Both the position numbers and the translations under genes were made by a program. The notes beneath the pieces were generated by a model. The model worked only from the letters and a program-made list of their open reading frames with translations. It searched no databases and was not told the origin of the DNA. From Planctomycetota bacterium (lineage in GTDB: Bacteria; Planctomycetota; Phycisphaerae; Sedimentisphaerales; Anaerobacaceae), in NCBI GenBank assembly GCA_013349615.1, contig DUZJ01000002.1, positions 1 through 64,000 on the forward strand: 64,000 bases of DNA, read 5' to 3'. This document shows, one piece after another, positions 1-64,000 of the stretch. How positions within the stretch are numbered: position 1 is the stretch's first letter; each line of letters opens with the position of its first letter.

Positions 1-1362
1 GGCGGCGGCAGCAGTATGTACGGCGGCGGCGGCGGTGGTATGTACGGCGGCGGCAGGGGTGTGGGCGGTAGGGGCGGAGGTTTGAACGGCGGCGGCTGGG
101 GTATGTACGGTGGCGGCGGTGGTATGTACGGCGGCGGCGGTGGTATGTACGGCGGCGGCGGTGGTATGTACGGCGGCGGCATGATGGGTGGCGGTATGAT
201 GGGCGGCGGTATGATGGGCGGCATGGGTATGGATTATGATAGAGAGTATAGAGCGGACAATCTGATTGTACTTATACAGGATACCGTAGAGCCGGATAGC
301 TGGTGGGAAGCCGGTGGAGACGGTACGGTAACAATTTATGAAAACAAAAAACTTATTGTTCTCCAGAGCCGTGAGATTCACAATCAGGTCGAAGAACTCC
401 TAAACAACATGCGCAAGTCGCTTGGACATCAGGTTTCTATAGAGACCAGATTCCTGGTTGTGACTGAGAATTTCCTCGAAGAAATTGGTGTTGATTTAGA
501 TTTTATGTACAACCTTGGCGGTAAGTTTGGCTTGCTTTCAGTTGCTCAAGGTTCTTTGGGTATGGTCGTTCCGGAAATAACAAAGGTCCCGGGGAGTTTG
601 GCTGATTCCTTGGGCAGTGACACATACGGCACTGTCGGGGCCAGCAGAGTCAGGGGAGGTTATGGCTCTTTTCTTGATGACCTGCAGGTTACCTTCCTTA
701 TCAGAGCGACCCAGGCCCATACGGACGCGACGACGCTGACCGCTCCGAAGGTTACTGTCTTGAGTGGAGAACAGGCGACGTTCCAGCTTACAAGGCAAAT
801 ATCTTACGCCATGCCGCCCACTGTTATTGGCAGTGGCGGCGGCGGGAGCTACTCGCCATACGGTCAGACGTCTGGTGCCGGCTATGCCCCCAGCGTAATA
901 CCGAATGTACAGAGTATATCAGCCGGCACTAATCTTATTATTACACCAACTATCAGCCCGGACAAGAAATACGTATTGCTTAATATAACAACTTATCTGC
1001 GTGATTTGCTCCGTATGAAGACGCACGAGGTCGAGGCGGTTGTCCCGGGAGGAGGAGCAGCGCCTACTCAGCCGATTCGCCAGCGTATAACTGTTCCTGA
1101 GACGGAATTCTCGAGTGTTCAAACGCGAGTGAGTATTCCTGACGGAGGAACATTACTATTAGGAGGCCAGAAAATAACTGCAGAAATTGAAAAGGAGGCA
1201 GGTGTTCCGGTATTGAGCAAGATACCTCTTGTTGGACGACTGTTCAGTAATCGCACCACGGTCAAGGACCATAAGATATTGCTTATACTGGTTAAGCCGA
1301 CTATCATTTTGCAGGAGGAGCGTGAAAAGGAGGCAATTGCCGCAATGGAAAGCGAAATCTAA
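1..1362 (+). CDS. Secretin (GspD/PilQ-type outer-membrane channel), 5' truncated by window
   Basis: This is the last 453 residues of a secretin; the frame is open to base 1, so the ATG at 16 is not the true start. Residues about 1-75 are low-complexity Gly/Met/Tyr (MYGGGGG and MMGGG units). Next comes a short N-domain of the type that folds before the gate (NLIVLIQDTVEPDSWWEAGG, then LIVLQSREIHNQVEELL). The secretin core follows (ATTLTAPKVTVLSGEQATF, PNVQSISAGTNLIITPTISP) and ends with the classic C-terminal lip VPVLSKIPLVGRLFSNR...HKILLILVKPTII. By family knowledge such proteins form multimeric outer-membrane pores for type II secretion or type IV pili. The stop is TAA. The gene ends 100 bp before the giant secreted protein on the same strand, so a link in export is plausible but only inferred. 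Gly-rich N-termini of this kind are unusual for model secretins. Confidence 0.88.
   Translation, partial: GGGSSMYGGGGGGMYGGGRGVGGRGGGLNGGGWGMYGGGGGMYGGGGGMYGGGGGMYGGGMMGGGMMGGGMMGGMGMDYDREYRADNLIVLIQDTVEPDSWWEAGGDGTVTIYENKKLIVLQSREIHNQVEELLNNMRKSLGHQVSIETRFLVVTENFLEEIGVDLDFMYNLGGKFGLLSVAQGSLGMVVPEITKVPGSLADSLGSDTYGTVGASRVRGGYGSFLDDLQVTFLIRATQAHTDATTLTAPKVTVLSGEQATFQLTRQISYAMPPTVIGSGGGGSYSPYGQTSGAGYAPSVIPNVQSISAGTNLIITPTISPDKKYVLLNITTYLRDLLRMKTHEVEAVVPGGGAAPTQPIRQRITVPETEFSSVQTRVSIPDGGTLLLGGQKITAEIEKEAGVPVLSKIPLVGRLFSNRTTVKDHKILLILVKPTIILQEEREKEAIAAMESEI
16..229 (+). repeat. In-frame 21-bp and 15-bp tandem repeats in the secretin gene
   Basis: The 21-bp unit GGTATGTACGGCGGCGGCGG(T) occurs at 100-120, 121-141 and 142-162, with a partial copy at 163-180 and a related copy at 16-36; it encodes MYGGGGG. 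It is followed by three 15-bp units (ATGATGGGCGGCGGT-like, 181-225) encoding MMGGG. All units are multiples of three, so copy-number change would alter length without breaking the frame. Confidence 0.9.
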
Positions 1363-1391
1363 ATCCGTTGTGTGTAGTATGATGCGTGATG

Positions 1392-1421
1392 CGTATTGCG
1401 ACGAACACAAAACGCAATACG
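1392..1421 (+). other. Perfect 9-bp inverted repeat between secretin and giant gene
   Basis: CGTATTGCG at 1392-1400 and CGCAATACG at 1413-1421 are exact reverse complements around a 12-base A-rich loop. A 7-base direct repeat (GATGCGT) lies immediately upstream at 1381. The hairpin has no T-tract after it, so it is not a standard intrinsic terminator. It could be an mRNA processing or stability hairpin, or a dispersed repeat. Confidence 0.5.
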
Positions 1422-1450
1422 ATATTCGATATACATAGTACCACATTTCT

Positions 1451-1454
1451 GAGG
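1451..1454 (+). promoter_or_regulatory. Ribosome binding site for the giant gene
   Basis: GAGG lies 8 nt upstream of the GTG at 1463. This supports the GTG as the start of the giant ORF, because the residues that follow lead into a signal peptide. Confidence 0.55.
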
Positions 1455-1462
1455 ATTAGAAA

Positions 1463-4400
1463 GTGAAGCGACATATCCCTACAGGACCAGAAGCCCAAGG
1501 GTTTCTGGTTTGGTCATCGAGGGGGTCCAGAGCACGTTTATATGCTCTGGTAGCCCTGATTTTTGTATGCGCACAAATAACCTTTTCCCGGGTAATTGAT
1601 TTGCCCGGGCTGCCTGATGCCGAAAATGACGTTCCTTATAAGCGGGGCGAGTTAATAGTGCGTTTTACCGACACAGGTCCTCATTCGCCGATTCGCAGGG
1701 CGCTGCCGGGTCCATTGACAAATCGGGCGGTAAAGAATGTCATTTCGAGCCTGGCCGTTCCAGGAGCTGCTGTGGGTAACGAGTTTGACCGCATAGTTCC
1801 GGGCCTGACTTTGATAAAACTGCCTGGGCGTACTTCAGTTACAGAGGCACTTTTGCATTTCAGGCGGTCGATGGACGTATTATATGTCGAGCCGAACTAC
1901 AAATTGAAGTTATATGCCACCCACCCGAATGACCCTATGTTTCCTGAGCTTTGGGGTATGCACAACACGGGCCAGACCGGCGGCACTGAGAATGCAGACA
2001 TTGACGCGCCCGAGGCCTGGGATATTCATACCGGCGACCCCAACATCATCGTAGCGGTTATTGACACCGGTGTTGACTATAACCACCCTGACCTTGCAGC
2101 TAATATGTGGATAAATCCCGGAGAAGACCAGCCGCCTTACGGGATAGTGGACGCTAATGATGTTGACGCTAACGATAATGACCTCAATGGTTATATAGAC
2201 GACATTTACGGCTATGATTTTGCCGGCGATGACATAAGCGACCCAAATGATGACGACAATAACCCGATGGATGCTCATGGCCATGGCACTCAAGTTGCGG
2301 GGATTATCGGTGCGGTTGGTGATAACAATGAAGGTGTTGTAGGTGTCTGCTGGAATGTCAGAATAATGGCTCTGAAAGTTGTTGCCGATAACGGAGAGCT
2401 GGACCCTAACCTATTCGTCGATGATGCGGTTAAAGCTATTCAGTATGCCATCGGAAAGAACGCCAATATTATAAATGCCTCTTGGGGAACTGACGCCAAT
2501 TCACAGACACTTTATGATGCTATTAAAGCTGCTGATGCGAATGGGATACTTTTCGTAGCTGCCGCGGGTGACTACTCGTTCGAGACTCCCTGGTTTAACA
2601 ATGATGCCAATGCAGTTTACCCGGCAAGCTACGAGCTGGACAACATCATTTCCGTGATGGCGACAGATGATACTGACAATCGCGACTACTCTTCCCATTA
2701 TGGAGCGACTTCGGTTGATATCGCCGCTCCCGGAAGTTGGATATACTCCTGTGTTCCGGGTGGTGGTTATTCTTATTTAAACGGCACATCGGCGGCTGCC
2801 CCTCACGTGGCTGGCGCTGCTGCACTGCTATGGTCAACTGACCCAAACCTGACACAAAGGCAAGTCAAACAAAAGCTCGTGCATCCTTTGGTTGTAGAGC
2901 AGCTTCCTGCTTTGCAGGGACATTGTGCCTCAGGCGGCCGGCTCAACCTTTTCAAAGTCCTGGACATGCCGCCAGTTGGGGGACGGGTCGTAAATACGTC
3001 AAAACCATACAATCCCATTGATCCAAATACATACTGGGAAAGTATTCAGGCAGCAATAGATGCCAATGATACCAACGATGGACATGTACTAATAGCCGAT
3101 GCCGCAATTTACGATGAAAATATTGATTTTTCAGGCAAGAGTATAACGCTGCGCAGCGGCAACATTTACGACTACAATGACGCCAATATCAATCCTGAAC
3201 GTACAATTATTTACGGTCAAAACCATGGCTCAGTTGTAACTTTCCAGAAAAATGAAGGTCCAAACACGGTACTAAAAGGATTCACAATCACCGGTGGCCT
3301 GGCCGAATACGGCGGTGGTATCGATTGCTATGATGCGTCACCAACAATTACCGACTGTATTATTACTAACAATACCGCGGACTATGGCGGTGGAATCGGA
3401 TGCTATAATGCGTCACCAACGATTACCGACTGTATTATTACCGGTAATACCGCGTTGCATTATGGCGGTGGTATCGAATGCGATAGTGGTTCACCAACAA
3501 TTACCGACTGTAATATTTCTAACAATACCGCGGTGTACTATGGCGGTGGAATCGACTGCTATTACGGCTCTCCCACGATTATAAACTGCACCATTAACAA
3601 CAACCGAACTTCCGACTACCTTAGTATCGGCGGCGGTGTGAATTGTGAGCAGGCCTCTCCAACGATTGCTCACTGCACTATCAGCAACAATTCGGCAGAG
3701 AAAGACGGCGGCGGAGTAGCATGTTATTATTCAGATCCAAATATCTTCAACTGTTTCATTCTCAATAATTCAGCAACATACCTAAGCGGCGGAATTGACT
3801 GTGAGACTTCGTCGCCCACTATTACCAACTGCACCATTGTTAGCAACGCTGCTGCAGAGGGCGGCGGCATTTTTGCCGAGACAGACTCTTTTCCGATAAT
3901 TACAAACTGCATCCTCTGGGACAATTCTGTTAAGGACCTTTTTGGATGTTCAGCGACATACTCCTGCATCCAGGAAGCGCACGCCGGTACAGGCAACACC
4001 AAAGCAGACCCGTTATTTTTAACCGGCCCGCGAGGTGACTACTATCTAAGCCAAACTCCCAGACAGTTGGACCCAAGCCCGTGCGTCGATGCCGGAAGCA
4101 CTGATGCCAATGACCCGAATCTGCCGTTGGATATGTACACGACAAGGACGGATGGTGACGTCAATGACCCGAATACCTTTGATGTTAATACCGTTGATAT
4201 GGGTGCTCATTACGCACCTGCAACGATTGAGTATTTCGCGTTAGACGTTATTGTGAAAGAAGATGCTAACGATCCCGGCATCCATGGCTCTGTGCATTTG
4301 GAACCCAACAGCGTCATGTATCCAAAATACTCAGTTATACGGCTCGAAGCACACCCGAAACAGGACTATCGTGTCAGGTCATGGACGGGCACTGATGGCG

Positions 4401-7400
4401 TTCCCTTCCTGGATACTGGTGATCCCAACCACAATACCGTTACTATGATTGCTGACGTCAACGTTACGGTTGAATTCGAGAGTATTCCCTACTACACGCT
4501 GCGTACTGATGTTATGGGCGGCCACGGAACAATCTCGCCCAACCTCAGAAGAGGTAAAGAATATAGGGATGGCACCGTGATACCGCTTACAGCAACGCCT
4601 GAGCTAAACTACATTGTTGATATATGGGCCGGTACCGATGATGACACATCCTGGGCCAACAGCAATACCGTGACAATGGATGCAAACAAGGTGGTTACCG
4701 TTTCATTCAGGCAACCACAGAGCTTTTACGTTCCGGGGCAATATACCAGTATCTCGGCCGCAATAAGTGCTGCCTACAGCCATGGTGACAAAATCGTTGT
4801 CGCAGCCGGTACTTACGGGGGTGGTAGCTTTCAGGGTAAGGCAATTACCATCGCCAGCGAACATCCGGACGACCCTTGTTGTGTTGCTGCCACCATCATT
4901 AGTGGGCGTTTTATCTTCGCAAATAATGAGGGCCGGGATTCAGTGGTTGACGGCTTTACTATTCAAGGCAACGGTGACCCGGGACCTGGTGATCCCTGGG
5001 GTGATGAGGATAATGGGGTCGGCGTCCCAGGCTCTAATTCTCTTGGCGGGGCGATATACTGTTCGGCTGGAAGCAGCCCAACCTTGTCCCATTTAGTTAT
5101 CAGGGACGTTGTCGCCCGCGGCGGCAGGGGGCAGGATGGCGCTTATATTTTTGACCCTCACGATGGCCCTCCCGACCCTCCAGACCAGTTGGATCCCCTT
5201 GATCCCTTGCCCGACCCTAACGCTCCTGAGCCCAACGACCCCGTTACCATAATCAAGTGGCCACAACCACCGGTGCCTTTCGGTCCTTCGCGTCCGGACT
5301 ATTACGTTGGATGGCACGAAGAGACCCAGGAGCCTCCTCCTGCAAGGGTGTTGGTAGCTGATAACTTTTTGTGCGATACTAATGACCCGATAACGGCGAT
5401 TCGCTGGTGGGGTTCTCTGAGTGGCTTTAGCGGCGACAGGGATGAGGTTCCGAACAGTGGATTTCCTGACGAGTTCCGTATAACTATTTGGGCTAACGAG
5501 CCTAACGACGCGAACTATACTTTTAGTCGTCCGGGTCAAAATATTCATTCGTTCGAGTTCGCGAGTCCAGCACCTACCTGGTATGGCTGGGAGATTGACC
5601 CGAATAACCCGAGTGCCCCGAATAATTTGACTAAATTCCAGATGGAGTATGCACTTGACCCTAACGAGGTCTGGGTCCAGCCGGATGTTAATGGAATCTA
5701 CTGGCTTAGTATCGAGTCAATTTATAATCAAGCTCCAGGTCCCAACGATCCCGTGTGGGGTTGGGAAACTCGCGAGCTGAATCCTGATTTCCCTGATGGC
5801 AATGGTGCTATACGTTACAATTTTGAAACTAACATTTTCGAACGTATAGAGTTTGGTGGTACACCGTACGATTTGAGCTTTGAGCTGGAATATACTCCAG
5901 CTATTGAACCAATCGATGGCGAGGACGGTCAGGACGGCCTGCCCGGCATCCCCGGTATTCCCGGCCCGAATGGCATCCCCGGCGCTAACGGCTTTGATGG
6001 GGGTAATGGCGGCGATGCCTACGGTGGCGCGATGTACTTCGACGCCAATTGCAGTCCGCTCATTACGTATTGTACAATTATCAACTGCCAGGCCCTCGGC
6101 GGCTATGCCGGATACGGCGGCCAGGGTCGGGATGGCCAGGGCGGTGGCAATGGTCAGATTGGTCAGGCCGGCCAGGCCGGCCAGAACGGCGGCCCGGGCG
6201 CCAACGGCGGAGCGGACGGAGCAGGCGGCGATGGCGGTGCCGGCGGCGCCGGCGGTGCCGGAGGAAGAGGCGGTGCCGGAGGAAGAGGCGGTAATGGCGG
6301 TCAGGGCGGCGAAGCCTTAGGAGGTGCGATATATTTCGGCCCGAGGTGCACACCGACAATACGGTACTTAACAATTACCGATTGCTGGACAAACCAGGGC
6401 TTGGGTGCGGCTGGCGGAGATGCAGGCAACGGCGGCAACGGCGGTAATGGTGCGCCTGGAGGCGCAGGTGGCGCTGCCGGTACAGGCAATCCGGATGGTC
6501 AGGATGGTGCCGATGGCGCCGACGGTGTCGGCGGCTATGGGGGTGACGGCGGTAACCAGTATTTATACTATCCTTATTATCTCGATGACCGTGGCAGCAA
6601 CATGGGCCCCAACGGCGAACGGTCACAGGCTGGTGCTATATTCTACGGCCGAGACTGTAATACAATCGTTACGGATACCGTAATAAGTTACTGTTACACT
6701 GATACTTCTGCACCAACGACTTCTTATGCCGGTGGCGATGGCGGCAATGGCGGCAATGGCGGCAATGGCGCAGGAGATGCACGCGGCGGCAACGGCGGCC
6801 ACGGCGGCTGGGGCGGTGGCGGCGGACCCGGCGACGGTGACCCTGGCTCTGGCGGCAGCGCCGGCGGCGGCGGCAATAATGACGCGCCAGACGGTGCAGA
6901 TGGACCAGATGGTTATATTATGGGAAGCCCCCTTACCGGCTATGGCGGTGCTAATTATTATGATGCCAACTGTGCAGCCGACTTTAATAACTACATAGTA
7001 AGCTATAATTTAACAGGATATCGAACGGATTTAGCGGTGGAAGTATATGGATTATATAATGGCGGGGGTGAGTACTACAACTCGCTGGCCACGGTCCGGA
7101 TGAACAACTGTCAATTTATTGGCAACTCGGGCTACTACGGAGGCGCCCAGTATTTTAGTCCGTCGTTTGTGTTGGAAGCTAACGACTGTAACTACGTTAA
7201 TAATACAGCCAGAGGCTACGGCGGCGCGCTGTACTGGCCGTCGAGGGGTACAGTGGAAATCAACAACAGTAGATTCATCGGCAATTCAGCTACAGTTGGC
7301 TGGGGCGGCGCACTGTACGGAGGTGGACAACTCCTATACACCGGGTATTGGGACCCTAACACGGGTGAATATGTTTATTACTACTACATGTACAATAGCA

Positions 7401-10400
7401 GCAACATAGCAATCAATAGGAGTCAATTCATCGGCAACTCTGCGCTGTACGGATTCGGAGGCGCTATCTACTGGTACGGTGATGGTTCGGATGTCTCAAT
7501 TCTGGACAGCACGGTCAACAACAATATCGCCGAACACGGTGGTGGTATGTTCTGGAGCAGCGGAGACCCTGAAATTATTGGCTGTACCATCAAAGGTAAT
7601 CAGGCCCTGGGCACCTATATGAGTATGGAGGGATATTATGACAACTTCTATGGCGGCGGCGGCGGGATGCTCTCCTGGTCATCCGCGCCGAGGATTGAGA
7701 ACTGCTTCATAAGCGATAATACCGCGTCCGGGTCCGGCGGTGGTGTGTACTTCGGTGGAGACGCCAATGTGCCGATACTTAAGAACTGCCTGGTCAAAGG
7801 TAACTCGGCCGTGCTGGACGGTGGCGGTATCGTTTCCTACTGGTACGTAACGCCGATGATCTCTAATTGTACAATCGTTGACAATACTGCGTTTGATCCT
7901 TTCAGCCCGCACCACGGAAGGGGCGGTGGTTTGTCCTGCTCCTACGAAAGTGAAACTTTCCTGACAGATAGTATTCTCTGGGGTAATACAGGTACTTTAG
8001 GCAACCAGATTGCAATCGGCAGCGATTACGAGCCAAACTATCCTGCTACTTTGAATGTATTACATTGCGACATCCAGGGCGGCAATAGTCCACAATCTAT
8101 CTATTATGAGCCGGGACGTACCCTCAACTGGCTCGGCGTTAATATCGATGATGACCCGCTCTTTGTCATGCCATACTATTACCTCAGTCAGACAGAGGCT
8201 GGGCAGGCTGCAGACAGCCCCTGTGTCAATGCAGGAAGCGATTTGGCAACTGCCCTTGGCCTCAGTAACTATACAACTCGTTCCGACGGTGTGGGTGACT
8301 CAAATATGGTCGACATGGGCCTGCACTACCCGGCTGCAGATGGTCAGTATCAGTTAACTGTAAATGTTATCGGCACGCACGGTACGGTCCAGCCAAGCAG
8401 TGAATTGTTCAACAAATTCACCGTAGTGACATTAACGGCAAACGTGGACCCGGGCTACCGAGTCAGATGGATAGGAACCGATGACGATACGGTTTACAGC
8501 CTTACCAATACGGTAATGATGTATTCAGACCGGACCGTCACAGCCATAATAGAACAACCAGCTATCATCGAAGTACCCGGTGACTATCCCATAATCCAGG
8601 AGGCGATCGACGCCGCCGAGGATGGCGATACGATTGTCATAAACAGGGGCACTTACTCCAACTCACCACAGATACAGACAGGCATTGCCGGCACACTCGT
8701 CATCATTGACAAAGCTATTACAATAACCAGTATCAAGCCTGATGACCCCTGTACCGTAGCTGATACGATTATCGACTGTACTGGCTATGCTACTTATGGC
8801 ATAGTTATCTCTCAATGCGGTCCCGATACGGTCATAAACGGCCTGACTATCGCAAATAACAGGTGGGGTAGCTTGGATCGGGTGTCACCGGACGACCCCG
8901 GGGATGATGGCTTGATTGGCGTGGACATCGGGGCTGCCGGGATTCTGGTTGATGCAGGTGCAAGCCCCACTATTCTGAATTGTATCATTCGGGACTGCCG
9001 GATGACGGCCGGCGAAGCCAGCAGCGCAAATGACGGCCCAGACTTTGATGACCCGATTGACCCGGATGATCCGGATTCGCCCCTATGGGGGGTCGGGCAG
9101 CCGGGTGGTAGAGGTGGTGACGGCGGCGATGCGTATGGGGGCGGCATTTATTGCGGTTACCGCAGCAGCCCAACTATCCGAAATTGTACTATTTCTAATG
9201 TCCAAATCATTGGTGGCAACGCAGGCTACGGTGCTCAGGGTGGCGACTCCGACGATGGCAACGATGCAGCTAATGGCGGCAACGGCGGTGATGGCGGGGG
9301 AGCTTACGGCGGCGGCATCTTCGTCGACTTTGAAAGTAGACCTGTCGTCTCGGACTGTACTATTATTAACTGTTCGGCTATCGGAGGTGATGCAAATGAT
9401 GCCGGAAGTGGTGGTAATACAAGCGGCGATCTCAGCTATGGTGGCGATGGGGGTGTCGGCGGTTACAACGGCCAAGCCTACGGCGGAGGAATCTACTTTG
9501 CCAATAATGTCATTGCTGCGGTTTCCAATTGCAGAGTCATCAACTGTTCTGCCACGGCCGGTGACGCAGGGGACGGCGGTGATTACGGAACCGGCGATTT
9601 TGTCGGGTCAGCCGGCTACGGTGGTGGATACGTTGGAGAATACTGGTTATACAGCGCCTATGGCGGGGCTGTATATACGGGGACAAACGGTATAATCACC
9701 TTCGAGGACTGCACGTTCAGCAATAACACTGTAACCGGAGGTATGAGCGGGATTGGCGGCGATCCGTGGCGCGGCCAGAGACCGCCGCCCGTATACAGTT
9801 ACCTTGTCCCGGTTTATGGAGCGGGTGTGTTCTGCGATAGCCACTCACGGACAGTATTTGTGGATTGCAATGTAGTTGGTAACTCTGCAGATGATGTTAC
9901 CGACCCCGCCGACCCAAATCAGTTGGTTTATCGTCTCAATCCTTACGTTAGTTTCGGCGGCGGTATCTGTCATATAGATGCTAACGAAGTTTCGATTACC
10001 GACTGCAACGTCAGCGACAATTACGCAACCATCGGCGGTGGTTTGTACTGGGATGAAGCCGACGACACCGTGGTGACCGGCTCGAGCTTCGCTAACAACT
10101 CGGCGTTCAAAGGCGGTGGTATCTATTGTGTTGATAGCGAGTCTGCAACAATCACAGGGTGTACAATCATAGACAATGAAGCGAATGAACCCGGAGGTGA
10201 AGGCGGCGGTGTATATTGCTCCTCAATACCGCTCTTAATCGCTGATAGTGAAATAAGATTTAATTATGCAGATTACTCTGGTGGTGGTTTGTATATGTCT
10301 GGTGGTGCATCAGAGACAAAAATACTCAGGAATTGTCTTATCACCAACAACACAGCCCGCAGAGACGGTGGAGGCATTTCGGCCAGTTGGCATAACGAAT

Positions 10401-11188
10401 TGACTGTATCCAATTGTACTATTCATAACAATACTGCTTACGATGTCAACGACCCCGATAATAGTGGATACGGGGGAGGACTGTACTGCTCATACGGAAG
10501 CTATACAGAAGTTATAGACAGCATCTTATGGCAGAATGAAGGCAGCAAAGGGTCGGAGATTTCAATCGGCACCGGCTTCGAATTCGACCCAAGACCGGCA
10601 ACTGTTAAAGTTTCGTGCAGCGATGTGGGTGGCTGGCAAAATCCTTTCGACCCCAACCAGATTGATCCTGCCGTCGTCTTTGTTGATGTAAACTGTGTCC
10701 TGGACTGGGACTTCGGCAATGTCATCGACGCCGATCCGCTCTTTGTCAGTGGTTACTATCTGAGCCAGATTGCAGCCGGACAGTTTATGAACAGCCAATG
10801 CGTGGATCCTAATGGAAGTCGTGACTCGAACGATCCGAATGTCGGTATGTACCCGGACAAATATACAACACGTACAGACTATGTCGGCGACGTCAACCGT
10901 GTCGATATGGGTTACCATTATCCGTTAACTTCCATGGTCCTTTTGAGCGTTAGTGTGGTTGATGCTAACGGGATGGTCATCACTGACCCGAATTATATAG
11001 TCGTTCCAAGTAACAGGCATTATCCAATGGGCGCGGTGGCACAGATCACAGCGTCACCAGCCGACCCGAACTATCAGGTCAAGAAGTGGACGGGCACCAA
11101 TAACGATGCAAGTACGGCCTTCACAAATATCGTAATAATGGATGGTGACAAGTATGTTACGGTTGAGTTCGAGCTTGCTCCCTGGTAG
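1463..11188 (+). CDS. Giant secreted subtilisin/beta-helix protein, fragment 1 (signal peptide, S8 domain, modules 1-3)
   Basis: This 3241-residue ORF starts at GTG 1463. Residues about 20-45 form a signal peptide (RLYALVALIFVCAQITFS). An I9-like propeptide region and a subtilisin domain follow, then three beta-helix modules ending at VDMGAHY (~4200), VDMGLHY (~8315) and VDMGYHY (~10905). The modules carry parallel beta-helix turns of the form SPTITDCIITNNTA-GGGI, repeated at about 20-30 residues. This is the fold seen in pectate-lyase-like and polymorphic outer-membrane proteins, so the protein should be an extended surface or secreted fibre. Module 2 holds a distinct non-helical insert (about 5270-5905) and very Gly-rich stretches. 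The ORF ends at a TAG that appears to replace a Tyr codon, so it is a fragment of the giant gene. The substrate or partner is unknown. Confidence 0.85.
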   Translation: MKRHIPTGPEAQGFLVWSSRGSRARLYALVALIFVCAQITFSRVIDLPGLPDAENDVPYKRGELIVRFTDTGPHSPIRRALPGPLTNRAVKNVISSLAVPGAAVGNEFDRIVPGLTLIKLPGRTSVTEALLHFRRSMDVLYVEPNYKLKLYATHPNDPMFPELWGMHNTGQTGGTENADIDAPEAWDIHTGDPNIIVAVIDTGVDYNHPDLAANMWINPGEDQPPYGIVDANDVDANDNDLNGYIDDIYGYDFAGDDISDPNDDDNNPMDAHGHGTQVAGIIGAVGDNNEGVVGVCWNVRIMALKVVADNGELDPNLFVDDAVKAIQYAIGKNANIINASWGTDANSQTLYDAIKAADANGILFVAAAGDYSFETPWFNNDANAVYPASYELDNIISVMATDDTDNRDYSSHYGATSVDIAAPGSWIYSCVPGGGYSYLNGTSAAAPHVAGAAALLWSTDPNLTQRQVKQKLVHPLVVEQLPALQGHCASGGRLNLFKVLDMPPVGGRVVNTSKPYNPIDPNTYWESIQAAIDANDTNDGHVLIADAAIYDENIDFSGKSITLRSGNIYDYNDANINPERTIIYGQNHGSVVTFQKNEGPNTVLKGFTITGGLAEYGGGIDCYDASPTITDCIITNNTADYGGGIGCYNASPTITDCIITGNTALHYGGGIECDSGSPTITDCNISNNTAVYYGGGIDCYYGSPTIINCTINNNRTSDYLSIGGGVNCEQASPTIAHCTISNNSAEKDGGGVACYYSDPNIFNCFILNNSATYLSGGIDCETSSPTITNCTIVSNAAAEGGGIFAETDSFPIITNCILWDNSVKDLFGCSATYSCIQEAHAGTGNTKADPLFLTGPRGDYYLSQTPRQLDPSPCVDAGSTDANDPNLPLDMYTTRTDGDVNDPNTFDVNTVDMGAHYAPATIEYFALDVIVKEDANDPGIHGSVHLEPNSVMYPKYSVIRLEAHPKQDYRVRSWTGTDGVPFLDTGDPNHNTVTMIADVNVTVEFESIPYYTLRTDVMGGHGTISPNLRRGKEYRDGTVIPLTATPELNYIVDIWAGTDDDTSWANSNTVTMDANKVVTVSFRQPQSFYVPGQYTSISAAISAAYSHGDKIVVAAGTYGGGSFQGKAITIASEHPDDPCCVAATIISGRFIFANNEGRDSVVDGFTIQGNGDPGPGDPWGDEDNGVGVPGSNSLGGAIYCSAGSSPTLSHLVIRDVVARGGRGQDGAYIFDPHDGPPDPPDQLDPLDPLPDPNAPEPNDPVTIIKWPQPPVPFGPSRPDYYVGWHEETQEPPPARVLVADNFLCDTNDPITAIRWWGSLSGFSGDRDEVPNSGFPDEFRITIWANEPNDANYTFSRPGQNIHSFEFASPAPTWYGWEIDPNNPSAPNNLTKFQMEYALDPNEVWVQPDVNGIYWLSIESIYNQAPGPNDPVWGWETRELNPDFPDGNGAIRYNFETNIFERIEFGGTPYDLSFELEYTPAIEPIDGEDGQDGLPGIPGIPGPNGIPGANGFDGGNGGDAYGGAMYFDANCSPLITYCTIINCQALGGYAGYGGQGRDGQGGGNGQIGQAGQAGQNGGPGANGGADGAGGDGGAGGAGGAGGRGGAGGRGGNGGQGGEALGGAIYFGPRCTPTIRYLTITDCWTNQGLGAAGGDAGNGGNGGNGAPGGAGGAAGTGNPDGQDGADGADGVGGYGGDGGNQYLYYPYYLDDRGSNMGPNGERSQAGAIFYGRDCNTIVTDTVISYCYTDTSAPTTSYAGGDGGNGGNGGNGAGDARGGNGGHGGWGGGGGPGDGDPGSGGSAGGGGNNDAPDGADGPDGYIMGSPLTGYGGANYYDANCAADFNNYIVSYNLTGYRTDLAVEVYGLYNGGGEYYNSLATVRMNNCQFIGNSGYYGGAQYFSPSFVLEANDCNYVNNTARGYGGALYWPSRGTVEINNSRFIGNSATVGWGGALYGGGQLLYTGYWDPNTGEYVYYYYMYNSSNIAINRSQFIGNSALYGFGGAIYWYGDGSDVSILDSTVNNNIAEHGGGMFWSSGDPEIIGCTIKGNQALGTYMSMEGYYDNFYGGGGGMLSWSSAPRIENCFISDNTASGSGGGVYFGGDANVPILKNCLVKGNSAVLDGGGIVSYWYVTPMISNCTIVDNTAFDPFSPHHGRGGGLSCSYESETFLTDSILWGNTGTLGNQIAIGSDYEPNYPATLNVLHCDIQGGNSPQSIYYEPGRTLNWLGVNIDDDPLFVMPYYYLSQTEAGQAADSPCVNAGSDLATALGLSNYTTRSDGVGDSNMVDMGLHYPAADGQYQLTVNVIGTHGTVQPSSELFNKFTVVTLTANVDPGYRVRWIGTDDDTVYSLTNTVMMYSDRTVTAIIEQPAIIEVPGDYPIIQEAIDAAEDGDTIVINRGTYSNSPQIQTGIAGTLVIIDKAITITSIKPDDPCTVADTIIDCTGYATYGIVISQCGPDTVINGLTIANNRWGSLDRVSPDDPGDDGLIGVDIGAAGILVDAGASPTILNCIIRDCRMTAGEASSANDGPDFDDPIDPDDPDSPLWGVGQPGGRGGDGGDAYGGGIYCGYRSSPTIRNCTISNVQIIGGNAGYGAQGGDSDDGNDAANGGNGGDGGGAYGGGIFVDFESRPVVSDCTIINCSAIGGDANDAGSGGNTSGDLSYGGDGGVGGYNGQAYGGGIYFANNVIAAVSNCRVINCSATAGDAGDGGDYGTGDFVGSAGYGGGYVGEYWLYSAYGGAVYTGTNGIITFEDCTFSNNTVTGGMSGIGGDPWRGQRPPPVYSYLVPVYGAGVFCDSHSRTVFVDCNVVGNSADDVTDPADPNQLVYRLNPYVSFGGGICHIDANEVSITDCNVSDNYATIGGGLYWDEADDTVVTGSSFANNSAFKGGGIYCVDSESATITGCTIIDNEANEPGGEGGGVYCSSIPLLIADSEIRFNYADYSGGGLYMSGGASETKILRNCLITNNTARRDGGGISASWHNELTVSNCTIHNNTAYDVNDPDNSGYGGGLYCSYGSYTEVIDSILWQNEGSKGSEISIGTGFEFDPRPATVKVSCSDVGGWQNPFDPNQIDPAVVFVDVNCVLDWDFGNVIDADPLFVSGYYLSQIAAGQFMNSQCVDPNGSRDSNDPNVGMYPDKYTTRTDYVGDVNRVDMGYHYPLTSMVLLSVSVVDANGMVITDPNYIVVPSNRHYPMGAVAQITASPADPNYQVKKWTGTNNDASTAFTNIVIMDGDKYVTVEFELAPW
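1880..2980 (+). other. Domain: subtilisin (S8) protease 1, N-terminal
   Basis: The catalytic triad reads as Asp201 (VIDTGVDYNHPDL), His274 (HGHGTQVAGI) and Ser443 (NGTSAAAPHVAG). The upstream GELIVRF...VLYVEPNY segment matches an inhibitor I9-type propeptide. The usual oxyanion Asn in AAGN is Asp here (FVAAAGDYSFETPW), a substitution also known in prohormone convertase 2. The domain is probably active or weakly active, and could process the giant protein itself. Confidence 0.88.
5270..5905 (+). other. Domain: non-helical globular insert in module 2, unassigned
   Basis: Between two beta-helix segments lies about 210 residues with no GGG-I-Y turns. Motifs include VLVADNFLCDTNDPITAIRW, WGSLSGFSGD, FRITIWANEPN, YGWEIDP and GIYWLSIESIY. 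The pattern (exposed Trp, ADNFLC, WGSL, IYWLSI) recalls a beta-sandwich domain found in secreted planctomycete proteins, but I cannot name a family with certainty. A Pro/Asp linker precedes it and a collagen-like stretch follows. Confidence 0.5.
5908..6910 (+). repeat. Collagen-like and glycine-rich low-complexity blocks in module 2
   Basis: GEDGQDGLPGIPGIPGPNGI (from about 5920) is a short Gly-X-Y run. It is followed by GGNGG/GGAGGAGG-rich blocks near 6100-6310, 6410-6570 and 6725-6900, separated by ordinary beta-helix turns (CTPTIRYLTITDCW). DNA is built from GGCGGCAAT/GGCGGTGCC triplets. These are probably flexible loops off the helix. They also create spurious Arg-rich ORFs in other frames. 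Confidence 0.8.
11186..11188 (+). other. In-frame TAG interrupting the giant gene
   Basis: GAGCTTGCTCCCTGGTAG here aligns with GAGCTTGCTCCCTGGTAC at about 34861, where the codon is Tyr. A third copy near 38445 also has TAC. Frame and domain (InlB-B-like repeat pair) continue without a gap on both sides. It is a point nonsense change or a base-call error. Confidence 0.9.
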
Positions 11189-11197
11189 CAGCTAACA

Positions 11198-14100
11198 GTG
11201 GTTGTGCTCGGTGGCCATGGTTCGGTCGAGCTCGATCCAAACAGCGATACCGGATTTTATCCCAACCATAAGAACGTGACGCTGAAAGCGAAACCCGATT
11301 CTCTCTATCGTGTCAAGGTCTGGACCGGCACGAATAATGATTTATCTTATGCTCTTACCAACACGGTGACCGTGGACGCAAACAAAACCGTCACAGTTGA
11401 GTTTGAGCCGGATGTTGTCGACAACTTGCTTGTTCCATTCGAATATGCTACGATTGATGAAGCCATAGCGGCCGCACGTTCTCGCGACAACATCATCGTT
11501 GCTCCGGGTGTTCAATACGTAAGCGACTCTAACGGCATCGACTTCCAGGGCAAGAGCGTCAAACTGATGTCTATTGACCCTGGTGATCCAAACGTTACAG
11601 CGCGCACGATAATTGACTGTGCCGGCAGCAAATACTACCCGCGCCGGGCCTTCCACTTCCACAATGGTGAGGACGCCAATACAATAGTGACGGGATTCAC
11701 TATCAGAAACGGTTTCATAACCGGTCCTGTGGGCCTGCCGGGACGCTCTTATACGCTAACTCCCCAGCCGTACGAGCCGATGACGACCGATGACCCACCA
11801 CCGCCGCGTGCCGAACGTGGGCGTGACGCCATCGGCGATGGTTTCGGCGGTGCAATACTCTGTGAGTATGCCAGCTCTCCAACCATCACGAACTGCGTGA
11901 TAACCGACTGCGTAGTCACCGGTGCCTATGGCGGCGATGGTGCGGAGGGCAGGTATGGTGGCTGGAGCTTCCTGCCCCCGAACAGTGTAGATTTGGAATC
12001 AACAGATGACGGTCAGTATGGCGGTCACGGTGGTACCGGCATGGGGAGAGGGTATGGCGGCGCTATCGCCTGTCTTTCTGGAAGTTGTCCAATCATTATG
12101 GATTGCACCATAAAAGATAACATTGCCAGAGGTGGCTGTGGCGGCGAGGGTGGAAACGGAGGTACCATCTACAATGGTGGGCTGGAAAGCTACGGCGGCA
12201 ACGGCGGAGATGCCATCGGTGATGGAATCGGTGGTGGTATTTACTGCGACGGCAATAGTACCCCCATCATCACGGATTGCAGCTTCATTAGTAACAGTGC
12301 CACAACAGGCCTTCCCGGAGACGGCGGTTTCTTAGGTGAAGGTGATGCGCGTGACCCACGTGCCAGGGATGGCTACCATGGCTATCCCACTCCCTTTGGC
12401 GGCGTAGTCGGCGGTGCAGCTTACTACGCAGCCAACACGGATCCGAACTTTACTAATTGTACGTTCATCAACAATAAGGCCTATGAAGGATATATGTCCT
12501 ACGAATACGTCACATACTACCTTACCCGGAAATATGTAGAGGATGTTCAAACGTACACATGGGCAGGCGGTCTGTATGCTGAGCCGAACAATACGGTTAC
12601 TCTCACCAACTGCGACTTCACAGGCAACCTCGGCGGCGCTGTCTTTATTGAATCAACCAGCATTGTCGACTTCAACGACAGTGTTTTCAAAGACAATGAG
12701 GCAACTACTCGATTCGGCTATGGTTCTCCTTATGGTCCTTACGGTCCTTATGGTCCTTATGGTCCTTACGGTCCTTATGGTCCTTACGATCCTTACGGTT
12801 ATCCATACGATCCGAATTATGATATTTATGGACAAAGCTTCCCGGCAACAGATGCCGGAGGCGGCGCTGTCTATATTGGCCCCGATTGTAACGGTGTAGA
12901 TATCCGGAACTGCGGCTTCCACGGTAACACTTCGGCCTATGACGGCGGCGCCATCGATTGCGCGAGTGACGCCGACTTCGCAAGCTGCTCGTTCGGCGGC
13001 AATATAGCCGGCAACAACGGTGGTGCAATAGATGCATATTATAATGATGTTAATGACCCCAACATAACCACAACATTAACGCTGAACTTCGAGGCCTGCA
13101 GCTTCGTCGAGAACCAGGCCGACAAAGGCATAGACGGGTGGGGCGGCGGAGTGCATTTCGAGGACTTCGACGCCGTATTCAATGATTGCTATTTCTTAGG
13201 TAACATTGCCAAAAACGGCGGCGGCTTGTATCTTTCATACGGGATTGTTAACTTCATTGGAGGAAGCATAAGTGAAAATAGAGCCTTAGGCGGCAGTGGT
13301 ATCGACGCCGGAGCTTATCGTCTCAGTCGTTTCGGCGTCATGGAGCCTATCGATATGAGCCTTGGTCTTGACTTCGGCGGTGGTCTTGTCTTGGCCAGGA
13401 CACGTACAACAATCGAAGACTGCACTCTCAGCGATAATGTTGTCGAGGGTATTAACGGCTCCGGCGGTGCAATCAGTTTCTATGGCGGAGAAGTCGCGCA
13501 CCTGGTCAGAAACTGCCTCATAACCGGTAACTCCGCCACTGTGAACGGTGGTGCGATTTCCACCAACTACTTCGCAACACCCGAAATCAGGAATTGTACC
13601 TTCAGCGGAAACTCCGCAGGCAGTTTCGGCGGCGCAATGTTCTACGACTGGAGTTCCGACCCGACTATTGTTGACTGCATATTCGAGAGCTGCAACAGCC
13701 ACGCAATATATGAGGAAGACTTTGGCAACGCATTTGTAATATATTCATTATTCCACAACAACCCGGACGGCGATTACGGGTGTAATGACCCTTGTGTAGG
13801 AACCCTTACCGGTCCTGAGCTTGATGCTAATAATATTGCCGGCGACCCGCTGTTTGTAACCGGGCTTTTCGGTGACTACTATCTTGACCAAGGCGCAAGT
13901 CCCGCCGTTGATAACGGCAGCGACGGTGCCGTTGACCTCGGCCTGGATACCTACACCACCAACCCCGACCCCAACGGCGCTACAGATATGGGCATAGTTG
14001 ACATCGGTTATCACTACTACGACCCATGTGCTGTTGGGCAATTTACGCTAACGGTCAACGTAATGGACGACCATGGTCGGTTCCGCGTCGAGCCTTCATC

Positions 14101-17100
14101 CGACCTGAACGCTGTGCGGCTGACGTTCACCGAGAGATACTCGGCCGGCACACCGGTAACACTAATTAGCATCCCCGACCCGGGCTACCGCACAATCTGG
14201 TCGGGAGCCGACAACGACGCGTCAAAGGGCAATACTGTTGTTGCGATGTGGTCCGACAGAGACGTCGCCCTCCGGTTCGACCAGGCAAGAACAATTGTTG
14301 TCGGCAGCGACCCCAATTACACCTCAATTCAACATGCTATCCACGCTGCAGGTGATGGCGATGTTGTCATCATCCCAGCAGGTACTTATGCTTCTCCGTA
14401 TCCGGGTTATCCACCTCCAATCATTACGGTCGTCGATAAGTCTATTGTCCTTACCGGCATGAATCCTGACGACCCCAATGTTGTTGCAGCCACGATTCTG
14501 GATGATTACTCCTTTACCATCTCGAACGCCGGCCCCGGGACGATAATTGACGGCCTCACCCTCAGGGACTGCAGGATGAGTATCAGTTCTTCCTCACCTA
14601 CCATCCGGAACTGTATCTTCACTGACTGTGTAGTTTTTGGCGGCAATGGTGGAAATTACGCAAACATAGATGATGATGGCTATGATGGCGGCAGCGCCCA
14701 GGGCGGCGCAATACACCTGCTTAACAGCTCACCACTGCTTCAGAATTGCGCCTTTACAGGCTGCTCAGTTACCGGCGGTAATGGAGGAAATGGCGACGGT
14801 GGTAATGATGACCATCCTTATGGATATGACGGCGGCTGGGGAGGATGGGCTTACGGCGGTGCCGTCTATTGTGGAGACAGAAGCAGCCCGAGATTTGAGA
14901 GCTGCTCATTCACAAACTGCTACGCTCAGGGCGGCAACGGCGGCAACGGCGGCAACAGCATTCGGGGCACACACGGCGGAAGGGGTGGTAACTGGCAATG
15001 GGATCCTACTCTCGAGACCGGTCCACGTACCTATCCTGACTGGTACTGGTGGGATGGGTGGCAATATGCTGATTATGACGTCGACGGTAATTACAGGTCC
15101 TACCTCGACGAACCATACGGTTATTACAAAGACTACTGGAAATACAGCGGGTATGGCGGCGCCGTCTACTGCGAAAATGACAGCTCACCACAATTCTTAG
15201 ACTGCAGCTTTGCCAACAACAGCACTTTTGGTGGCGTCTCCGGCGTAGGTGGCAGCAACTGGCCAACTCCGAACAGGAGCCTGAATATCGAAAACTTCGG
15301 CGGCGCAGTCTATGCCTGTTACAGAAGCAATCCCGAATTCGTAAACTGCTCTTTCAATAATAATACGGCTGATACATCAACCGTTGATGTACCCGACGAT
15401 ATCATTGTCAGCTATGGCGGTGCCGTCGCTTTCGAAAATGACTGCTCATTGACATTCGACGGCTGCACCATTTCCAGCGGCGAGGCCTGCATCGGCGGTG
15501 GAATATACGGGTCTATCGGCAGCCTCACGATTATAGACTGCAATTTCAGTGACAATATGGCTTATCATGGTGCAGGTTTATACTCCGTCGATGCCACGGG
15601 CACAATTACACAATCTGTCTTCGCTGACAACAATGCTTTCAGTGCTGTTGTTACTCCTGGGCCTAACGATCCCAACATACCTGTTGAGGTATTCGGCCGG
15701 GGTGGTGGTTATTATTGCCTCTCCTCTATCGTTGATATTACCGACAGCATCTTAACCGGAAACTGGGCACAAATATCCGGCGGAGCCATCTACTTCATCG
15801 GCAGCGACATGGACCTTTATGATAGTCCACTCCTGCACAACTGCCTGCTGACGGACAATAGCGCCGGCCGGGATGGCGGCGCCATATCATCGAACTGGTT
15901 CGCAGAACCGGTAATCTCCAATTGTACGATAGTCGGCAACCAGGTTACCGGCGGTGGTGGTATTGGATATGGCGGAGGCCTGTACAGCTCTTACGAGAGC
16001 AATGTGGACCTTATCAACAGCATTATCTGGGGCAATGACAGTAGTAATGAGGGCTCCCAGATTGCTGTCTGCACCGGCTTCGAGTTTGAACCGAGGCCGG
16101 CATCCGTTTCGGTTTCATACTGCGATATCGATGGCTGGCAGGAACCGAACGGTGCCGAATGGGTGAATCCTGATGCCGCCTTCGTTGATGTAGGGTGTTT
16201 CCTGAACTGGGACTTCAACAGTGTAATCGATTCCGAGCCGCTCTTTGTCAGTGGTTACCGTCTAAGTCAGATTGCTTCCGGGCAGGGCGCAAACAGCCCA
16301 TGCGTGGATGTCGGCAGTGAGTTAGCAAGTATTCTCGGTATGGACACATATACCACCCGCGCCGATGCGGTCAACGACGTCAATTTTGTCGATTTTGGTT
16401 ACCATTATTCTGTGTCCGGCGTGCAGTACGAATTAACAGTTGATATTATTGGGCCGGGTATAGTGGAGTATAAACCAGCCCCGCTTGATCCGAACGGCTT
16501 GTACAACGAGTATGCGATAGTAAGAGTGACAGGTATTCCTGAGCCCAACTACTACGTGAGAGGCTGGTACGATGTCAACGGCGTCCTGGTCTCCGGCAGC
16601 AAGAGACTTGAAGTAGTGATGGATTCAGATAAGGCCTTTACCGTTGAATTCGGGCTGCCAACCAAGATAGAAGTCTCAGGCGATCCGAATGCTCTCGCGC
16701 GGGCTGTCAATGCCGCAGGAAACGGCGATACACTCATTGTTGCCGCCGGTGCTTATAACGGCGATATCAACTTCGGCGGCAAACAGCTCAAATTGTTCAG
16801 TGTCAAACCTGACGACCCCAATGTCGTTGCTAATACAATTATTGACTGTGCAAACAACAGTCGCGGCTTTACATTCAATGGCGGCGAAGATGCCAATGTG
16901 GTTGTAGACGGCTTTACGATAATCAACGGCAGCGTTACCGGTGAGCCCGGAGGCGCCATATACATCGGTCCCAACAGTAAAGTGATTATTGTTAATATTT
17001 CTATAAGCAACTGCAGCGCCATCGGTGCTAATGGTGGTGCGATATTCATCGATGCTAACAGCAGTCCGACCATTACAAATGTTTCGATAAGCAACTGCGA

Positions 17101-20100
17101 TGCCAATGACGCGAACGGTGGAGCGATATACGTTGGTCCCTACGGCGATCTGACTCTTACGAGTGTCAGGATAAATAACTGCAGCGTTACCGATGCCAAC
17201 GGCGGCGGCATATATATCGACGCCAGCAGCACTGCGACACTGAGGGACTGTACGATCAGCAATTGCTCAGCTTTCGGCGGCTTTGGTGGCGGAGCCTTCT
17301 GCAACGTCAACAACTCGCTTGTATTTACCGACTGTAACTTCAGTGACAATGTAGCGACTTATGATGGCGGCGGCGTGTATTATGATACCAACTGCGTGTC
17401 AGAATTCACTGGATGTTCGTTTGTCAATAACGCAGCGGATGCATACGGTGGCGGAATCTACTCCGGCGCTAACTGCGAGTCAGACGTCAACGGCTGTGTG
17501 TTCATCAACAATACGGCGGTCGCGGATGGTGGTGGTATCCTTTATGACGCCAACAATGTAATACTCGCCCGTGACTGCAACTTTATAAGCAACTCGGCGA
17601 GCTACGGTGGTGGTTTGTGTTTCGACCCGAACTGCTCGGGAACAGTGGCTTCGGCCGTGTTGGAAGACAATATTGGAAACGAGGACGGCGGCGCAATATA
17701 CTTTGCCGATTGTAAGATACTGGTTACCGACTGCAACATTACCAACAATACCGCTCTTCGCGGCGGTGGTTTGTATTGCATTGATTCTCCGGAATCGCAA
17801 ATTGTTCGCTGTATAATCAGCTACAACGAAGCATACCGCATTGACTCTTTGGTCACTCAGGGCGGCGGTATATATTCGTTTGCCGGGCCGACGTTGATTG
17901 AAGATTGCGATATCAGTTACAATACGGCCAGGACGAGCGGTGGAGGTGTGTATCTGGCCGGTGAATATATGGGAGCTTATACCGGCCCGGTGCTGAAGAA
18001 CTGCCTTGTAACCAATAATACGGCAGGCGCAGATGGTGGCGGTATTTCGGTCAATTGGCAGTCTGAGCCCAACATTAGCAATTGTACCATAGCTCATAAC
18101 ACAGTAACCGACCCGAACGGTAATGGTGGAGGACTGTACTGCTCCTATAAAAGTAATGTCAAGGTTATCGACTCCGTCATTTGGGACAATAGAGGTAATG
18201 ACGGCGCTCAGTTTGCAGTAGCAAGCGGCGACCTGCCAAATCCACCACTGACTGCATCGCTTACGATTACATATAGCGACGTTGGGCCGCGGTACGATCC
18301 CAATGAGTCGCCTTTCTTTGCCCCTGAGGGTTCGGCTGGTGGTGGTGGTACGGGACAGACCGGCCCCGCTACTGTTCTTATAGATGGCCAAACCATTTAT
18401 GACCAATTTGACCAAGGCGAGCAGTGGGTAAAAGTAATTGTGAGCCTGATTGAACCTGCCGACCTGCGGGCAGTGACAAACTGGGATTCACCACAATCAG
18501 TTAGCGAGCTTCGAACCCAAATAGACAATCGCCAGGACTATGTTTTGTCTTCACTTACACCTGCCGAGTTCACATTGAAGCAACGTTATGAAAACCTGGC
18601 AGGTTTCTCGGGTGAGGTTACAATTGATGGTCTTAACAAGCTGCTCAACGATCCCCTGGTGGCGCATATCGAGCCGGACAGAATTTTGTACCCGGCCCTG
18701 GCTCAGGGTATACCTTTAATAAATGCAACAGCAGTTCGCCAGAACTACAACGGTGAAGGAATGGCCATCGCTATTTGTGACACCGGTGTTGACTATACTC
18801 ACCTAATGTTAGGTGGCGGCGGTTTTCCGAATGTTAAAGTAATTGGTGGTTATGATTTTGGTGACAACGACCCCGATCCAATCCCCGGTGGTATGACGTT
18901 TAGCACTGGGCATGGAACCTGCTGTGCCGGCTTAGCGGCTGGAGACCTGGGAGTAGTGGGTGATTATATTGGTGGAGTAGCCCACAATGCGAGAATCTAC
19001 GCATTGAAAATATCCTCTGATACCTATGATGGGGCATTTACCGGGGACATGGTTGCTGCGTGGGATTGGTGTGTAACTCACAAGAATGACGACCCGCAAA
19101 ATCCAATTATGGTGACGAGCACCAGCTTTGGTGGGGGGCGATTCTTCGACTCAGACACAGCCGACAATTTATCACCCGCTATGAAAGCCGCCGCCGACAA
19201 TGCGAATGCGATTGGCATCACTGTCCTTGCCGCATCCGGCAATGATGGCTTTACAGATTCACTTGGCTGGCCGGCAGCCATTTCGAGCGTTATTTCTGTT
19301 GGAGCGGTATACGATACGACAGATCAAGTGATAGGTTATTCCAACACGGCTGATTTCCTGGATATTCTCGCCCCATCTGAAGACGCTTATACCCTTGATA
19401 TTGTGGGTGCTGTTGGTTACGACCCCGGTGATTATTTCCCCTATTTCAATGGTACATCCGCTGCCTGTCCGTATGCAGCAGGAGCTGTAGCTTGCCTGCA
19501 GTCTGCTGCTGGAGGCAGCCTTTCAGCTCAAGCCGTGAGAAATTTACTGATAGCAACCGGTGACCCTGTTACAGATACTAAAGTTCCCATAACCAAGCCG
19601 CGAGTCAATCTGGGCGCGGCTGTCGCCGCTCTCTCATACGGAGCTGCAATCTATGTTGAGCAAGGTTGTATTCTCAACGGCTGGGTAGCTCCTGATACTA
19701 ATAGCTACTGGGGATGGGACGCCAACACCTGGGATCCCAATAGCCATGTCATCGAGGAAGACCCGAATTTCATCCACGGTTACTATCTAAGTCAGTACGA
19801 TGCCGGTCAGATAACAGAAAGCAATTGTGTCGATGGCGGTAGTACATGGGCGAGCAATGTTTTCGATATGAACACTTTTGACTATACCACACGCGTTGAC
19901 GGCGTCAACGATGTCAACACGGTCGATATGGGTTACCACTACACGGAAGCTGTTGCCAAGTATGAGCTGACTGTTATTGTGCCGGATGATGCAAACGACC
20001 CCGGCATCCACGGCATAGTCGACGTAAACGGTGTTGATCCAAACGGCGTCTGGTACTACGAAGGTACACAATTGACTCTCACGGCAATAGCTGAGCCAGG

Positions 20101-22549
20101 CTATTACGTCAGGGGATGGTATGATGTCAACGATGTTTTACTTTCAACCAACACTACCTTTGATGTAGTAATGGATTCCAACCAGACGGTCGTCGTTCGG
20201 TTCAGACTCCCTGTTAAAATTGAAGTATCAGGTGGAGACGATGCGATCCAGCAGGCCGTAAACGAAGCGGAAAACGGCGACACACTTGTTGTTGCTGCCG
20301 GCACATATACTGGTGATATTGACTTCCAGGGCAAAGAGATTAGGCTGTTCAGCGTCAATCCTGATGACCCTAATATCGTTGCCCAGACGATAATTGACTG
20401 TCAAGACAGCGTTCGTGCCTTTACCTTCAGCGGCGGTGAAGATGCCAACACGGTCTTGGACGGCTTTACCATTGTCAACGGGGGCCTTTTCGGCCAGGCG
20501 GGTGGCGCTATATACATTGGTTCCGGAAGCAGTCCAACCATTGTGAATGTTGTGATAAGCGACTGCACTGTTTTTCTTGACAATGGCGGTGCCATATACA
20601 TCGGTTCCGGCAGCAGTCCGACCATCATTAATGTTTCGATAAGCAACAGTACAGCCATTCTTGGTGATGGCGGTGCAATATATATTGGCACAAACAGCAC
20701 ACCGAGGTTTATAGACTGCTCAATTGACGATTCCCTTGCCTTTGGTTCCGGCGGTGCCGCTTACTGTGATGTCAACAGTGCGCCTGAATTTACCAACTGC
20801 GGCTTCGTCGATAACTTTGCAACCAGCGACGGCGGCGGTTTGTTCTACAATATTGAAAGCACATCAGTACTCAGTCAGTGTATACTGACTGACAATACAG
20901 CGGATTACGGTGGTGGAATCTACTACAGTATGGGTTGTGTATCAGATATAAACGACTGTATATTCACCAACAATTTCGCCTTTGAAGACGGCGGCGGTAT
21001 TCTTTACGAGCCCAACAACGGCTCAATAATGGTTGCCGACTGCAACTTTACAAACAACTCGGGGACCTACGGCGGAGCTTTGTATTTCGACCCGAACTGC
21101 TCAGGGATAATTTCTGAGACCGTATTGTTTGACAATGATGCACAAGAAGATGGTGGGGCAATATACCTGGCTGATTCTAACATTGCCATTATCGACTGCA
21201 ACAATATCACCTACAATACTGCTGCTCGCGGTGGCGCTTTGTATGCAATTGATTCTCCGGAAGCGTCAATAATCAACTGCGCTATCCAATATAACGAGGC
21301 TTCTCGCGCGTTTACTTATTTTGAGTACTACACTCCCAATCCTGATGCAAACCTGCCGCCCCTTCCTGGTGGTGATCCGAACGACCCGAATTCTATCATT
21401 ATAGTGCGTCAGGACAGGTCCGGGGCCGCTCAAGGCGGCGGTATTTATTCATTCGCAGGCCCAACCTTAATTAACAACTGCGAGCTCAGCTACAATTCAG
21501 CTGGCTCTTCAGGTGGAGGTATATACTTCGCCGGCGGAGAGTATGACGTAACGAGACTTCACAACTGTCTGGTAACCAACAACTCTGCCGGTCGAGATGG
21601 TGCGGGAATTTCCAACAACTGGCAGAATGAATTGGCCATATCCAACTGCACAATAGCTCACAACACGCTTACCAACGTGATATCCTACGGTGGAGGCTTG
21701 TACGACTCTTATGAAAGCAATGCCGTAGTTACAGATTCTATCATTTCGGGCAACCTGGGTACAAGAGGCTCACAGCTCGCTGTATCCAGCGGTGACCCGC
21801 CGTCCCCCTTGCCCTCAAAGGTCAGGGTGACACACAGTGACATTAGCCTCGACATTGAACAAATGGTGGAACTGGTTGACACCGATGCCCCGCCGGTCAT
21901 CCGACCCGGATTCAACAGTTATTCGGTGGGTGCTATCGACAACTTCCCGAGTCCGGGCGCCAATATGGGATTCAGCGTCAACTATTTCGGTTCCACCTAT
22001 CGCTGGCTTTACGTCAACAACAACGGCAATGTGACGTTTGATGGGCCTCTGTGGTGGTTTACACCATTCGGTTTGACCGGCAATATCGGCACTTCGATTA
22101 TCGCGCCGTTCTTTGCCGATGTGGACACAACCATGGGTAATGTAGTCACCTATGGTCCAGGCACTATCAGCGGCCGCAACGCCTTCGGGGTCAACTGGAT
22201 CGATGTTGGCTACTCCTTCATGCACACTGATAAGATCAACAGGTTCCAGTTGGTCATCATTGACCGCTCCGACCGTGCTCCTGGCGACTTCGACATCGAG
22301 TTAAACTACGAGACGATCAATTGGGAAACCGGCGATTTCAGCGGTGGTATCAACGGGTTTGGTGGACAATCGGCTCGTGCCGGTTTCTCAAACGGCACCG
22401 GTAATCCCGGGACTTTCTACGAATTCCCTGGTTCCGGTATACCCGGCTCGTTCTGGACAGCAGTCCGACCGGTCTTATCTATGACAGCCGTAACAGTTCG
22501 GTTCCCGGACGTTACGTCTTTTCCGTCAGAAATGGGGCCGTCGACGTAG
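11198..22549 (+). CDS. Giant beta-helix protein, fragment 2 (modules 4-7, second subtilisin, nidogen-like domain)
   Basis: This 3783-codon ORF has no real start of its own. Its GTG at 11198 is three codons after the TAG and lacks a signal peptide or convincing RBS. It contains the second half of an InlB-B-like pair, then modules ending at VDIGYHY (~13990), VDFGYHY (~16390) and VDMGYHY (~19930), and most of module 7. Module 6 carries a complete subtilisin at its cargo site and module 7 a nidogen-like domain. The last 26 codons or so after about 22472 are out of frame (VLSMTAVTVRFPD...), produced by a one-base deletion. The biological unit is the reconstructed giant protein. Expected location is the cell surface or outside. 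Confidence 0.82.
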   Translation: MVVLGGHGSVELDPNSDTGFYPNHKNVTLKAKPDSLYRVKVWTGTNNDLSYALTNTVTVDANKTVTVEFEPDVVDNLLVPFEYATIDEAIAAARSRDNIIVAPGVQYVSDSNGIDFQGKSVKLMSIDPGDPNVTARTIIDCAGSKYYPRRAFHFHNGEDANTIVTGFTIRNGFITGPVGLPGRSYTLTPQPYEPMTTDDPPPPRAERGRDAIGDGFGGAILCEYASSPTITNCVITDCVVTGAYGGDGAEGRYGGWSFLPPNSVDLESTDDGQYGGHGGTGMGRGYGGAIACLSGSCPIIMDCTIKDNIARGGCGGEGGNGGTIYNGGLESYGGNGGDAIGDGIGGGIYCDGNSTPIITDCSFISNSATTGLPGDGGFLGEGDARDPRARDGYHGYPTPFGGVVGGAAYYAANTDPNFTNCTFINNKAYEGYMSYEYVTYYLTRKYVEDVQTYTWAGGLYAEPNNTVTLTNCDFTGNLGGAVFIESTSIVDFNDSVFKDNEATTRFGYGSPYGPYGPYGPYGPYGPYGPYDPYGYPYDPNYDIYGQSFPATDAGGGAVYIGPDCNGVDIRNCGFHGNTSAYDGGAIDCASDADFASCSFGGNIAGNNGGAIDAYYNDVNDPNITTTLTLNFEACSFVENQADKGIDGWGGGVHFEDFDAVFNDCYFLGNIAKNGGGLYLSYGIVNFIGGSISENRALGGSGIDAGAYRLSRFGVMEPIDMSLGLDFGGGLVLARTRTTIEDCTLSDNVVEGINGSGGAISFYGGEVAHLVRNCLITGNSATVNGGAISTNYFATPEIRNCTFSGNSAGSFGGAMFYDWSSDPTIVDCIFESCNSHAIYEEDFGNAFVIYSLFHNNPDGDYGCNDPCVGTLTGPELDANNIAGDPLFVTGLFGDYYLDQGASPAVDNGSDGAVDLGLDTYTTNPDPNGATDMGIVDIGYHYYDPCAVGQFTLTVNVMDDHGRFRVEPSSDLNAVRLTFTERYSAGTPVTLISIPDPGYRTIWSGADNDASKGNTVVAMWSDRDVALRFDQARTIVVGSDPNYTSIQHAIHAAGDGDVVIIPAGTYASPYPGYPPPIITVVDKSIVLTGMNPDDPNVVAATILDDYSFTISNAGPGTIIDGLTLRDCRMSISSSSPTIRNCIFTDCVVFGGNGGNYANIDDDGYDGGSAQGGAIHLLNSSPLLQNCAFTGCSVTGGNGGNGDGGNDDHPYGYDGGWGGWAYGGAVYCGDRSSPRFESCSFTNCYAQGGNGGNGGNSIRGTHGGRGGNWQWDPTLETGPRTYPDWYWWDGWQYADYDVDGNYRSYLDEPYGYYKDYWKYSGYGGAVYCENDSSPQFLDCSFANNSTFGGVSGVGGSNWPTPNRSLNIENFGGAVYACYRSNPEFVNCSFNNNTADTSTVDVPDDIIVSYGGAVAFENDCSLTFDGCTISSGEACIGGGIYGSIGSLTIIDCNFSDNMAYHGAGLYSVDATGTITQSVFADNNAFSAVVTPGPNDPNIPVEVFGRGGGYYCLSSIVDITDSILTGNWAQISGGAIYFIGSDMDLYDSPLLHNCLLTDNSAGRDGGAISSNWFAEPVISNCTIVGNQVTGGGGIGYGGGLYSSYESNVDLINSIIWGNDSSNEGSQIAVCTGFEFEPRPASVSVSYCDIDGWQEPNGAEWVNPDAAFVDVGCFLNWDFNSVIDSEPLFVSGYRLSQIASGQGANSPCVDVGSELASILGMDTYTTRADAVNDVNFVDFGYHYSVSGVQYELTVDIIGPGIVEYKPAPLDPNGLYNEYAIVRVTGIPEPNYYVRGWYDVNGVLVSGSKRLEVVMDSDKAFTVEFGLPTKIEVSGDPNALARAVNAAGNGDTLIVAAGAYNGDINFGGKQLKLFSVKPDDPNVVANTIIDCANNSRGFTFNGGEDANVVVDGFTIINGSVTGEPGGAIYIGPNSKVIIVNISISNCSAIGANGGAIFIDANSSPTITNVSISNCDANDANGGAIYVGPYGDLTLTSVRINNCSVTDANGGGIYIDASSTATLRDCTISNCSAFGGFGGGAFCNVNNSLVFTDCNFSDNVATYDGGGVYYDTNCVSEFTGCSFVNNAADAYGGGIYSGANCESDVNGCVFINNTAVADGGGILYDANNVILARDCNFISNSASYGGGLCFDPNCSGTVASAVLEDNIGNEDGGAIYFADCKILVTDCNITNNTALRGGGLYCIDSPESQIVRCIISYNEAYRIDSLVTQGGGIYSFAGPTLIEDCDISYNTARTSGGGVYLAGEYMGAYTGPVLKNCLVTNNTAGADGGGISVNWQSEPNISNCTIAHNTVTDPNGNGGGLYCSYKSNVKVIDSVIWDNRGNDGAQFAVASGDLPNPPLTASLTITYSDVGPRYDPNESPFFAPEGSAGGGGTGQTGPATVLIDGQTIYDQFDQGEQWVKVIVSLIEPADLRAVTNWDSPQSVSELRTQIDNRQDYVLSSLTPAEFTLKQRYENLAGFSGEVTIDGLNKLLNDPLVAHIEPDRILYPALAQGIPLINATAVRQNYNGEGMAIAICDTGVDYTHLMLGGGGFPNVKVIGGYDFGDNDPDPIPGGMTFSTGHGTCCAGLAAGDLGVVGDYIGGVAHNARIYALKISSDTYDGAFTGDMVAAWDWCVTHKNDDPQNPIMVTSTSFGGGRFFDSDTADNLSPAMKAAADNANAIGITVLAASGNDGFTDSLGWPAAISSVISVGAVYDTTDQVIGYSNTADFLDILAPSEDAYTLDIVGAVGYDPGDYFPYFNGTSAACPYAAGAVACLQSAAGGSLSAQAVRNLLIATGDPVTDTKVPITKPRVNLGAAVAALSYGAAIYVEQGCILNGWVAPDTNSYWGWDANTWDPNSHVIEEDPNFIHGYYLSQYDAGQITESNCVDGGSTWASNVFDMNTFDYTTRVDGVNDVNTVDMGYHYTEAVAKYELTVIVPDDANDPGIHGIVDVNGVDPNGVWYYEGTQLTLTAIAEPGYYVRGWYDVNDVLLSTNTTFDVVMDSNQTVVVRFRLPVKIEVSGGDDAIQQAVNEAENGDTLVVAAGTYTGDIDFQGKEIRLFSVNPDDPNIVAQTIIDCQDSVRAFTFSGGEDANTVLDGFTIVNGGLFGQAGGAIYIGSGSSPTIVNVVISDCTVFLDNGGAIYIGSGSSPTIINVSISNSTAILGDGGAIYIGTNSTPRFIDCSIDDSLAFGSGGAAYCDVNSAPEFTNCGFVDNFATSDGGGLFYNIESTSVLSQCILTDNTADYGGGIYYSMGCVSDINDCIFTNNFAFEDGGGILYEPNNGSIMVADCNFTNNSGTYGGALYFDPNCSGIISETVLFDNDAQEDGGAIYLADSNIAIIDCNNITYNTAARGGALYAIDSPEASIINCAIQYNEASRAFTYFEYYTPNPDANLPPLPGGDPNDPNSIIIVRQDRSGAAQGGGIYSFAGPTLINNCELSYNSAGSSGGGIYFAGGEYDVTRLHNCLVTNNSAGRDGAGISNNWQNELAISNCTIAHNTLTNVISYGGGLYDSYESNAVVTDSIISGNLGTRGSQLAVSSGDPPSPLPSKVRVTHSDISLDIEQMVELVDTDAPPVIRPGFNSYSVGAIDNFPSPGANMGFSVNYFGSTYRWLYVNNNGNVTFDGPLWWFTPFGLTGNIGTSIIAPFFADVDTTMGNVVTYGPGTISGRNAFGVNWIDVGYSFMHTDKINRFQLVIIDRSDRAPGDFDIELNYETINWETGDFSGGINGFGGQSARAGFSNGTGNPGTFYEFPGSGIPGSFWTAVRPVLSMTAVTVRFPDVTSFPSEMGPST
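12731..12793 (+). repeat. 9-bp coding minisatellite (GPY repeat)
   Basis: Seven tandem 9-bp units of TATGGTCCT/TACGGTCCT (last unit TACGATCCT) encode (YGP)n in a loop of module 4. The alternation TAT/TAC is the only variation, which suggests recent expansion. Confidence 0.9.
18290..19645 (+). other. Domain cargo 1: complete second subtilisin with propeptide inside module 6
   Basis: A propeptide-like region (WVKVIVSLIEPADLRAV to PLVAHIEPDR) is followed by an S8 catalytic domain. Numbered in ORF 2 the triad is Asp2528 (AICDTGVDYTH), His2572 (STGHGTCCAG) and Ser2754 (NGTSAACPYAAG); the oxyanion Asn is present (AASGNDG). It is inserted between a SLTITYSDVGP segment and the AIYVEQGCILNGW segment that otherwise lie close together in the module. 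It looks like a whole zymogen protease transplanted into the beta-helix. Confidence 0.88.
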
Positions 22550-22560
22550 GACGGTTGTTG
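21850..22560 (+). other. Domain cargo 2: nidogen-like (NIDO) domain inside module 7
   Basis: The segment FGSTYRWLYVNNNGNVTFDG, then TSIIAPFFADVDTTMGNVVT, then RNAFGVNWIDVGY and NRFQLVIIDRSD is characteristic of NIDO extracellular domains. The end of the domain (LIYDSRNSSVPGRYVFSVRN) is in the next frame because of the deletion at about 22470. Flanks are RVTHSDIS upstream and IHVDNGCTLDGW downstream, the same site used by the other cargos. Confidence 0.8.
22469..22473 (+). other. One-base deletion joining ORF 2 and ORF 3
   Basis: In CAGTCCGACCGGTCTTATCT the upstream frame reads V-R-P-V-L-S. Adding one G (CCGGGT) gives V-R-P-G-L-I-Y-D-S-R-N, which continues the NIDO domain in the ORF 3 frame. 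No X-XXY-YYZ slippery heptamer is present. Confidence 0.8.
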
Positions 22561-25500
22561 GGCACCCCCATCCATGTAGACAATGGCTGCACGCTCGACG
22601 GCTGGGACCCCTACGATGCCAATAATCCCCTGGATCCCAATGACCCGGATGGACCATGGGAATTGTGGACAGAGAACATCTGGGATGACCCGAACTTTGT
22701 AGTAGGTCCTTTGGGCGATTACTACCTGAGTCAAAAAGATGCCGGCCCACTACAATTGGTTGACAGTAATTGCGTAGATGCCGGAAGCACTGACGCCAAT
22801 GACCCTAATATTAGCCTGCATACTTATACGACCAGGACCGACCTTATTCCTGACGCCAACAGGGTGGATTTGGGTTATCACTATCCACTGCGGGGGATAG
22901 AGCACGAGTTAATCCTTACTGTGATTGGCCCCGGTATGGTGATGATTGATCCCAACCAGCCTGACCCGTGCAATGTACTGTACGATCCCGACAACAACGT
23001 ATACACATACAAATACTACACAGGTACCGCACTTATCCTGACGGCAACGCCTGATCCAGGCTATCGGGTCAAGAGCTGGAATGGTACCGACAATGATCCA
23101 TCCTGGAATGTTAATACTCAGACATTAATAGTAGACGGCGACGAAACGATTGTCGTCGAGTTTGAGGAGGATAACACTACACTCCTCAAAGTCCCATTGG
23201 AGTATAGTACAATAGAGGAAGCTATAGCGGCTGCCCCTGAACATGACACCAAGATTATCCTGAGCAATGGAACCTACTATGTAAGTAATCCGGACGGCAT
23301 TGATTTCCAGGGCAAAAGTATCACTCTGATGTCCCTTGACCCGGCTGATCCGGTGGTAGTAGCGGCTACGGTTATTGACTGCGCGGGCAGCAGATACTCT
23401 CCGCGACGTGTTTTCCACTTCCAAAGCGGTGAAGGCCCCAACACAGTGGTTGATGGATTCACCATCAGAGGCGGTTTCATAGCCGGTCCAACCGGTCTGC
23501 CGGGACGTTTCGGAATGCTGGCTCCTGAACCCTACGAAGCCGTCTGGAGAGAGGATTTCCTCAATTCGCCTCTCCCGCCACGTGCCGAAGGCGGGGGAGA
23601 TGGCAGCGGCAGTGCCTATGGTGGTGGAATCCTGTGCGAAAACGCAAGCTCTCCCACCATCAAGAACTGTGTGATAACCGACTGTACTGTTGTCGGTGCT
23701 TACGGTGGTGACGGGGCCCCCGGGCGATCCGGAGGATTTAATTTCCTGCCGCCCGGAGCAACCGATGTGGAAGAAATTGACGACGGCCAGTGGGGTGGCA
23801 ACGGCGGCGACGGCATCGGATACGGTTACGGTGGCGGTATCGCCTGTCTGAGTCGGAGCTGTCCAATTATCACGAATTGCGTCATCCAAAATAATATTGC
23901 CAGAGGCGGCTGCGGCGGCAACGGCGGGATCGGCGGCATAGCCGGTGGTAGCGGGTACGCAAGTAACGGCGGAAATGGCGGAAATGCCATAGGTGACGGT
24001 ATCGGTGGCGGCATTTACTGCGAAAACGGAAGCGAGCCGGTCCTCACGAATTGCGAATTTATTAATAACCATGCGACGTCAGGTACCCCCGGAACCGGCG
24101 GTATTGCACGTTCGGGTGAGACGCGTGAATTAGTCTTCGGGCCAGTTGTTGCTGAAGGATTCGACGGACAGGCCTTTAGCTACGGCAATATAACCGGTGG
24201 TGCAATTTACTACCGAAACGCAGATGTAAACCTCACTGGTTTAACATTCTCGGGCAACCAAGCGTATCTACTGCAGCAAGTCATAGTTGACTCCGAGATA
24301 GTGCTCGTACCTACCATAGACGGCTCTTTCCAGTACCTTGCCTACACATACGAATCAATTCCCTCGTATACCACCGGCGGAGCTTTGGCCTCTGATATTC
24401 ACAATATTGTTACCGTTGTAAACTGTGAGTTTATAGCAAACCTCGGCGGTGCTGTCCGCATAGACGCGAACTGCATCGTGGACTTCGACAGATGTTTATT
24501 CGAGGACAACACTGAGGCAGCCGAGGGCGGCGCAATTACCATCGCCGAACTTGGTTTTGTAGATATTAACGACTGCACGTTCAAGTACAATTCCGCCAGC
24601 ACTAACGGCGGCGCCGTGCTTTGCAACAGCAACGCGGTCCTAACAGAGTGCTTGTTCCAGGGGAACCAGGCGGGGAACAATGGCGGTGCAATATATTCAT
24701 ATTATAATTATGCCGGCTCTGACCCCAACATTATCCCGACATTGAATATAAACCTGGAATCCTGCACCTTCTTAGGAAACGAAGCCGTTACCGGCGCAAC
24801 CGGGCAGGGAGGGGCCGTATTCTTCCGAGATTTCAATGCCATAATGAATAACTGCTACTTCATGGAGAACAGCGCCAGGAGCGGTGGCGGGCTGTGCTTC
24901 ACACTTGGAGACGTCACCATAACCGGAGGAACCATAAGTGGAAATACATCCATAGGCGGAGACTCTTACGAGATGGGTGGTGGGGTGCTATTCGCAAATA
25001 CTCATGCGGTAATTGAAAACTGTATCATAAAAGATAATGTCGCCGAGGGTGCTATTAGAGGCTCCGGCGGCGCAATCAGTTTCTACGGTGGACACCTCAC
25101 ACACCTGGTCAAAAACTGCCTTATAACGGGCAACTCTGCAACTGTTAATGGCGGTGCGATTTCAGCCTATCTTCACGCGACGCCCGAAATCCGGAACAGC
25201 ACATTCAGCGAAAATTCGGCTGGAACCCTCGGCGGCGCGATATTCTGTGACTGGGGTTCTGACCCAACAATTATCGACTCCATATTAGATAACTGCGATA
25301 GCCACGCTATTGTTGAAGAGGACGTCGGTAACGCAAGCGTATCAACTTCATTGTTCTACAACAATACCGACGGTGATTACGGTATTTATGACAGCAATAC
25401 AGGGTTGACTACTACTACTGCCGGCGTTGACCTCGATGTTACAAATATCGAAGGCGCCCCGCTGTTTGTGACCGGACCGTTCGGAGGTTACTATCTAAGT

Positions 25501-28500
25501 CACATTGCTACCGGTCAGATGACTGACAGCAATTGTATCGATGCCGGAAGCGATGATGCGGACGCTCCCGATATCGGTATGGACACGTACACGACCAGTA
25601 TTGACGGCGCCAATGACGTGAATATCGTTGACATAGGATATCACTACAGTGACCGGTTGCTTGCTCCGCGATATAAGTTGACTGTTATTCTCGTGGGCGG
25701 CCACGGCACGATCGAGGTAAACGAGCCGGATCCGATTGCTTCCGGACCTGCAGGTACTTATACTTACTATGCCGGCACGGTTGTAACGCTAATTGCCACA
25801 CCCGAGTCAGGCTACCGGGTTGCAAGCTGGAGCGCCACCGATGACGAGCCGGGCTGGAATCTTAACACCATTAACCAGCCGAACTGGAATCGTAACAGCA
25901 TAGACTTAACGATGTACAGCAACAGAATCGTAACTGTCAGGTTTGAGCCGGATGTCGGGCGTATCATCAAAGTCCCGTTAGAGTTCGGTACAATTGAGGA
26001 AGCTGTAGCGGACGCCGACCAACGAGCCACCAAAATTATAGTTGCTCCCGGAGTTTACTCCGTAAGCGACCCGAACGGTATCGACTTTGCGGGCAAGAGC
26101 ATTACTCTGACGTCCACTGACCCCGATGACCCGAGTGTGATAGCGACCACGATTATTAACGCAGGTGGCAGCCGATACTTCCCGCGTCGTGCATTCCGCT
26201 TCCACAGCGGCGAAGAGCCCACTGCTGTAGTGACGGGCTTTACCATCAGTGGTGGTTATATGGTTGGTGCTAACGGACAGCCAGGCCGTTTTGGAATGCT
26301 TACGCCTGTGCCGTATCAGAATCAGACGTGGAGAGAGGATCTTACTCAGCCTCTCCCGCCACGTGCCGAGCGCGGCCAGGATGAGACCGCCGATGCCTAT
26401 GGTGGCGGTATTCTGTGCGAGAACGCCAGCTCCCCGACGTTTACGAACTGCGTGATTACAGGCAATGTGGTTGTAGCGGTATATGGCGGTAACGGTGCTC
26501 GGGGGCAGACTACTCCGGTCCCACCCGGGGTGTGGGTCTGGCTGCCGCCGGGGGCAGAAGATTTGGAGGAGATAGCGGACGGTCAGTGGGGCGGCAACGG
26601 CGGTGACGGGACAGGTAACGGTTATGGCGGCGGTATTGCAATTCTTGGTCGCAGTAAGCCTGTCATCGTGGACTGCATCATACAGAACAATGCCGCACGC
26701 GGCGGCTTCGGCGGCGACGGAGGGGCCGGTGGCCGCGCAGCGCCTGATGGCTATTCAAGTAGCGGCGGCATCGGCGGCAATGGTTACGGCGACGGTTTCG
26801 GCGGTGGAATCTACGTCGAGGACGACAGCATGCCGATTATCAGGAATTGTAGGTTTATCAATAACCATGCTACGACGGGGCTGCCAGCTCCGGGTGGTCC
26901 TGCGGGCTGGGGTCAGCCTCGCGAATCAGTACCGCAACCGACGCCACCCCCGACTGCTTCGAATGGGTATGACGGTTTTGTCTCGAGTCCTGGTGGATTG
27001 GCCGGCGGTGCAATTTACTACAGAGACACCGATGTTGACCTGAGCGATTGTACGTTCATCGGAAACCGGGCCTATATAGCGAGCCAGACACTTGTCAGGG
27101 GGCAAGGGATACATGTCATAGGAAGGACGGAAAATCCCCTCGACTGGCTGGTCGTGCTGCCCGAGACATCGGTTTACACCAACATTGATCCGGTAAACTA
27201 CTTCCATTATCTCGACCCCACGTATGAGCCGGCGCCGGTATATACCAGGGGTGGCGCCGTGGGTTCTGATGTGGGCAATACGGTTGCTTTGTCGAACCTT
27301 GAGTTTATCAAGAACCTCGGCGGTGCGGTGAGCTTCGAGCCGGGCTGCACCGTGGATATCGAGAGATGTCTGTTCGAAGACAACAATGATACCATAGCGG
27401 GCGGTGCAATCTTTATGGACGAGCTTGGTTCGGCCACCATCAGCTCGTGTGAATTTTTAGGTAATATAGCCACTTCCCTGGGTGGTGCAATCAGCACGGA
27501 CAGTGACCTGACTGTTGTGGAGTGCTTGTTCAGCGAGAACCAGGCCGGCGGCAGAGGCGGTGCGATAGATGCATATTATGATGACCCCTTCGACCCCGAC
27601 ATAATCACGACATTGAGACTGAACTTTGAATCCTGCAGCTTCTTAGGAAACCAAGCCGTTGCCGTCACGACCGGATTGGGCGGCGGTGTGTATTCCCGTG
27701 ACTTCATTGCCGTAGTCGACGATTGCTACTTCCTGGACAACACCGCCAGGAGTGGAGGTGCACTCCAATTAACACTTGGAGAGATTACAATAACCGGCGG
27801 GATGATAAGTGGAAATACATCCATAGGTGGTGTCGTTTACGAGATGGGCGGTGGTTTGTTCTGCTCCGATACTCCTGTCGTAATTGAAAATTGCATCATC
27901 AAGGACAATGTCGCCAAGGGTGTTACCGGCACCGGCGGCGCAATCAGTTTCTATGGTGGATACGTCACACACCTGGTCAAAAACTGCCTCATAACGGGCA
28001 ACTCTGCAACTGTTAGCGGCGGTGCGATTTCGGCCAATCTTTACGCGACGCCCGAAATCCAGAACTGCACGTTTAGCGAAAATTCGGCGGGCAGCTTCGG
28101 CAGCGCAATATTCTGTGATTGGAATTCTGACCCAACAATTACCGACTCCATATTCCAGAACTGTAACAATCACGCAATATATGAGGAAGACGTCGGCAAC
28201 GCAAGCGTATCAACTTCATTATTCTACAACAATACCGACGGCGATTACGGGATTTATGATCCCTGTACAGGGCAGACCGATACATATAGCGGTCCTCAGC
28301 TTGATCCTGATGCTAACAATATTGCCGGCGACCCGCTGTTTGTGACCGGGCCATTCGGAGGTTACTATCTTGACCAAAGCTCAAGTCCCGCTGTCAACAA
28401 CGGCAGCGGCAGCGCTGTCGGCCTCGGCATGAACATTTACACCACAGACATAAACGAGCTTGCAGATGACGGAATAGTTGACATCGGTTATCACTACAGC

Positions 28501-31500
28501 ATCGATGAGTTGCTTGCTCCGCGATATAAGTTGACTATTGTTCGTGCGAGCGACCACGGCACGGTTGAGGCGAACGAGCCGGAACCGATTACTTCCGGAC
28601 CTGAACCCGGCACTTATACTTACTACGCCGGCACGGAGGTAACGCTAATTACCACACCCGAATCAGGCTATCGAGTCGCAAGCTGGAGCGCCACCGATGG
28701 CGAGCCGGGCTGGAATCTTAACACCATTAACCAGCCGAACTGGAATTGTAACAGCATAGACGTAACAATGAATAGCAACAGAATCGTAACTGTCGAGTTT
28801 GAACCGGTTGTCAGTAATATCCTCAAGGTCCCGGAAGAGTTCGCTACAATCGAGCAAGCCGTAGCGTACGCCAAGAGCGGCGACATAATCTTCGTAAGTA
28901 AAGGGACACACTACATAAGCGAACCAAACGGTATTGATTTTGCAGGCAAGAGCATTATCCTGACGTCCCTTGACCCGAATGATCCAGGCGTCGTAGCGCA
29001 GACGATCATTGACTGTCAAGGCGCCAAATACTCCCCGAAGCGTGCCTTCCGATTCCACAGTGGCGAAGAGCCCACTGCCATAGTGAAGGGATTTACTATC
29101 AGAAACGGTCTCATGAGCGGTGTGATCGGTGAAACCGGGCGGTACGCAGTTTACTATCCGCTTCCCTACCAAAACATAGATCCTGATGATGCCAGCTCCC
29201 CGCCTAAGGCTGAGCGTGGAAAGGACTCGATAGGCAACGGTTATGGCGGTGCAATCCTTTGCGAGAACGGCAGTTCTCCGACGATTATGAACTGCGTGAT
29301 AACTGACTGTGTCATTACCGGTGCGGTAGGCGGTTACGGTAGTATAGGTGTCGACACTGACCCGGGATTGGATACGTGGTATTACATATTGTTTGATCTG
29401 AGTGAAGAGCAAGGTCTGCCGGCAATTCAGGACGGCCAGTGGGGTGGTGACGGTGGCGACGGTAGCGGTGTCGGGTACGGCGGAGCCATCGCCTGCCTTG
29501 ACAAAAGTTCTCCAATCATTACCAATTGCATCTTAAGAAACAATGCTGCCAGAGGCGGCTGGGGCGGCACCGGCGGGGACGGGGGCAGCAGTCATCCCGA
29601 TGTCGGCGGCGCCATGGGTTGGGGCGGCAACGGAGGCATCAGCTACGGCGGCGGAGTCGGCGGCGCCATCTACTGCGACGGCCGAAGCCTTCCGGTTATC
29701 ACGGACTGCAACTTCATCGACAACTTCGCTACGACAGGTCCGATCGGAGTCGCCGGCCCGGCTGGCTCGGGCACCCCCCTTGACCCGGACACCGAGACAG
29801 GGTTCGACGGTTATGCCTATAACTATTACTTTGGCATCGGGCCTGGGTACGGGCCTTGGTACGGGCCTTGGTACGGGCCTTGGTATGGGCCTTGGTACGG
29901 GCCTTGGTATGGGCCTGGGTATGGATATATTGGTATTGCCGGCGGCGCTATATATTACGGCCAGGACTCGGATGCAAACCTCGTTAATTGCGAATTCTCC
30001 GGCAACAAGGCCTACGATACATACAGCGGCTACGACAGCACGTTGCTGAACCTGATGGAGCTGCCGTGGTACACCATCGGCGGCGCAGTGTATTCAGTGC
30101 CGGAGAATACTATTGTCATCAACAATTGCGATTTCACGGAGAATCTCGGCGGGGCTGTTTATTGCGAAACGGGTTGCCTGTTGGACGTTGACGACTGCCT
30201 GTTCGAGCAGAACTCTGATACGTTTACAGGAGGCGCCATTTACATACCAGGAGGTGGGTCCGCAGATATTGACAATTGCAGGTTCGTCGACAATTCCGCT
30301 ACCGGCGACGGCGGCGCCGTCAGATGTTTCGGTGATGCGGACTTTGCAAGATGCGAATTCAGCGGCAACCGTGCGGGTGGCAATGGCGGCGCTATTGAGG
30401 CCTATTACGACACCGCCGATCCGAATACGCATGTCATATTGAGATTGAACTTCGAGGCCTGCGGCTTTGTTGGCAATAAGGCCGTTGATGACATATATGC
30501 CTATGGCGGTGCGGTGCATTTCCGGGACTTTGATGCTGTGTTCACTGATTGCCACTTCCTGAACAACACTGCCAAGAGCGGCGGCGGCTTGTTCCTCACG
30601 GTTGGAACCGTTACTATGAACGGAGGCATTATAAATGGAAATAGAGCCTTAGGCGCCAGTGGTATCGACACCAGTTACGCTCTTCAAGAGACGGTGCTTG
30701 GGATTGGATTGGCTCCCGGCGCCGCCGTCGGTGATGCGAGCAGCCTGTTCGATATGGTTGGGCGTTTCGGGGAAGCCCACTGGATAGACCTGAGTGCCAG
30801 CGTCAGCATGGGCGGTGGTATCGTCCTCGCCGATACAGCAGCGAAACTTGAGGGCTGTGTCCTTCAGAACAACACGGTCGAAAGTGTTAACGGGACCGGC
30901 GGTGCGATTATCTTATACGGCGGCAACGTGGAGCATCTGTTCAAGAACTGCCTGTTGACGGGCAACTCGGCGGAGGCAGAGGGTGGTGCGATTGCCAGTG
31001 CCATACATTCGATGCCACAGATTGCGAACTGTACTTTTGTGAATAACTCATCGGGCAAGGTTGGTGGCGCCGTTTACAGCGACTGGACTACCGAAGTCGC
31101 AATCAGCGATTCCATATTCGATAACTGCGGAAACGTCGCAATAGCGGAAGAAGACTCTGGCGGCGACGTTGTGGAGCACTGCCTGTTCAACAACAACCCT
31201 GGTGGTGACTACGGGATTTATGACGGCGTTACCGGGCAGATTGATATCAAGAGCGGTACCGACCCTAACATTGACCCTAACGGCACAAACATTCTGGAGG
31301 ACCCGCTGTTTGTAGGCGGGCCACTTGGTGACTACTACCTCAGTCAGCTTGCGGCGGGGCAGTCGTCTGACAGCAATTGTGTCGATGCCGGAAGTGGTTA
31401 TGCGAACGACCCCAATATCACTATGGACATTTACACGACCCGCACTGATGGGGACAATGATGTTGATGTTGTTGACATCGGTTACCACTACCCAAGCCAT

Positions 31501-34500
31501 TTGGGGCTTGCGCAATTTACTTTAACATCAACGGTAGTGGGCGGCCACGGCACGGTCGAACCGGTCAGCGGAACTTACTATGACGGTACGCTCGTAACGC
31601 TAACCACCAGTCCGGAAACAGGTTACCGCGTTAGCAAGTGGACCGGAACCGCGAATGATACTTTGAAGGGGCCGAACAGCTTTGTTGTGATGCAGGCTGA
31701 CAGGGACGTTACGGTTGAGTTCTCTCGGCCGCGGACGATTGTTGTCGGCAGTGACCCGAATTATACATCAATTCAACGCGCTATCGATGAGGCTGTTGAC
31801 GGCGACATCGTTTTGCTGCCTACGGGCACTTATGACCCGCCATATCCAGGCCTTCCGGCCCCGCAGCTTACCATTATTGTTGATAAGGGCGTAACTCTCA
31901 GCAGCGTCAATCCGGACGACCCCGCCTGCGTGGCGGCCACAATTATCGATAATGTGATTTTTGAAATAGCTACTATTGATACGGAAGCAATCATTGACGG
32001 CCTGACTATCACACACAGCAGAATGCATATCAATTTCTGCTCGCCCACGATTCGCAACTGCGTCTTCACCGAGAACAACTGGTTTGGCATGGACGGAGAT
32101 GCTGATGGTGACGGCTTCAACGGGGTCAGCGTAAATGGTGGCGCGATGACAATCTATAACGGCTCACCTATCGTACAGAATTGCCGATTCACAGACTGTT
32201 CGGTGACCGGCGGCGACGGTGCTCGGGGTGCGGATGGCGATCCTTATGGATTTGACGGTGGCTGGGCAGGCTGGGCGTACGGCGGTGCGGTTTACATTGG
32301 ATACGGCAGCAGTCCGAAATTCGAGAAATGCTCGTTTGTCAATTGCTTCGCGCTGGGTGGAAACGGCGGCGACGGTGGTAATAGTCCCGTGCCAGGCCAC
32401 GGTGGAAGAGGCGGCAACTATACGTGGTCTCCGAGCGAGGAGACAGGGCCGGGGACGTACCCGAACTGGTACTGGTGGGACGGCTGGGACTATGGTCCGT
32501 ACGACGCCGACGGTTATCCCACATATTATGGTGGTTACTACAAGGACTACTGGAAGTACAGCGGGCACGGCGGCGCGGTCTATATTGAGAACGACAGTAA
32601 TCCGCAGTTTATTGACTGCGACTTTGGGAATAACCATACGTACGGCGGTCTTTCCGGTTTGGGCGGGACTCCATGGCCGACTCCGGACGTACGGATGACA
32701 ATTGAGAACTTCGGCGGTGCGGTCTATTCCTGTTACGGCAGCGCTGCGGAATTCACGAGGTGCAATTTCACCGACAATACGGCTGACCCGACTCTCGATG
32801 CGAGTACGTACGTGGGCTTCGATGCTCCCGAGGACGTTTACGTCAGTTACGGCGGTACGATAGCGACAGAAGACGGTGCGTCTGTGAAACTTGTGGACTG
32901 TGATATTTCAGGCGGCAATGCGAGTATCGGCGGTGGAATATACTGGTCTGATGCGGAGATGGAAATAATCGGCAGCGAAGTGAGCGACAGCACCGCGTAC
33001 CACGGAGCAGGCCTGTACTCTGTCGAGGCCACAGGCACAATAACAAAATCTACCATCACCGGGAACCGTGCTTTTGCTGGCGCCCATCCTGCGATTGTCG
33101 ACCCGAACTTCACCGCTCCTGTGATATTCGGTGAAGGCGGCGGCTACTATTGCCTGTCCTCAACCGTTGATGTAACTGATAGCATCTTAACCCGAAACCA
33201 GGCAAGCGCTTCCGGCGGCGGCATCTACTTCGGCGGCAGCGACCAGGACCTCTATAACAGTCCCTTCCTGCACAATTGTCTGGTAACGCTTAATAGAGCC
33301 GGCCGCGACGGCGGCGGAATATCAGTGAACTGGTTCGCAGAACCGGTAATCTCTAATTGTACAATAGTCGACAACCAGGTTACCGGCGCTGCTGGTGTGG
33401 GATATGGCGGAGGCCTGTACAGCTCTTATGAGAGTAACGTCGAGGTTATCAACAGCATCATCTGGGACAATGTCAGTAGTTATGAAGGCTCCCAGGTCGC
33501 GGTCTGCACCGGTGCTGAATTCGAACCAAGACCGTCCACTCTTACGGTTTCTCATAGCAACATCCAGCCGGATCCCAATGACCCGGATGCACTTGGCCCA
33601 ACGGGGCTCGACCTTGTTTTCTGTATAGATTCAACCATCAGTATGTGGAATGAAATTGATGCCCTTAAGAATGCGATGACGGAAATCATCAATGGATTAG
33701 CGGAGAAAACCACCAATTTCAGGGTTGGCGTGGTGGAATATCGTGACTATCCACTTCCTCCGGATAATGATCCAAATCCAGCGACGGACCCGAATCTGTG
33801 GTTTATATTTAGAGATGTTTCACCGTTTACGAACGATGTCGGCTCCTTAACTGCTGCGATCAATAACATAGTAGCTGCGGATGGTCATGATAACTCGGCA
33901 GTTTATATGGCGTTGATGCACTGTATAGATGCTAATTCACTGGAGGCTGTGCTGGACGCCAATGGGCACAGTGACTGGATACTTGCCAACTCACCGGGAG
34001 TGGGTGAATGGCGCAGCGACGAAGGCATAGCAAGAATGATCATTCTTATGGGTGACCTGGGGCCCACCGACCCTGAACCTCATTCGGATTACACACATAA
34101 CGATATAGTTACAGCAGCTAATGCCAAATCGGTACAGATTTTCTCGATCGCGGCAGGATACGGTGGCTACGGAAACACGATACCAGTTTTACAATCCTTC
34201 AACAATTTGGCTCTGGACACGGGAGGGCTGATGTTCGATGTGACTGCTGATCCAAGTCAAGTTGTTGACGCGATTACGGAAGCGATCTACATAATTGGCC
34301 GTGTAGGACCCATGATTTATGTTGAAGATACTTGCACGCTCTACGGGTGGGATTGGAATTCCGACAGCAATAGCTGGGACGCCAACAGCAGCACCGGTAA
34401 CATCGCCGAAGACCCGCTCTTCGTTGCGGGTTACTATCTCAGTCAGCCTGTTACCGGGCGGTGGCAGGACCCGAACAGCCCATGCGTTGATGCCGGAAGC

Positions 34501-35343
34501 GGTGATGTAAATGACCCCAACATCGGTATGGACCGATATACTACACGCGTAGACGGCATTAACGACGTCAACACCGTGGATATGGGTTATCACTACAGCG
34601 AAGGACGCCCATGGTACACTCTGACTGTCAGTATCGTTGATGCTAACGGCCAGGTTTTAGACCCGAATCTTGCACCCGGCTATGTTGTCCCCGTCAGCAC
34701 CGTAGTTTACCAGGGCGAACCTGACAATGTTGTAACTATCACAGCTTACCCAGACCCCAACTATCAGGTCAGTGCGTGGACCGGCACCGATGACGATTCA
34801 AATACCGCTAATACAAATACTGTAACGTTGGATAGGGACAAGCACGTTACCGTTGAGTTTGAGCTTGCTCCCTGGTACCAGCTAACAGTGGTTGTGCCCG
34901 GTGGCAATGGTTTGGTTACAGTTGATCCGAACGGTTACTTTTATCCCGATCGCACAGTAGTAACGCTTACTGCAACGCCCGACCCCAACTATCGGCTCAA
35001 TGCGTGGACCGGTACTAATGATGATTCGTCTTTTGCCCTTACCAATACGGTAACCATGAACTCAGACAAAACTGTCACGGTTGAGTTTGAGATGCCGAGG
35101 AAGATTGAAGTCTCAGGCGGCGCCGATGCTATCCTGAACGCCGTTAACATCGCAAAGCCCGGCGATACGCTTGTCGTGGCTGCCGGCACTTATAACGGCG
35201 GTATCAACTTCCAGGGCAAACAGCTCAGACTGTTCAGCACCAATCCTGATGACCCGATGTTGTTGCCAGGACGATTATTGATTGTCAGTTCAGCGGTCGC
35301 GCCTTTACCTTCAACAATGGCGAAGGTCCCGAGACGGTCGTAG
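22555..35343 (+). CDS. Giant beta-helix protein, fragment 3 (end of module 7, modules 8-11, start of 12, VWA domain)
   Basis: This 4262-codon ORF opens with TTG 22555, but its frame is readable from about 22472 and no signal peptide or RBS supports an independent start. It holds the end of module 7 (VDLGYHY, ~22880), three A-type modules ending VDIGYHY (~25640, ~28490, ~31490), a B-type module 11 with a VWA domain ending VDMGYHY (~34590), and the beginning of module 12. Every module opens with an InlB-B-like strand set (VVGGHGTVEPVSGTYYDGT ... VTVEF). The entry motif TIEEAVA...DPNGIDF-GKSI follows. The last 28 residues (MLLPGRLLIVSS...) are out of frame. Standing alone it would be an unexported fragment. 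Confidence 0.82.
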   Translation: MLGTPIHVDNGCTLDGWDPYDANNPLDPNDPDGPWELWTENIWDDPNFVVGPLGDYYLSQKDAGPLQLVDSNCVDAGSTDANDPNISLHTYTTRTDLIPDANRVDLGYHYPLRGIEHELILTVIGPGMVMIDPNQPDPCNVLYDPDNNVYTYKYYTGTALILTATPDPGYRVKSWNGTDNDPSWNVNTQTLIVDGDETIVVEFEEDNTTLLKVPLEYSTIEEAIAAAPEHDTKIILSNGTYYVSNPDGIDFQGKSITLMSLDPADPVVVAATVIDCAGSRYSPRRVFHFQSGEGPNTVVDGFTIRGGFIAGPTGLPGRFGMLAPEPYEAVWREDFLNSPLPPRAEGGGDGSGSAYGGGILCENASSPTIKNCVITDCTVVGAYGGDGAPGRSGGFNFLPPGATDVEEIDDGQWGGNGGDGIGYGYGGGIACLSRSCPIITNCVIQNNIARGGCGGNGGIGGIAGGSGYASNGGNGGNAIGDGIGGGIYCENGSEPVLTNCEFINNHATSGTPGTGGIARSGETRELVFGPVVAEGFDGQAFSYGNITGGAIYYRNADVNLTGLTFSGNQAYLLQQVIVDSEIVLVPTIDGSFQYLAYTYESIPSYTTGGALASDIHNIVTVVNCEFIANLGGAVRIDANCIVDFDRCLFEDNTEAAEGGAITIAELGFVDINDCTFKYNSASTNGGAVLCNSNAVLTECLFQGNQAGNNGGAIYSYYNYAGSDPNIIPTLNINLESCTFLGNEAVTGATGQGGAVFFRDFNAIMNNCYFMENSARSGGGLCFTLGDVTITGGTISGNTSIGGDSYEMGGGVLFANTHAVIENCIIKDNVAEGAIRGSGGAISFYGGHLTHLVKNCLITGNSATVNGGAISAYLHATPEIRNSTFSENSAGTLGGAIFCDWGSDPTIIDSILDNCDSHAIVEEDVGNASVSTSLFYNNTDGDYGIYDSNTGLTTTTAGVDLDVTNIEGAPLFVTGPFGGYYLSHIATGQMTDSNCIDAGSDDADAPDIGMDTYTTSIDGANDVNIVDIGYHYSDRLLAPRYKLTVILVGGHGTIEVNEPDPIASGPAGTYTYYAGTVVTLIATPESGYRVASWSATDDEPGWNLNTINQPNWNRNSIDLTMYSNRIVTVRFEPDVGRIIKVPLEFGTIEEAVADADQRATKIIVAPGVYSVSDPNGIDFAGKSITLTSTDPDDPSVIATTIINAGGSRYFPRRAFRFHSGEEPTAVVTGFTISGGYMVGANGQPGRFGMLTPVPYQNQTWREDLTQPLPPRAERGQDETADAYGGGILCENASSPTFTNCVITGNVVVAVYGGNGARGQTTPVPPGVWVWLPPGAEDLEEIADGQWGGNGGDGTGNGYGGGIAILGRSKPVIVDCIIQNNAARGGFGGDGGAGGRAAPDGYSSSGGIGGNGYGDGFGGGIYVEDDSMPIIRNCRFINNHATTGLPAPGGPAGWGQPRESVPQPTPPPTASNGYDGFVSSPGGLAGGAIYYRDTDVDLSDCTFIGNRAYIASQTLVRGQGIHVIGRTENPLDWLVVLPETSVYTNIDPVNYFHYLDPTYEPAPVYTRGGAVGSDVGNTVALSNLEFIKNLGGAVSFEPGCTVDIERCLFEDNNDTIAGGAIFMDELGSATISSCEFLGNIATSLGGAISTDSDLTVVECLFSENQAGGRGGAIDAYYDDPFDPDIITTLRLNFESCSFLGNQAVAVTTGLGGGVYSRDFIAVVDDCYFLDNTARSGGALQLTLGEITITGGMISGNTSIGGVVYEMGGGLFCSDTPVVIENCIIKDNVAKGVTGTGGAISFYGGYVTHLVKNCLITGNSATVSGGAISANLYATPEIQNCTFSENSAGSFGSAIFCDWNSDPTITDSIFQNCNNHAIYEEDVGNASVSTSLFYNNTDGDYGIYDPCTGQTDTYSGPQLDPDANNIAGDPLFVTGPFGGYYLDQSSSPAVNNGSGSAVGLGMNIYTTDINELADDGIVDIGYHYSIDELLAPRYKLTIVRASDHGTVEANEPEPITSGPEPGTYTYYAGTEVTLITTPESGYRVASWSATDGEPGWNLNTINQPNWNCNSIDVTMNSNRIVTVEFEPVVSNILKVPEEFATIEQAVAYAKSGDIIFVSKGTHYISEPNGIDFAGKSIILTSLDPNDPGVVAQTIIDCQGAKYSPKRAFRFHSGEEPTAIVKGFTIRNGLMSGVIGETGRYAVYYPLPYQNIDPDDASSPPKAERGKDSIGNGYGGAILCENGSSPTIMNCVITDCVITGAVGGYGSIGVDTDPGLDTWYYILFDLSEEQGLPAIQDGQWGGDGGDGSGVGYGGAIACLDKSSPIITNCILRNNAARGGWGGTGGDGGSSHPDVGGAMGWGGNGGISYGGGVGGAIYCDGRSLPVITDCNFIDNFATTGPIGVAGPAGSGTPLDPDTETGFDGYAYNYYFGIGPGYGPWYGPWYGPWYGPWYGPWYGPGYGYIGIAGGAIYYGQDSDANLVNCEFSGNKAYDTYSGYDSTLLNLMELPWYTIGGAVYSVPENTIVINNCDFTENLGGAVYCETGCLLDVDDCLFEQNSDTFTGGAIYIPGGGSADIDNCRFVDNSATGDGGAVRCFGDADFARCEFSGNRAGGNGGAIEAYYDTADPNTHVILRLNFEACGFVGNKAVDDIYAYGGAVHFRDFDAVFTDCHFLNNTAKSGGGLFLTVGTVTMNGGIINGNRALGASGIDTSYALQETVLGIGLAPGAAVGDASSLFDMVGRFGEAHWIDLSASVSMGGGIVLADTAAKLEGCVLQNNTVESVNGTGGAIILYGGNVEHLFKNCLLTGNSAEAEGGAIASAIHSMPQIANCTFVNNSSGKVGGAVYSDWTTEVAISDSIFDNCGNVAIAEEDSGGDVVEHCLFNNNPGGDYGIYDGVTGQIDIKSGTDPNIDPNGTNILEDPLFVGGPLGDYYLSQLAAGQSSDSNCVDAGSGYANDPNITMDIYTTRTDGDNDVDVVDIGYHYPSHLGLAQFTLTSTVVGGHGTVEPVSGTYYDGTLVTLTTSPETGYRVSKWTGTANDTLKGPNSFVVMQADRDVTVEFSRPRTIVVGSDPNYTSIQRAIDEAVDGDIVLLPTGTYDPPYPGLPAPQLTIIVDKGVTLSSVNPDDPACVAATIIDNVIFEIATIDTEAIIDGLTITHSRMHINFCSPTIRNCVFTENNWFGMDGDADGDGFNGVSVNGGAMTIYNGSPIVQNCRFTDCSVTGGDGARGADGDPYGFDGGWAGWAYGGAVYIGYGSSPKFEKCSFVNCFALGGNGGDGGNSPVPGHGGRGGNYTWSPSEETGPGTYPNWYWWDGWDYGPYDADGYPTYYGGYYKDYWKYSGHGGAVYIENDSNPQFIDCDFGNNHTYGGLSGLGGTPWPTPDVRMTIENFGGAVYSCYGSAAEFTRCNFTDNTADPTLDASTYVGFDAPEDVYVSYGGTIATEDGASVKLVDCDISGGNASIGGGIYWSDAEMEIIGSEVSDSTAYHGAGLYSVEATGTITKSTITGNRAFAGAHPAIVDPNFTAPVIFGEGGGYYCLSSTVDVTDSILTRNQASASGGGIYFGGSDQDLYNSPFLHNCLVTLNRAGRDGGGISVNWFAEPVISNCTIVDNQVTGAAGVGYGGGLYSSYESNVEVINSIIWDNVSSYEGSQVAVCTGAEFEPRPSTLTVSHSNIQPDPNDPDALGPTGLDLVFCIDSTISMWNEIDALKNAMTEIINGLAEKTTNFRVGVVEYRDYPLPPDNDPNPATDPNLWFIFRDVSPFTNDVGSLTAAINNIVAADGHDNSAVYMALMHCIDANSLEAVLDANGHSDWILANSPGVGEWRSDEGIARMIILMGDLGPTDPEPHSDYTHNDIVTAANAKSVQIFSIAAGYGGYGNTIPVLQSFNNLALDTGGLMFDVTADPSQVVDAITEAIYIIGRVGPMIYVEDTCTLYGWDWNSDSNSWDANSSTGNIAEDPLFVAGYYLSQPVTGRWQDPNSPCVDAGSGDVNDPNIGMDRYTTRVDGINDVNTVDMGYHYSEGRPWYTLTVSIVDANGQVLDPNLAPGYVVPVSTVVYQGEPDNVVTITAYPDPNYQVSAWTGTDDDSNTANTNTVTLDRDKHVTVEFELAPWYQLTVVVPGGNGLVTVDPNGYFYPDRTVVTLTATPDPNYRLNAWTGTNDDSSFALTNTVTMNSDKTVTVEFEMPRKIEVSGGADAILNAVNIAKPGDTLVVAAGTYNGGINFQGKQLRLFSTNPDDPMLLPGRLLIVSSAVAPLPSTMAKVPRRS
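29839..29922 (+). repeat. 12-bp coding minisatellite (GPWY repeat)
   Basis: Seven tandem 12-bp units of GGGCCTTGGTAC (variants GGGCCTGGGTAC/T and GGGCCTTGGTAT) encode GPGY-(GPWY)5-GPGY in module 10. It sits in a different loop from the GPY repeat of module 4, so the two arose independently although both give Gly-Pro-aromatic repeats. Confidence 0.9.
33560..34310 (+). other. Domain cargo 3: von Willebrand factor A domain inside module 11
   Basis: LDLVFCIDSTISMWNEIDAL contains a MIDAS-type D-x-[ST]-x-S (DSTIS). RVGVVEYRDY, then MIILMGDLGPTDP, then VQIFSIAAGYGG, then FNNLALDTGGLMFDVT follow the VWA beta-alpha order. Its homologue, module 5, has no insert at this place. Flanks are LTVSHSNIQPDPND upstream and MIYVEDTCTLYGW downstream. 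A role in metal-dependent ligand binding is inferred from the family. Confidence 0.85.
35254..35260 (+). other. One-base deletion joining ORF 3 and ORF 4
   Basis: GACCCGATGTTGTTGCC should read GACCCGAATGTTGTTGCC (D-P-N-V-V-A). With one A restored, the frame continues RTIIDCQFSGRAFTF and matches the module 13 copy DPNIVAQTIIDCQQSGRAFT at about 38827. The loss is one A of an AA pair. Confidence 0.85.
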
Positions 35344-35759
35344 ATGGCTTTACCATAATCAATGGCAGGCTTACCGGTGCGTCCGGCGGCGCTATATATA
35401 TCGGTGCCGGCAGCAGTCCGACCATAGCAAATCTAATAATAAGAAATTGCGGTGTTACTTCTGCCAACGGTGGTGCGATATTCATCGGCTCCGGCAGCAG
35501 CTCGGCCATTGGGAATGTTGCGATAATTAGCTGTGCCGTCTCCGGCGGTGACGGTGGTGCAATATATGTCAGCACCGGCAGCAGTCCGAATTTCGTAGAC
35601 TTCACAATTAGCAATTGCTCTGTTACTCGCGGCTCTGGTGGTGCAGTTTACTGCAATGTCAACAGCTCTACCATATTTACCAACTGTACGTTCGGAAACA
35701 ACTCTGCGAGCTTCGGCAGCATAGTTGTTACCGACCCCAACGACCCGAATATCACCTGG

Positions 35760-38700
35760 GTGATACCCGGCGCCGGCGGCGATGGCGGCGGGGTCTACTA
35801 TGGGCTTAACAGCACATCAACGCTCAGCCAGTGCGCGTTTACCGGCAACACAGCGGATTCAGCCGGTGGTGGAATCTATTGTGGCGACAATATCACATTG
35901 ATATCCAACCAATGCACACTTACCGACAACACAGCGACCTTATCCGGTGGTGGAATCTACTACGGTGTCGAGTGTGTGTCGCAGCTGAGTGACTGTGTGT
36001 TTAGCGGCAATAGCAGCTCTGAAGACGGTGGTGGTATCCTTTACAGTGTTGACAACTCAATAACGGTTACCGATTGCAACTTCGCAGACAACTCGGCAGA
36101 CTATGGTGGCGCATTGTATATCGACGAGAACTGTTCAGGAACAATTACCGATTCCGAGTTGTTCGGCAACGATGCGGCCGAAGACGGTGGTGGGATATAC
36201 CTTAGCGACTCTGATGAGCTGGCGATTTCCGACTGCGATATCTCGCAGAATTTAGCTGCTCGTGGCGCTGGTATTTACGGCATCGATTGTCCAGGAACGT
36301 CAATTGTCGGTTGTACAATCAACAACAACGAAGCCTACCGAGTTGTTATATATTACGAGTACTACGAGCCCGACCCGAATGACCCGAACGTTCCGCTTAA
36401 CCCGGAGGACCCAAGCGGCAACCCCAACGACCCGAATGTTATTGTTGTCGTAAAGCAGGACCGCTCCGGGATCGCTGAGGGCGGCGGGATATTCTCCTTC
36501 GCCGGCCCGGCGTTAATCAAAGATTCTGAAATCAGCCACAATACGGCCACAACCTCGGGCGGCGGTATGTATCTGGCCGGCGACTACCCAGAATCTGTCA
36601 TCGGTCCGGAGCTCAGAAACTGCCTGGTAACGAACAATGCAGCAGGCAGAGATGGTGCAGGGATCTCGGCCAACTGGCAGGTCAAGCCTAAGATTTCTAA
36701 TTGTACGATAGTTGATAATGAGCTCATAAGAATACCCTCTTATGGTGGAGGTCTGTACTGCTCTTATGAAAGCGAAGTGGAAGTTATCGACTCTATTATC
36801 TGGGGTAATACCGGTAATTACGAGGGCTCCCAGATTGCGGTAGCCAGCGGTGACCTGCCCTATCCACTACCTTCAACGGTTAAGATTACCTACAGCGACA
36901 TTGAGCTTATCCAGTTGGATGCCAATGAACCCGGAGCAGGCGATCCGAATATGTTGACTGGGCCGACTGGCGATCCGTGTAATCCGGACTATTTCATTTA
37001 CGGTGTTCTTGATGCTACCCAATATATGGGCGGTTCCTATGGCGGAGCACACGGTCCTGACGGATTTACCGGTCCTGACGGGATTGATAGACTCATTTTC
37101 GTTAGTAATACGTATGATTTCAATGATTTTACTTTCAGCACAATGGGCTACATTGTTACCGTTACCATTCCAGCCGGTACACATTCTGATACGCATCCGG
37201 CCAATCCTTACAGGACGGGTCCCATTGCCCCAAGAACATTCACCCTCGAGAGGTCCTTTGACCTTGGTGAAGAACATTATATTGGGGACTCTCAAAACGC
37301 ATTCTACGTGGACATTGAAAAGAACGAAATCTACATTGGCGCCACTTACAGTGAAGGTATTCTAAAGTATGTGTTCGATCCAAATGCGGCGAACCCCGTC
37401 GCAGGTGGGCCTGCTGGCAATTACGTCTTCGACTCCATTGTTGCTCCGTCATGTCCCGGATGGCCGGACACGCTTGCCTATGACCCGAATAATGATATCT
37501 GGTATGCTGGAAACTGGGACTACGAGATTTATAAGTATGACGGCTCTCAAGGTCCTGACGGTAACTGGGAACTGGCATTTACGTCCTTCCCGTATGCACC
37601 GGTAGGAGGTCGTCTGCAGCACCACGATGGCTTGGCGTTTGTCAACGGGTACCTGTTCCTCGCTGATATGTACGGCGACTGGATTATGCAATACCTCCCG
37701 GATGGCACGCTGGTGAACGTTTACTATCATGAACCGCTTGGCCGCGACCTTGAAGGCATGGGATGGGGGGCATTGGGACACTTCTGGTCCGGTTCATTTG
37801 AAGGTAAGATTACCGAGTTTGGTGGCGGTGCATTACAGATTGGGGTTGGCGGCGTACTTCCTACCACCCCGCCCATCTATGTTGAAGAGGGTTGCACACT
37901 CAATTGGTGGGAACCCAACGAGCCCAATAACTTCTTGACGTGGGATGTCAATAGCTGGGACCCGAACAGCCACAATATTGCAGAAGATCCGCTCTTCGTT
38001 GCTGGTTACTATCTCAGCCAGCCTGTTGCCGGGCGGCAAGACCCGAACAGCCCATGCGTTGATGCCGGAAGCGGTGATGTAAGTGACCCCAACATCGGTA
38101 TGGAGCAATATACTACACGCGTAGACGGCGCCAACGACGTCAACAAAGTGGATATGGGCTATCACTACAGCGAAGGGCTGACTCAGTACTATTTGACCGT
38201 CAGCGTGGTTGATGCTAACGGTATGGTTGTTGACCCGAATCTTGCCTACGGCTATGTCGATCCGAACTGGGCCATAGTCTACGAGGGTTATGGTGATAAT
38301 GTTGTAACGCTCACTGCATACCCAATAGATCCGAATTATCGGGTCAGGAAGTGGACCGGCACTGACAATGATGCAAATATCGCTACAATCAATACGGTAA
38401 CAGTCAATAGCGACAAACACGTTACCGTTGAGTTCGAGTTGACTCCTGTGTACCAGCTAACCGTGCTTGTGCCCGGTGGCAATGGTTCGGTTGCAGTTGA
38501 TCCGAACGGTTACTTTTATCGTGATCGTACAGTAGTAACACTGACTGCAACACCCGATCCCAACTATCGGCTCAAGGCGTGGACCGGCACTAATAATGAT
38601 TTATCTTTTGCTCTTACCAATACGGTAACCATAAACTCAGACAAAACTGTCACAGTTGAGTTTGAGATGCCGAGGAAGATTGAAGTTTCAGGCGGCGCTG

Positions 38701-41700
38701 ATGCTATCCTGGACGCCATTAACATCGCAAAGCCCGGTGATTCACTTATCGTGGCTGCCGGCACTTATAACGGCGGTATCGACTTCCAGGGCAAAGAGCT
38801 TAGATTGTTTAGCACTAATCCTGACGACCCGAATATTGTTGCGCAGACGATTATTGATTGTCAGCAGAGCGGCCGCGCCTTTACCTTCAATAATGGTGAA
38901 GGTCCTGAGACAGTTATAGACGGCTTTACAATAATCAATGGCAGCCTCTCCAGTCAACCCGGCGGAGCTATATATTGTGGTTCCGGCACCAGTCCGACTA
39001 TTGTAAATCTAATAATAAGCAATTGCAGGGTTAGTTTTTCGAGCGGTGGTGCGATATTTATCGATTCCGGCAGCACTCCGAGCATTAACAACGTTACGAT
39101 AAATGACTGCAGCGTTTATCTCGGCGTTGGTGGTGGTGTATGTATTAATACCGAGACCAGTATTACGCTCAGTTACTGCACAATTAGCAATTGCAGAGCT
39201 TTTGGTGGCTCCGGTGGGGCTGTTTACGCAGTTGCCGGCAGTTCGCCTACGTTTGTCGGTTGTAACTTCAGCAGCAGTAGGGCCGCCAATGGTGGCGGAC
39301 TCTTCTTCGGCCTCGATAGCACGTCAACGCTCAGCCAATGCTCATTGGCTGACAACACTGCGTTTTATGATGGTGGTGCAATCTTCTACAGCTCGGGCTG
39401 TGTGTCAGAAATGAACGATTGTACGTTAACCGGCAATAGCGCTAATGAGGATGGAGGTGGTATCGGTTATGCCGCTGACAACTCGATAATGATTGTCGGC
39501 AGCAACTTTGCAAGGAACTCGGCGCAGTACGGTGGAGGATTGTATTTCGACCCGTCCTGTTCAGGGACAATTGCGGAGAGTGTATTCCTAAACAATATCG
39601 CGACCGAAGACGGAGGTGCGATATACCTTAGCGATTCTGATGAATTGGCGATTTCCGACTGCCGTATCGCGTACAATTCGGCTGCCCGTGGTGGTGGTAT
39701 CTACGGCATTGATTGTTCTGATTCGACCATTATCGGCTGCTCAATCACCAACAACGAAGCTACGCAGGGTGCTGTATGGTACGAGTTCTATAACCGCGAC
39801 CCGAATGACCCGAATTTGCCGATAGGCCCGCCCGATCCCAATGGTAGCTTAGATGATCCAAACTACATCGCTGTCCCGCAGACGAGTGGCACTGGGATAG
39901 CTCAAGGCGGCGGTATATATTCGTTCGAGGGTCCGAGTCTGATAGCTGATTGTAACATCAGTTACAACACGGCCAACACTTCAGGTGGAGGTGTGTACCT
40001 CGCTGGTGACTTCAGTCCAGAGTTGAGGAACTGTCTGATAGCCGACAATAGGGCAGGCAGAGACGGCGGAGGTATTTCAGCTAATTGGCAGGTGAACGCT
40101 TTCATCTCTAATTGTACGATAGCTGATAACGAAGTTATGGGACTGCTTTCTTTTGGAGGAGGCCTGTACTGCTCCTATGAAAGCAATGTCGAAGTTATCG
40201 ACTCCATCATTTGGAACAATTTGGGCAGTCCCGGTACTGAGGGCTACCAGGTTGCGGTAGCGAGCGGCGACTTGTCTTATCCGCTGCCGTCGACGGTCAA
40301 TATTACTTATAGTGACATCGGGCCATCCGAAGTTGGAGCGGGTCCCACCCTGGATCCGAATTTGCTTGACCCGAACATGCCGGACTACTTTATTTACAGC
40401 ACTTTTGATACAAGTGTTGACCACAACTGGCCTGGCTCTTATGGCATTGACGGATGGGTGGGCAGCGATGGAATCCACAGGATTATTCACTATAGTGGTC
40501 CAAAGGAAATTGATCTTATTAATTCAATCGCCTATATTCACACTGTTACCGTCCCGCCCGGTGCCGATTTCCATTCGCATCCGAGCAATCCTTATTCAAC
40601 CGGACCTATCGCCCCAAGAACACGCACCCTTGAAAGGACTTTCGACATTGGCGTGAGCCTAAGCCATGGTAATGAATTCTGGGTGGATGCCGCCACTAAC
40701 GAGATATACATAGGGGCCGCCAGATACGGCATTCGAAAATTTGTATTCGACCCGAACGCGAACAATCCTGTAGCAGGCGGGCCTGCGGGCAACTATGTGT
40801 TCGACTCCATTATTGCTCCAGCAAGTCCTATTGATGAAGACGGCTGGACAACGCAGACACTCGCCTATGACCCGGATAATGACATATGGTATGCCGGGGC
40901 GATATCCTATTACTGGTACGAGGCGGACAGGACAATATGGAAGTATGACGGGTCCCAGGGGCCTGACGGTCAATGGGAGATTGCATTTACGTACGAAGAA
41001 GGTGATCACCACGATGGAATGGAGTTCATCAATGGGTATCTGTTCCTGGCTGACAACCAAGGTGACTATATTTTCCAGTATACGCCGGACGGCACGTTGG
41101 TTAACACCTTCTATTTTGAGCCTCTTGAGCACATGCTTGAAGGGATGGGATTTGGCGCATTGGAACACTTCTGGGTCGGCTCACATGGGGAAGTAGAGGG
41201 GGTAGGCAGTAGGATTACAGAGCTCGGTGGCGGACTTTTACAGATGGGACTTCAAGGAGGAATATTAGGTTTCCCCATCTATGTTGAGCAGAGCTGCACA
41301 CTCGACGGGTGGGATTGGGACCCCAACACACATCTCTGGGACCCCAACAACGCCGACAGCAACAACATTAGCAAAGACCCGCTCTTTGTTGCCGGTTACT
41401 ATCTAAGCCAGATTGCTGCCGATCAAGACGTAAACAGCCCATGTGTCGATTCTGGAAGCGCCGATGCCAATGAGCCTAATATCGGCATGCATACATATAC
41501 CACCAGAACCGATGGTGTCAATGACGTCAACATCGTCGATATGGGTTATCACTATAGTCAGGGGCTCACTCGGTACGTGTTAACTGTCAGTGTGGTCGAT
41601 GCTAATGGCGTGGTTGTTGTTGAGCCGAATCTTGCCCACGGCTATGTCGAGCCGAACACGGCCGTAGTCTACGAGGGCTACGAGGACAATGTAATAGAGC

Positions 41701-44700
41701 TCACTGCGTATCCCGGTGTTAGCTACAAAGTAAAGAAATGGACAGGCACTGATGACGATACCATAACCGGCCGCCACAACACCGTCACTTTGACCGAAGA
41801 CAAACACGTTACCATTGAATTCGAGCAGGCCCCTCTGTACGATTTGTTCCTGTACGTAATTGGCACCGATGCGAATGGCACGCTGGAACCGGACACCCCC
41901 TGGATTGACTACGATCCAAATCTCGGTCCCTACGGTGCCTACCAGTACTATGCCGGCACCGAGGTTACCCTGGTTGCAAAAGCCGACCCGAACTACGAAG
42001 TCAGATATTGGTTCGGAACTGATGATGATTCGTCCAAAGAATCAAACAATATTGTAACCATTGATAGTAATGAGTATGTCGCAGTCGAATTCGGGAGGGT
42101 TGGGTACAATATCATTAACCTGTACGATGAGAACATGGTTCTTGACCCTCGCAGCCCGTTCCCAACGATTCAAGCTGCCGTTGACGCAGCGGGGAATAAC
42201 TACACGGTGGAGCTCACGCCAGGCGTCTATTTCGGTGTGGGTAATTATGACGTCAATCTGCGAGCAGGTTTGGACCCGAACGAGGTCAGACCGATAACTG
42301 TCCGCAGCACCGACCCGACCGATGCCGAGACGATAGAGAGTACCATTATTAACTGCAGGGGTTCAGGCCGAGCCTTCATATTCAATAGTGGAGAAGAGCC
42401 TAACAGCTATACCATATCGGGTCTTACCATTAGTAACGGCTTTGCTGCCTACGGCGGCGCCATACTATGCGACGGCGCCTCACCAACAATAAGGAATTGC
42501 AGGATAACAAATAATTATGCTACCGGTGATGGCGGTGCAATCTATTTGACAAACGCTTCACCTGTAATCATCAATACTGAGATTACCGGAAACATCGCAG
42601 GTGGATTTGGCGGAGGTATCTACGCCCAGGCAGACTCCGTTCCTGAAATTATCAACTGCTTAATCGCTTTCAACTATTCAAGCAATATTGGCGGTGCAAT
42701 GTACCTGTACGAGTCGGATGCTATCATCAGGCTCTCCACTATCGCATACAATTACGGCCTGGCCCTTGAGGAAAATAACTACGGACCCATCCCCATCGGC
42801 GGCGTTGCCGCTCGCGACTCCGACCCGGATATTAGTCACTGTATCATAGGACTCAACGGCGGTTATTATTATGGGCCGCCGGGCGACTATTTGTATGGTT
42901 ATTGGGGTAGTAACTTATATGCCGGCGACGACCTTTACGAGTGTTCGGCAACATACTCTTGCATCGAGAACGGCGATGGCGGCGACGGCAACATAGACGA
43001 TGACCCGCTGTGGATATCCGGCGGCCTTGGCCCCTTCTACCTGAGCCAGACCCAATCCGGCCAGCCAGCCACCAGCCCCTGCGTGAATGCCGGCGAACAA
43101 TATATTCTGCAAGATCTCCAGAGCACGTACAATTTGGGTAACATGACGACAAGCATTATGAATTACGCGGATGTTGGCTACGCCGACATGGGCTACCACT
43201 ATCCGTTCTTTACAGGTCCGCCTATTCAGTACAGCCTGGTGGTTGTTGTTACTGGTAATGGCCGCCTCGAATATACTTATTATGACTATTACTATACTGA
43301 CATTAACGACTACGACGTCAACACTGTTGTTGGACCGAACGAATCACCCGCAGTTGCTTACTTGAGGCCGGGCACATCGGTACAGCTCAGGGCCATACCA
43401 GACCCCAACTACCGTGTCTTCAGCTGGACCGGCACAAATGATGATACATACTTCGGCCTGACCAACAGTGTTACTATGTACGGCAGCAGGTATGTACTTA
43501 TTGAGTTCGAGCGGGCTGTCAAGCGAGTTTTGGACGTGGCCGTCGACGATCAATACCCCTACATAGCAATTCAAGAAGCCATAGATGACGCAAGAGATGG
43601 CGATGTAGTTCTCCTTCACAGCGGCACCTACGCCGGTACCGGCTTTGAGGTCATAGGCAAGAACATCACAATTACAGGCACCAATCCTGACGACCCCGAT
43701 GTTGTTGCATCTACAATTATAGATTGTACCGATGAGATCAATGGCGGTATCCACATCCTTGGCACCCCCGGAGGTACTTCCGTGCTCAGTGGCGTTACAA
43801 TAATGAACTCACATTTCGAACCACGGAGACCCTATGCTTCAGAGGGTGCTGGTGCCCGCGGCACCGATGGTGCGGACAACCTGCCTTATGCTTACGCCTA
43901 TGATATGTACGGTACAGGTGTTTTTGATATGCGCAATGTTTATGTCAGAAGCAATGCCGCTCTTACTGTCATCGGGAACCACATCATCACCAATTGTATT
44001 ATCAGAGACTGCTCGGTCACCGGAGGCGAGGCCTTTTATGGTAACGCCGGTAATGCGGAATACATGGATGGTGGTAACGGCGGTAACGGCGGCTTTGCCG
44101 GAGGTGCCGGTATCTTTATCGGCGACATCTACGATTACTATTATGAAGACGTGCTCATCTACGACCCCAATTATCCCAACGATGTCAACTATGCAATGTA
44201 TGATTATGAACAACATATGATAAGCTGGGGAAGTAGTCCACTTATTAAGAACTGTATAATTGACAACTGTGTGGCAATTGCCGGTGATGGCGCAGACGGT
44301 GGGACCAGCGGCGCGAGAGCTACCGGCGGCTCTGGAGGCGTACCCGGCCGGGCCCTCGGAGCCGGAATATACTGTGATGTGAACACGAGCCCAACATTCG
44401 AAAATTGTACGGTCACAAACTGCAGTGCCGTTGGTGGTAATGGCGGCAACGGCGGCGATGGCGAAGCTGGATATGGCTTTGGCGGCTATGGCGGATTGAG
44501 CTATGCCGACCCCTTGCAGCCTGACCCTGAAAGCTTTAGCGCGTATGGTGCCGGTGTCTATTGCGGCATTGGGTGCGAGCCTAACTTCATTAACTGCACA
44601 ATCAGCGATAATGTTACCGATGGCAGTGTAAGCGGAATAGGTGGCCTTAACATGCCCAGCTATAGGCGACAACAGCCGCTAAGAAACTACAATATCCCAA

Positions 44701-47700
44701 GCTACGGTGCCGGCCTCTATTGCGACAGCGGCTGCTCGTCAACATTTACAAACTGCACATTCCAGGGCAACCGCACTACCTATTATGGCGACTTGTACAG
44801 CGGCTACGGCGGCGGCGTATGCTTCGATGGCGGTAAAGATTATGATTATTACTTAGGCTATGGTTTCGACTATACTATTGGTTCAAGCTCCTACTATTCG
44901 AGCTATCTCTTTGATGCTAATTTTGTGAGCACTGTTTCAGCTACACTTACCGATTGTCGATTCAGCGGCAATTCCGCCTCTGTGGGCGGCGGTCTCTACG
45001 CGGTCGTGTCAGACGTGAATATTGTGGACTGCAATTTCGCCGACAATACATCCTATATTGGCGGCGGCCTGTGCTTCAACGAAAGCCTCACCTGTATTTC
45101 CGGTTCCACTATTCAACGCAATATTGTTTCTGCGGACGCTGACCCCAATGTGATGTTAGACCCTAACGATCCTAACGGCCCCAGCGGAGTTGAATTTGGC
45201 GCTGGTGGCGGTATCTATTGTTTGGCAACCGATACCCTGATGCGAACCTGCGACATCAGCTATAATTTTGCCAGCGGCTCTGGTGGAGGTGTGTATCTGG
45301 CCGTTGATCCAAACTTTGAATCCGGCGGGGACCAGGTGCTCAAGAACTGCCTGATAACCAACAACATAGCAGCCAGAGACGGTGGCGGGATTTCTGTTAA
45401 CTGGTATGCCCAACCAGTAATCTGCAATTGTACAATAGCTGATAACAATGTCAGTGAGCCGAACGGTTACGGTGGAGGTCTGTACTGCTCCTATGAAAGT
45501 CATGTAGATGTTAACGACTCCATTATCTGGGGCAACTGGGGTAATGTTGGAATTAAGGGCTCCCAGATTGCTTTATGTAGCGGCGACCTGCCCTATTCGC
45601 TGCCCTCTTCTATTACCGTTTCCTACAGTGATGTTCAAGGTTGGAAGAATGCCAGCGGCCCCAACCGGATTGATGCTAACGCCGTTTTCGTTGACCCGGG
45701 CATTGACGCCAACGATTTCGTGCACTGGGACTTCAATACCGTTATCGACGACGACCCGCTGTTTGTCAGTGGTTACTACCTGAGTCAAATCGCCGCCGGT
45801 CAATCGGCCGACAGCAATTGCATCGATGCCGGAAGTGCTGACGCATCATTGGTTGCTCTTAATGACATCAATGAGCCGAACATCAGCCTGGCTCAATACA
45901 CGACACGCATAGACGGCGTCAACGACGTCAACATCGTGGATATGGGGTATCATTATCCAATTGTTCTGTACCGGTTGACTGCCTATGTAGCAGGTGGTAA
46001 CGGCAGTGTCGTTTTCGACCCGAACGGCCGTCCGGATACCGATCCAAACAGCCGGCGGTATAACCAGCTCGCGACAGTAACACTGAAGTCAAAGCCTGAC
46101 CCGAACTATCGTGTCCAGGGATGGTACGATGTCAACGACGTCTTACTCTCTACGGGCAAGAGCCTCGAAGTGCTGATGGATTCCGACAAGGTCTTCAAGG
46201 TTCAGTACGAGCTGCCTAATATAGTCCCGGTCTTCGGTGGCGGCAACGCCATACAGCAGGCCGTTGATGCAGCATTGAGCGGTGATACTCTTATTGTCGC
46301 TGCCGGCACATACGACGGCGATATCAACTTACAGGGCAAAGACATCACAGTAGTCAGCGCCAATCCTGATGACCCTGGTATTATTGCCCAGACAATTATC
46401 GACGGCCAGCAAAGCGGGCGCGGCTTTATCTTCAATAGCAACGAAGGTCCAAACACCGTCATAAACGGCTTTACGGTAATCAACGGCAGCGTTACAGGCC
46501 AGGGCGGCGGCGGCATCTACGTTGACGTCAACAGCAGTCCGACCATTAAAAACGTTACTATAAACAACTGCAGCGTTACCGGCGCCGACGGTGGTGCAAT
46601 ATATGTCGATGCCAACAGCAGTCCGAGATTCATAAACTGCCTAATCACGAATTGCTCCGCTGATAACGGCGGCGGCGTCCATTGCGATGTCAACAGCTCC
46701 CCGCTCTTCTACCACTGCACATTCGGCAACAACTCTGCTGCCCAAATGGGCGGCGCTATGCTCTGTGACCCCAATGTCTCGATAACCGTCGAAGACTGCA
46801 ATCTCATAGACAATTCAGCGAGCTTCGGCGGCGCCTTGTATTGCGCAGCCAACTGTTCAGGAGCGATTATCAACACCATATTAGAGCGAAACTATGCGAG
46901 TGAAGATGGTGGTGCAATATATCTGGGCGAGGCTAACGACCTGTCAGTTACCGACTGCAATATCTCTTACAATACGGCCCTGCATGGCGCAGGCTTATAT
47001 TCACTCGGTTCTTTGAATCTGACAATTAGCGGATGTGAGCTTAGCTTTAACCAGGCCCCTCTCGGCTTCGTTCACCCGAATACCTCGATAGTCGGCCAAG
47101 GTGGTGGAATGTATTGCTTTGCTACAGAGGCAGTAATCAGGGACTGTGTCTTAAACGAGAATACTGCCAATACTTCCGGCGGCGGTATGTATCTGGCCGG
47201 AGAGTCGGATTACATCGAGATTATAAACTGCCTGATAACCAATAACGCAGCGGGTAGAGATGGCGGTGGTATTTCCGCCAACTGGTATGCTGAGCCTAAC
47301 ATCGCAAACTGCACATTCGCCAGCAACGCGGCACCGGGCACCTTCGGGCAACCCGGCTACACCGGCTTCGGCGGCGGCCTCTACTGCTCATATTACAGCA
47401 AGGTTGAGGTCATCGACAGCATCCTCTCGGACAACAATGCACTCAATGGCCTCGAAATCGCCGTCGCCACCGGCTTCGAACCGGCAACACTTAAGATTTC
47501 ATACAGTGATGTTCAAAGGTGGCAGATTGATGCTAACGCCGTTTTCGTTGACCCGGGCATTGACGCCAACAATTTCGTGTACTGGGACTCGAACACCGTT
47601 ATCGAAGATGACCCGCTGTTTGTCAGTGGTTACTATCTAAGCCATGTTGATGCCGGTCAATCGGCCGACAGCAATTGCATCGATGCCGGAAGCGGTGATG

Positions 47701-50700
47701 TAAATGACCCGAATATCGATATGGCAGGATATACGACACGCATAGACGGCGTCAACGACGTCAACATCGTGGATATGGGTTATCATTATCCGATTGTTCT
47801 GTACCGGTTGACTGCCTATGTAGCAGGTGGTAACGGCAGCGTCGTTTTCGACCCGAACGGCCGTCCGGATACTGACCCGAACAGCCGGCGGTATAACCAG
47901 TTCGCGATAGTAACACTAAGGTCAAAACCTGACCCGAATTATCGTGTCCAGGGGTGGTACGATGTCAACGACGTTTTACTCTCTACCGGCAAGAGCATTG
48001 AAGTGGTGATGGATTCCGACAAGGTCTTCAAGGTTCGGTACGAGCTGCCGAATGTAGTCCAGGTCTTCGGTGGCGGCAACGCCATACAGCAGGCCGTTGA
48101 TGCAGCATTGAGCGGTGATACTCTTATTGTCGCTGCCGGCACATACGACGGCGATATCAACTTACAGGGCAAAGACATCACCCTGGTCAGCACCAATCCT
48201 GATGATCCCGTCATTATTGCCCAGACCATTATCGACGGCCAGCTAAGCGGGCGCGGCTTCATCTTCAATAGCAACGAAGGTCCAAACACCATCATAGACG
48301 GCTTTATGATAATCAATGGCAGCGTTACAGGCGAGGGTGGCGGCGGCATTTACGTTGACGTCAACAGCAGTCCGACCATTAAAAACGTTGCGATAAATAA
48401 CTGCACCGCTATTGGCGCCGACGGTGGTGCAATATATGTCGATGCCAACAGCAGCCCGAGATTCATAAACTGCCTAATCACGAATTGCTCCGCTGATAAC
48501 GGCGGCGGCGCCCATTGTGATGTCAACAGCTCCCCGCTCTTCTACCACTGCACATTCGGCAACAACTCTGCAGCCCAGGTCGGCGGCGGAATACTCTGTG
48601 ACCCCAATGTCTCGATAACCGTCGAAGACTGCAATTTCACTGACAATTCAGCGAACTTCGGCGGCGCCTTGTATTGCGCAGCCAACTGTTCAGGAGAGAT
48701 TATCAACACCATATTGGAGCGAAACGATGCGAACGAAGATGGTGGTGCGATATATTTTGCCGAGGCTAACGACCTGTTAGTTACCGACTGCAATATCTCT
48801 TACAACACGGCCCTGCACGGCGCAGGCATATATTCACTCGGTTCTTTGAATCTGACGATTAGCGGATGTGAGCTCGCCTTTAACCAGGCTCCTCTCGGTT
48901 TCTTTGACCCGAACGACCCGAATGCCTTAGCGGTAATTGGCCAGGGAGGTGGAATGTGCTGCCTTGCTACAGAGGCGCTCATCAGGGATTGCGTGTTAAC
49001 CCACAATAGCGCCAATACTTCCGGCGGTGGTATATATCTGAGGGGAGAGTCGGACTACATCGAGATTATTAACTGCCTGATAATCAATAACCTGGCGGGC
49101 AGAGACGGCGGTGGTATTTCCGTTAACTGGCGCGCTGAGCCTAACATCGTAAACTGCACATTCGCCAGCAACGCGGCACCGGGCACCTTCGGACAGCTCG
49201 GCTACACCGGCTTCGGCGGCGGACTATACTGCTCATACCACAGTAACGTCGAAGTTATTGACAGCATCTTCTGGAACAACTATGCCCTTATGGGTTTCGA
49301 GATCGCCGTTGCCACCGGCTTTGAATTCGACCCGATACCGGCAAAACTTATGCTCTCTCACAGCGATATCAGGCGTGTCGCGCTCTCTGTCTGGGTTGAC
49401 AGCGGTTGTATCCTCTGGGACCCCAACGACCCGAGCAAACGGACACCATTAGATGTCAGTCATCCTGATGCTCCCTGGCTTGGCAGTACCAACAACATCG
49501 ACCTCGACCCGCTCTTTGTAACGGGACCGCTTGGTAGTTATTATCTCAGTCATATCGGCGCCGGACAGGATACAGACAGTCCTTGTATCGATAAAGGTAG
49601 TGAGCTTGCACTCTATCGCGGCCTGACAGAGCGATACACCACCCGCACCGATAATTTACCCGATGCAAAAGAGGTCGATATGGGCTATCACTACACAATC
49701 AGGCCGGAAACAGAAGAATGCAGACTCTGTGACCTGGACTATGACGGCGTCATCGATTTTAATGACCTGGCAGTATTTGTATCGCACTGGCTTGATGATG
49801 GCTGTTTAGGCAGCGACGCCGGCTGCAAGGGCACTGACTTTACGTTCGATACATTCGTTGACTTTGCAGATTATGCCTTCTTCGCCAACTGCTGGCTCGT
49901 CGAAGACGTCTGTGCTCCGGTCCCCAATCCGAGTGAGTGGCTGATTCGGCCTTATATGACGACTACAACGGCTCCTTACACAATCAGTATGACTGCCAGG
50001 ACCGCCTTTGACGGCTGGGGCTGGCCGGTACAGTACAACTTCAAGGGTGTCGTCGGCAGCAGCCACGAAAGCGGCTGGCAGGACAGCCCCACCTGGCAGG
50101 ACACCGGCCTCGACCCCAACGTTTATGGCTACAGGGTACAGGCGAAAGACGCATTAGGCAACGAGACGCTGTGGTCGGTCATCGGCTATGCAGGCACGGG
50201 AGACATAACACCGCCGGCGCCGGAGCCTGCCTGGGATTACTTCAACAATGGCGAACCTACGGCTATAAGTCCAAGCTCCATTACTATGACGGCCACCATC
50301 TCCTCCGATGAGAGCGGCGTAGAGTATTACTTCGAGGCCACAACACCTGGCGGACATGACAGCGGATGGCAGGACGAGCCCAATTATACAGACGTCAACC
50401 TTGTTCCCAACACCATGTACTGCTACAGGGTCGCGGCAAGAGACAAATCCGCCAATGCTAACCAGACCAACTGGTTCCCGCCGCCCCCAATGTCGGCAAC
50501 CTGTGTAACCACGCTTCCACCGCCGGATGTGAATGCACCAATCCCTGACCCCATGCTATGGGATATGAGCGTTGATGCGAACGGCTCTGACGGCAGGCCT
50601 CGAGAAATCTACGGTGGCGGCGACCAATACGATTACTATGCGACAATGAGAGCGGATCAAAACACCGTAGATATTGCCCCGCTTGGCGTGGCCCCCAGCG

Positions 50701-50903
50701 GCGTGGAGTTTTACTTCCTATGCACTAATAACGGCGACTTCAGCAGCGGCTGGATTTCATTCCCGGCAGGGCCTCCCTTCACGTACACCGTCAAGATAGG
50801 CAGATCTGGGCAGCTCCTCAAATTCAAGGTCAAGGCATGTGATACATCAGCTAAGCGGAACGAGACCGCGTATTCCGAAGAGTGGATGGCAATGCCGCCA
50901 TAG
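35760..50903 (+). CDS. Giant beta-helix protein, fragment 4 (modules 12-17, propeller-like cargos, dockerin, FN3-like C-terminus)
   Basis: This 5047-codon ORF is listed from GTG 35760, but the same frame is open and clearly coding from 35259 (TIIDCQFSGRAFTF onwards), so it is a continuation, not a gene start. It holds most of module 12 and modules 13-17, ending VDMGYHY at ~38155, ~41545, ~45950, ~47780 and ~49690 and ADMGYHY at ~43195. Modules 12 and 13 contain related beta-propeller-like cargos, and modules 16 and 17 are near-identical. After module 17 come a dockerin (about 49720-49910) and three fibronectin-like domains to the TAG stop. The C-terminus is the natural end of the reconstructed giant protein. 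The dockerin suggests attachment to a cohesin partner, which is not encoded in the window. Confidence 0.84.
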   Translation: MIPGAGGDGGGVYYGLNSTSTLSQCAFTGNTADSAGGGIYCGDNITLISNQCTLTDNTATLSGGGIYYGVECVSQLSDCVFSGNSSSEDGGGILYSVDNSITVTDCNFADNSADYGGALYIDENCSGTITDSELFGNDAAEDGGGIYLSDSDELAISDCDISQNLAARGAGIYGIDCPGTSIVGCTINNNEAYRVVIYYEYYEPDPNDPNVPLNPEDPSGNPNDPNVIVVVKQDRSGIAEGGGIFSFAGPALIKDSEISHNTATTSGGGMYLAGDYPESVIGPELRNCLVTNNAAGRDGAGISANWQVKPKISNCTIVDNELIRIPSYGGGLYCSYESEVEVIDSIIWGNTGNYEGSQIAVASGDLPYPLPSTVKITYSDIELIQLDANEPGAGDPNMLTGPTGDPCNPDYFIYGVLDATQYMGGSYGGAHGPDGFTGPDGIDRLIFVSNTYDFNDFTFSTMGYIVTVTIPAGTHSDTHPANPYRTGPIAPRTFTLERSFDLGEEHYIGDSQNAFYVDIEKNEIYIGATYSEGILKYVFDPNAANPVAGGPAGNYVFDSIVAPSCPGWPDTLAYDPNNDIWYAGNWDYEIYKYDGSQGPDGNWELAFTSFPYAPVGGRLQHHDGLAFVNGYLFLADMYGDWIMQYLPDGTLVNVYYHEPLGRDLEGMGWGALGHFWSGSFEGKITEFGGGALQIGVGGVLPTTPPIYVEEGCTLNWWEPNEPNNFLTWDVNSWDPNSHNIAEDPLFVAGYYLSQPVAGRQDPNSPCVDAGSGDVSDPNIGMEQYTTRVDGANDVNKVDMGYHYSEGLTQYYLTVSVVDANGMVVDPNLAYGYVDPNWAIVYEGYGDNVVTLTAYPIDPNYRVRKWTGTDNDANIATINTVTVNSDKHVTVEFELTPVYQLTVLVPGGNGSVAVDPNGYFYRDRTVVTLTATPDPNYRLKAWTGTNNDLSFALTNTVTINSDKTVTVEFEMPRKIEVSGGADAILDAINIAKPGDSLIVAAGTYNGGIDFQGKELRLFSTNPDDPNIVAQTIIDCQQSGRAFTFNNGEGPETVIDGFTIINGSLSSQPGGAIYCGSGTSPTIVNLIISNCRVSFSSGGAIFIDSGSTPSINNVTINDCSVYLGVGGGVCINTETSITLSYCTISNCRAFGGSGGAVYAVAGSSPTFVGCNFSSSRAANGGGLFFGLDSTSTLSQCSLADNTAFYDGGAIFYSSGCVSEMNDCTLTGNSANEDGGGIGYAADNSIMIVGSNFARNSAQYGGGLYFDPSCSGTIAESVFLNNIATEDGGAIYLSDSDELAISDCRIAYNSAARGGGIYGIDCSDSTIIGCSITNNEATQGAVWYEFYNRDPNDPNLPIGPPDPNGSLDDPNYIAVPQTSGTGIAQGGGIYSFEGPSLIADCNISYNTANTSGGGVYLAGDFSPELRNCLIADNRAGRDGGGISANWQVNAFISNCTIADNEVMGLLSFGGGLYCSYESNVEVIDSIIWNNLGSPGTEGYQVAVASGDLSYPLPSTVNITYSDIGPSEVGAGPTLDPNLLDPNMPDYFIYSTFDTSVDHNWPGSYGIDGWVGSDGIHRIIHYSGPKEIDLINSIAYIHTVTVPPGADFHSHPSNPYSTGPIAPRTRTLERTFDIGVSLSHGNEFWVDAATNEIYIGAARYGIRKFVFDPNANNPVAGGPAGNYVFDSIIAPASPIDEDGWTTQTLAYDPDNDIWYAGAISYYWYEADRTIWKYDGSQGPDGQWEIAFTYEEGDHHDGMEFINGYLFLADNQGDYIFQYTPDGTLVNTFYFEPLEHMLEGMGFGALEHFWVGSHGEVEGVGSRITELGGGLLQMGLQGGILGFPIYVEQSCTLDGWDWDPNTHLWDPNNADSNNISKDPLFVAGYYLSQIAADQDVNSPCVDSGSADANEPNIGMHTYTTRTDGVNDVNIVDMGYHYSQGLTRYVLTVSVVDANGVVVVEPNLAHGYVEPNTAVVYEGYEDNVIELTAYPGVSYKVKKWTGTDDDTITGRHNTVTLTEDKHVTIEFEQAPLYDLFLYVIGTDANGTLEPDTPWIDYDPNLGPYGAYQYYAGTEVTLVAKADPNYEVRYWFGTDDDSSKESNNIVTIDSNEYVAVEFGRVGYNIINLYDENMVLDPRSPFPTIQAAVDAAGNNYTVELTPGVYFGVGNYDVNLRAGLDPNEVRPITVRSTDPTDAETIESTIINCRGSGRAFIFNSGEEPNSYTISGLTISNGFAAYGGAILCDGASPTIRNCRITNNYATGDGGAIYLTNASPVIINTEITGNIAGGFGGGIYAQADSVPEIINCLIAFNYSSNIGGAMYLYESDAIIRLSTIAYNYGLALEENNYGPIPIGGVAARDSDPDISHCIIGLNGGYYYGPPGDYLYGYWGSNLYAGDDLYECSATYSCIENGDGGDGNIDDDPLWISGGLGPFYLSQTQSGQPATSPCVNAGEQYILQDLQSTYNLGNMTTSIMNYADVGYADMGYHYPFFTGPPIQYSLVVVVTGNGRLEYTYYDYYYTDINDYDVNTVVGPNESPAVAYLRPGTSVQLRAIPDPNYRVFSWTGTNDDTYFGLTNSVTMYGSRYVLIEFERAVKRVLDVAVDDQYPYIAIQEAIDDARDGDVVLLHSGTYAGTGFEVIGKNITITGTNPDDPDVVASTIIDCTDEINGGIHILGTPGGTSVLSGVTIMNSHFEPRRPYASEGAGARGTDGADNLPYAYAYDMYGTGVFDMRNVYVRSNAALTVIGNHIITNCIIRDCSVTGGEAFYGNAGNAEYMDGGNGGNGGFAGGAGIFIGDIYDYYYEDVLIYDPNYPNDVNYAMYDYEQHMISWGSSPLIKNCIIDNCVAIAGDGADGGTSGARATGGSGGVPGRALGAGIYCDVNTSPTFENCTVTNCSAVGGNGGNGGDGEAGYGFGGYGGLSYADPLQPDPESFSAYGAGVYCGIGCEPNFINCTISDNVTDGSVSGIGGLNMPSYRRQQPLRNYNIPSYGAGLYCDSGCSSTFTNCTFQGNRTTYYGDLYSGYGGGVCFDGGKDYDYYLGYGFDYTIGSSSYYSSYLFDANFVSTVSATLTDCRFSGNSASVGGGLYAVVSDVNIVDCNFADNTSYIGGGLCFNESLTCISGSTIQRNIVSADADPNVMLDPNDPNGPSGVEFGAGGGIYCLATDTLMRTCDISYNFASGSGGGVYLAVDPNFESGGDQVLKNCLITNNIAARDGGGISVNWYAQPVICNCTIADNNVSEPNGYGGGLYCSYESHVDVNDSIIWGNWGNVGIKGSQIALCSGDLPYSLPSSITVSYSDVQGWKNASGPNRIDANAVFVDPGIDANDFVHWDFNTVIDDDPLFVSGYYLSQIAAGQSADSNCIDAGSADASLVALNDINEPNISLAQYTTRIDGVNDVNIVDMGYHYPIVLYRLTAYVAGGNGSVVFDPNGRPDTDPNSRRYNQLATVTLKSKPDPNYRVQGWYDVNDVLLSTGKSLEVLMDSDKVFKVQYELPNIVPVFGGGNAIQQAVDAALSGDTLIVAAGTYDGDINLQGKDITVVSANPDDPGIIAQTIIDGQQSGRGFIFNSNEGPNTVINGFTVINGSVTGQGGGGIYVDVNSSPTIKNVTINNCSVTGADGGAIYVDANSSPRFINCLITNCSADNGGGVHCDVNSSPLFYHCTFGNNSAAQMGGAMLCDPNVSITVEDCNLIDNSASFGGALYCAANCSGAIINTILERNYASEDGGAIYLGEANDLSVTDCNISYNTALHGAGLYSLGSLNLTISGCELSFNQAPLGFVHPNTSIVGQGGGMYCFATEAVIRDCVLNENTANTSGGGMYLAGESDYIEIINCLITNNAAGRDGGGISANWYAEPNIANCTFASNAAPGTFGQPGYTGFGGGLYCSYYSKVEVIDSILSDNNALNGLEIAVATGFEPATLKISYSDVQRWQIDANAVFVDPGIDANNFVYWDSNTVIEDDPLFVSGYYLSHVDAGQSADSNCIDAGSGDVNDPNIDMAGYTTRIDGVNDVNIVDMGYHYPIVLYRLTAYVAGGNGSVVFDPNGRPDTDPNSRRYNQFAIVTLRSKPDPNYRVQGWYDVNDVLLSTGKSIEVVMDSDKVFKVRYELPNVVQVFGGGNAIQQAVDAALSGDTLIVAAGTYDGDINLQGKDITLVSTNPDDPVIIAQTIIDGQLSGRGFIFNSNEGPNTIIDGFMIINGSVTGEGGGGIYVDVNSSPTIKNVAINNCTAIGADGGAIYVDANSSPRFINCLITNCSADNGGGAHCDVNSSPLFYHCTFGNNSAAQVGGGILCDPNVSITVEDCNFTDNSANFGGALYCAANCSGEIINTILERNDANEDGGAIYFAEANDLLVTDCNISYNTALHGAGIYSLGSLNLTISGCELAFNQAPLGFFDPNDPNALAVIGQGGGMCCLATEALIRDCVLTHNSANTSGGGIYLRGESDYIEIINCLIINNLAGRDGGGISVNWRAEPNIVNCTFASNAAPGTFGQLGYTGFGGGLYCSYHSNVEVIDSIFWNNYALMGFEIAVATGFEFDPIPAKLMLSHSDIRRVALSVWVDSGCILWDPNDPSKRTPLDVSHPDAPWLGSTNNIDLDPLFVTGPLGSYYLSHIGAGQDTDSPCIDKGSELALYRGLTERYTTRTDNLPDAKEVDMGYHYTIRPETEECRLCDLDYDGVIDFNDLAVFVSHWLDDGCLGSDAGCKGTDFTFDTFVDFADYAFFANCWLVEDVCAPVPNPSEWLIRPYMTTTTAPYTISMTARTAFDGWGWPVQYNFKGVVGSSHESGWQDSPTWQDTGLDPNVYGYRVQAKDALGNETLWSVIGYAGTGDITPPAPEPAWDYFNNGEPTAISPSSITMTATISSDESGVEYYFEATTPGGHDSGWQDEPNYTDVNLVPNTMYCYRVAARDKSANANQTNWFPPPPMSATCVTTLPPPDVNAPIPDPMLWDMSVDANGSDGRPREIYGGGDQYDYYATMRADQNTVDIAPLGVAPSGVEFYFLCTNNGDFSSGWISFPAGPPFTYTVKIGRSGQLLKFKVKACDTSAKRNETAYSEEWMAMPP
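36910..37870 (+). other. Domain cargo 4: beta-propeller-like domain inside module 12
   Basis: Repeated short sheets of the form AFYVDIEKNEIYIGATY, ILKYVFDPN, TLAYDPNNDIWYAGNW, IYKYDGSQGPDGNWELAF and GLAFVNGYLFLADMYGD suggest an NHL-like propeller. It lies between TVKITYSDIELIQ and PIYVEEGCTLNWW, the same site as the other cargos. It is clearly homologous to the cargo of module 13. Confidence 0.65.
40330..41275 (+). other. Domain cargo 5: second beta-propeller-like domain inside module 13
   Basis: EFWVDAATNEIYIGAARYGI, RKFVFDPNANNPVAGGPAGN, TLAYDPDNDIWYAG, IWKYDGSQGPDGQWEIAF and EFINGYLFLADNQGDYIFQY align in order with cargo 4 of module 12. Flanks are TVNITYSDIGPSE and PIYVEQSCTLDGW. The pair duplicated with its modules and then diverged. 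Confidence 0.65.
45961..49380 (+). repeat. Recent 1.83-kb tandem duplication (modules 16 and 17)
   Basis: Copy 1 begins at 45961 (TTGTTCTGTACCGGTTGACT) and copy 2 at 47794 with the same 20 bases, an offset of 1833 bp (611 codons). Long stretches remain nearly identical, for example GNAIQQAVDAALSGDTLIVA and NCLITNCSADNGGG in both. It is much more similar than any other module pair, so it is probably the youngest duplication. It is also a place where assembly could collapse or expand copies. Confidence 0.88.
49720..49910 (+). other. Domain: type I-like dockerin
   Basis: Two EF-hand-like units occur: CDLDYDGVIDFNDLAVFVSH (calcium loop DLDYDGVIDFND) and TDFTFDTFVDFADYAFFANC. This spacing and the trailing HWL/CWL match planctomycete dockerins. 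Dockerins bind cohesins in a calcium-dependent way (family knowledge). The second loop is degenerate. Confidence 0.85.
49915..50900 (+). other. Domains: three fibronectin-III-like repeats at the C-terminus
   Basis: Three units of about 100 residues share S-x-TMTA-x-x-A near the start, a YYF/YNF strand, the signature HESGW or HDSGW, and an ending such as YGYRVQAKDALGNET or YCYRVAARDKSANANQT. The GH43-like protein at 55662-58550 has the same style of repeat (TYTYRVKVRDKSANHNET), so this is a shared module type in the genome. Confidence 0.75.
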
Positions 50904-50983
50904 ACGGGTCGAATGATGGGCAAAAATTCAGCCGCGGTCCGCTTACAAGTGCCTGAAAAAGACCAGAAGGTTGGCAGGGCTTC
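50904..50983. other. Convergent intergenic gap
   Basis: The 80 bp between the giant gene (plus) and aroC (minus) contain no ORF and no hairpin followed by a T-run that I can support. Confidence 0.6.
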
Positions 50984-52321
50984 TTAGTTCGCGGGGATGC
51001 ACTTATCCTTGAGTGTCTGGTAGCCGTAGTGCGCGAAAAGGTGGTCAAGTATCACCAAAGCTGTGTAGTTCTCAGCAACCGGCCATATACGGCCAACAAT
51101 CGTGGCGTCACGCCTGGTGATGGCTGCAAGCTCCTTGTTCTCCAGGGTGTACTTGTCAATCGTATTCTGCGGCTTGTCAATTGTAGGTGTTGGTTTGACG
51201 GTGAGTCTTACAACGATTGGCTGGCCGGTAGAAAGGCCGCCTGTAATACCGCCTGCGTTATTCGAATCGAAAATGACCTTGCCCGCTTCGGCGTGCATCT
51301 GGTCGTTGTTCTGGCTGCCGGTCATATCGCGTGCGCGAAAGCCGGCGCCGACCTCAACGCCTTTGACGGCGCCAATGCCGAGCATTCGGCCAAGCTCGGC
51401 ATCGAGTTTATAGAAGACCGGCTCGCCGAGGCCGGTGGGGACGCCCGTTACAACGACTTCGACCACCCCGCCGGCTGAATCACCTGTCGCAGCGATTTTG
51501 TTACAGGCATCAACCATCGCCTGGGCTGTGTCAATATCAGGGCAGTTGAGTATGTGGTGAACTCCGTATTTGTCCTTGACCTCAGCAGGTGCAATTGTTG
51601 GGGCCTTGCCGCGTATATCTTCAATCTCCTGCTCGATGTCGGCAAGCACTCTCATCTTTTCCAGAAACCTCATATCCATCGTTATCCGGTTCTTTACGTA
51701 GATTTCCTGATAAAATGGGTCAAGGTCACGCCGCATTTTCTTGTGGTTGTTCGTATAGGTGACGGCCTCGGGGTGGGGTACATCCTTGCATCGTACGCCG
51801 GCAAGCTCCTTGATATAGGAGAATATTTGAATTCCGCATTTCTTCAGGACTTTCTTGGCGACGTATCCGGCTGCGACGATAGTGGAAGTATAGCGTCCGC
51901 TGAAGATGCCTGCGCCGATGGCATCGTCATCGGGGCCGTATTTGATGAACGAGGCGTAGGACGCGTGGCCGGGGCGGGGTGTACGGTTCGTGTCCTGATA
52001 CTGCTTGATATGAATGAAGTGGCGGTCCAGATTGGGAATCAAAATCGATAACGGAGTGCCGTTAGTGTGGTTTTTGTTTCCGGCGTTTTCGACAGTATCG
52101 GCTGCGTTTAAGCCGCTGTAGATAACCGGAAGGTCGGGTTCTTTTCGCGGGCTGGAAAGCTCATCAGCTCCCGGCTTTCTAAGAAGCAGGTCTCCATAAA
52201 TTTCCTGCTCGGCAAGCTCCATTCCCGGCGGAACACCCTGTATGACGGACGTCAGGCCCTCCTGGTAAGAACCGCCGGCTACCGTTACCTGAAACATTCG
52301 TCCAATGTGACAACCTAACAT
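50984..52321 (-). CDS. aroC: Chorismate synthase-like protein with altered active-site motifs
   Basis: This 445-residue protein aligns with AroC over its length. IGRMFQVTV opens it and VIQGVPPGM follows. RPGHASYASFIKYG, GVPTGLGEPVF, GIGAVKGVEVGAGF, NNAGGITGGLSTGQPI and PVAEN...LDHLF appear in the family order. Chorismate synthase converts EPSP to chorismate using reduced FMN. Several key motifs are changed: the N-terminal GESHG is GGSYQ (catalytic His to Tyr), the RSSARET loop is FSGRYTS, and RHDPC is RRDAT. The RPGHA His is kept. It is longer than usual (about 360 residues in E. coli) because of a middle insertion (KKMRRDLDPFYQEIY...). The start is set by AGGAGA 7 nt upstream. It lies downstream of aroA with a sulfatase between them. 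It could be a divergent functional AroC or a repurposed paralogue. Confidence 0.75.
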   Translation of the reverse strand: MLGCHIGRMFQVTVAGGSYQEGLTSVIQGVPPGMELAEQEIYGDLLLRKPGADELSSPRKEPDLPVIYSGLNAADTVENAGNKNHTNGTPLSILIPNLDRHFIHIKQYQDTNRTPRPGHASYASFIKYGPDDDAIGAGIFSGRYTSTIVAAGYVAKKVLKKCGIQIFSYIKELAGVRCKDVPHPEAVTYTNNHKKMRRDLDPFYQEIYVKNRITMDMRFLEKMRVLADIEQEIEDIRGKAPTIAPAEVKDKYGVHHILNCPDIDTAQAMVDACNKIAATGDSAGGVVEVVVTGVPTGLGEPVFYKLDAELGRMLGIGAVKGVEVGAGFRARDMTGSQNNDQMHAEAGKVIFDSNNAGGITGGLSTGQPIVVRLTVKPTPTIDKPQNTIDKYTLENKELAAITRRDATIVGRIWPVAENYTALVILDHLFAHYGYQTLKDKCIPAN

Positions 52322-52328
52322 TTTATAT

Positions 52329-52334
52329 TCTCCT
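52329..52334 (-). promoter_or_regulatory. Ribosome binding site of aroC
   Basis: AGGAGA on the minus strand lies 7 nt before the ATG at 52321, which fixes the start MLGCHIGRMF. Confidence 0.7.
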
Positions 52335-52357
52335 GAAAAAACAATTATTGATTCGCG

Positions 52358-53886
52358 TTATCCCTTTGCCCCTCTAACAATGATACGGTTACCATCGGTC
52401 CAGTTGTCCCTGTACCAGGTACATTGGTGGAAATTGTCGTTTAGCGACATCATCTTGTCCGCGAGCAGTTTTCTGAAGCGTGCCATAATGTTTCTGTGCC
52501 CGGGCTGCCGGGCCAGGTTCGTCATCTGGTACGGGTCAGCGACATTATCAAAGAGCAGTTCCGATTTGTCAAGGCGGTATTTGGCATAGGTGTACTGCTT
52601 GTCTCTGAGAGCACGCCACTCATGGCCGTTTTCCCAGGCTGCACAGGCACCGGTATTCTGTAGAAAAGCAGCTTTTGGCTCCGGGCCTTTCCTGCCCAGC
52701 GCACAGTGGGCCAGAACCATACCCTCAACATCAGCGGGAACCGGCAGACCCATCAGCGAAAGGATTGTGGGCATAATATCGACCGTGCCCAGGCAGGCGT
52801 GCGAGACAGTGCCGGCAGGAATGTGTTTGGTCCACCTTATCAGAAAAGGTACACGGGCAGCTTCTTCGTAAAAGATATTCTTTGCTCTCCGGCCCTGGGC
52901 ACCGAACATTTCGCCGTGGTCGGATGTGAAAACGATAATAGTGTTTTCGCCGATGCGGGCTTTTTCGACGGCGTCCAGCAAGCGGCCTATATTCCAGTCC
53001 AGGTTGGACGCCATCGCATAGTAGTTCCGCCGCCAGTACTCAAGTTTGTTGCGTTGCTCCGTTGATAACCTGCCCCAGGCATCGGCGTACTTGTCGTTTG
53101 TGTCCTTGTAATTGGGTGGCTTGGGAAACTTAACGTCCTTGAACATATCCCTGTACTTTCGCGAGACGTGTTGTCTGACCACGGGTCGTGTGGCGTGCCG
53201 TAGGACAAGAATAGAGCAAACGGCTTGTCTGATTTAGCTGTATTCTGCAGGAAGTCGGCTGCCATGTCGGTCTGTGCATCCGGCTCGTAGACTCCCTTGC
53301 CGTAGGAGATTTTCTTAGTGGAATCGGTGTGATAGTAGGCGTTGTAATAGTTGTGGTGGAAATTGTAGGCGGCCCAGTATCCATTGAAGCCCAGCCGGTC
53401 AGGTCCCGGGGGTACGTAGCTGTTTTTCGGGTCGTGATGATTTCCCAGTTTGTTTGCGTAAAGATGCCATTTGCCGATATAACCGGTTTGATAGCCGGCA
53501 CGTGTCAACACATGGCCGAAGCACTCGTGATTAGTATTCATCCGGAGTTCGTTGATTACCATGCCGGTGGATGTTGGATATTTGCCGGTAAACAGTGAGG
53601 CGCGGTAGGCTGAGCACACCGGCATATTCGAGACTGCGTTGCAAAAGTTTACTGCCTGCGATGCGAGTCTGTCGATGTTGGGAGTGCTGGCTTTTTTTGA
53701 ACCGGCGTAGCCGCAGTGTATGTAGCCAAGCTGGTCCGCAAATACATATATCAGATTTGGACGTTTCGTCTTCGTCGCAGGGACAGACAGTCGCGCTGAG
53801 GCGCCGAAACATCCTGGAAATGCAAGGCCGGTTGTTCCTAATACCGCGGTTTTGATGAAATTGCGCCGGTTCAGATTCCTGTTCAT
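52358..53886 (-). pseudogene. Tat-exported sulfatase, split by a one-base deletion
   Basis: Two overlapping track ORFs (52987-53913 and 52358-53182) are the N- and C-terminal parts of one sulfatase of about 509 residues. The start at 53886 gives a twin-arginine signal (NRRNFIKTAVLGTTGLAFPG). Cys91 in PVCSAYRASLFTGKYP is the formylglycine site in the allowed C-x-A-x-R form. GKWHL and TSDHGEMFG are the other metal/substrate motifs, but the first metal motif is ADQ rather than DDQ. The parts join near 53180: HDPW then VRQHVSRKYRDMFKDVKF once one G is restored (TGGTC to TGGGTC). Sulfatases of this family remove sulfate from glycans or esters outside the cytoplasm. The gene sits between aroA and aroC on the same strand. 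The frameshift may be a consensus error. Confidence 0.82.
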
Positions 53887-53909
53887 TCCAAAATCGCCCT
53901 TGACCGATG

Positions 53910-55211
53910 TCAATTAATTGTTTCCATTTTTGCGCCGATACTTTCCATCAATTCCACGTATCCAGGGAAAGTAACGCTCATTGCCTCAGCGGTATCAATG
54001 CTGGTTTGACCATCTAAGTTTAAGCCCGCCAGCGACAGGGCCATCACCGTTCGGTGGTCACTTCTGCCGTTCAGTTCGGCCGGTTTAGACTGGCCGCCTT
54101 GTATTATAAGGCCGTCTGGCAATTCTTCAATATCTACAGCCATTTTTTTCAGTTCCTCGGCCATGCATTTGATTCGGTCGGTCTCTTTACTTCGTGCCTG
54201 GGCGACGTTTACAAGGCGGGTTTCACCTTCGGCAAAAGCAGCGGTAACAGCCATAGCCGGCAGTGCATCGGGCGTTTTATTCATATCTATCTCGATACCT
54301 TTGAGCGGGGCGGCTTTAATGGTTGTACGGGCGGTTCGCGAACCGCCCCTACTTCGCTCGATGCTGATGTCGGCACCCATCGCTTTCAGGTAATCGACCA
54401 CCGCTTTGTCCGGCTGACTGTCCGAGAAATCCAAACCAAGCAGTGTTACCTCATCTGCCGCCAGGGCGGCGGCGCAGAGAAAGAATGTTGCACTGGAAAA
54501 ATCGGCAGGTATCGTGGCATCAAAGCTCTTGTACTTTTGACCGCCTTTGATTTTGAATTTGCGCAACTGCTGTTTTTCGTATTCTATTTGCTGTCTATCG
54601 AGCCAGTCGAGGGTCATTTGCACATAGCCCGGTTCGTTGAGCAGCGTAACGTCTATCTCGGTGTCTTTGGTTGCCAGTGGCGTGCACAACAGCAGGCTGG
54701 TCAGATATTGGCTGGTAGTTGCAGCAATCGTAGTTTTTCCGCCTGTTAGTTTTCCGGTTACCTCGACGGGTACCTTGCCGTTATTTTTTAAGCTGGCGCA
54801 TTTTGCTCCCAAATCGGCCAGGGCGTCCATTAACGGCCCGACAGGACGGGTCTGGATTTGCTCATCACCGGTGAAGGTTGTGGACTGGTCGCTGTCGGCC
54901 AGGGCAGCCGAACCCATTGCGATACGCAGCGTCGTGCCGGAATTGCCCACGTCGATAGGGTGCTCTGGCGCGGTGAATTTGGCGCCTGTGCCGATTACCT
55001 TCCAGATTTCCGAATCGGATGAATCAATCTCGGCACCTAATGCTCGATAGCAATTCACCGCTGCTTCTGTATCACCTGAAACCAGCGGCTTACGGATGGC
55101 GCTTTCGCCGAGGGCTCCCGAGGCAATTGCGACGGCACGAATAGTGTGTGATTTCGAGGCCGGAATGACCACCTCACCAGCAAGCCGGGATTTTTTCACA
55201 ATCAACTTCAT
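53910..55211 (-). CDS. aroA: 3-phosphoshikimate 1-carboxyvinyltransferase (EPSP synthase)
   Basis: This 433-residue protein catalyses the sixth step of the shikimate pathway, joining PEP and shikimate-3-phosphate in the cytoplasm. Diagnostic motifs are in order: IPASKSHTIRAVAIASGA, VGNSGTTLRIAMG, GDEQIQTRPVGPL, ATTSQYLTSLLL, LKGIEIDMNKTPDALPAMAV, ARSKETDRIKCM and SDHRTVMALSLAGL. The sulfatase start codon lies 24 nt beyond the aroA stop, and aroC follows the sulfatase, so all three could be co-transcribed. An oddity is a short in-frame segment SRGGSRTART just before KAAPLKGIEIDM; it is encoded by a palindromic repeat and has no counterpart in ordinary AroA. It lies in a surface loop region, so the enzyme is probably still active. 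Confidence 0.93.
   Translation of the reverse strand: MKLIVKKSRLAGEVVIPASKSHTIRAVAIASGALGESAIRKPLVSGDTEAAVNCYRALGAEIDSSDSEIWKVIGTGAKFTAPEHPIDVGNSGTTLRIAMGSAALADSDQSTTFTGDEQIQTRPVGPLMDALADLGAKCASLKNNGKVPVEVTGKLTGGKTTIAATTSQYLTSLLLCTPLATKDTEIDVTLLNEPGYVQMTLDWLDRQQIEYEKQQLRKFKIKGGQKYKSFDATIPADFSSATFFLCAAALAADEVTLLGLDFSDSQPDKAVVDYLKAMGADISIERSRGGSRTARTTIKAAPLKGIEIDMNKTPDALPAMAVTAAFAEGETRLVNVAQARSKETDRIKCMAEELKKMAVDIEELPDGLIIQGGQSKPAELNGRSDHRTVMALSLAGLNLDGQTSIDTAEAMSVTFPGYVELMESIGAKMETIN
54325..54352. repeat. 28-bp near-perfect palindrome inserted in frame in aroA
   Basis: The core GGGCGGTTCGCGAACCGCCC is a perfect 20-bp palindrome. Outer arms GTAC and CTAC extend it to 28 bp with one mismatched pair. 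On the aroA strand it encodes part of SRGGSRTART. Short palindromes of this GTAGGGGCGG...CCGCCCCTAC kind are known as dispersed intergenic repeats in several bacteria (from memory), so this may be a mobile-like repeat that landed in a coding loop. Confidence 0.8.
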
Positions 55212-55293
55212 AGCTACTTTCGTATTACGGATTGCGTTTTTACCAGAAATGACGAAGAATTAAAAGAAGATTTTGTTTTATGGAAAGGATTGA
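55212..55293 (-). other. Upstream region of aroA
   Basis: This AT-rich 82 bp precedes the aroA ATG (55211). It probably contains the promoter, but I cannot point to boxes as good as those of the neighbouring units, and the RBS is weak. Confidence 0.35.
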
Positions 55294-55437
55294 CTATTGG
55301 TCTGGTAAACTAATCCCTGCATCTGCTAAAGCGGCACGTACTATTTTACGGACACGCTCGGCAAGCTGCAAATCCTCATCGGCATAGAGCAGCTATTGGA
55401 GGACCTTTTGGCGTAATTCTCTCTCACGCTTTTTCAT
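55294..55437 (-). pseudogene. Small charged ORF with an internal TAG
   Basis: From ATG 55437 the minus strand reads MKKRERELRQKVLQ, then TAG (55395-55393), then LLYADEDLQLAERVRKIVRA... to a TAG at 55296-55294 (47 codons). The composition is that of a helical, charged small protein and is the same before and after the TAG, suggesting a CAG-to-TAG change. AAGG lies 11 nt upstream. No family is recognised and it could be chance. Confidence 0.3.
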
Positions 55438-55661
55438 AAAGCAATCTGCCTTGCTGTGATGTGCGTCGGGATCAACTGATTGCAAGTAAACAATAGCCCC
55501 AGAGATTCAATTCAAAATTCAAAACTTCTTTGCCCTGCGTTTCCTCATCAGCGCCAAGCCGCCAGGGGCCGGTGTTTTGGCCGAGAAGGTAAATTCAATG
55601 CCGCCGGATGATACAAAATCTCTGTGAACCGTGTGTCCTTCACCGGCGCCATAGCGTTGGT
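55438..55661 (-). other. Region downstream of the GH43-like gene with an out-of-frame C-terminal-tail-like sequence
   Basis: No complete gene is visible. On the minus strand one frame reads DFVSSGGIEFTFSAKTPAPG then GLALMRKRRAKKF and a TGA at 55521-55519. A hydrophobic GLALM followed by a basic cluster resembles the end of a PEP-CTERM sorting tail, but the hydrophobic stretch is much too short. It may be a decayed tail of the upstream gene or chance. Confidence 0.35.
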
Positions 55662-58550
55662 TTAGCCGTTGGAACCGGGGTAGCTAACCGTGACCAGCTC
55701 GGGCAAGAGCAGGAAATTGGGGTCGTCAACGTCGTCGTTGAGCCCGTGAATTGCCAGGACGTTGCGGCCCTGCCGCAGGTCGCTTATGTGGTCGGAGATG
55801 TCGAAGTCGACAAATTGCAGGGCAAGGTCGTTCTGGCGGTTGCTGTCGGCCACGGAGTTCCAACTCGGAGTGCCGGTGAAATTGTCTCTGGTTACCTCAA
55901 CGCCGTTGAGGTACGCCACGAATCCATCATCGTACTTCATCCGCAGCTTCAGCGTGTTGAAGAGACTGGTGTCTTCGACAACGTCAAATTCAATACGCGA
56001 CCACAGCGAGGCATTGAAACCCAGCATATCGTCCTGCAGTTCGCTGGAGCCGACGTTCAACCCTCCCTGAAGCATAAATCCGCCAACGGGATACGCTTTT
56101 CCGTCTTCGGAACCTGCGGTGGCCTCTGCCATGATCGTGAAATCGCCGTCCGGCCCTGGCACAATATCATCCCAGCGAACCACATATCCGGTGCTGCGAT
56201 TGTCACCGGCCTGCAGCTCAGCCGTAACTCCGCTACCACCAACCCCCGAACTGCTGTTCCAGGTGCAGCTGGTGGCGTCGCTTATGGTGAAAAGCGAAAT
56301 CCGGCTGGGATAGTCCGTAGAGCGTATGGCGGTGCCAATAAAGGTGTACGTTGTGCTCGGAGCCAGGCCCGTGAACTCTATCTTTGCCCACCAGCCCGGG
56401 TTGCCGTAATAGACGAGGTTTCCTCCAAAGTCCACTATGGTGCTGTCTCCTTCATCATAGAATATATCGTATGCATCCGTGCCCGGAGCTGGGTTGCCGC
56501 CGCTGCCACCGCCGCTGACCCGTAAACCGGCAGCCCCCATTGTGAACGTCACCGTGGGCATTCCGGCATCGCTTCCGGTGACAAAATCCTTCAGTTTTCC
56601 AGTGGTGTGGCCTGCGTCATTATTGTGGATAGTCCAGTCGGTTACGTTCGCTGCTGTAGAGTCCCCGACCTCCCGGTAACAGTCATTGTAGGCAACCATC
56701 GGCCCGCTCCCAAAGCCGAAGCCGAGACCCGTAGTGCCGGTGTCCCACCCCTCTAACTCGTTGAAGTCGGTCTGCATCCAGGTAGTTTCCCAGGTCGCGT
56801 CGGTGGGCACATAATAATCAGCACTTGCCCCGGGACCAACCAAGACAATAGTGACTGGTTCCATAGGTTCCGTTGTTGCGCTTTGGCTGCTCGACCAGCC
56901 GGTCTCATTATGATTCGCTGACTTGTCTCGAACCTTGACCCGGTATGTGTAAGTGGTGTTTGAGTCGAGTCCTGTATCAAGATAATAAAAGCACTTCTGG
57001 ACCGGCCCGGTCTGCCAGCCATTAAGATGACAGGGGTCGTGAACCGAGCTGCTTAGCCAGCCGGTGTCGTGATTGGGGTCGGTAACATTATTGAAGTAAT
57101 ACTCCACTCCAACGCCGTTGAAATCCGTGGCAAAGCTGGCAGTCATTTCGATGGAATTGCTGTCGATGGCAACAGGACCCGATGCCCAGGTCATCGGGTC
57201 AGGTGTGGGACAGCTCACATCCGGTCCGGTCCAGCCTTCTGACCATATTGCAAAGTCAGTAAAATTCACTTTGCGGTCGCCATCCAGATCAGTCCTCAAG
57301 TCGTTCGCTTCTAACAGCCACTCCGCCGTTAACTCTTCCAAATCTCGCATCTCTATATAGCTATCCTGATCAAAATCACCGCAGGGGACTTCACGGATAT
57401 GGGCCACACCAATTGCATCTTCGCCCCGCCCACAATAGAAAAGATACCACTGACCATCGCTGTCCTCGAACAAGTATGGGTCTCGCAACTGGTTGACGTT
57501 TTCCGGGGCAGTACTGCCTTCTGAGTTGGTGGGTACGATATCGCCGCCTTCCCAATCCAGCTCGGCATAAAGAATTTCCTCAGGCGGAAAGGTCGAGTCC
57601 CACGAAGTATAGTCGCCCACACTAAGGTCGATAGTGGACATCTTGATTCGCTCCGGACAGTCATGAATGCGGGTGTAGAGCATCTGCACCGTGTCTCCAA
57701 GCCGACGCACAGTGAAATGGCGTGCCCGCCAGGGGTCGTCAGGAAGTCCCGAAAAGTCAGCAGCATCAATATCATTCTGAAACGGGCTGTCGGAGCGTTT
57801 GGTCCACAGGTCGTCCTTGAAGTCGAAGCCCGGCGGCGGCGTCCACGGGTCGTTTGGGTCCCGTGCCTTGAAGATATAGCCGCTGTTGGAAGTAGCGTAG
57901 AGATTGCCGTTATACTCGAACACTCGAAAGTAGAACCGGCCAAGAACCACCGGCTCAATACCGTCGTTGAACTCCAGGCCGTCTTTCGATGTAGCCACGA
58001 GGCTCTTCTGGCCCAAGCCGGTGCCATCGACCCTGACACTTCCGGCGTGGAAGTACATCACAATCCGCTGGTTCTCATCGTCCACAAATACATCAGGTGA
58101 AGCAACATGATTAGAGATGGTGATAGCATTGTCAAGGTCGATCTTGTCATCGCTGCCCAAGTCGAGCACACCGCGGTCTCCCACGCTCACGCCGGAACCA
58201 ATTTGGTACAGGTGCCAGGGGCCCTCGATGTCCGCCGACCATGCCATGCGGATGTAGTTGCCCCCGTGGTGCGCAAAGTACATATAGTAAGTGGCATTAG
58301 GGTCTGCTCGGTTTTCTGGTGCGAGCCAGTCCGCAACGCGGATTACTGAGGGGCCATTGATGTTGTAGCTTTCATAGGTAGTTGCGCCCAGGGCGTCGAA
58401 GACGCCATCGGTAATAATCGGCTGACCACTGTTGAGCCGGGTGATGATAAAAGTTTCGTCTTCACCGGCATCTGCTTTTGTTGTGTTCGTGTAGGAAAGC
58501 AGGAGAGTGATTATTGCCAGCCACATGTTTAGGTTTGTTCTCTCACGCAT
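55662..58550 (-). CDS. Secreted beta-propeller glycoside hydrolase-like protein (GH43/GH117-like) with dockerin and FN3
   Basis: This 962-residue protein starts at ATG 58550, where AAGG has a 6-nt spacing, rather than the track start two codons earlier. Residues about 5-28 are a signal peptide. Residues about 40-400 have the repeated blades of a five-bladed propeller: TYYMYFAHHGGNYIRMAWSA, ASPDVFVDDENQRIVMYFHA, SLVATSKDGLEF, VQMLYTRIHD and RDPYLFEDSDGQWYLFYCG. These are typical of GH43/GH117-like enzymes, but a full acidic catalytic set cannot be confirmed by eye. A dockerin follows (CGDFDQDSYIEMRDLEELTA, then DLDGDRKVNFTDFAIWSEGW). After it come a fibronectin-like repeat and C-terminal carbohydrate-binding-like segments (MKYDDGFVAYLNGVEVTRD, RQGRNVLAIHGLND). 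The likely role is extracellular polysaccharide breakdown. It is co-transcribed with the small protein upstream. Confidence 0.72.
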   Translation of the reverse strand: MRERTNLNMWLAIITLLLSYTNTTKADAGEDETFIITRLNSGQPIITDGVFDALGATTYESYNINGPSVIRVADWLAPENRADPNATYYMYFAHHGGNYIRMAWSADIEGPWHLYQIGSGVSVGDRGVLDLGSDDKIDLDNAITISNHVASPDVFVDDENQRIVMYFHAGSVRVDGTGLGQKSLVATSKDGLEFNDGIEPVVLGRFYFRVFEYNGNLYATSNSGYIFKARDPNDPWTPPPGFDFKDDLWTKRSDSPFQNDIDAADFSGLPDDPWRARHFTVRRLGDTVQMLYTRIHDCPERIKMSTIDLSVGDYTSWDSTFPPEEILYAELDWEGGDIVPTNSEGSTAPENVNQLRDPYLFEDSDGQWYLFYCGRGEDAIGVAHIREVPCGDFDQDSYIEMRDLEELTAEWLLEANDLRTDLDGDRKVNFTDFAIWSEGWTGPDVSCPTPDPMTWASGPVAIDSNSIEMTASFATDFNGVGVEYYFNNVTDPNHDTGWLSSSVHDPCHLNGWQTGPVQKCFYYLDTGLDSNTTYTYRVKVRDKSANHNETGWSSSQSATTEPMEPVTIVLVGPGASADYYVPTDATWETTWMQTDFNELEGWDTGTTGLGFGFGSGPMVAYNDCYREVGDSTAANVTDWTIHNNDAGHTTGKLKDFVTGSDAGMPTVTFTMGAAGLRVSGGGSGGNPAPGTDAYDIFYDEGDSTIVDFGGNLVYYGNPGWWAKIEFTGLAPSTTYTFIGTAIRSTDYPSRISLFTISDATSCTWNSSSGVGGSGVTAELQAGDNRSTGYVVRWDDIVPGPDGDFTIMAEATAGSEDGKAYPVGGFMLQGGLNVGSSELQDDMLGFNASLWSRIEFDVVEDTSLFNTLKLRMKYDDGFVAYLNGVEVTRDNFTGTPSWNSVADSNRQNDLALQFVDFDISDHISDLRQGRNVLAIHGLNDDVDDPNFLLLPELVTVSYPGSNG

Positions 58551-58586
58551 TTTCATCCTTTAATATAACTTGCTATGTGGGGCCAT

Positions 58587-58853
58587 TTACCAGGGCTGTT
58601 GGCAGTCCACGTTAGTCGCGCCCGGGGTGGCTTCGTCCCCATTAGGTATCTCGTGGCCGTGGGGGCTGTTGCACCAGTTGTTGGCGGCATTGCATTCCGT
58701 CTCAAGCCAGTATCGAGCGAATATTGCAAGGTCATGGAAATCGACTTTAGGTATACTGCCATTTGAGGCTGAGGGTAATGCAATCGTCAGCAGCCACACA
58801 AACAGACACATGGTAAGTTTCTTGATAATCACATCGGCACTATTCTTTTTCAT
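58587..58853 (-). CDS. Small secreted half-dockerin protein
   Basis: The 88-residue start at ATG 58853 is chosen because AGGGAG lies 7 nt upstream; the track's TTG start has no such site. Residues 1-32 are a signal peptide (KKLTMCLFVWLLTIALPSAS). The mature part is only about 55 residues and begins with the second half of a dockerin unit (VDFHDLAIFARYWLETECNA, then ANNWCN), followed by a short Cys/Pro-containing tail. The calcium loop is missing its first half. It ends 36 nt before the GH43-like gene and shares its promoter. It may be a remnant of a larger dockerin protein or a genuine small secreted peptide. Confidence 0.55.
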   Translation of the reverse strand: MKKNSADVIIKKLTMCLFVWLLTIALPSASNGSIPKVDFHDLAIFARYWLETECNAANNWCNSPHGHEIPNGDEATPGATNVDCQQPW

Positions 58854-58998
58854 CGTAAAACTCCCTGATAGCAAGCCTTAACAAGCCAGTTCAGGCACTC
58901 TTATGTTGTTCATCGTATATTTCTTTCCACTCATACCCGCAATCGGTGCTGAGTTTCCATGAACCGCATGCGCTTTTGCCTAGTTTGTGCTATTGGGT

Positions 58999-59027
58999 AG
59001 TATAGACGGTTAACATAAATTTGTCAA
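58999..59027 (-). promoter_or_regulatory. Sigma70-type promoter for the small protein and GH43-like gene
   Basis: On the minus strand the -35 box is TTGACA (59027-59022), the spacer is 17 nt and the -10 box is TATACT (59004-58999). It is a near-consensus match about 145 nt upstream of the 58853 start. The 5' UTR is therefore long, with no ORF. Confidence 0.75.
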
Positions 59028-59069
59028 GCAGATTATAGGACTATTTTCGGTTTTTCAGACAGAAATTGA

Positions 59070-59101
59070 ACCATGCCGTACGAATTTCGGGCTTACATGG
59101 T
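59070..59101 (-). terminator. Weak hairpin after the metallophosphoesterase gene
   Basis: ACCATG and CATGGT form an inverted repeat 8 nt after the TAA stop. There is no clean T-run, so termination is only possible. Confidence 0.3.
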
Positions 59102-59108
59102 CAGAAGT

Positions 59109-60560
59109 TTATTGCTGGACATTGCAGGAAGGGTCAAATGGGTTTGCACATTTCAGCCAGTCCTCGACGAACATAGCGAAATCTAATAGATTGACGTAGC
59201 AGTCGCCATTCAAATCACCGTCAAGCTCTTGTTGGCATTGGAATACCGTGAATACATCATCGCTGGTATCACTAATGGTTATATCGCTTGCGTCGCTAAC
59301 ACGCACCAGGCACTGGTTCGAATCTGTCAGTGGAATATCCCACGGGTACGAACCGGTGTTCTCGCATATATCGATGTTTTCCCAGTTCTGTCCGTCGTCA
59401 GAGGAATAATCAATTATCACGTGGTCTATTTCTGCACCTTCAAGCGTTTTCCAGGTTATCATGTAAGTTCTTGCTGCTGCGAGATTCTCACCTCCGTTTG
59501 GTGACAGTACAATTGGCCTTGGAACAACGGTGTAACTCCATACCTCGTTGTGCTCATATATACCTGAAATACTCAGGTTGTTAGTGTGGCGTTGCACCCA
59601 GTTCAGGGTCACATCGAGGTCGTTAATCTCAACTAAGACATAGCCGTACCGTTTTGCATGATGCCACTGCTCCACAGTATTGTCGCCATTGTAGCCATCG
59701 TATGGCGGCGACCAGGTATAGAGCGGCGCCCCAGCGGTTCCAATGATGTACTGGTGAATATCGTTGTTTGGGTCACCGTCACCGTCATCAATCCGGGCGT
59801 GGTCGTAGAAGTGGTCGTGACCTGTAAGATATACTCTTCCGGTGGCGTTTCTGATGCTTGCCCAAAACACATCGCGCTTGGCAGGAAAGTAGTCAAGGCA
59901 ATCATTGTGGTGCGCTCTGAAAGCAGGTTCGTGGCCGGTAATGAAAACATGGGTTTTTGTATTTTCGGCTAATTCGGCATCAAGCCAGGTCTGGTTTAGC
60001 TTATGAGCAAAATCATGCCTCGTTCCGGCATATTGATCGAGGCAGACAACAAAGACGTTTTTGTGCGCGACAGAATATGTCATATATTTCTCGCTCGCCG
60101 GGCCATTGCCGGGCAGCTTCTGATTGGGTTCGGAGTCGCTTCCGAACACGTTGAGCCAGCGATGTGAAAAATTGTCATTCGGCTCGGGCTGTGTACCAGG
60201 ATCAGGATAATGACTCCAAACATCACCGAGTTCGTGATTACCACGACAGACATAGACGTCAATATTGGCATCGTAGACCGGCTTCATCGTTTGTACCCAT
60301 GTTCTCAACTGGCCTTCAAATTGAATGGGAGTGCTTCCCACGCCGTTAACCAGATCGCCGGGAAAGACTATGAAATCGACATTCTGACTTGTAAACTCCG
60401 CGGCAAGTTCACTCAAGATAACTTGATTAATCCCGTTGGTGCTGCCGCGGCTGTCGCACGTGACGACGAATTTCCAGGGAGTCTCGGCAGAATTTGTTGA
60501 AGAGAATACTGCCAGAAAAAGGAGGGTAAAAACAAAGTTCGCTGCAATTTTCTGTCTGAT
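59109..60560 (-). CDS. Secreted calcineurin-like metallophosphoesterase with half-dockerin; apparent ATC start
   Basis: The track calls 435 residues from TTG 60416, but the frame continues upstream without a stop to 60560. The added 48 residues form a signal peptide (RQKIAANFVFTLLFLAVF) and the first strand with the metal-binding Asp (WKFVVTCDSRGS), giving 483 residues. The only upstream codon with a good SD (AGGAGG, 8 nt) is ATC, so it is an ATC start or a miscalled ATG. Metal motifs follow in order: FPGDLVNG, CRGNHELGD, ITGHEPAF and LTGHDHFYD. A C-terminal Ig-like segment (PIVLSPNGGENL...) precedes one dockerin unit (DGDLNGDCYVNLLDFAMFVE). The enzyme should hydrolyse phosphate esters outside the cytoplasm; the substrate is unknown. 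The gene is 50 nt downstream of the S8-like gene, so they probably form an operon. Confidence 0.82.
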   Translation of the reverse strand: MRQKIAANFVFTLLFLAVFSSTNSAETPWKFVVTCDSRGSTNGINQVILSELAAEFTSQNVDFIVFPGDLVNGVGSTPIQFEGQLRTWVQTMKPVYDANIDVYVCRGNHELGDVWSHYPDPGTQPEPNDNFSHRWLNVFGSDSEPNQKLPGNGPASEKYMTYSVAHKNVFVVCLDQYAGTRHDFAHKLNQTWLDAELAENTKTHVFITGHEPAFRAHHNDCLDYFPAKRDVFWASIRNATGRVYLTGHDHFYDHARIDDGDGDPNNDIHQYIIGTAGAPLYTWSPPYDGYNGDNTVEQWHHAKRYGYVLVEINDLDVTLNWVQRHTNNLSISGIYEHNEVWSYTVVPRPIVLSPNGGENLAAARTYMITWKTLEGAEIDHVIIDYSSDDGQNWENIDICENTGSYPWDIPLTDSNQCLVRVSDASDITISDTSDDVFTVFQCQQELDGDLNGDCYVNLLDFAMFVEDWLKCANPFDPSCNVQQ

Positions 60561-60568
60561 TCTTCAGT

Positions 60569-60574
60569 CCTCCT
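60569..60574 (-). promoter_or_regulatory. Strong Shine-Dalgarno AGGAGG deciding the metallophosphoesterase start
   Basis: AGGAGG is 8 nt upstream of ATC at 60560. A TGA lies in frame between them, so translation cannot start further upstream. No ATG, GTG or TTG with a comparable site exists before the signal peptide. Confidence 0.6.
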
Positions 60575-60610
60575 CGGAAGAATTACTGTCGCTTCGGAAT
60601 GGATTCCAAA

Positions 60611-62368
60611 CTACTTTGTGTACCAATCGGCCTTGCGGTTTGTGTTGTTCAAGAATAGTTGCAAGTCGTTGACGTCGAAGACGCCATTGGTATTGATATC
60701 TCCGAATAGATAGCTGTCCGGCGATGTGATGCTTGCAATCCAGTTATCGAGGACAACAGTAAAATCTGAATCGTCGACTATGCCATCGGCATTTAGGTCA
60801 CACCAGGAGATACTGTTACTGTCGTTGTCTGAAGTATCGCTTGTCTTCCACGCCAGGCCGTAGTGCTCGGTTTCAGCTATTTCATTTTGCTTAACAAAAT
60901 CGCTGTACGAAAGAACGATTTCGTAATCAGTATAGTTGGCGTCGGCGCGGCAGTAAATATGCTCGACGTTATCAACGTCGCTGTCGCTGTAATCGAGCAG
61001 ATAGTCGTTGCTGCTGTCTTCCGGGTCAACCGCCCAGAGCTCAAGTCGCAGGTTGCTGTCTCTCTCAGTTTCCGCATCAAAGGGGTATACGTTGTCATAG
61101 TGCTTGTTCCAAACGGCCGTTACAGTAATGAATTTGTTTGCGGTTTCTGATAGGCTGATTTTGTATATGTTTTGTGGTTTCTCGCTCTTATCCAGTTGAT
61201 TTAAGTCCCAGCCTATCGTTGAGATATCGCCGGGTTTATTCAGCCCTGCAATTAGAGTTTTGTAGGCGCCAAGGGCATTTAACATCCCCGCCCCTTGAAT
61301 GTAGTCTAAAGGCACCTGGTGGTCATCGTCTTTTTTCAGCCGACCCTTATGCCAGTATGGCAGTTTCTTTGCGGAGTTCAGCAAAATGGCTTTGATTACG
61401 CAATTACCACCTTCTGCTGAAACGGCAGCGCTAAGAGCCGGGTCTTGTTTGGCTTTTTGAACGAGCAGGCCGATTGTTCCAGCGACTATTGGCGTTGAGA
61501 AGCTCGACCAATCGCCGGTTGGCTCATAGCGATTGGGCTCAGCGTCATGGGAAGCAAGACAGTTGCCCGGAGCGACGATATCCGGCTTGCATCTCCCGTC
61601 GCCGGTCGGGCCGAGACTTGAATGCTCCGGACGGACTAATGAGAAATGTGTTAGATTGGTTGCAAGGTCATCAGTGTTTACAGAGTCAACTACACCAACG
61701 CCGATGACATTTGCTGATGCGGCGGGATAAAACAGGGGGTCCTGAGCGTCGGTGCCATTGCCTATTCCGGCGACGACAATAAGGCCCTGGTGTTCTGCCA
61801 ATGATTCAATGCCCCTTGTCCACCAGGCTTCAGATTGGCTGCCGATGCTGGCGGTTACAAGGTCTGCTTCGGGTGGCAAGTGGTGGAATACGTTATTGAT
61901 TAAAAAGTAATAGAATTCATAGATATCGGCCTCGGCCTGCGGTGCTGCCCCCTGGTAATAGAAATGTCCCAACTGCGAATTAGCTGCACTCGAGTCTTCG
62001 CCGAGGAGTATGGAGCAGATAGCTGTTGAGTGCGACGAAATACCCGGCAGCGGTTCGCCTTGGTCGTGAAAAGCTAATTCCTTGCCATTGAAGCAGTTAT
62101 GCTCGATATTCGGACGGTAATCGTTTTGTGGCTCGTCGTTGGCATAAGTGATGCTACGGCTGACAATAGCAAATTTGACGCCGGTGCCTGTCAAATTCGG
62201 GTCTATTTGTCTTAAGGCATAAATTCCGGCGTGGTTTAGCGCTTTCGGCTGCAGCATTGTCCCTGTTGGCTGGCTGTCGGCCCCGGCGGCAGTGCGCATA
62301 CCTACCACCATTAGTGCCACACAGGCCATAAGGGCCAGTACCAACATTTTTTTAGGACTTTGCACCAT
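60611..62368 (-). CDS. Secreted subtilisin-like (S8) protein lacking the catalytic Asp, with dockerin
   Basis: The start is ATG 62368 (GGAG 8 nt upstream), giving 585 residues with a signal peptide (KKMLVLALMACVALMVVGM). The S8 fold is recognisable. GISSHSTAICSILLG aligns with the HGTHVAGI block (His kept), VVAGIGNGTD holds the oxyanion Asn, and WSSFSTPIVAGTIGLL aligns with GTSMATPHVAG (Ser kept). The first block VAVIDTG is FAIVSRS, so the catalytic Asp is replaced by Ser. A jelly-roll-like P-domain region and a two-unit dockerin (CDLNADGIVDDSDFTVVLDN, then DINTNGVFDVNDLQLFLNN) end the protein. It may be a pseudoprotease acting as a binding protein, or it may use another acid. It heads the S8/metallophosphoesterase operon. 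Confidence 0.8.
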   Translation of the reverse strand: MVQSPKKMLVLALMACVALMVVGMRTAAGADSQPTGTMLQPKALNHAGIYALRQIDPNLTGTGVKFAIVSRSITYANDEPQNDYRPNIEHNCFNGKELAFHDQGEPLPGISSHSTAICSILLGEDSSAANSQLGHFYYQGAAPQAEADIYEFYYFLINNVFHHLPPEADLVTASIGSQSEAWWTRGIESLAEHQGLIVVAGIGNGTDAQDPLFYPAASANVIGVGVVDSVNTDDLATNLTHFSLVRPEHSSLGPTGDGRCKPDIVAPGNCLASHDAEPNRYEPTGDWSSFSTPIVAGTIGLLVQKAKQDPALSAAVSAEGGNCVIKAILLNSAKKLPYWHKGRLKKDDDHQVPLDYIQGAGMLNALGAYKTLIAGLNKPGDISTIGWDLNQLDKSEKPQNIYKISLSETANKFITVTAVWNKHYDNVYPFDAETERDSNLRLELWAVDPEDSSNDYLLDYSDSDVDNVEHIYCRADANYTDYEIVLSYSDFVKQNEIAETEHYGLAWKTSDTSDNDSNSISWCDLNADGIVDDSDFTVVLDNWIASITSPDSYLFGDINTNGVFDVNDLQLFLNNTNRKADWYTK

Positions 62369-62467
62369 ATCCCCCACTCCGGAGGCACCGGCAAAAGTCA
62401 GAAGGCACAAGTTTGTTCCTCCAGGTGCCGACCTCCTTAGTTTGGAGTTTCCTACCTTTAAATCTTT
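62369..62467 (-). ncRNA. Candidate structured 5' leader upstream of the S8-like gene
   Basis: The 100-nt leader can form alternative pairings. GGCAC...GTGCC makes a local hairpin, whereas GGCACC with a later GGTGCC and ACTCC with GGAGT make a long-range stem closing next to the start region. Mutually exclusive stems near an SD are what a regulatory leader would show. It matches no riboswitch consensus I know, so this is only a candidate. Confidence 0.3.
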
Positions 62468-62473
62468 GATAAT

Positions 62474-62502
62474 ATGATACCATAAACAGGTTTTGTTTTC
62501 AA
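62474..62502 (-). promoter_or_regulatory. Sigma70-type promoter for the S8/metallophosphoesterase operon
   Basis: On the minus strand the -35 is TTGAAA (62502-62497), the spacer is 17 nt and the -10 is TATCAT (62479-62474). It lies about 105 nt upstream of the start. Confidence 0.6.
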
Positions 62503-62583
62503 GAAGATTGTTGGTCTAATTTATGCGAATTTAGCATTTTTCAGTACTAAAAAGCAGGTTTCGAGAAACTTAATTTAGAAAAC

Positions 62584-62612
62584 TTGCCTTATCAGGCTGT
62601 AGTTGCTATACT
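62584..62612 (+). promoter_or_regulatory. Sigma70-type promoter for pyrR-pyrB
   Basis: TTGCCT (62584-62589), a 17-nt spacer and TATACT (62607-62612) precede pyrR. The -35 box overlaps the TTG that the track uses as the pyrR start, which shows that this TTG cannot be the real start. Confidence 0.65.
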
Positions 62613-62658
62613 CAGGCAAATTTTGGAGTTTGGCTTTGCTAAAAGGTTTGCGCTAATT

Positions 62659-63186
62659 ATGAAAGTAATTCTGGATTCTGAACAAATCGAGCAGATTCTC
62701 AATGATTTGGCAGGTCGTATTATTTCTGAAAGCCCTCGCGAATTGGATATTGCCGTAATTGGCATTCGCAGCAGGGGGGAGGTTCTCGCCCAGAGATTAT
62801 CGGGCCGATTATCGCAGCAGTTTGGAAAAGATGTTCCGTACGGAACCCTGGATATAACACTTTACCGGGACGATTTGAATTCGCCGCAGGGTACTGGCCA
62901 GCCGCAGGTTCGAACCACTGAAATCGGTTTCGATATTGACGATAAAATTATCATTTTGGTTGATGATGTTTTGTATACCGGCCGCTCCGCGCGGGCAGCG
63001 ATGGATGCTCTTATAGATTTGGGCAGGCCCAGAGCCATAAAGTTAGCTGTCCTTGTTGACAGAGTCGGCAGGGAATTCCCCATACAGGCTGATTACGCCG
63101 GTTATAAAAGCGATGCCGCACCCGGCCAATTAGTGCAGGTTTTCCTTTCCGAATCGGATGGAAAAGAAGAAGTAGTTCTTGAGTAA
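62659..63186 (+). CDS. pyrR: PyrR, bifunctional pyr operon regulator / uracil phosphoribosyltransferase
   Basis: The start ATG 62659 gives 175 residues, the usual PyrR length; the longer TTG start overlaps the promoter and adds 25 non-conserved residues. The PRPP-binding signature KIIILVDDVLYTGRSARAAM is the PyrR form of the type I PRTase motif. AVIGIRSRGEVLAQRL and GTLDITLYRDDL are the other conserved blocks, and LAVLVDRVGREFPIQADYAG lies near the end. By family knowledge, PyrR binds pyr mRNA when UMP is high and causes attenuation, and some members also make UMP from uracil. pyrB starts 46 nt downstream, the classic order. No PyrR-binding loop could be confirmed in the short leader. Confidence 0.93.
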   Translation: MKVILDSEQIEQILNDLAGRIISESPRELDIAVIGIRSRGEVLAQRLSGRLSQQFGKDVPYGTLDITLYRDDLNSPQGTGQPQVRTTEIGFDIDDKIIILVDDVLYTGRSARAAMDALIDLGRPRAIKLAVLVDRVGREFPIQADYAGYKSDAAPGQLVQVFLSESDGKEEVVLE

Positions 63187-63232
63187 ATATAAACGCATAC
63201 ACTCGTTTAGGCATTAACGCATATACGAGATT

Positions 63233-64000
63233 ATGGCAATAAAAAGAAAAAATAAACAATTCAAGTGGCGCCGCAAACATTTACTTGGGCTGCGGGAACT
63301 CAGCGCAGAAGAGATTACATATATTCTTGACACAGCCGAGGGTTTTGAGCAGATAAGCACCCGCTCGGTTAAAAAAGCCCCGCCTTTACGCGGCAAAGTT
63401 GTAGTGAATTTGTTCTTTGAAGACAGCACACGAACGCGGAACAGCTTTGCCTTGGCTGCGAACCGATTGAGCGCAGATGTTATTGAATTCACGAAGAAAG
63501 CAAGTGCCGTCAGTAAAGGGGAGACGCTCCTGGACACAGCCAGGAATCTGGAAGCAATGGGGATTGATATTATCGTGATTCGGCACAGTGCCGGCGGTGC
63601 ACCGAAACCATTGAGCAGGAACATCAATGCTTGTGTTATAAATGCCGGCGATGGGTTCTGTGAGCATCCCACGCAAGGTCTTTTGGATGTCTATACCATT
63701 CGTAAAATCAAGGGGACCCTCGATGGTTTGAAAATAGCGATTGTCGGTGATATAGCGCACTCACGCGTTGCCCGCAGTGATATGTGGGCGATGACGAAAC
63801 TCGGTGCCGAAGTCATCTTCGTAGGTCCGCCGACACTTATGCCGACTCAGGTAAGGCGTTTGCCTGTAAGTGTGAGTTATTCTCTTGATGAGGTTATCGA
63901 AAAGGTTGATGTGATAAATATGCTTCGGATTCAGTTTGAACGGCTCGGCGGCAACCCGTTTCCATCGGTGAGAGAATACTCGCATTATTTCGGGCTGACT
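63233..64000 (+). CDS. pyrB: Aspartate carbamoyltransferase catalytic subunit, 3' truncated by window
   Basis: This ORF is absent from the track because it has no stop before the window end. ATG 63233 opens MAIKRKNKQFKWRRKHLLGL and 256 codons are visible. FFEDSTRTRNSFALAANRL is the carbamoyl-phosphate loop (S-T-R-T-R), KGETLLDTARNLEAMG the 80s loop, and CEHPTQGLLDVYTIRKI and VGDIAHSRVARSD are further signature blocks. It catalyses the first committed step of pyrimidine synthesis. STRTR and HPTQ are intact. It is downstream of pyrR in one transcription unit. Confidence 0.95.
   Translation, partial: MAIKRKNKQFKWRRKHLLGLRELSAEEITYILDTAEGFEQISTRSVKKAPPLRGKVVVNLFFEDSTRTRNSFALAANRLSADVIEFTKKASAVSKGETLLDTARNLEAMGIDIIVIRHSAGGAPKPLSRNINACVINAGDGFCEHPTQGLLDVYTIRKIKGTLDGLKIAIVGDIAHSRVARSDMWAMTKLGAEVIFVGPPTLMPTQVRRLPVSVSYSLDEVIEKVDVINMLRIQFERLGGNPFPSVREYSHYFGLT

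What the first reader, a model, noticed from the sequence alone, without database searches (positions are those of the whole stretch)
1880..19645. Two complete subtilisin zymogens within one polypeptide
Both S8 domains have a propeptide-like region and a full Asp/His/Ser set, one at the N-terminus and one inside module 6. A giant fibre carrying its own proteases could self-process into modules, release its cargos, or digest protein substrates at the surface. The first domain has Asp in place of the oxyanion Asn (AAGD), so the two may differ in speed or timing.
Basis: partly seen in the sequence, partly recalled or inferred. Interest (0 to 1): 0.6.

Follow-up and report, generated by a model that had tools for sequence, protein, structure and literature searches.

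The report
Giant surface protein with two proteases
A huge secreted protein of a planctomycete bacterium carries two unrelated, apparently intact protein-cutting enzymes, each with its own built-in folding aid and inhibitor; close relatives keep them in one unbroken chain, whereas in this assembly a stop codon lies between them.

Summary
Both subtilase domains are real, each with a propeptide and an intact Asp/His/Ser set. S8-1 (2042-2887) follows a fervidolysin-type prodomain. S8-2 (18752-19561) follows an I9-type prodomain and sits in a cap loop of the sixth beta-helix module.

"Within one polypeptide" is not literally true here: an in-frame TAG at 11186-11188 separates them, and frameshifts follow near 22,450 and 35,250. 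These look like assembly error or recent damage. Five relatives hold the same gene at the same locus as one open frame (3,190-12,792 aa); all keep S8-1 and four keep one or two S8-2 copies. A neighbouring sulfatase gene is frameshifted too. dN/dS is about 0.24 on either side of the stop.

The Asp at the oxyanion position of S8-1 is real but derived: one congener shares it, the other four intact relatives have Asn.

S8-2 belongs to a family with free-standing secreted members, and its block seems to have been exchanged between congeners.

Most likely these are tethered extracellular proteases that mature by cutting their own propeptides; for S8-2 that cut would nick the giant mid-chain. No evidence was found for cutting of module linkers. 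New variant of a known kind.

The parts
1463..50903 (+). Whole coding unit of the giant beta-helix protein (17 modules), broken in this assembly by one stop and two frameshifts
   Evidence: ORFs; flanks of all three breaks match adjacent or nearly adjacent residues of intact relatives; relatives are single frames at the same locus
1463..1591 (+). Signal-peptide-like N-terminus
   Evidence: Seen by eye (hydrophobic stretch, also in relatives); no predictor was run
1625..1918 (+). S8-1 prodomain, fervidolysin type
   Evidence: PF22148, 25.0 bits against cut-off 21
2042..2887 (+). S8-1 catalytic domain; D 2063, H 2282, S 2789; Asp 2570 at the oxyanion position
   Evidence: PF00082, 200.7 bits; residues; deseasin MCP-01 E=9e-80
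11186..11188 (+). In-frame TAG between the two protease domains
   Evidence: no stop at the matching place in intact relatives
18404..18700 (+). S8-2 prodomain, inhibitor I9 type
   Evidence: PF05922, 26.4 bits against cut-off 21.2
18683..18706 (+). Predicted S8-2 processing junction ILYPAL/AQ; exact bond inferred
   Evidence: low-confidence loop between two well-predicted domains; Gln nearly invariant in 38 relatives, alignment
18752..19561 (+). S8-2 catalytic domain; D 18779, H 18911, N 19241, S 19457
   Evidence: PF00082, 119.6 bits; residues
18170..19775 (+). Cargo slot of module 6: end of beta-helix (DSVIWDN) to cap (EDPNF) with the S8-2 zymogen between
   Evidence: 529-residue gap against 61-81 residues in cargo-free modules
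22440..22470 (+). Frameshift region inside the nidogen-like domain
35240..35270 (+). Frameshift region at the start of a beta-helix

Best explanation
The locus encodes one giant, secreted, modular beta-helix protein that carries two unrelated subtilisin-type proteases as zymogens: a deseasin-like one at the N-terminus and an I9-type one inserted in the cap loop of the sixth module. After export each prodomain helps its own catalytic domain to fold and is then cut off by it. For S8-1 this removes only the N-terminal tail. For S8-2 the same cut would fall in mid-chain and leave two halves that could stay together through prodomain-protease contacts and packing within the module. The mature enzymes stay tethered to the giant and digest protein near the cell. 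Shown: domains, prodomains, triads, insertion site, conservation, purifying selection, one-chain state in relatives. Inferred: export, folding help, self-cutting, tethering, substrate. The breaks in this assembly are most likely sequence errors or recent lesions, not the normal state of the gene.
For: Domains and prodomains; triads kept in all orthologues aligned and in the wider S8-2 family wherever aligned; intact single frames in five relatives with S8-1 in five and S8-2-type in four; both sides of each break match adjacent or nearly adjacent residues of relatives; a neighbouring gene is also frameshifted; dN/dS 0.24-0.28 for S8-1 and 0.19-0.25 for S8-2; predicted S8-2 zymogen with pLDDT 88.6, a flexible loop at the junction, and catalytic domain matching subtilisins at TM 0.87; free-standing relatives with the same prodomain.
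Against: No activity or processing data. The window sequence itself has a stop between the domains. Location at the surface is inferred from domain types only. The two structure models disagree on docking of the S8-2 prodomain. Asp at the S8-1 oxyanion position might lower its activity.
Confidence: 0.6

Rival explanations
1. The proteases serve mainly to cut the giant itself: they cleave linkers between modules and release modules or cargo domains in a timed order.
For: Active-looking proteases within a many-domain chain; several cargo types in equivalent slots; one proposed role of STABLE protease is processing of its own filament (PMC5744192).
Against: Segments between beta-helices are InlB-like repeats, not obvious cleavage linkers; relatives have zero to two S8-2 copies, so the number of cutters does not follow the number of modules; the Asp/Asn difference is not conserved.
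Confidence: 0.15
2. In this organism the gene is decaying: the stop and frameshifts are real, and the two domains are made, if at all, from separate fragments.
For: TAG at 11186-11188 and two frameshifts; the downstream sulfatase is broken as well, which could also mean local decay.
Against: Low dN/dS after the stop, although this averages over the whole branch and cannot exclude a very recent loss; no start signal was identified for the downstream fragments; pfk and aroA in between and beyond are open.
Confidence: 0.15
3. The domains are inactive or nearly so and act as binding modules or scaffolds.
For: Asp at the oxyanion position of S8-1.
Against: Triads kept throughout the orthologues; prodomains kept too; PC2, described as a processing protease, has Asp at this position (PMC7144994).
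Confidence: 0.07
4. The TAG is read through or recoded, so that the full chain is made from this very sequence.
For: The frame is open on both sides of a single TAG, with constraint preserved after it.
Against: Intact relatives have no stop there; two frameshifts need another explanation; the frame that ends at the true 3' end also stops at TAG.
Confidence: 0.02

Closest known systems
Deseasin MCP-01 (Pseudoalteromonas sp. SM9913, PDB 3vv3)
   Same: S8-1 aligns with its catalytic domain over 347 residues, E=9e-80; extracellular subtilase
   Different: MCP-01 ends in a PKD domain that binds collagen (titles of papers cited in PMC11294657); here no PKD domain was found, and the protease is fused to a giant beta-helix protein
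Subtilisins with I9 prodomain (pro-subtilisin E 3whi, Tk-SP 3afg)
   Same: S8-2 has an I9 prodomain, the triad, Asn at the oxyanion position and the catalytic fold
   Different: S8-2 is inserted in mid-chain, in the cap loop of a beta-helix module, not secreted as a small free enzyme
STABLE protease on tetrabrachion of Staphylothermus marinus
   Same: Subtilisin-family protease held on a filamentous surface protein; processing of the filament and supply of peptides have both been proposed (PMC5744192)
   Different: STABLE is a separate protein bound to an archaeal stalk; here the proteases are part of the giant chain
Giant genes of PVC bacteria (Omnitrophota and others)
   Same: Very long extracellular proteins with beta-helix domains in the same superphylum, proposed to act on other cells or polymers (PMC12057145)
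   Different: Here several complete protease zymogens occupy defined slots; I found no paper describing this arrangement
CspB protease of Clostridium
   Same: Precedent for a subtilase whose prodomain stays tightly bound (PMC3567191)
   Different: Not part of a giant surface protein; used only as a model for how nicked halves could stay together

Membership tests
Peptidase family S8 (subtilases), S8-1 | S8 catalytic domain with Asp, His and Ser | tested here: met
   PF00082 200.7 bits; D 2063, H 2282, S 2789
Peptidase family S8 (subtilases), S8-1 | Asn at the oxyanion position (usual, not strictly required: PC2 has Asp) | tested here: not met
   Asp 2570, shared with G003 only; Asn in G004, G036, G020, G034; PC2
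Peptidase family S8 (subtilases), S8-1 | N-terminal propeptide | tested here: met
   PF22148, 25.0 bits against 21
Peptidase family S8 (subtilases), S8-2 | S8 catalytic domain with Asp, His, Ser and oxyanion Asn | tested here: met
   PF00082 119.6 bits; residues; fold
Peptidase family S8 (subtilases), S8-2 | I9-type propeptide | tested here: met
   PF05922, 26.4 bits against 21.2
Peptidase family S8 (subtilases), both | Proteolytic activity and self-processing | not testable with these tools
   needs purified protein
Deseasins (MCP-01 type), S8-1 | Catalytic domain of MCP-01 type | tested here: met
   E=9e-80 to 3vv3
Deseasins (MCP-01 type), S8-1 | C-terminal PKD domain | tested here: not met
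   no PKD match in the Pfam scans of the protein pieces
Surface filament with attached protease (tetrabrachion-STABLE type) | Location on the cell surface | not testable with these tools
   only a signal-like N-terminus seen by eye; no anchor identified

The most novel reading that the evidence does not exclude
The internal S8-2 zymogen is a built-in self-cutting hinge: cleavage of its propeptide programs a mid-chain break of a giant surface protein into two parts held together non-covalently, and the two or three subtilases of the chain act in sequence during its assembly.
Probability: 0.12. Interest if true: 0.7.

Novelty: new variant of a known kind. Interest (0 to 1): 0.45.

Why it matters
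Each part is of a known kind, but a complete protease zymogen inserted in a loop of a beta-helix, in mid-chain of a giant protein and repeated in related species, is an unusual arrangement. If the internal zymogen matures like other subtilases, the giant must cut itself, which bears on how such very large proteins are processed. The cargo slot also appears to be exchanged between species, which would let these bacteria change the enzymes they display. Both points can be tested with single modules in laboratory expression hosts.

Tried and rejected
(2) The second ORF as a separate gene: rejected, because its frame continues directly after the TAG between two repeats and relatives have no break. 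(3) NCBIfam for a specific protease type: only matches far below the curated cut-offs. (4) Asp at the oxyanion position as a family trait: rejected, limited to the window and G003 among the orthologues. (5) Docking of the S8-2 prodomain from structure models: the two models disagree, so it is not used as evidence. (7) Literature on subtilases inserted in beta-helix giants: nothing found; most subscription papers are not in the library.

Full report
WHAT IS THERE. The window lies in contig C2 of a 3.77 Mb draft genome in 157 contigs, 79.8% complete. Two Peptidase_S8 domains lie at 2042-2887 and 18752-19561.

ONE CHAIN OR TWO. The first domain lies in ORF 1463-11188, the second in ORF 11198-22549. 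They are in the same frame, separated by one TAG at 11186-11188. Further on the frame shifts near 22,450, inside a nidogen-like domain, and near 35,250, at the start of a beta-helix. At each of the three points the sequence on both sides matches adjacent or nearly adjacent residues of intact relatives: for the TAG, residues 3106-3184 and 3188-3265 of G003; for the second break, 4991-5104 and 5106-5183 of G004; for the third, for example 6143-6226 and 6227-6305 of G003. So 1463-50903 is one coding unit with three breaks.

RELATIVES ARE INTACT. At the same place, next to pfk and aroA and to an upstream gene that matches the window's secretin gene, G003 has one open frame of 11,548 aa, G004 12,792, G036 10,565, G034 6,362 and G020 3,190 (secretin). 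S8-1 is at the N-terminus of all five. S8-2-type domains are present in 1, 2, 2, 1 and 0 copies in the order G003, G004, G036, G034, G020. Of 161 genomes of the order, 52 have an S8-2 relative at E<=1e-40; G128 and G146 also show two copies listed with the same open-frame length, probably one frame each. The order as a whole is rich in S8 domains: 155 of 159 genomes at E<=1e-15.

ARE THE BREAKS REAL? A sulfatase-like gene downstream (52361-53907, minus strand), one 516-aa frame in G003, is also frameshifted in the window, whereas pfk and aroA are open. Frame breaks are thus not confined to the giant, which favours assembly or sequencing error; recent real lesions are not excluded. dN/dS is 0.284 (against G003) and 0.240 (G004) for S8-1 before the stop, and 0.251 (G004) and 0.186 (G003) for S8-2 after it.

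ZYMOGENS. Searched alone, the stretch before S8-1 matches PF22148 (25.0 bits, cut-off 21) and that before S8-2 matches PF05922 (26.4 bits, cut-off 21.2). With the long ORFs as query, I9 fell below its cut-off and PF22148 was not listed. Catalytic codons start at D 2063, H 2282, S 2789 and D 18779, H 18911, S 19457. S8-1 aligns to deseasin MCP-01, E=9e-80; S8-2 is most like subtilisin Carlsberg among solved structures, E=2.9e-21. The two domains match each other only weakly (28.6 bits), so they are not recent copies of one another.

OXYANION POSITION. S8-1 has Asp in the window and in G003, Asn in G004, G036, G020 and G034. Among fetched loci the aligned column otherwise reads Asn, except L017 (Ile, possibly a misalignment) and rows where it is not covered. 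Sharing with a separately assembled congener makes a base error unlikely. PC2 has Asp at this position (PMC7144994), so loss of activity cannot be assumed.

WHERE S8-2 SITS. The giant has 17 modules ending in a GYHY-type motif: 11 listed (whose last segment was read in the wrong frame) and 6 more visible. S8-2 is in the sixth. It lies between the last coils of the beta-helix (DSVIWDN...TYSDV) and the cap (IYVEQGC...EDPNF), a gap of 529 residues where modules without cargo have 61-81. The same slot holds a vWA domain (33574-34314), a nidogen-like domain, and a duplicated 300-aa domain; the copy scanned had no Pfam match. A model of the module part gives a beta-helix before the zymogen; the part after residue 676 is poorly predicted. 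The zymogen alone is predicted at mean pLDDT 88.6 with low confidence at 102-107 (ILYPAL), 343-349 and the C-terminus. The first of these is the junction between prodomain and protease; relatives mostly read (L/M)-(A/R)-Q-(A/G) there. Its likeness to the mature start of subtilisin (AQSVP) is from memory. The top structural matches of both models are unprocessed pro-subtilisin E, but the rmsd to it is 6.5 in one model and 18.7 in the other, so prodomain docking is open.

ORIGIN AND EXCHANGE. Free-standing relatives, with the protease 42-105 codons from the start of frames of 619-1,533 aa, occur in contigs labelled Phycisphaerae, Verrucomicrobiia, Aminicenantes, Desulfobacteraceae and Desulfobulbaceae (L046, L054, L058, L061-L065). 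So the cargo is a secreted protease type that sits in the giant with its own prodomain. At fourfold sites of conserved codons, S8-2 of the window differs from its G004 copy at 42 of 202 sites, against 163 of 356 for pfk plus aroA between the same genomes (Fisher p=2e-9). Window 15964-29834 is 82% identical to G004, while 245-10807 is 71-72%. This fits exchange of a multi-module block between congeners; it was not tested with a tree.

MECHANISM. Shown: two zymogens by sequence, constraint, position, one chain in relatives. Inferred: export, folding aided by the prodomain, self-cutting, tethered digestion. For S8-2, self-cutting would break the chain in a loop of a module; CspB is a precedent for a prodomain that stays bound (PMC3567191). 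The nearest functional analogue found is the STABLE protease on tetrabrachion, for which both filament processing and peptide supply have been proposed (PMC5744192).

VERDICT. Interest 0.45.

Noticed in passing
52361-53907 (-): Sulfatase-like gene downstream of the giant is frameshifted in the window but a single 516-aa frame in G003; used as a hint that the assembly has errors.
   Followed up: partly
15964-29834 (+): This block is 82% identical to G004 while 245-10807 is 71-72%; suggests exchange of a multi-module block between congeners.
   Followed up: partly
36969-37874 and 40368-41276 (+): Two related 300-aa cargo domains in equivalent slots; no Pfam match for the first copy, and no match in the five orthologues.
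   Followed up: partly
33574-34314 (+): vWA domain in the same kind of cargo slot as S8-2 (VWA_4 29.4 bits, cut-off 27).
   Followed up: partly
5228-5857 (+): DUF7901 domain in the first ORF, found in G003, G004 and G036 but not in G020 or G034 at the threshold used.
   Followed up: no
49713-49937 (+): Dockerin-like repeat near the C-terminus, conserved in all five orthologues; named by eye, no Pfam dockerin match.
   Followed up: no
60611-62410 (-): A third, separate subtilase gene in the window (78.2 bits).
   Followed up: no
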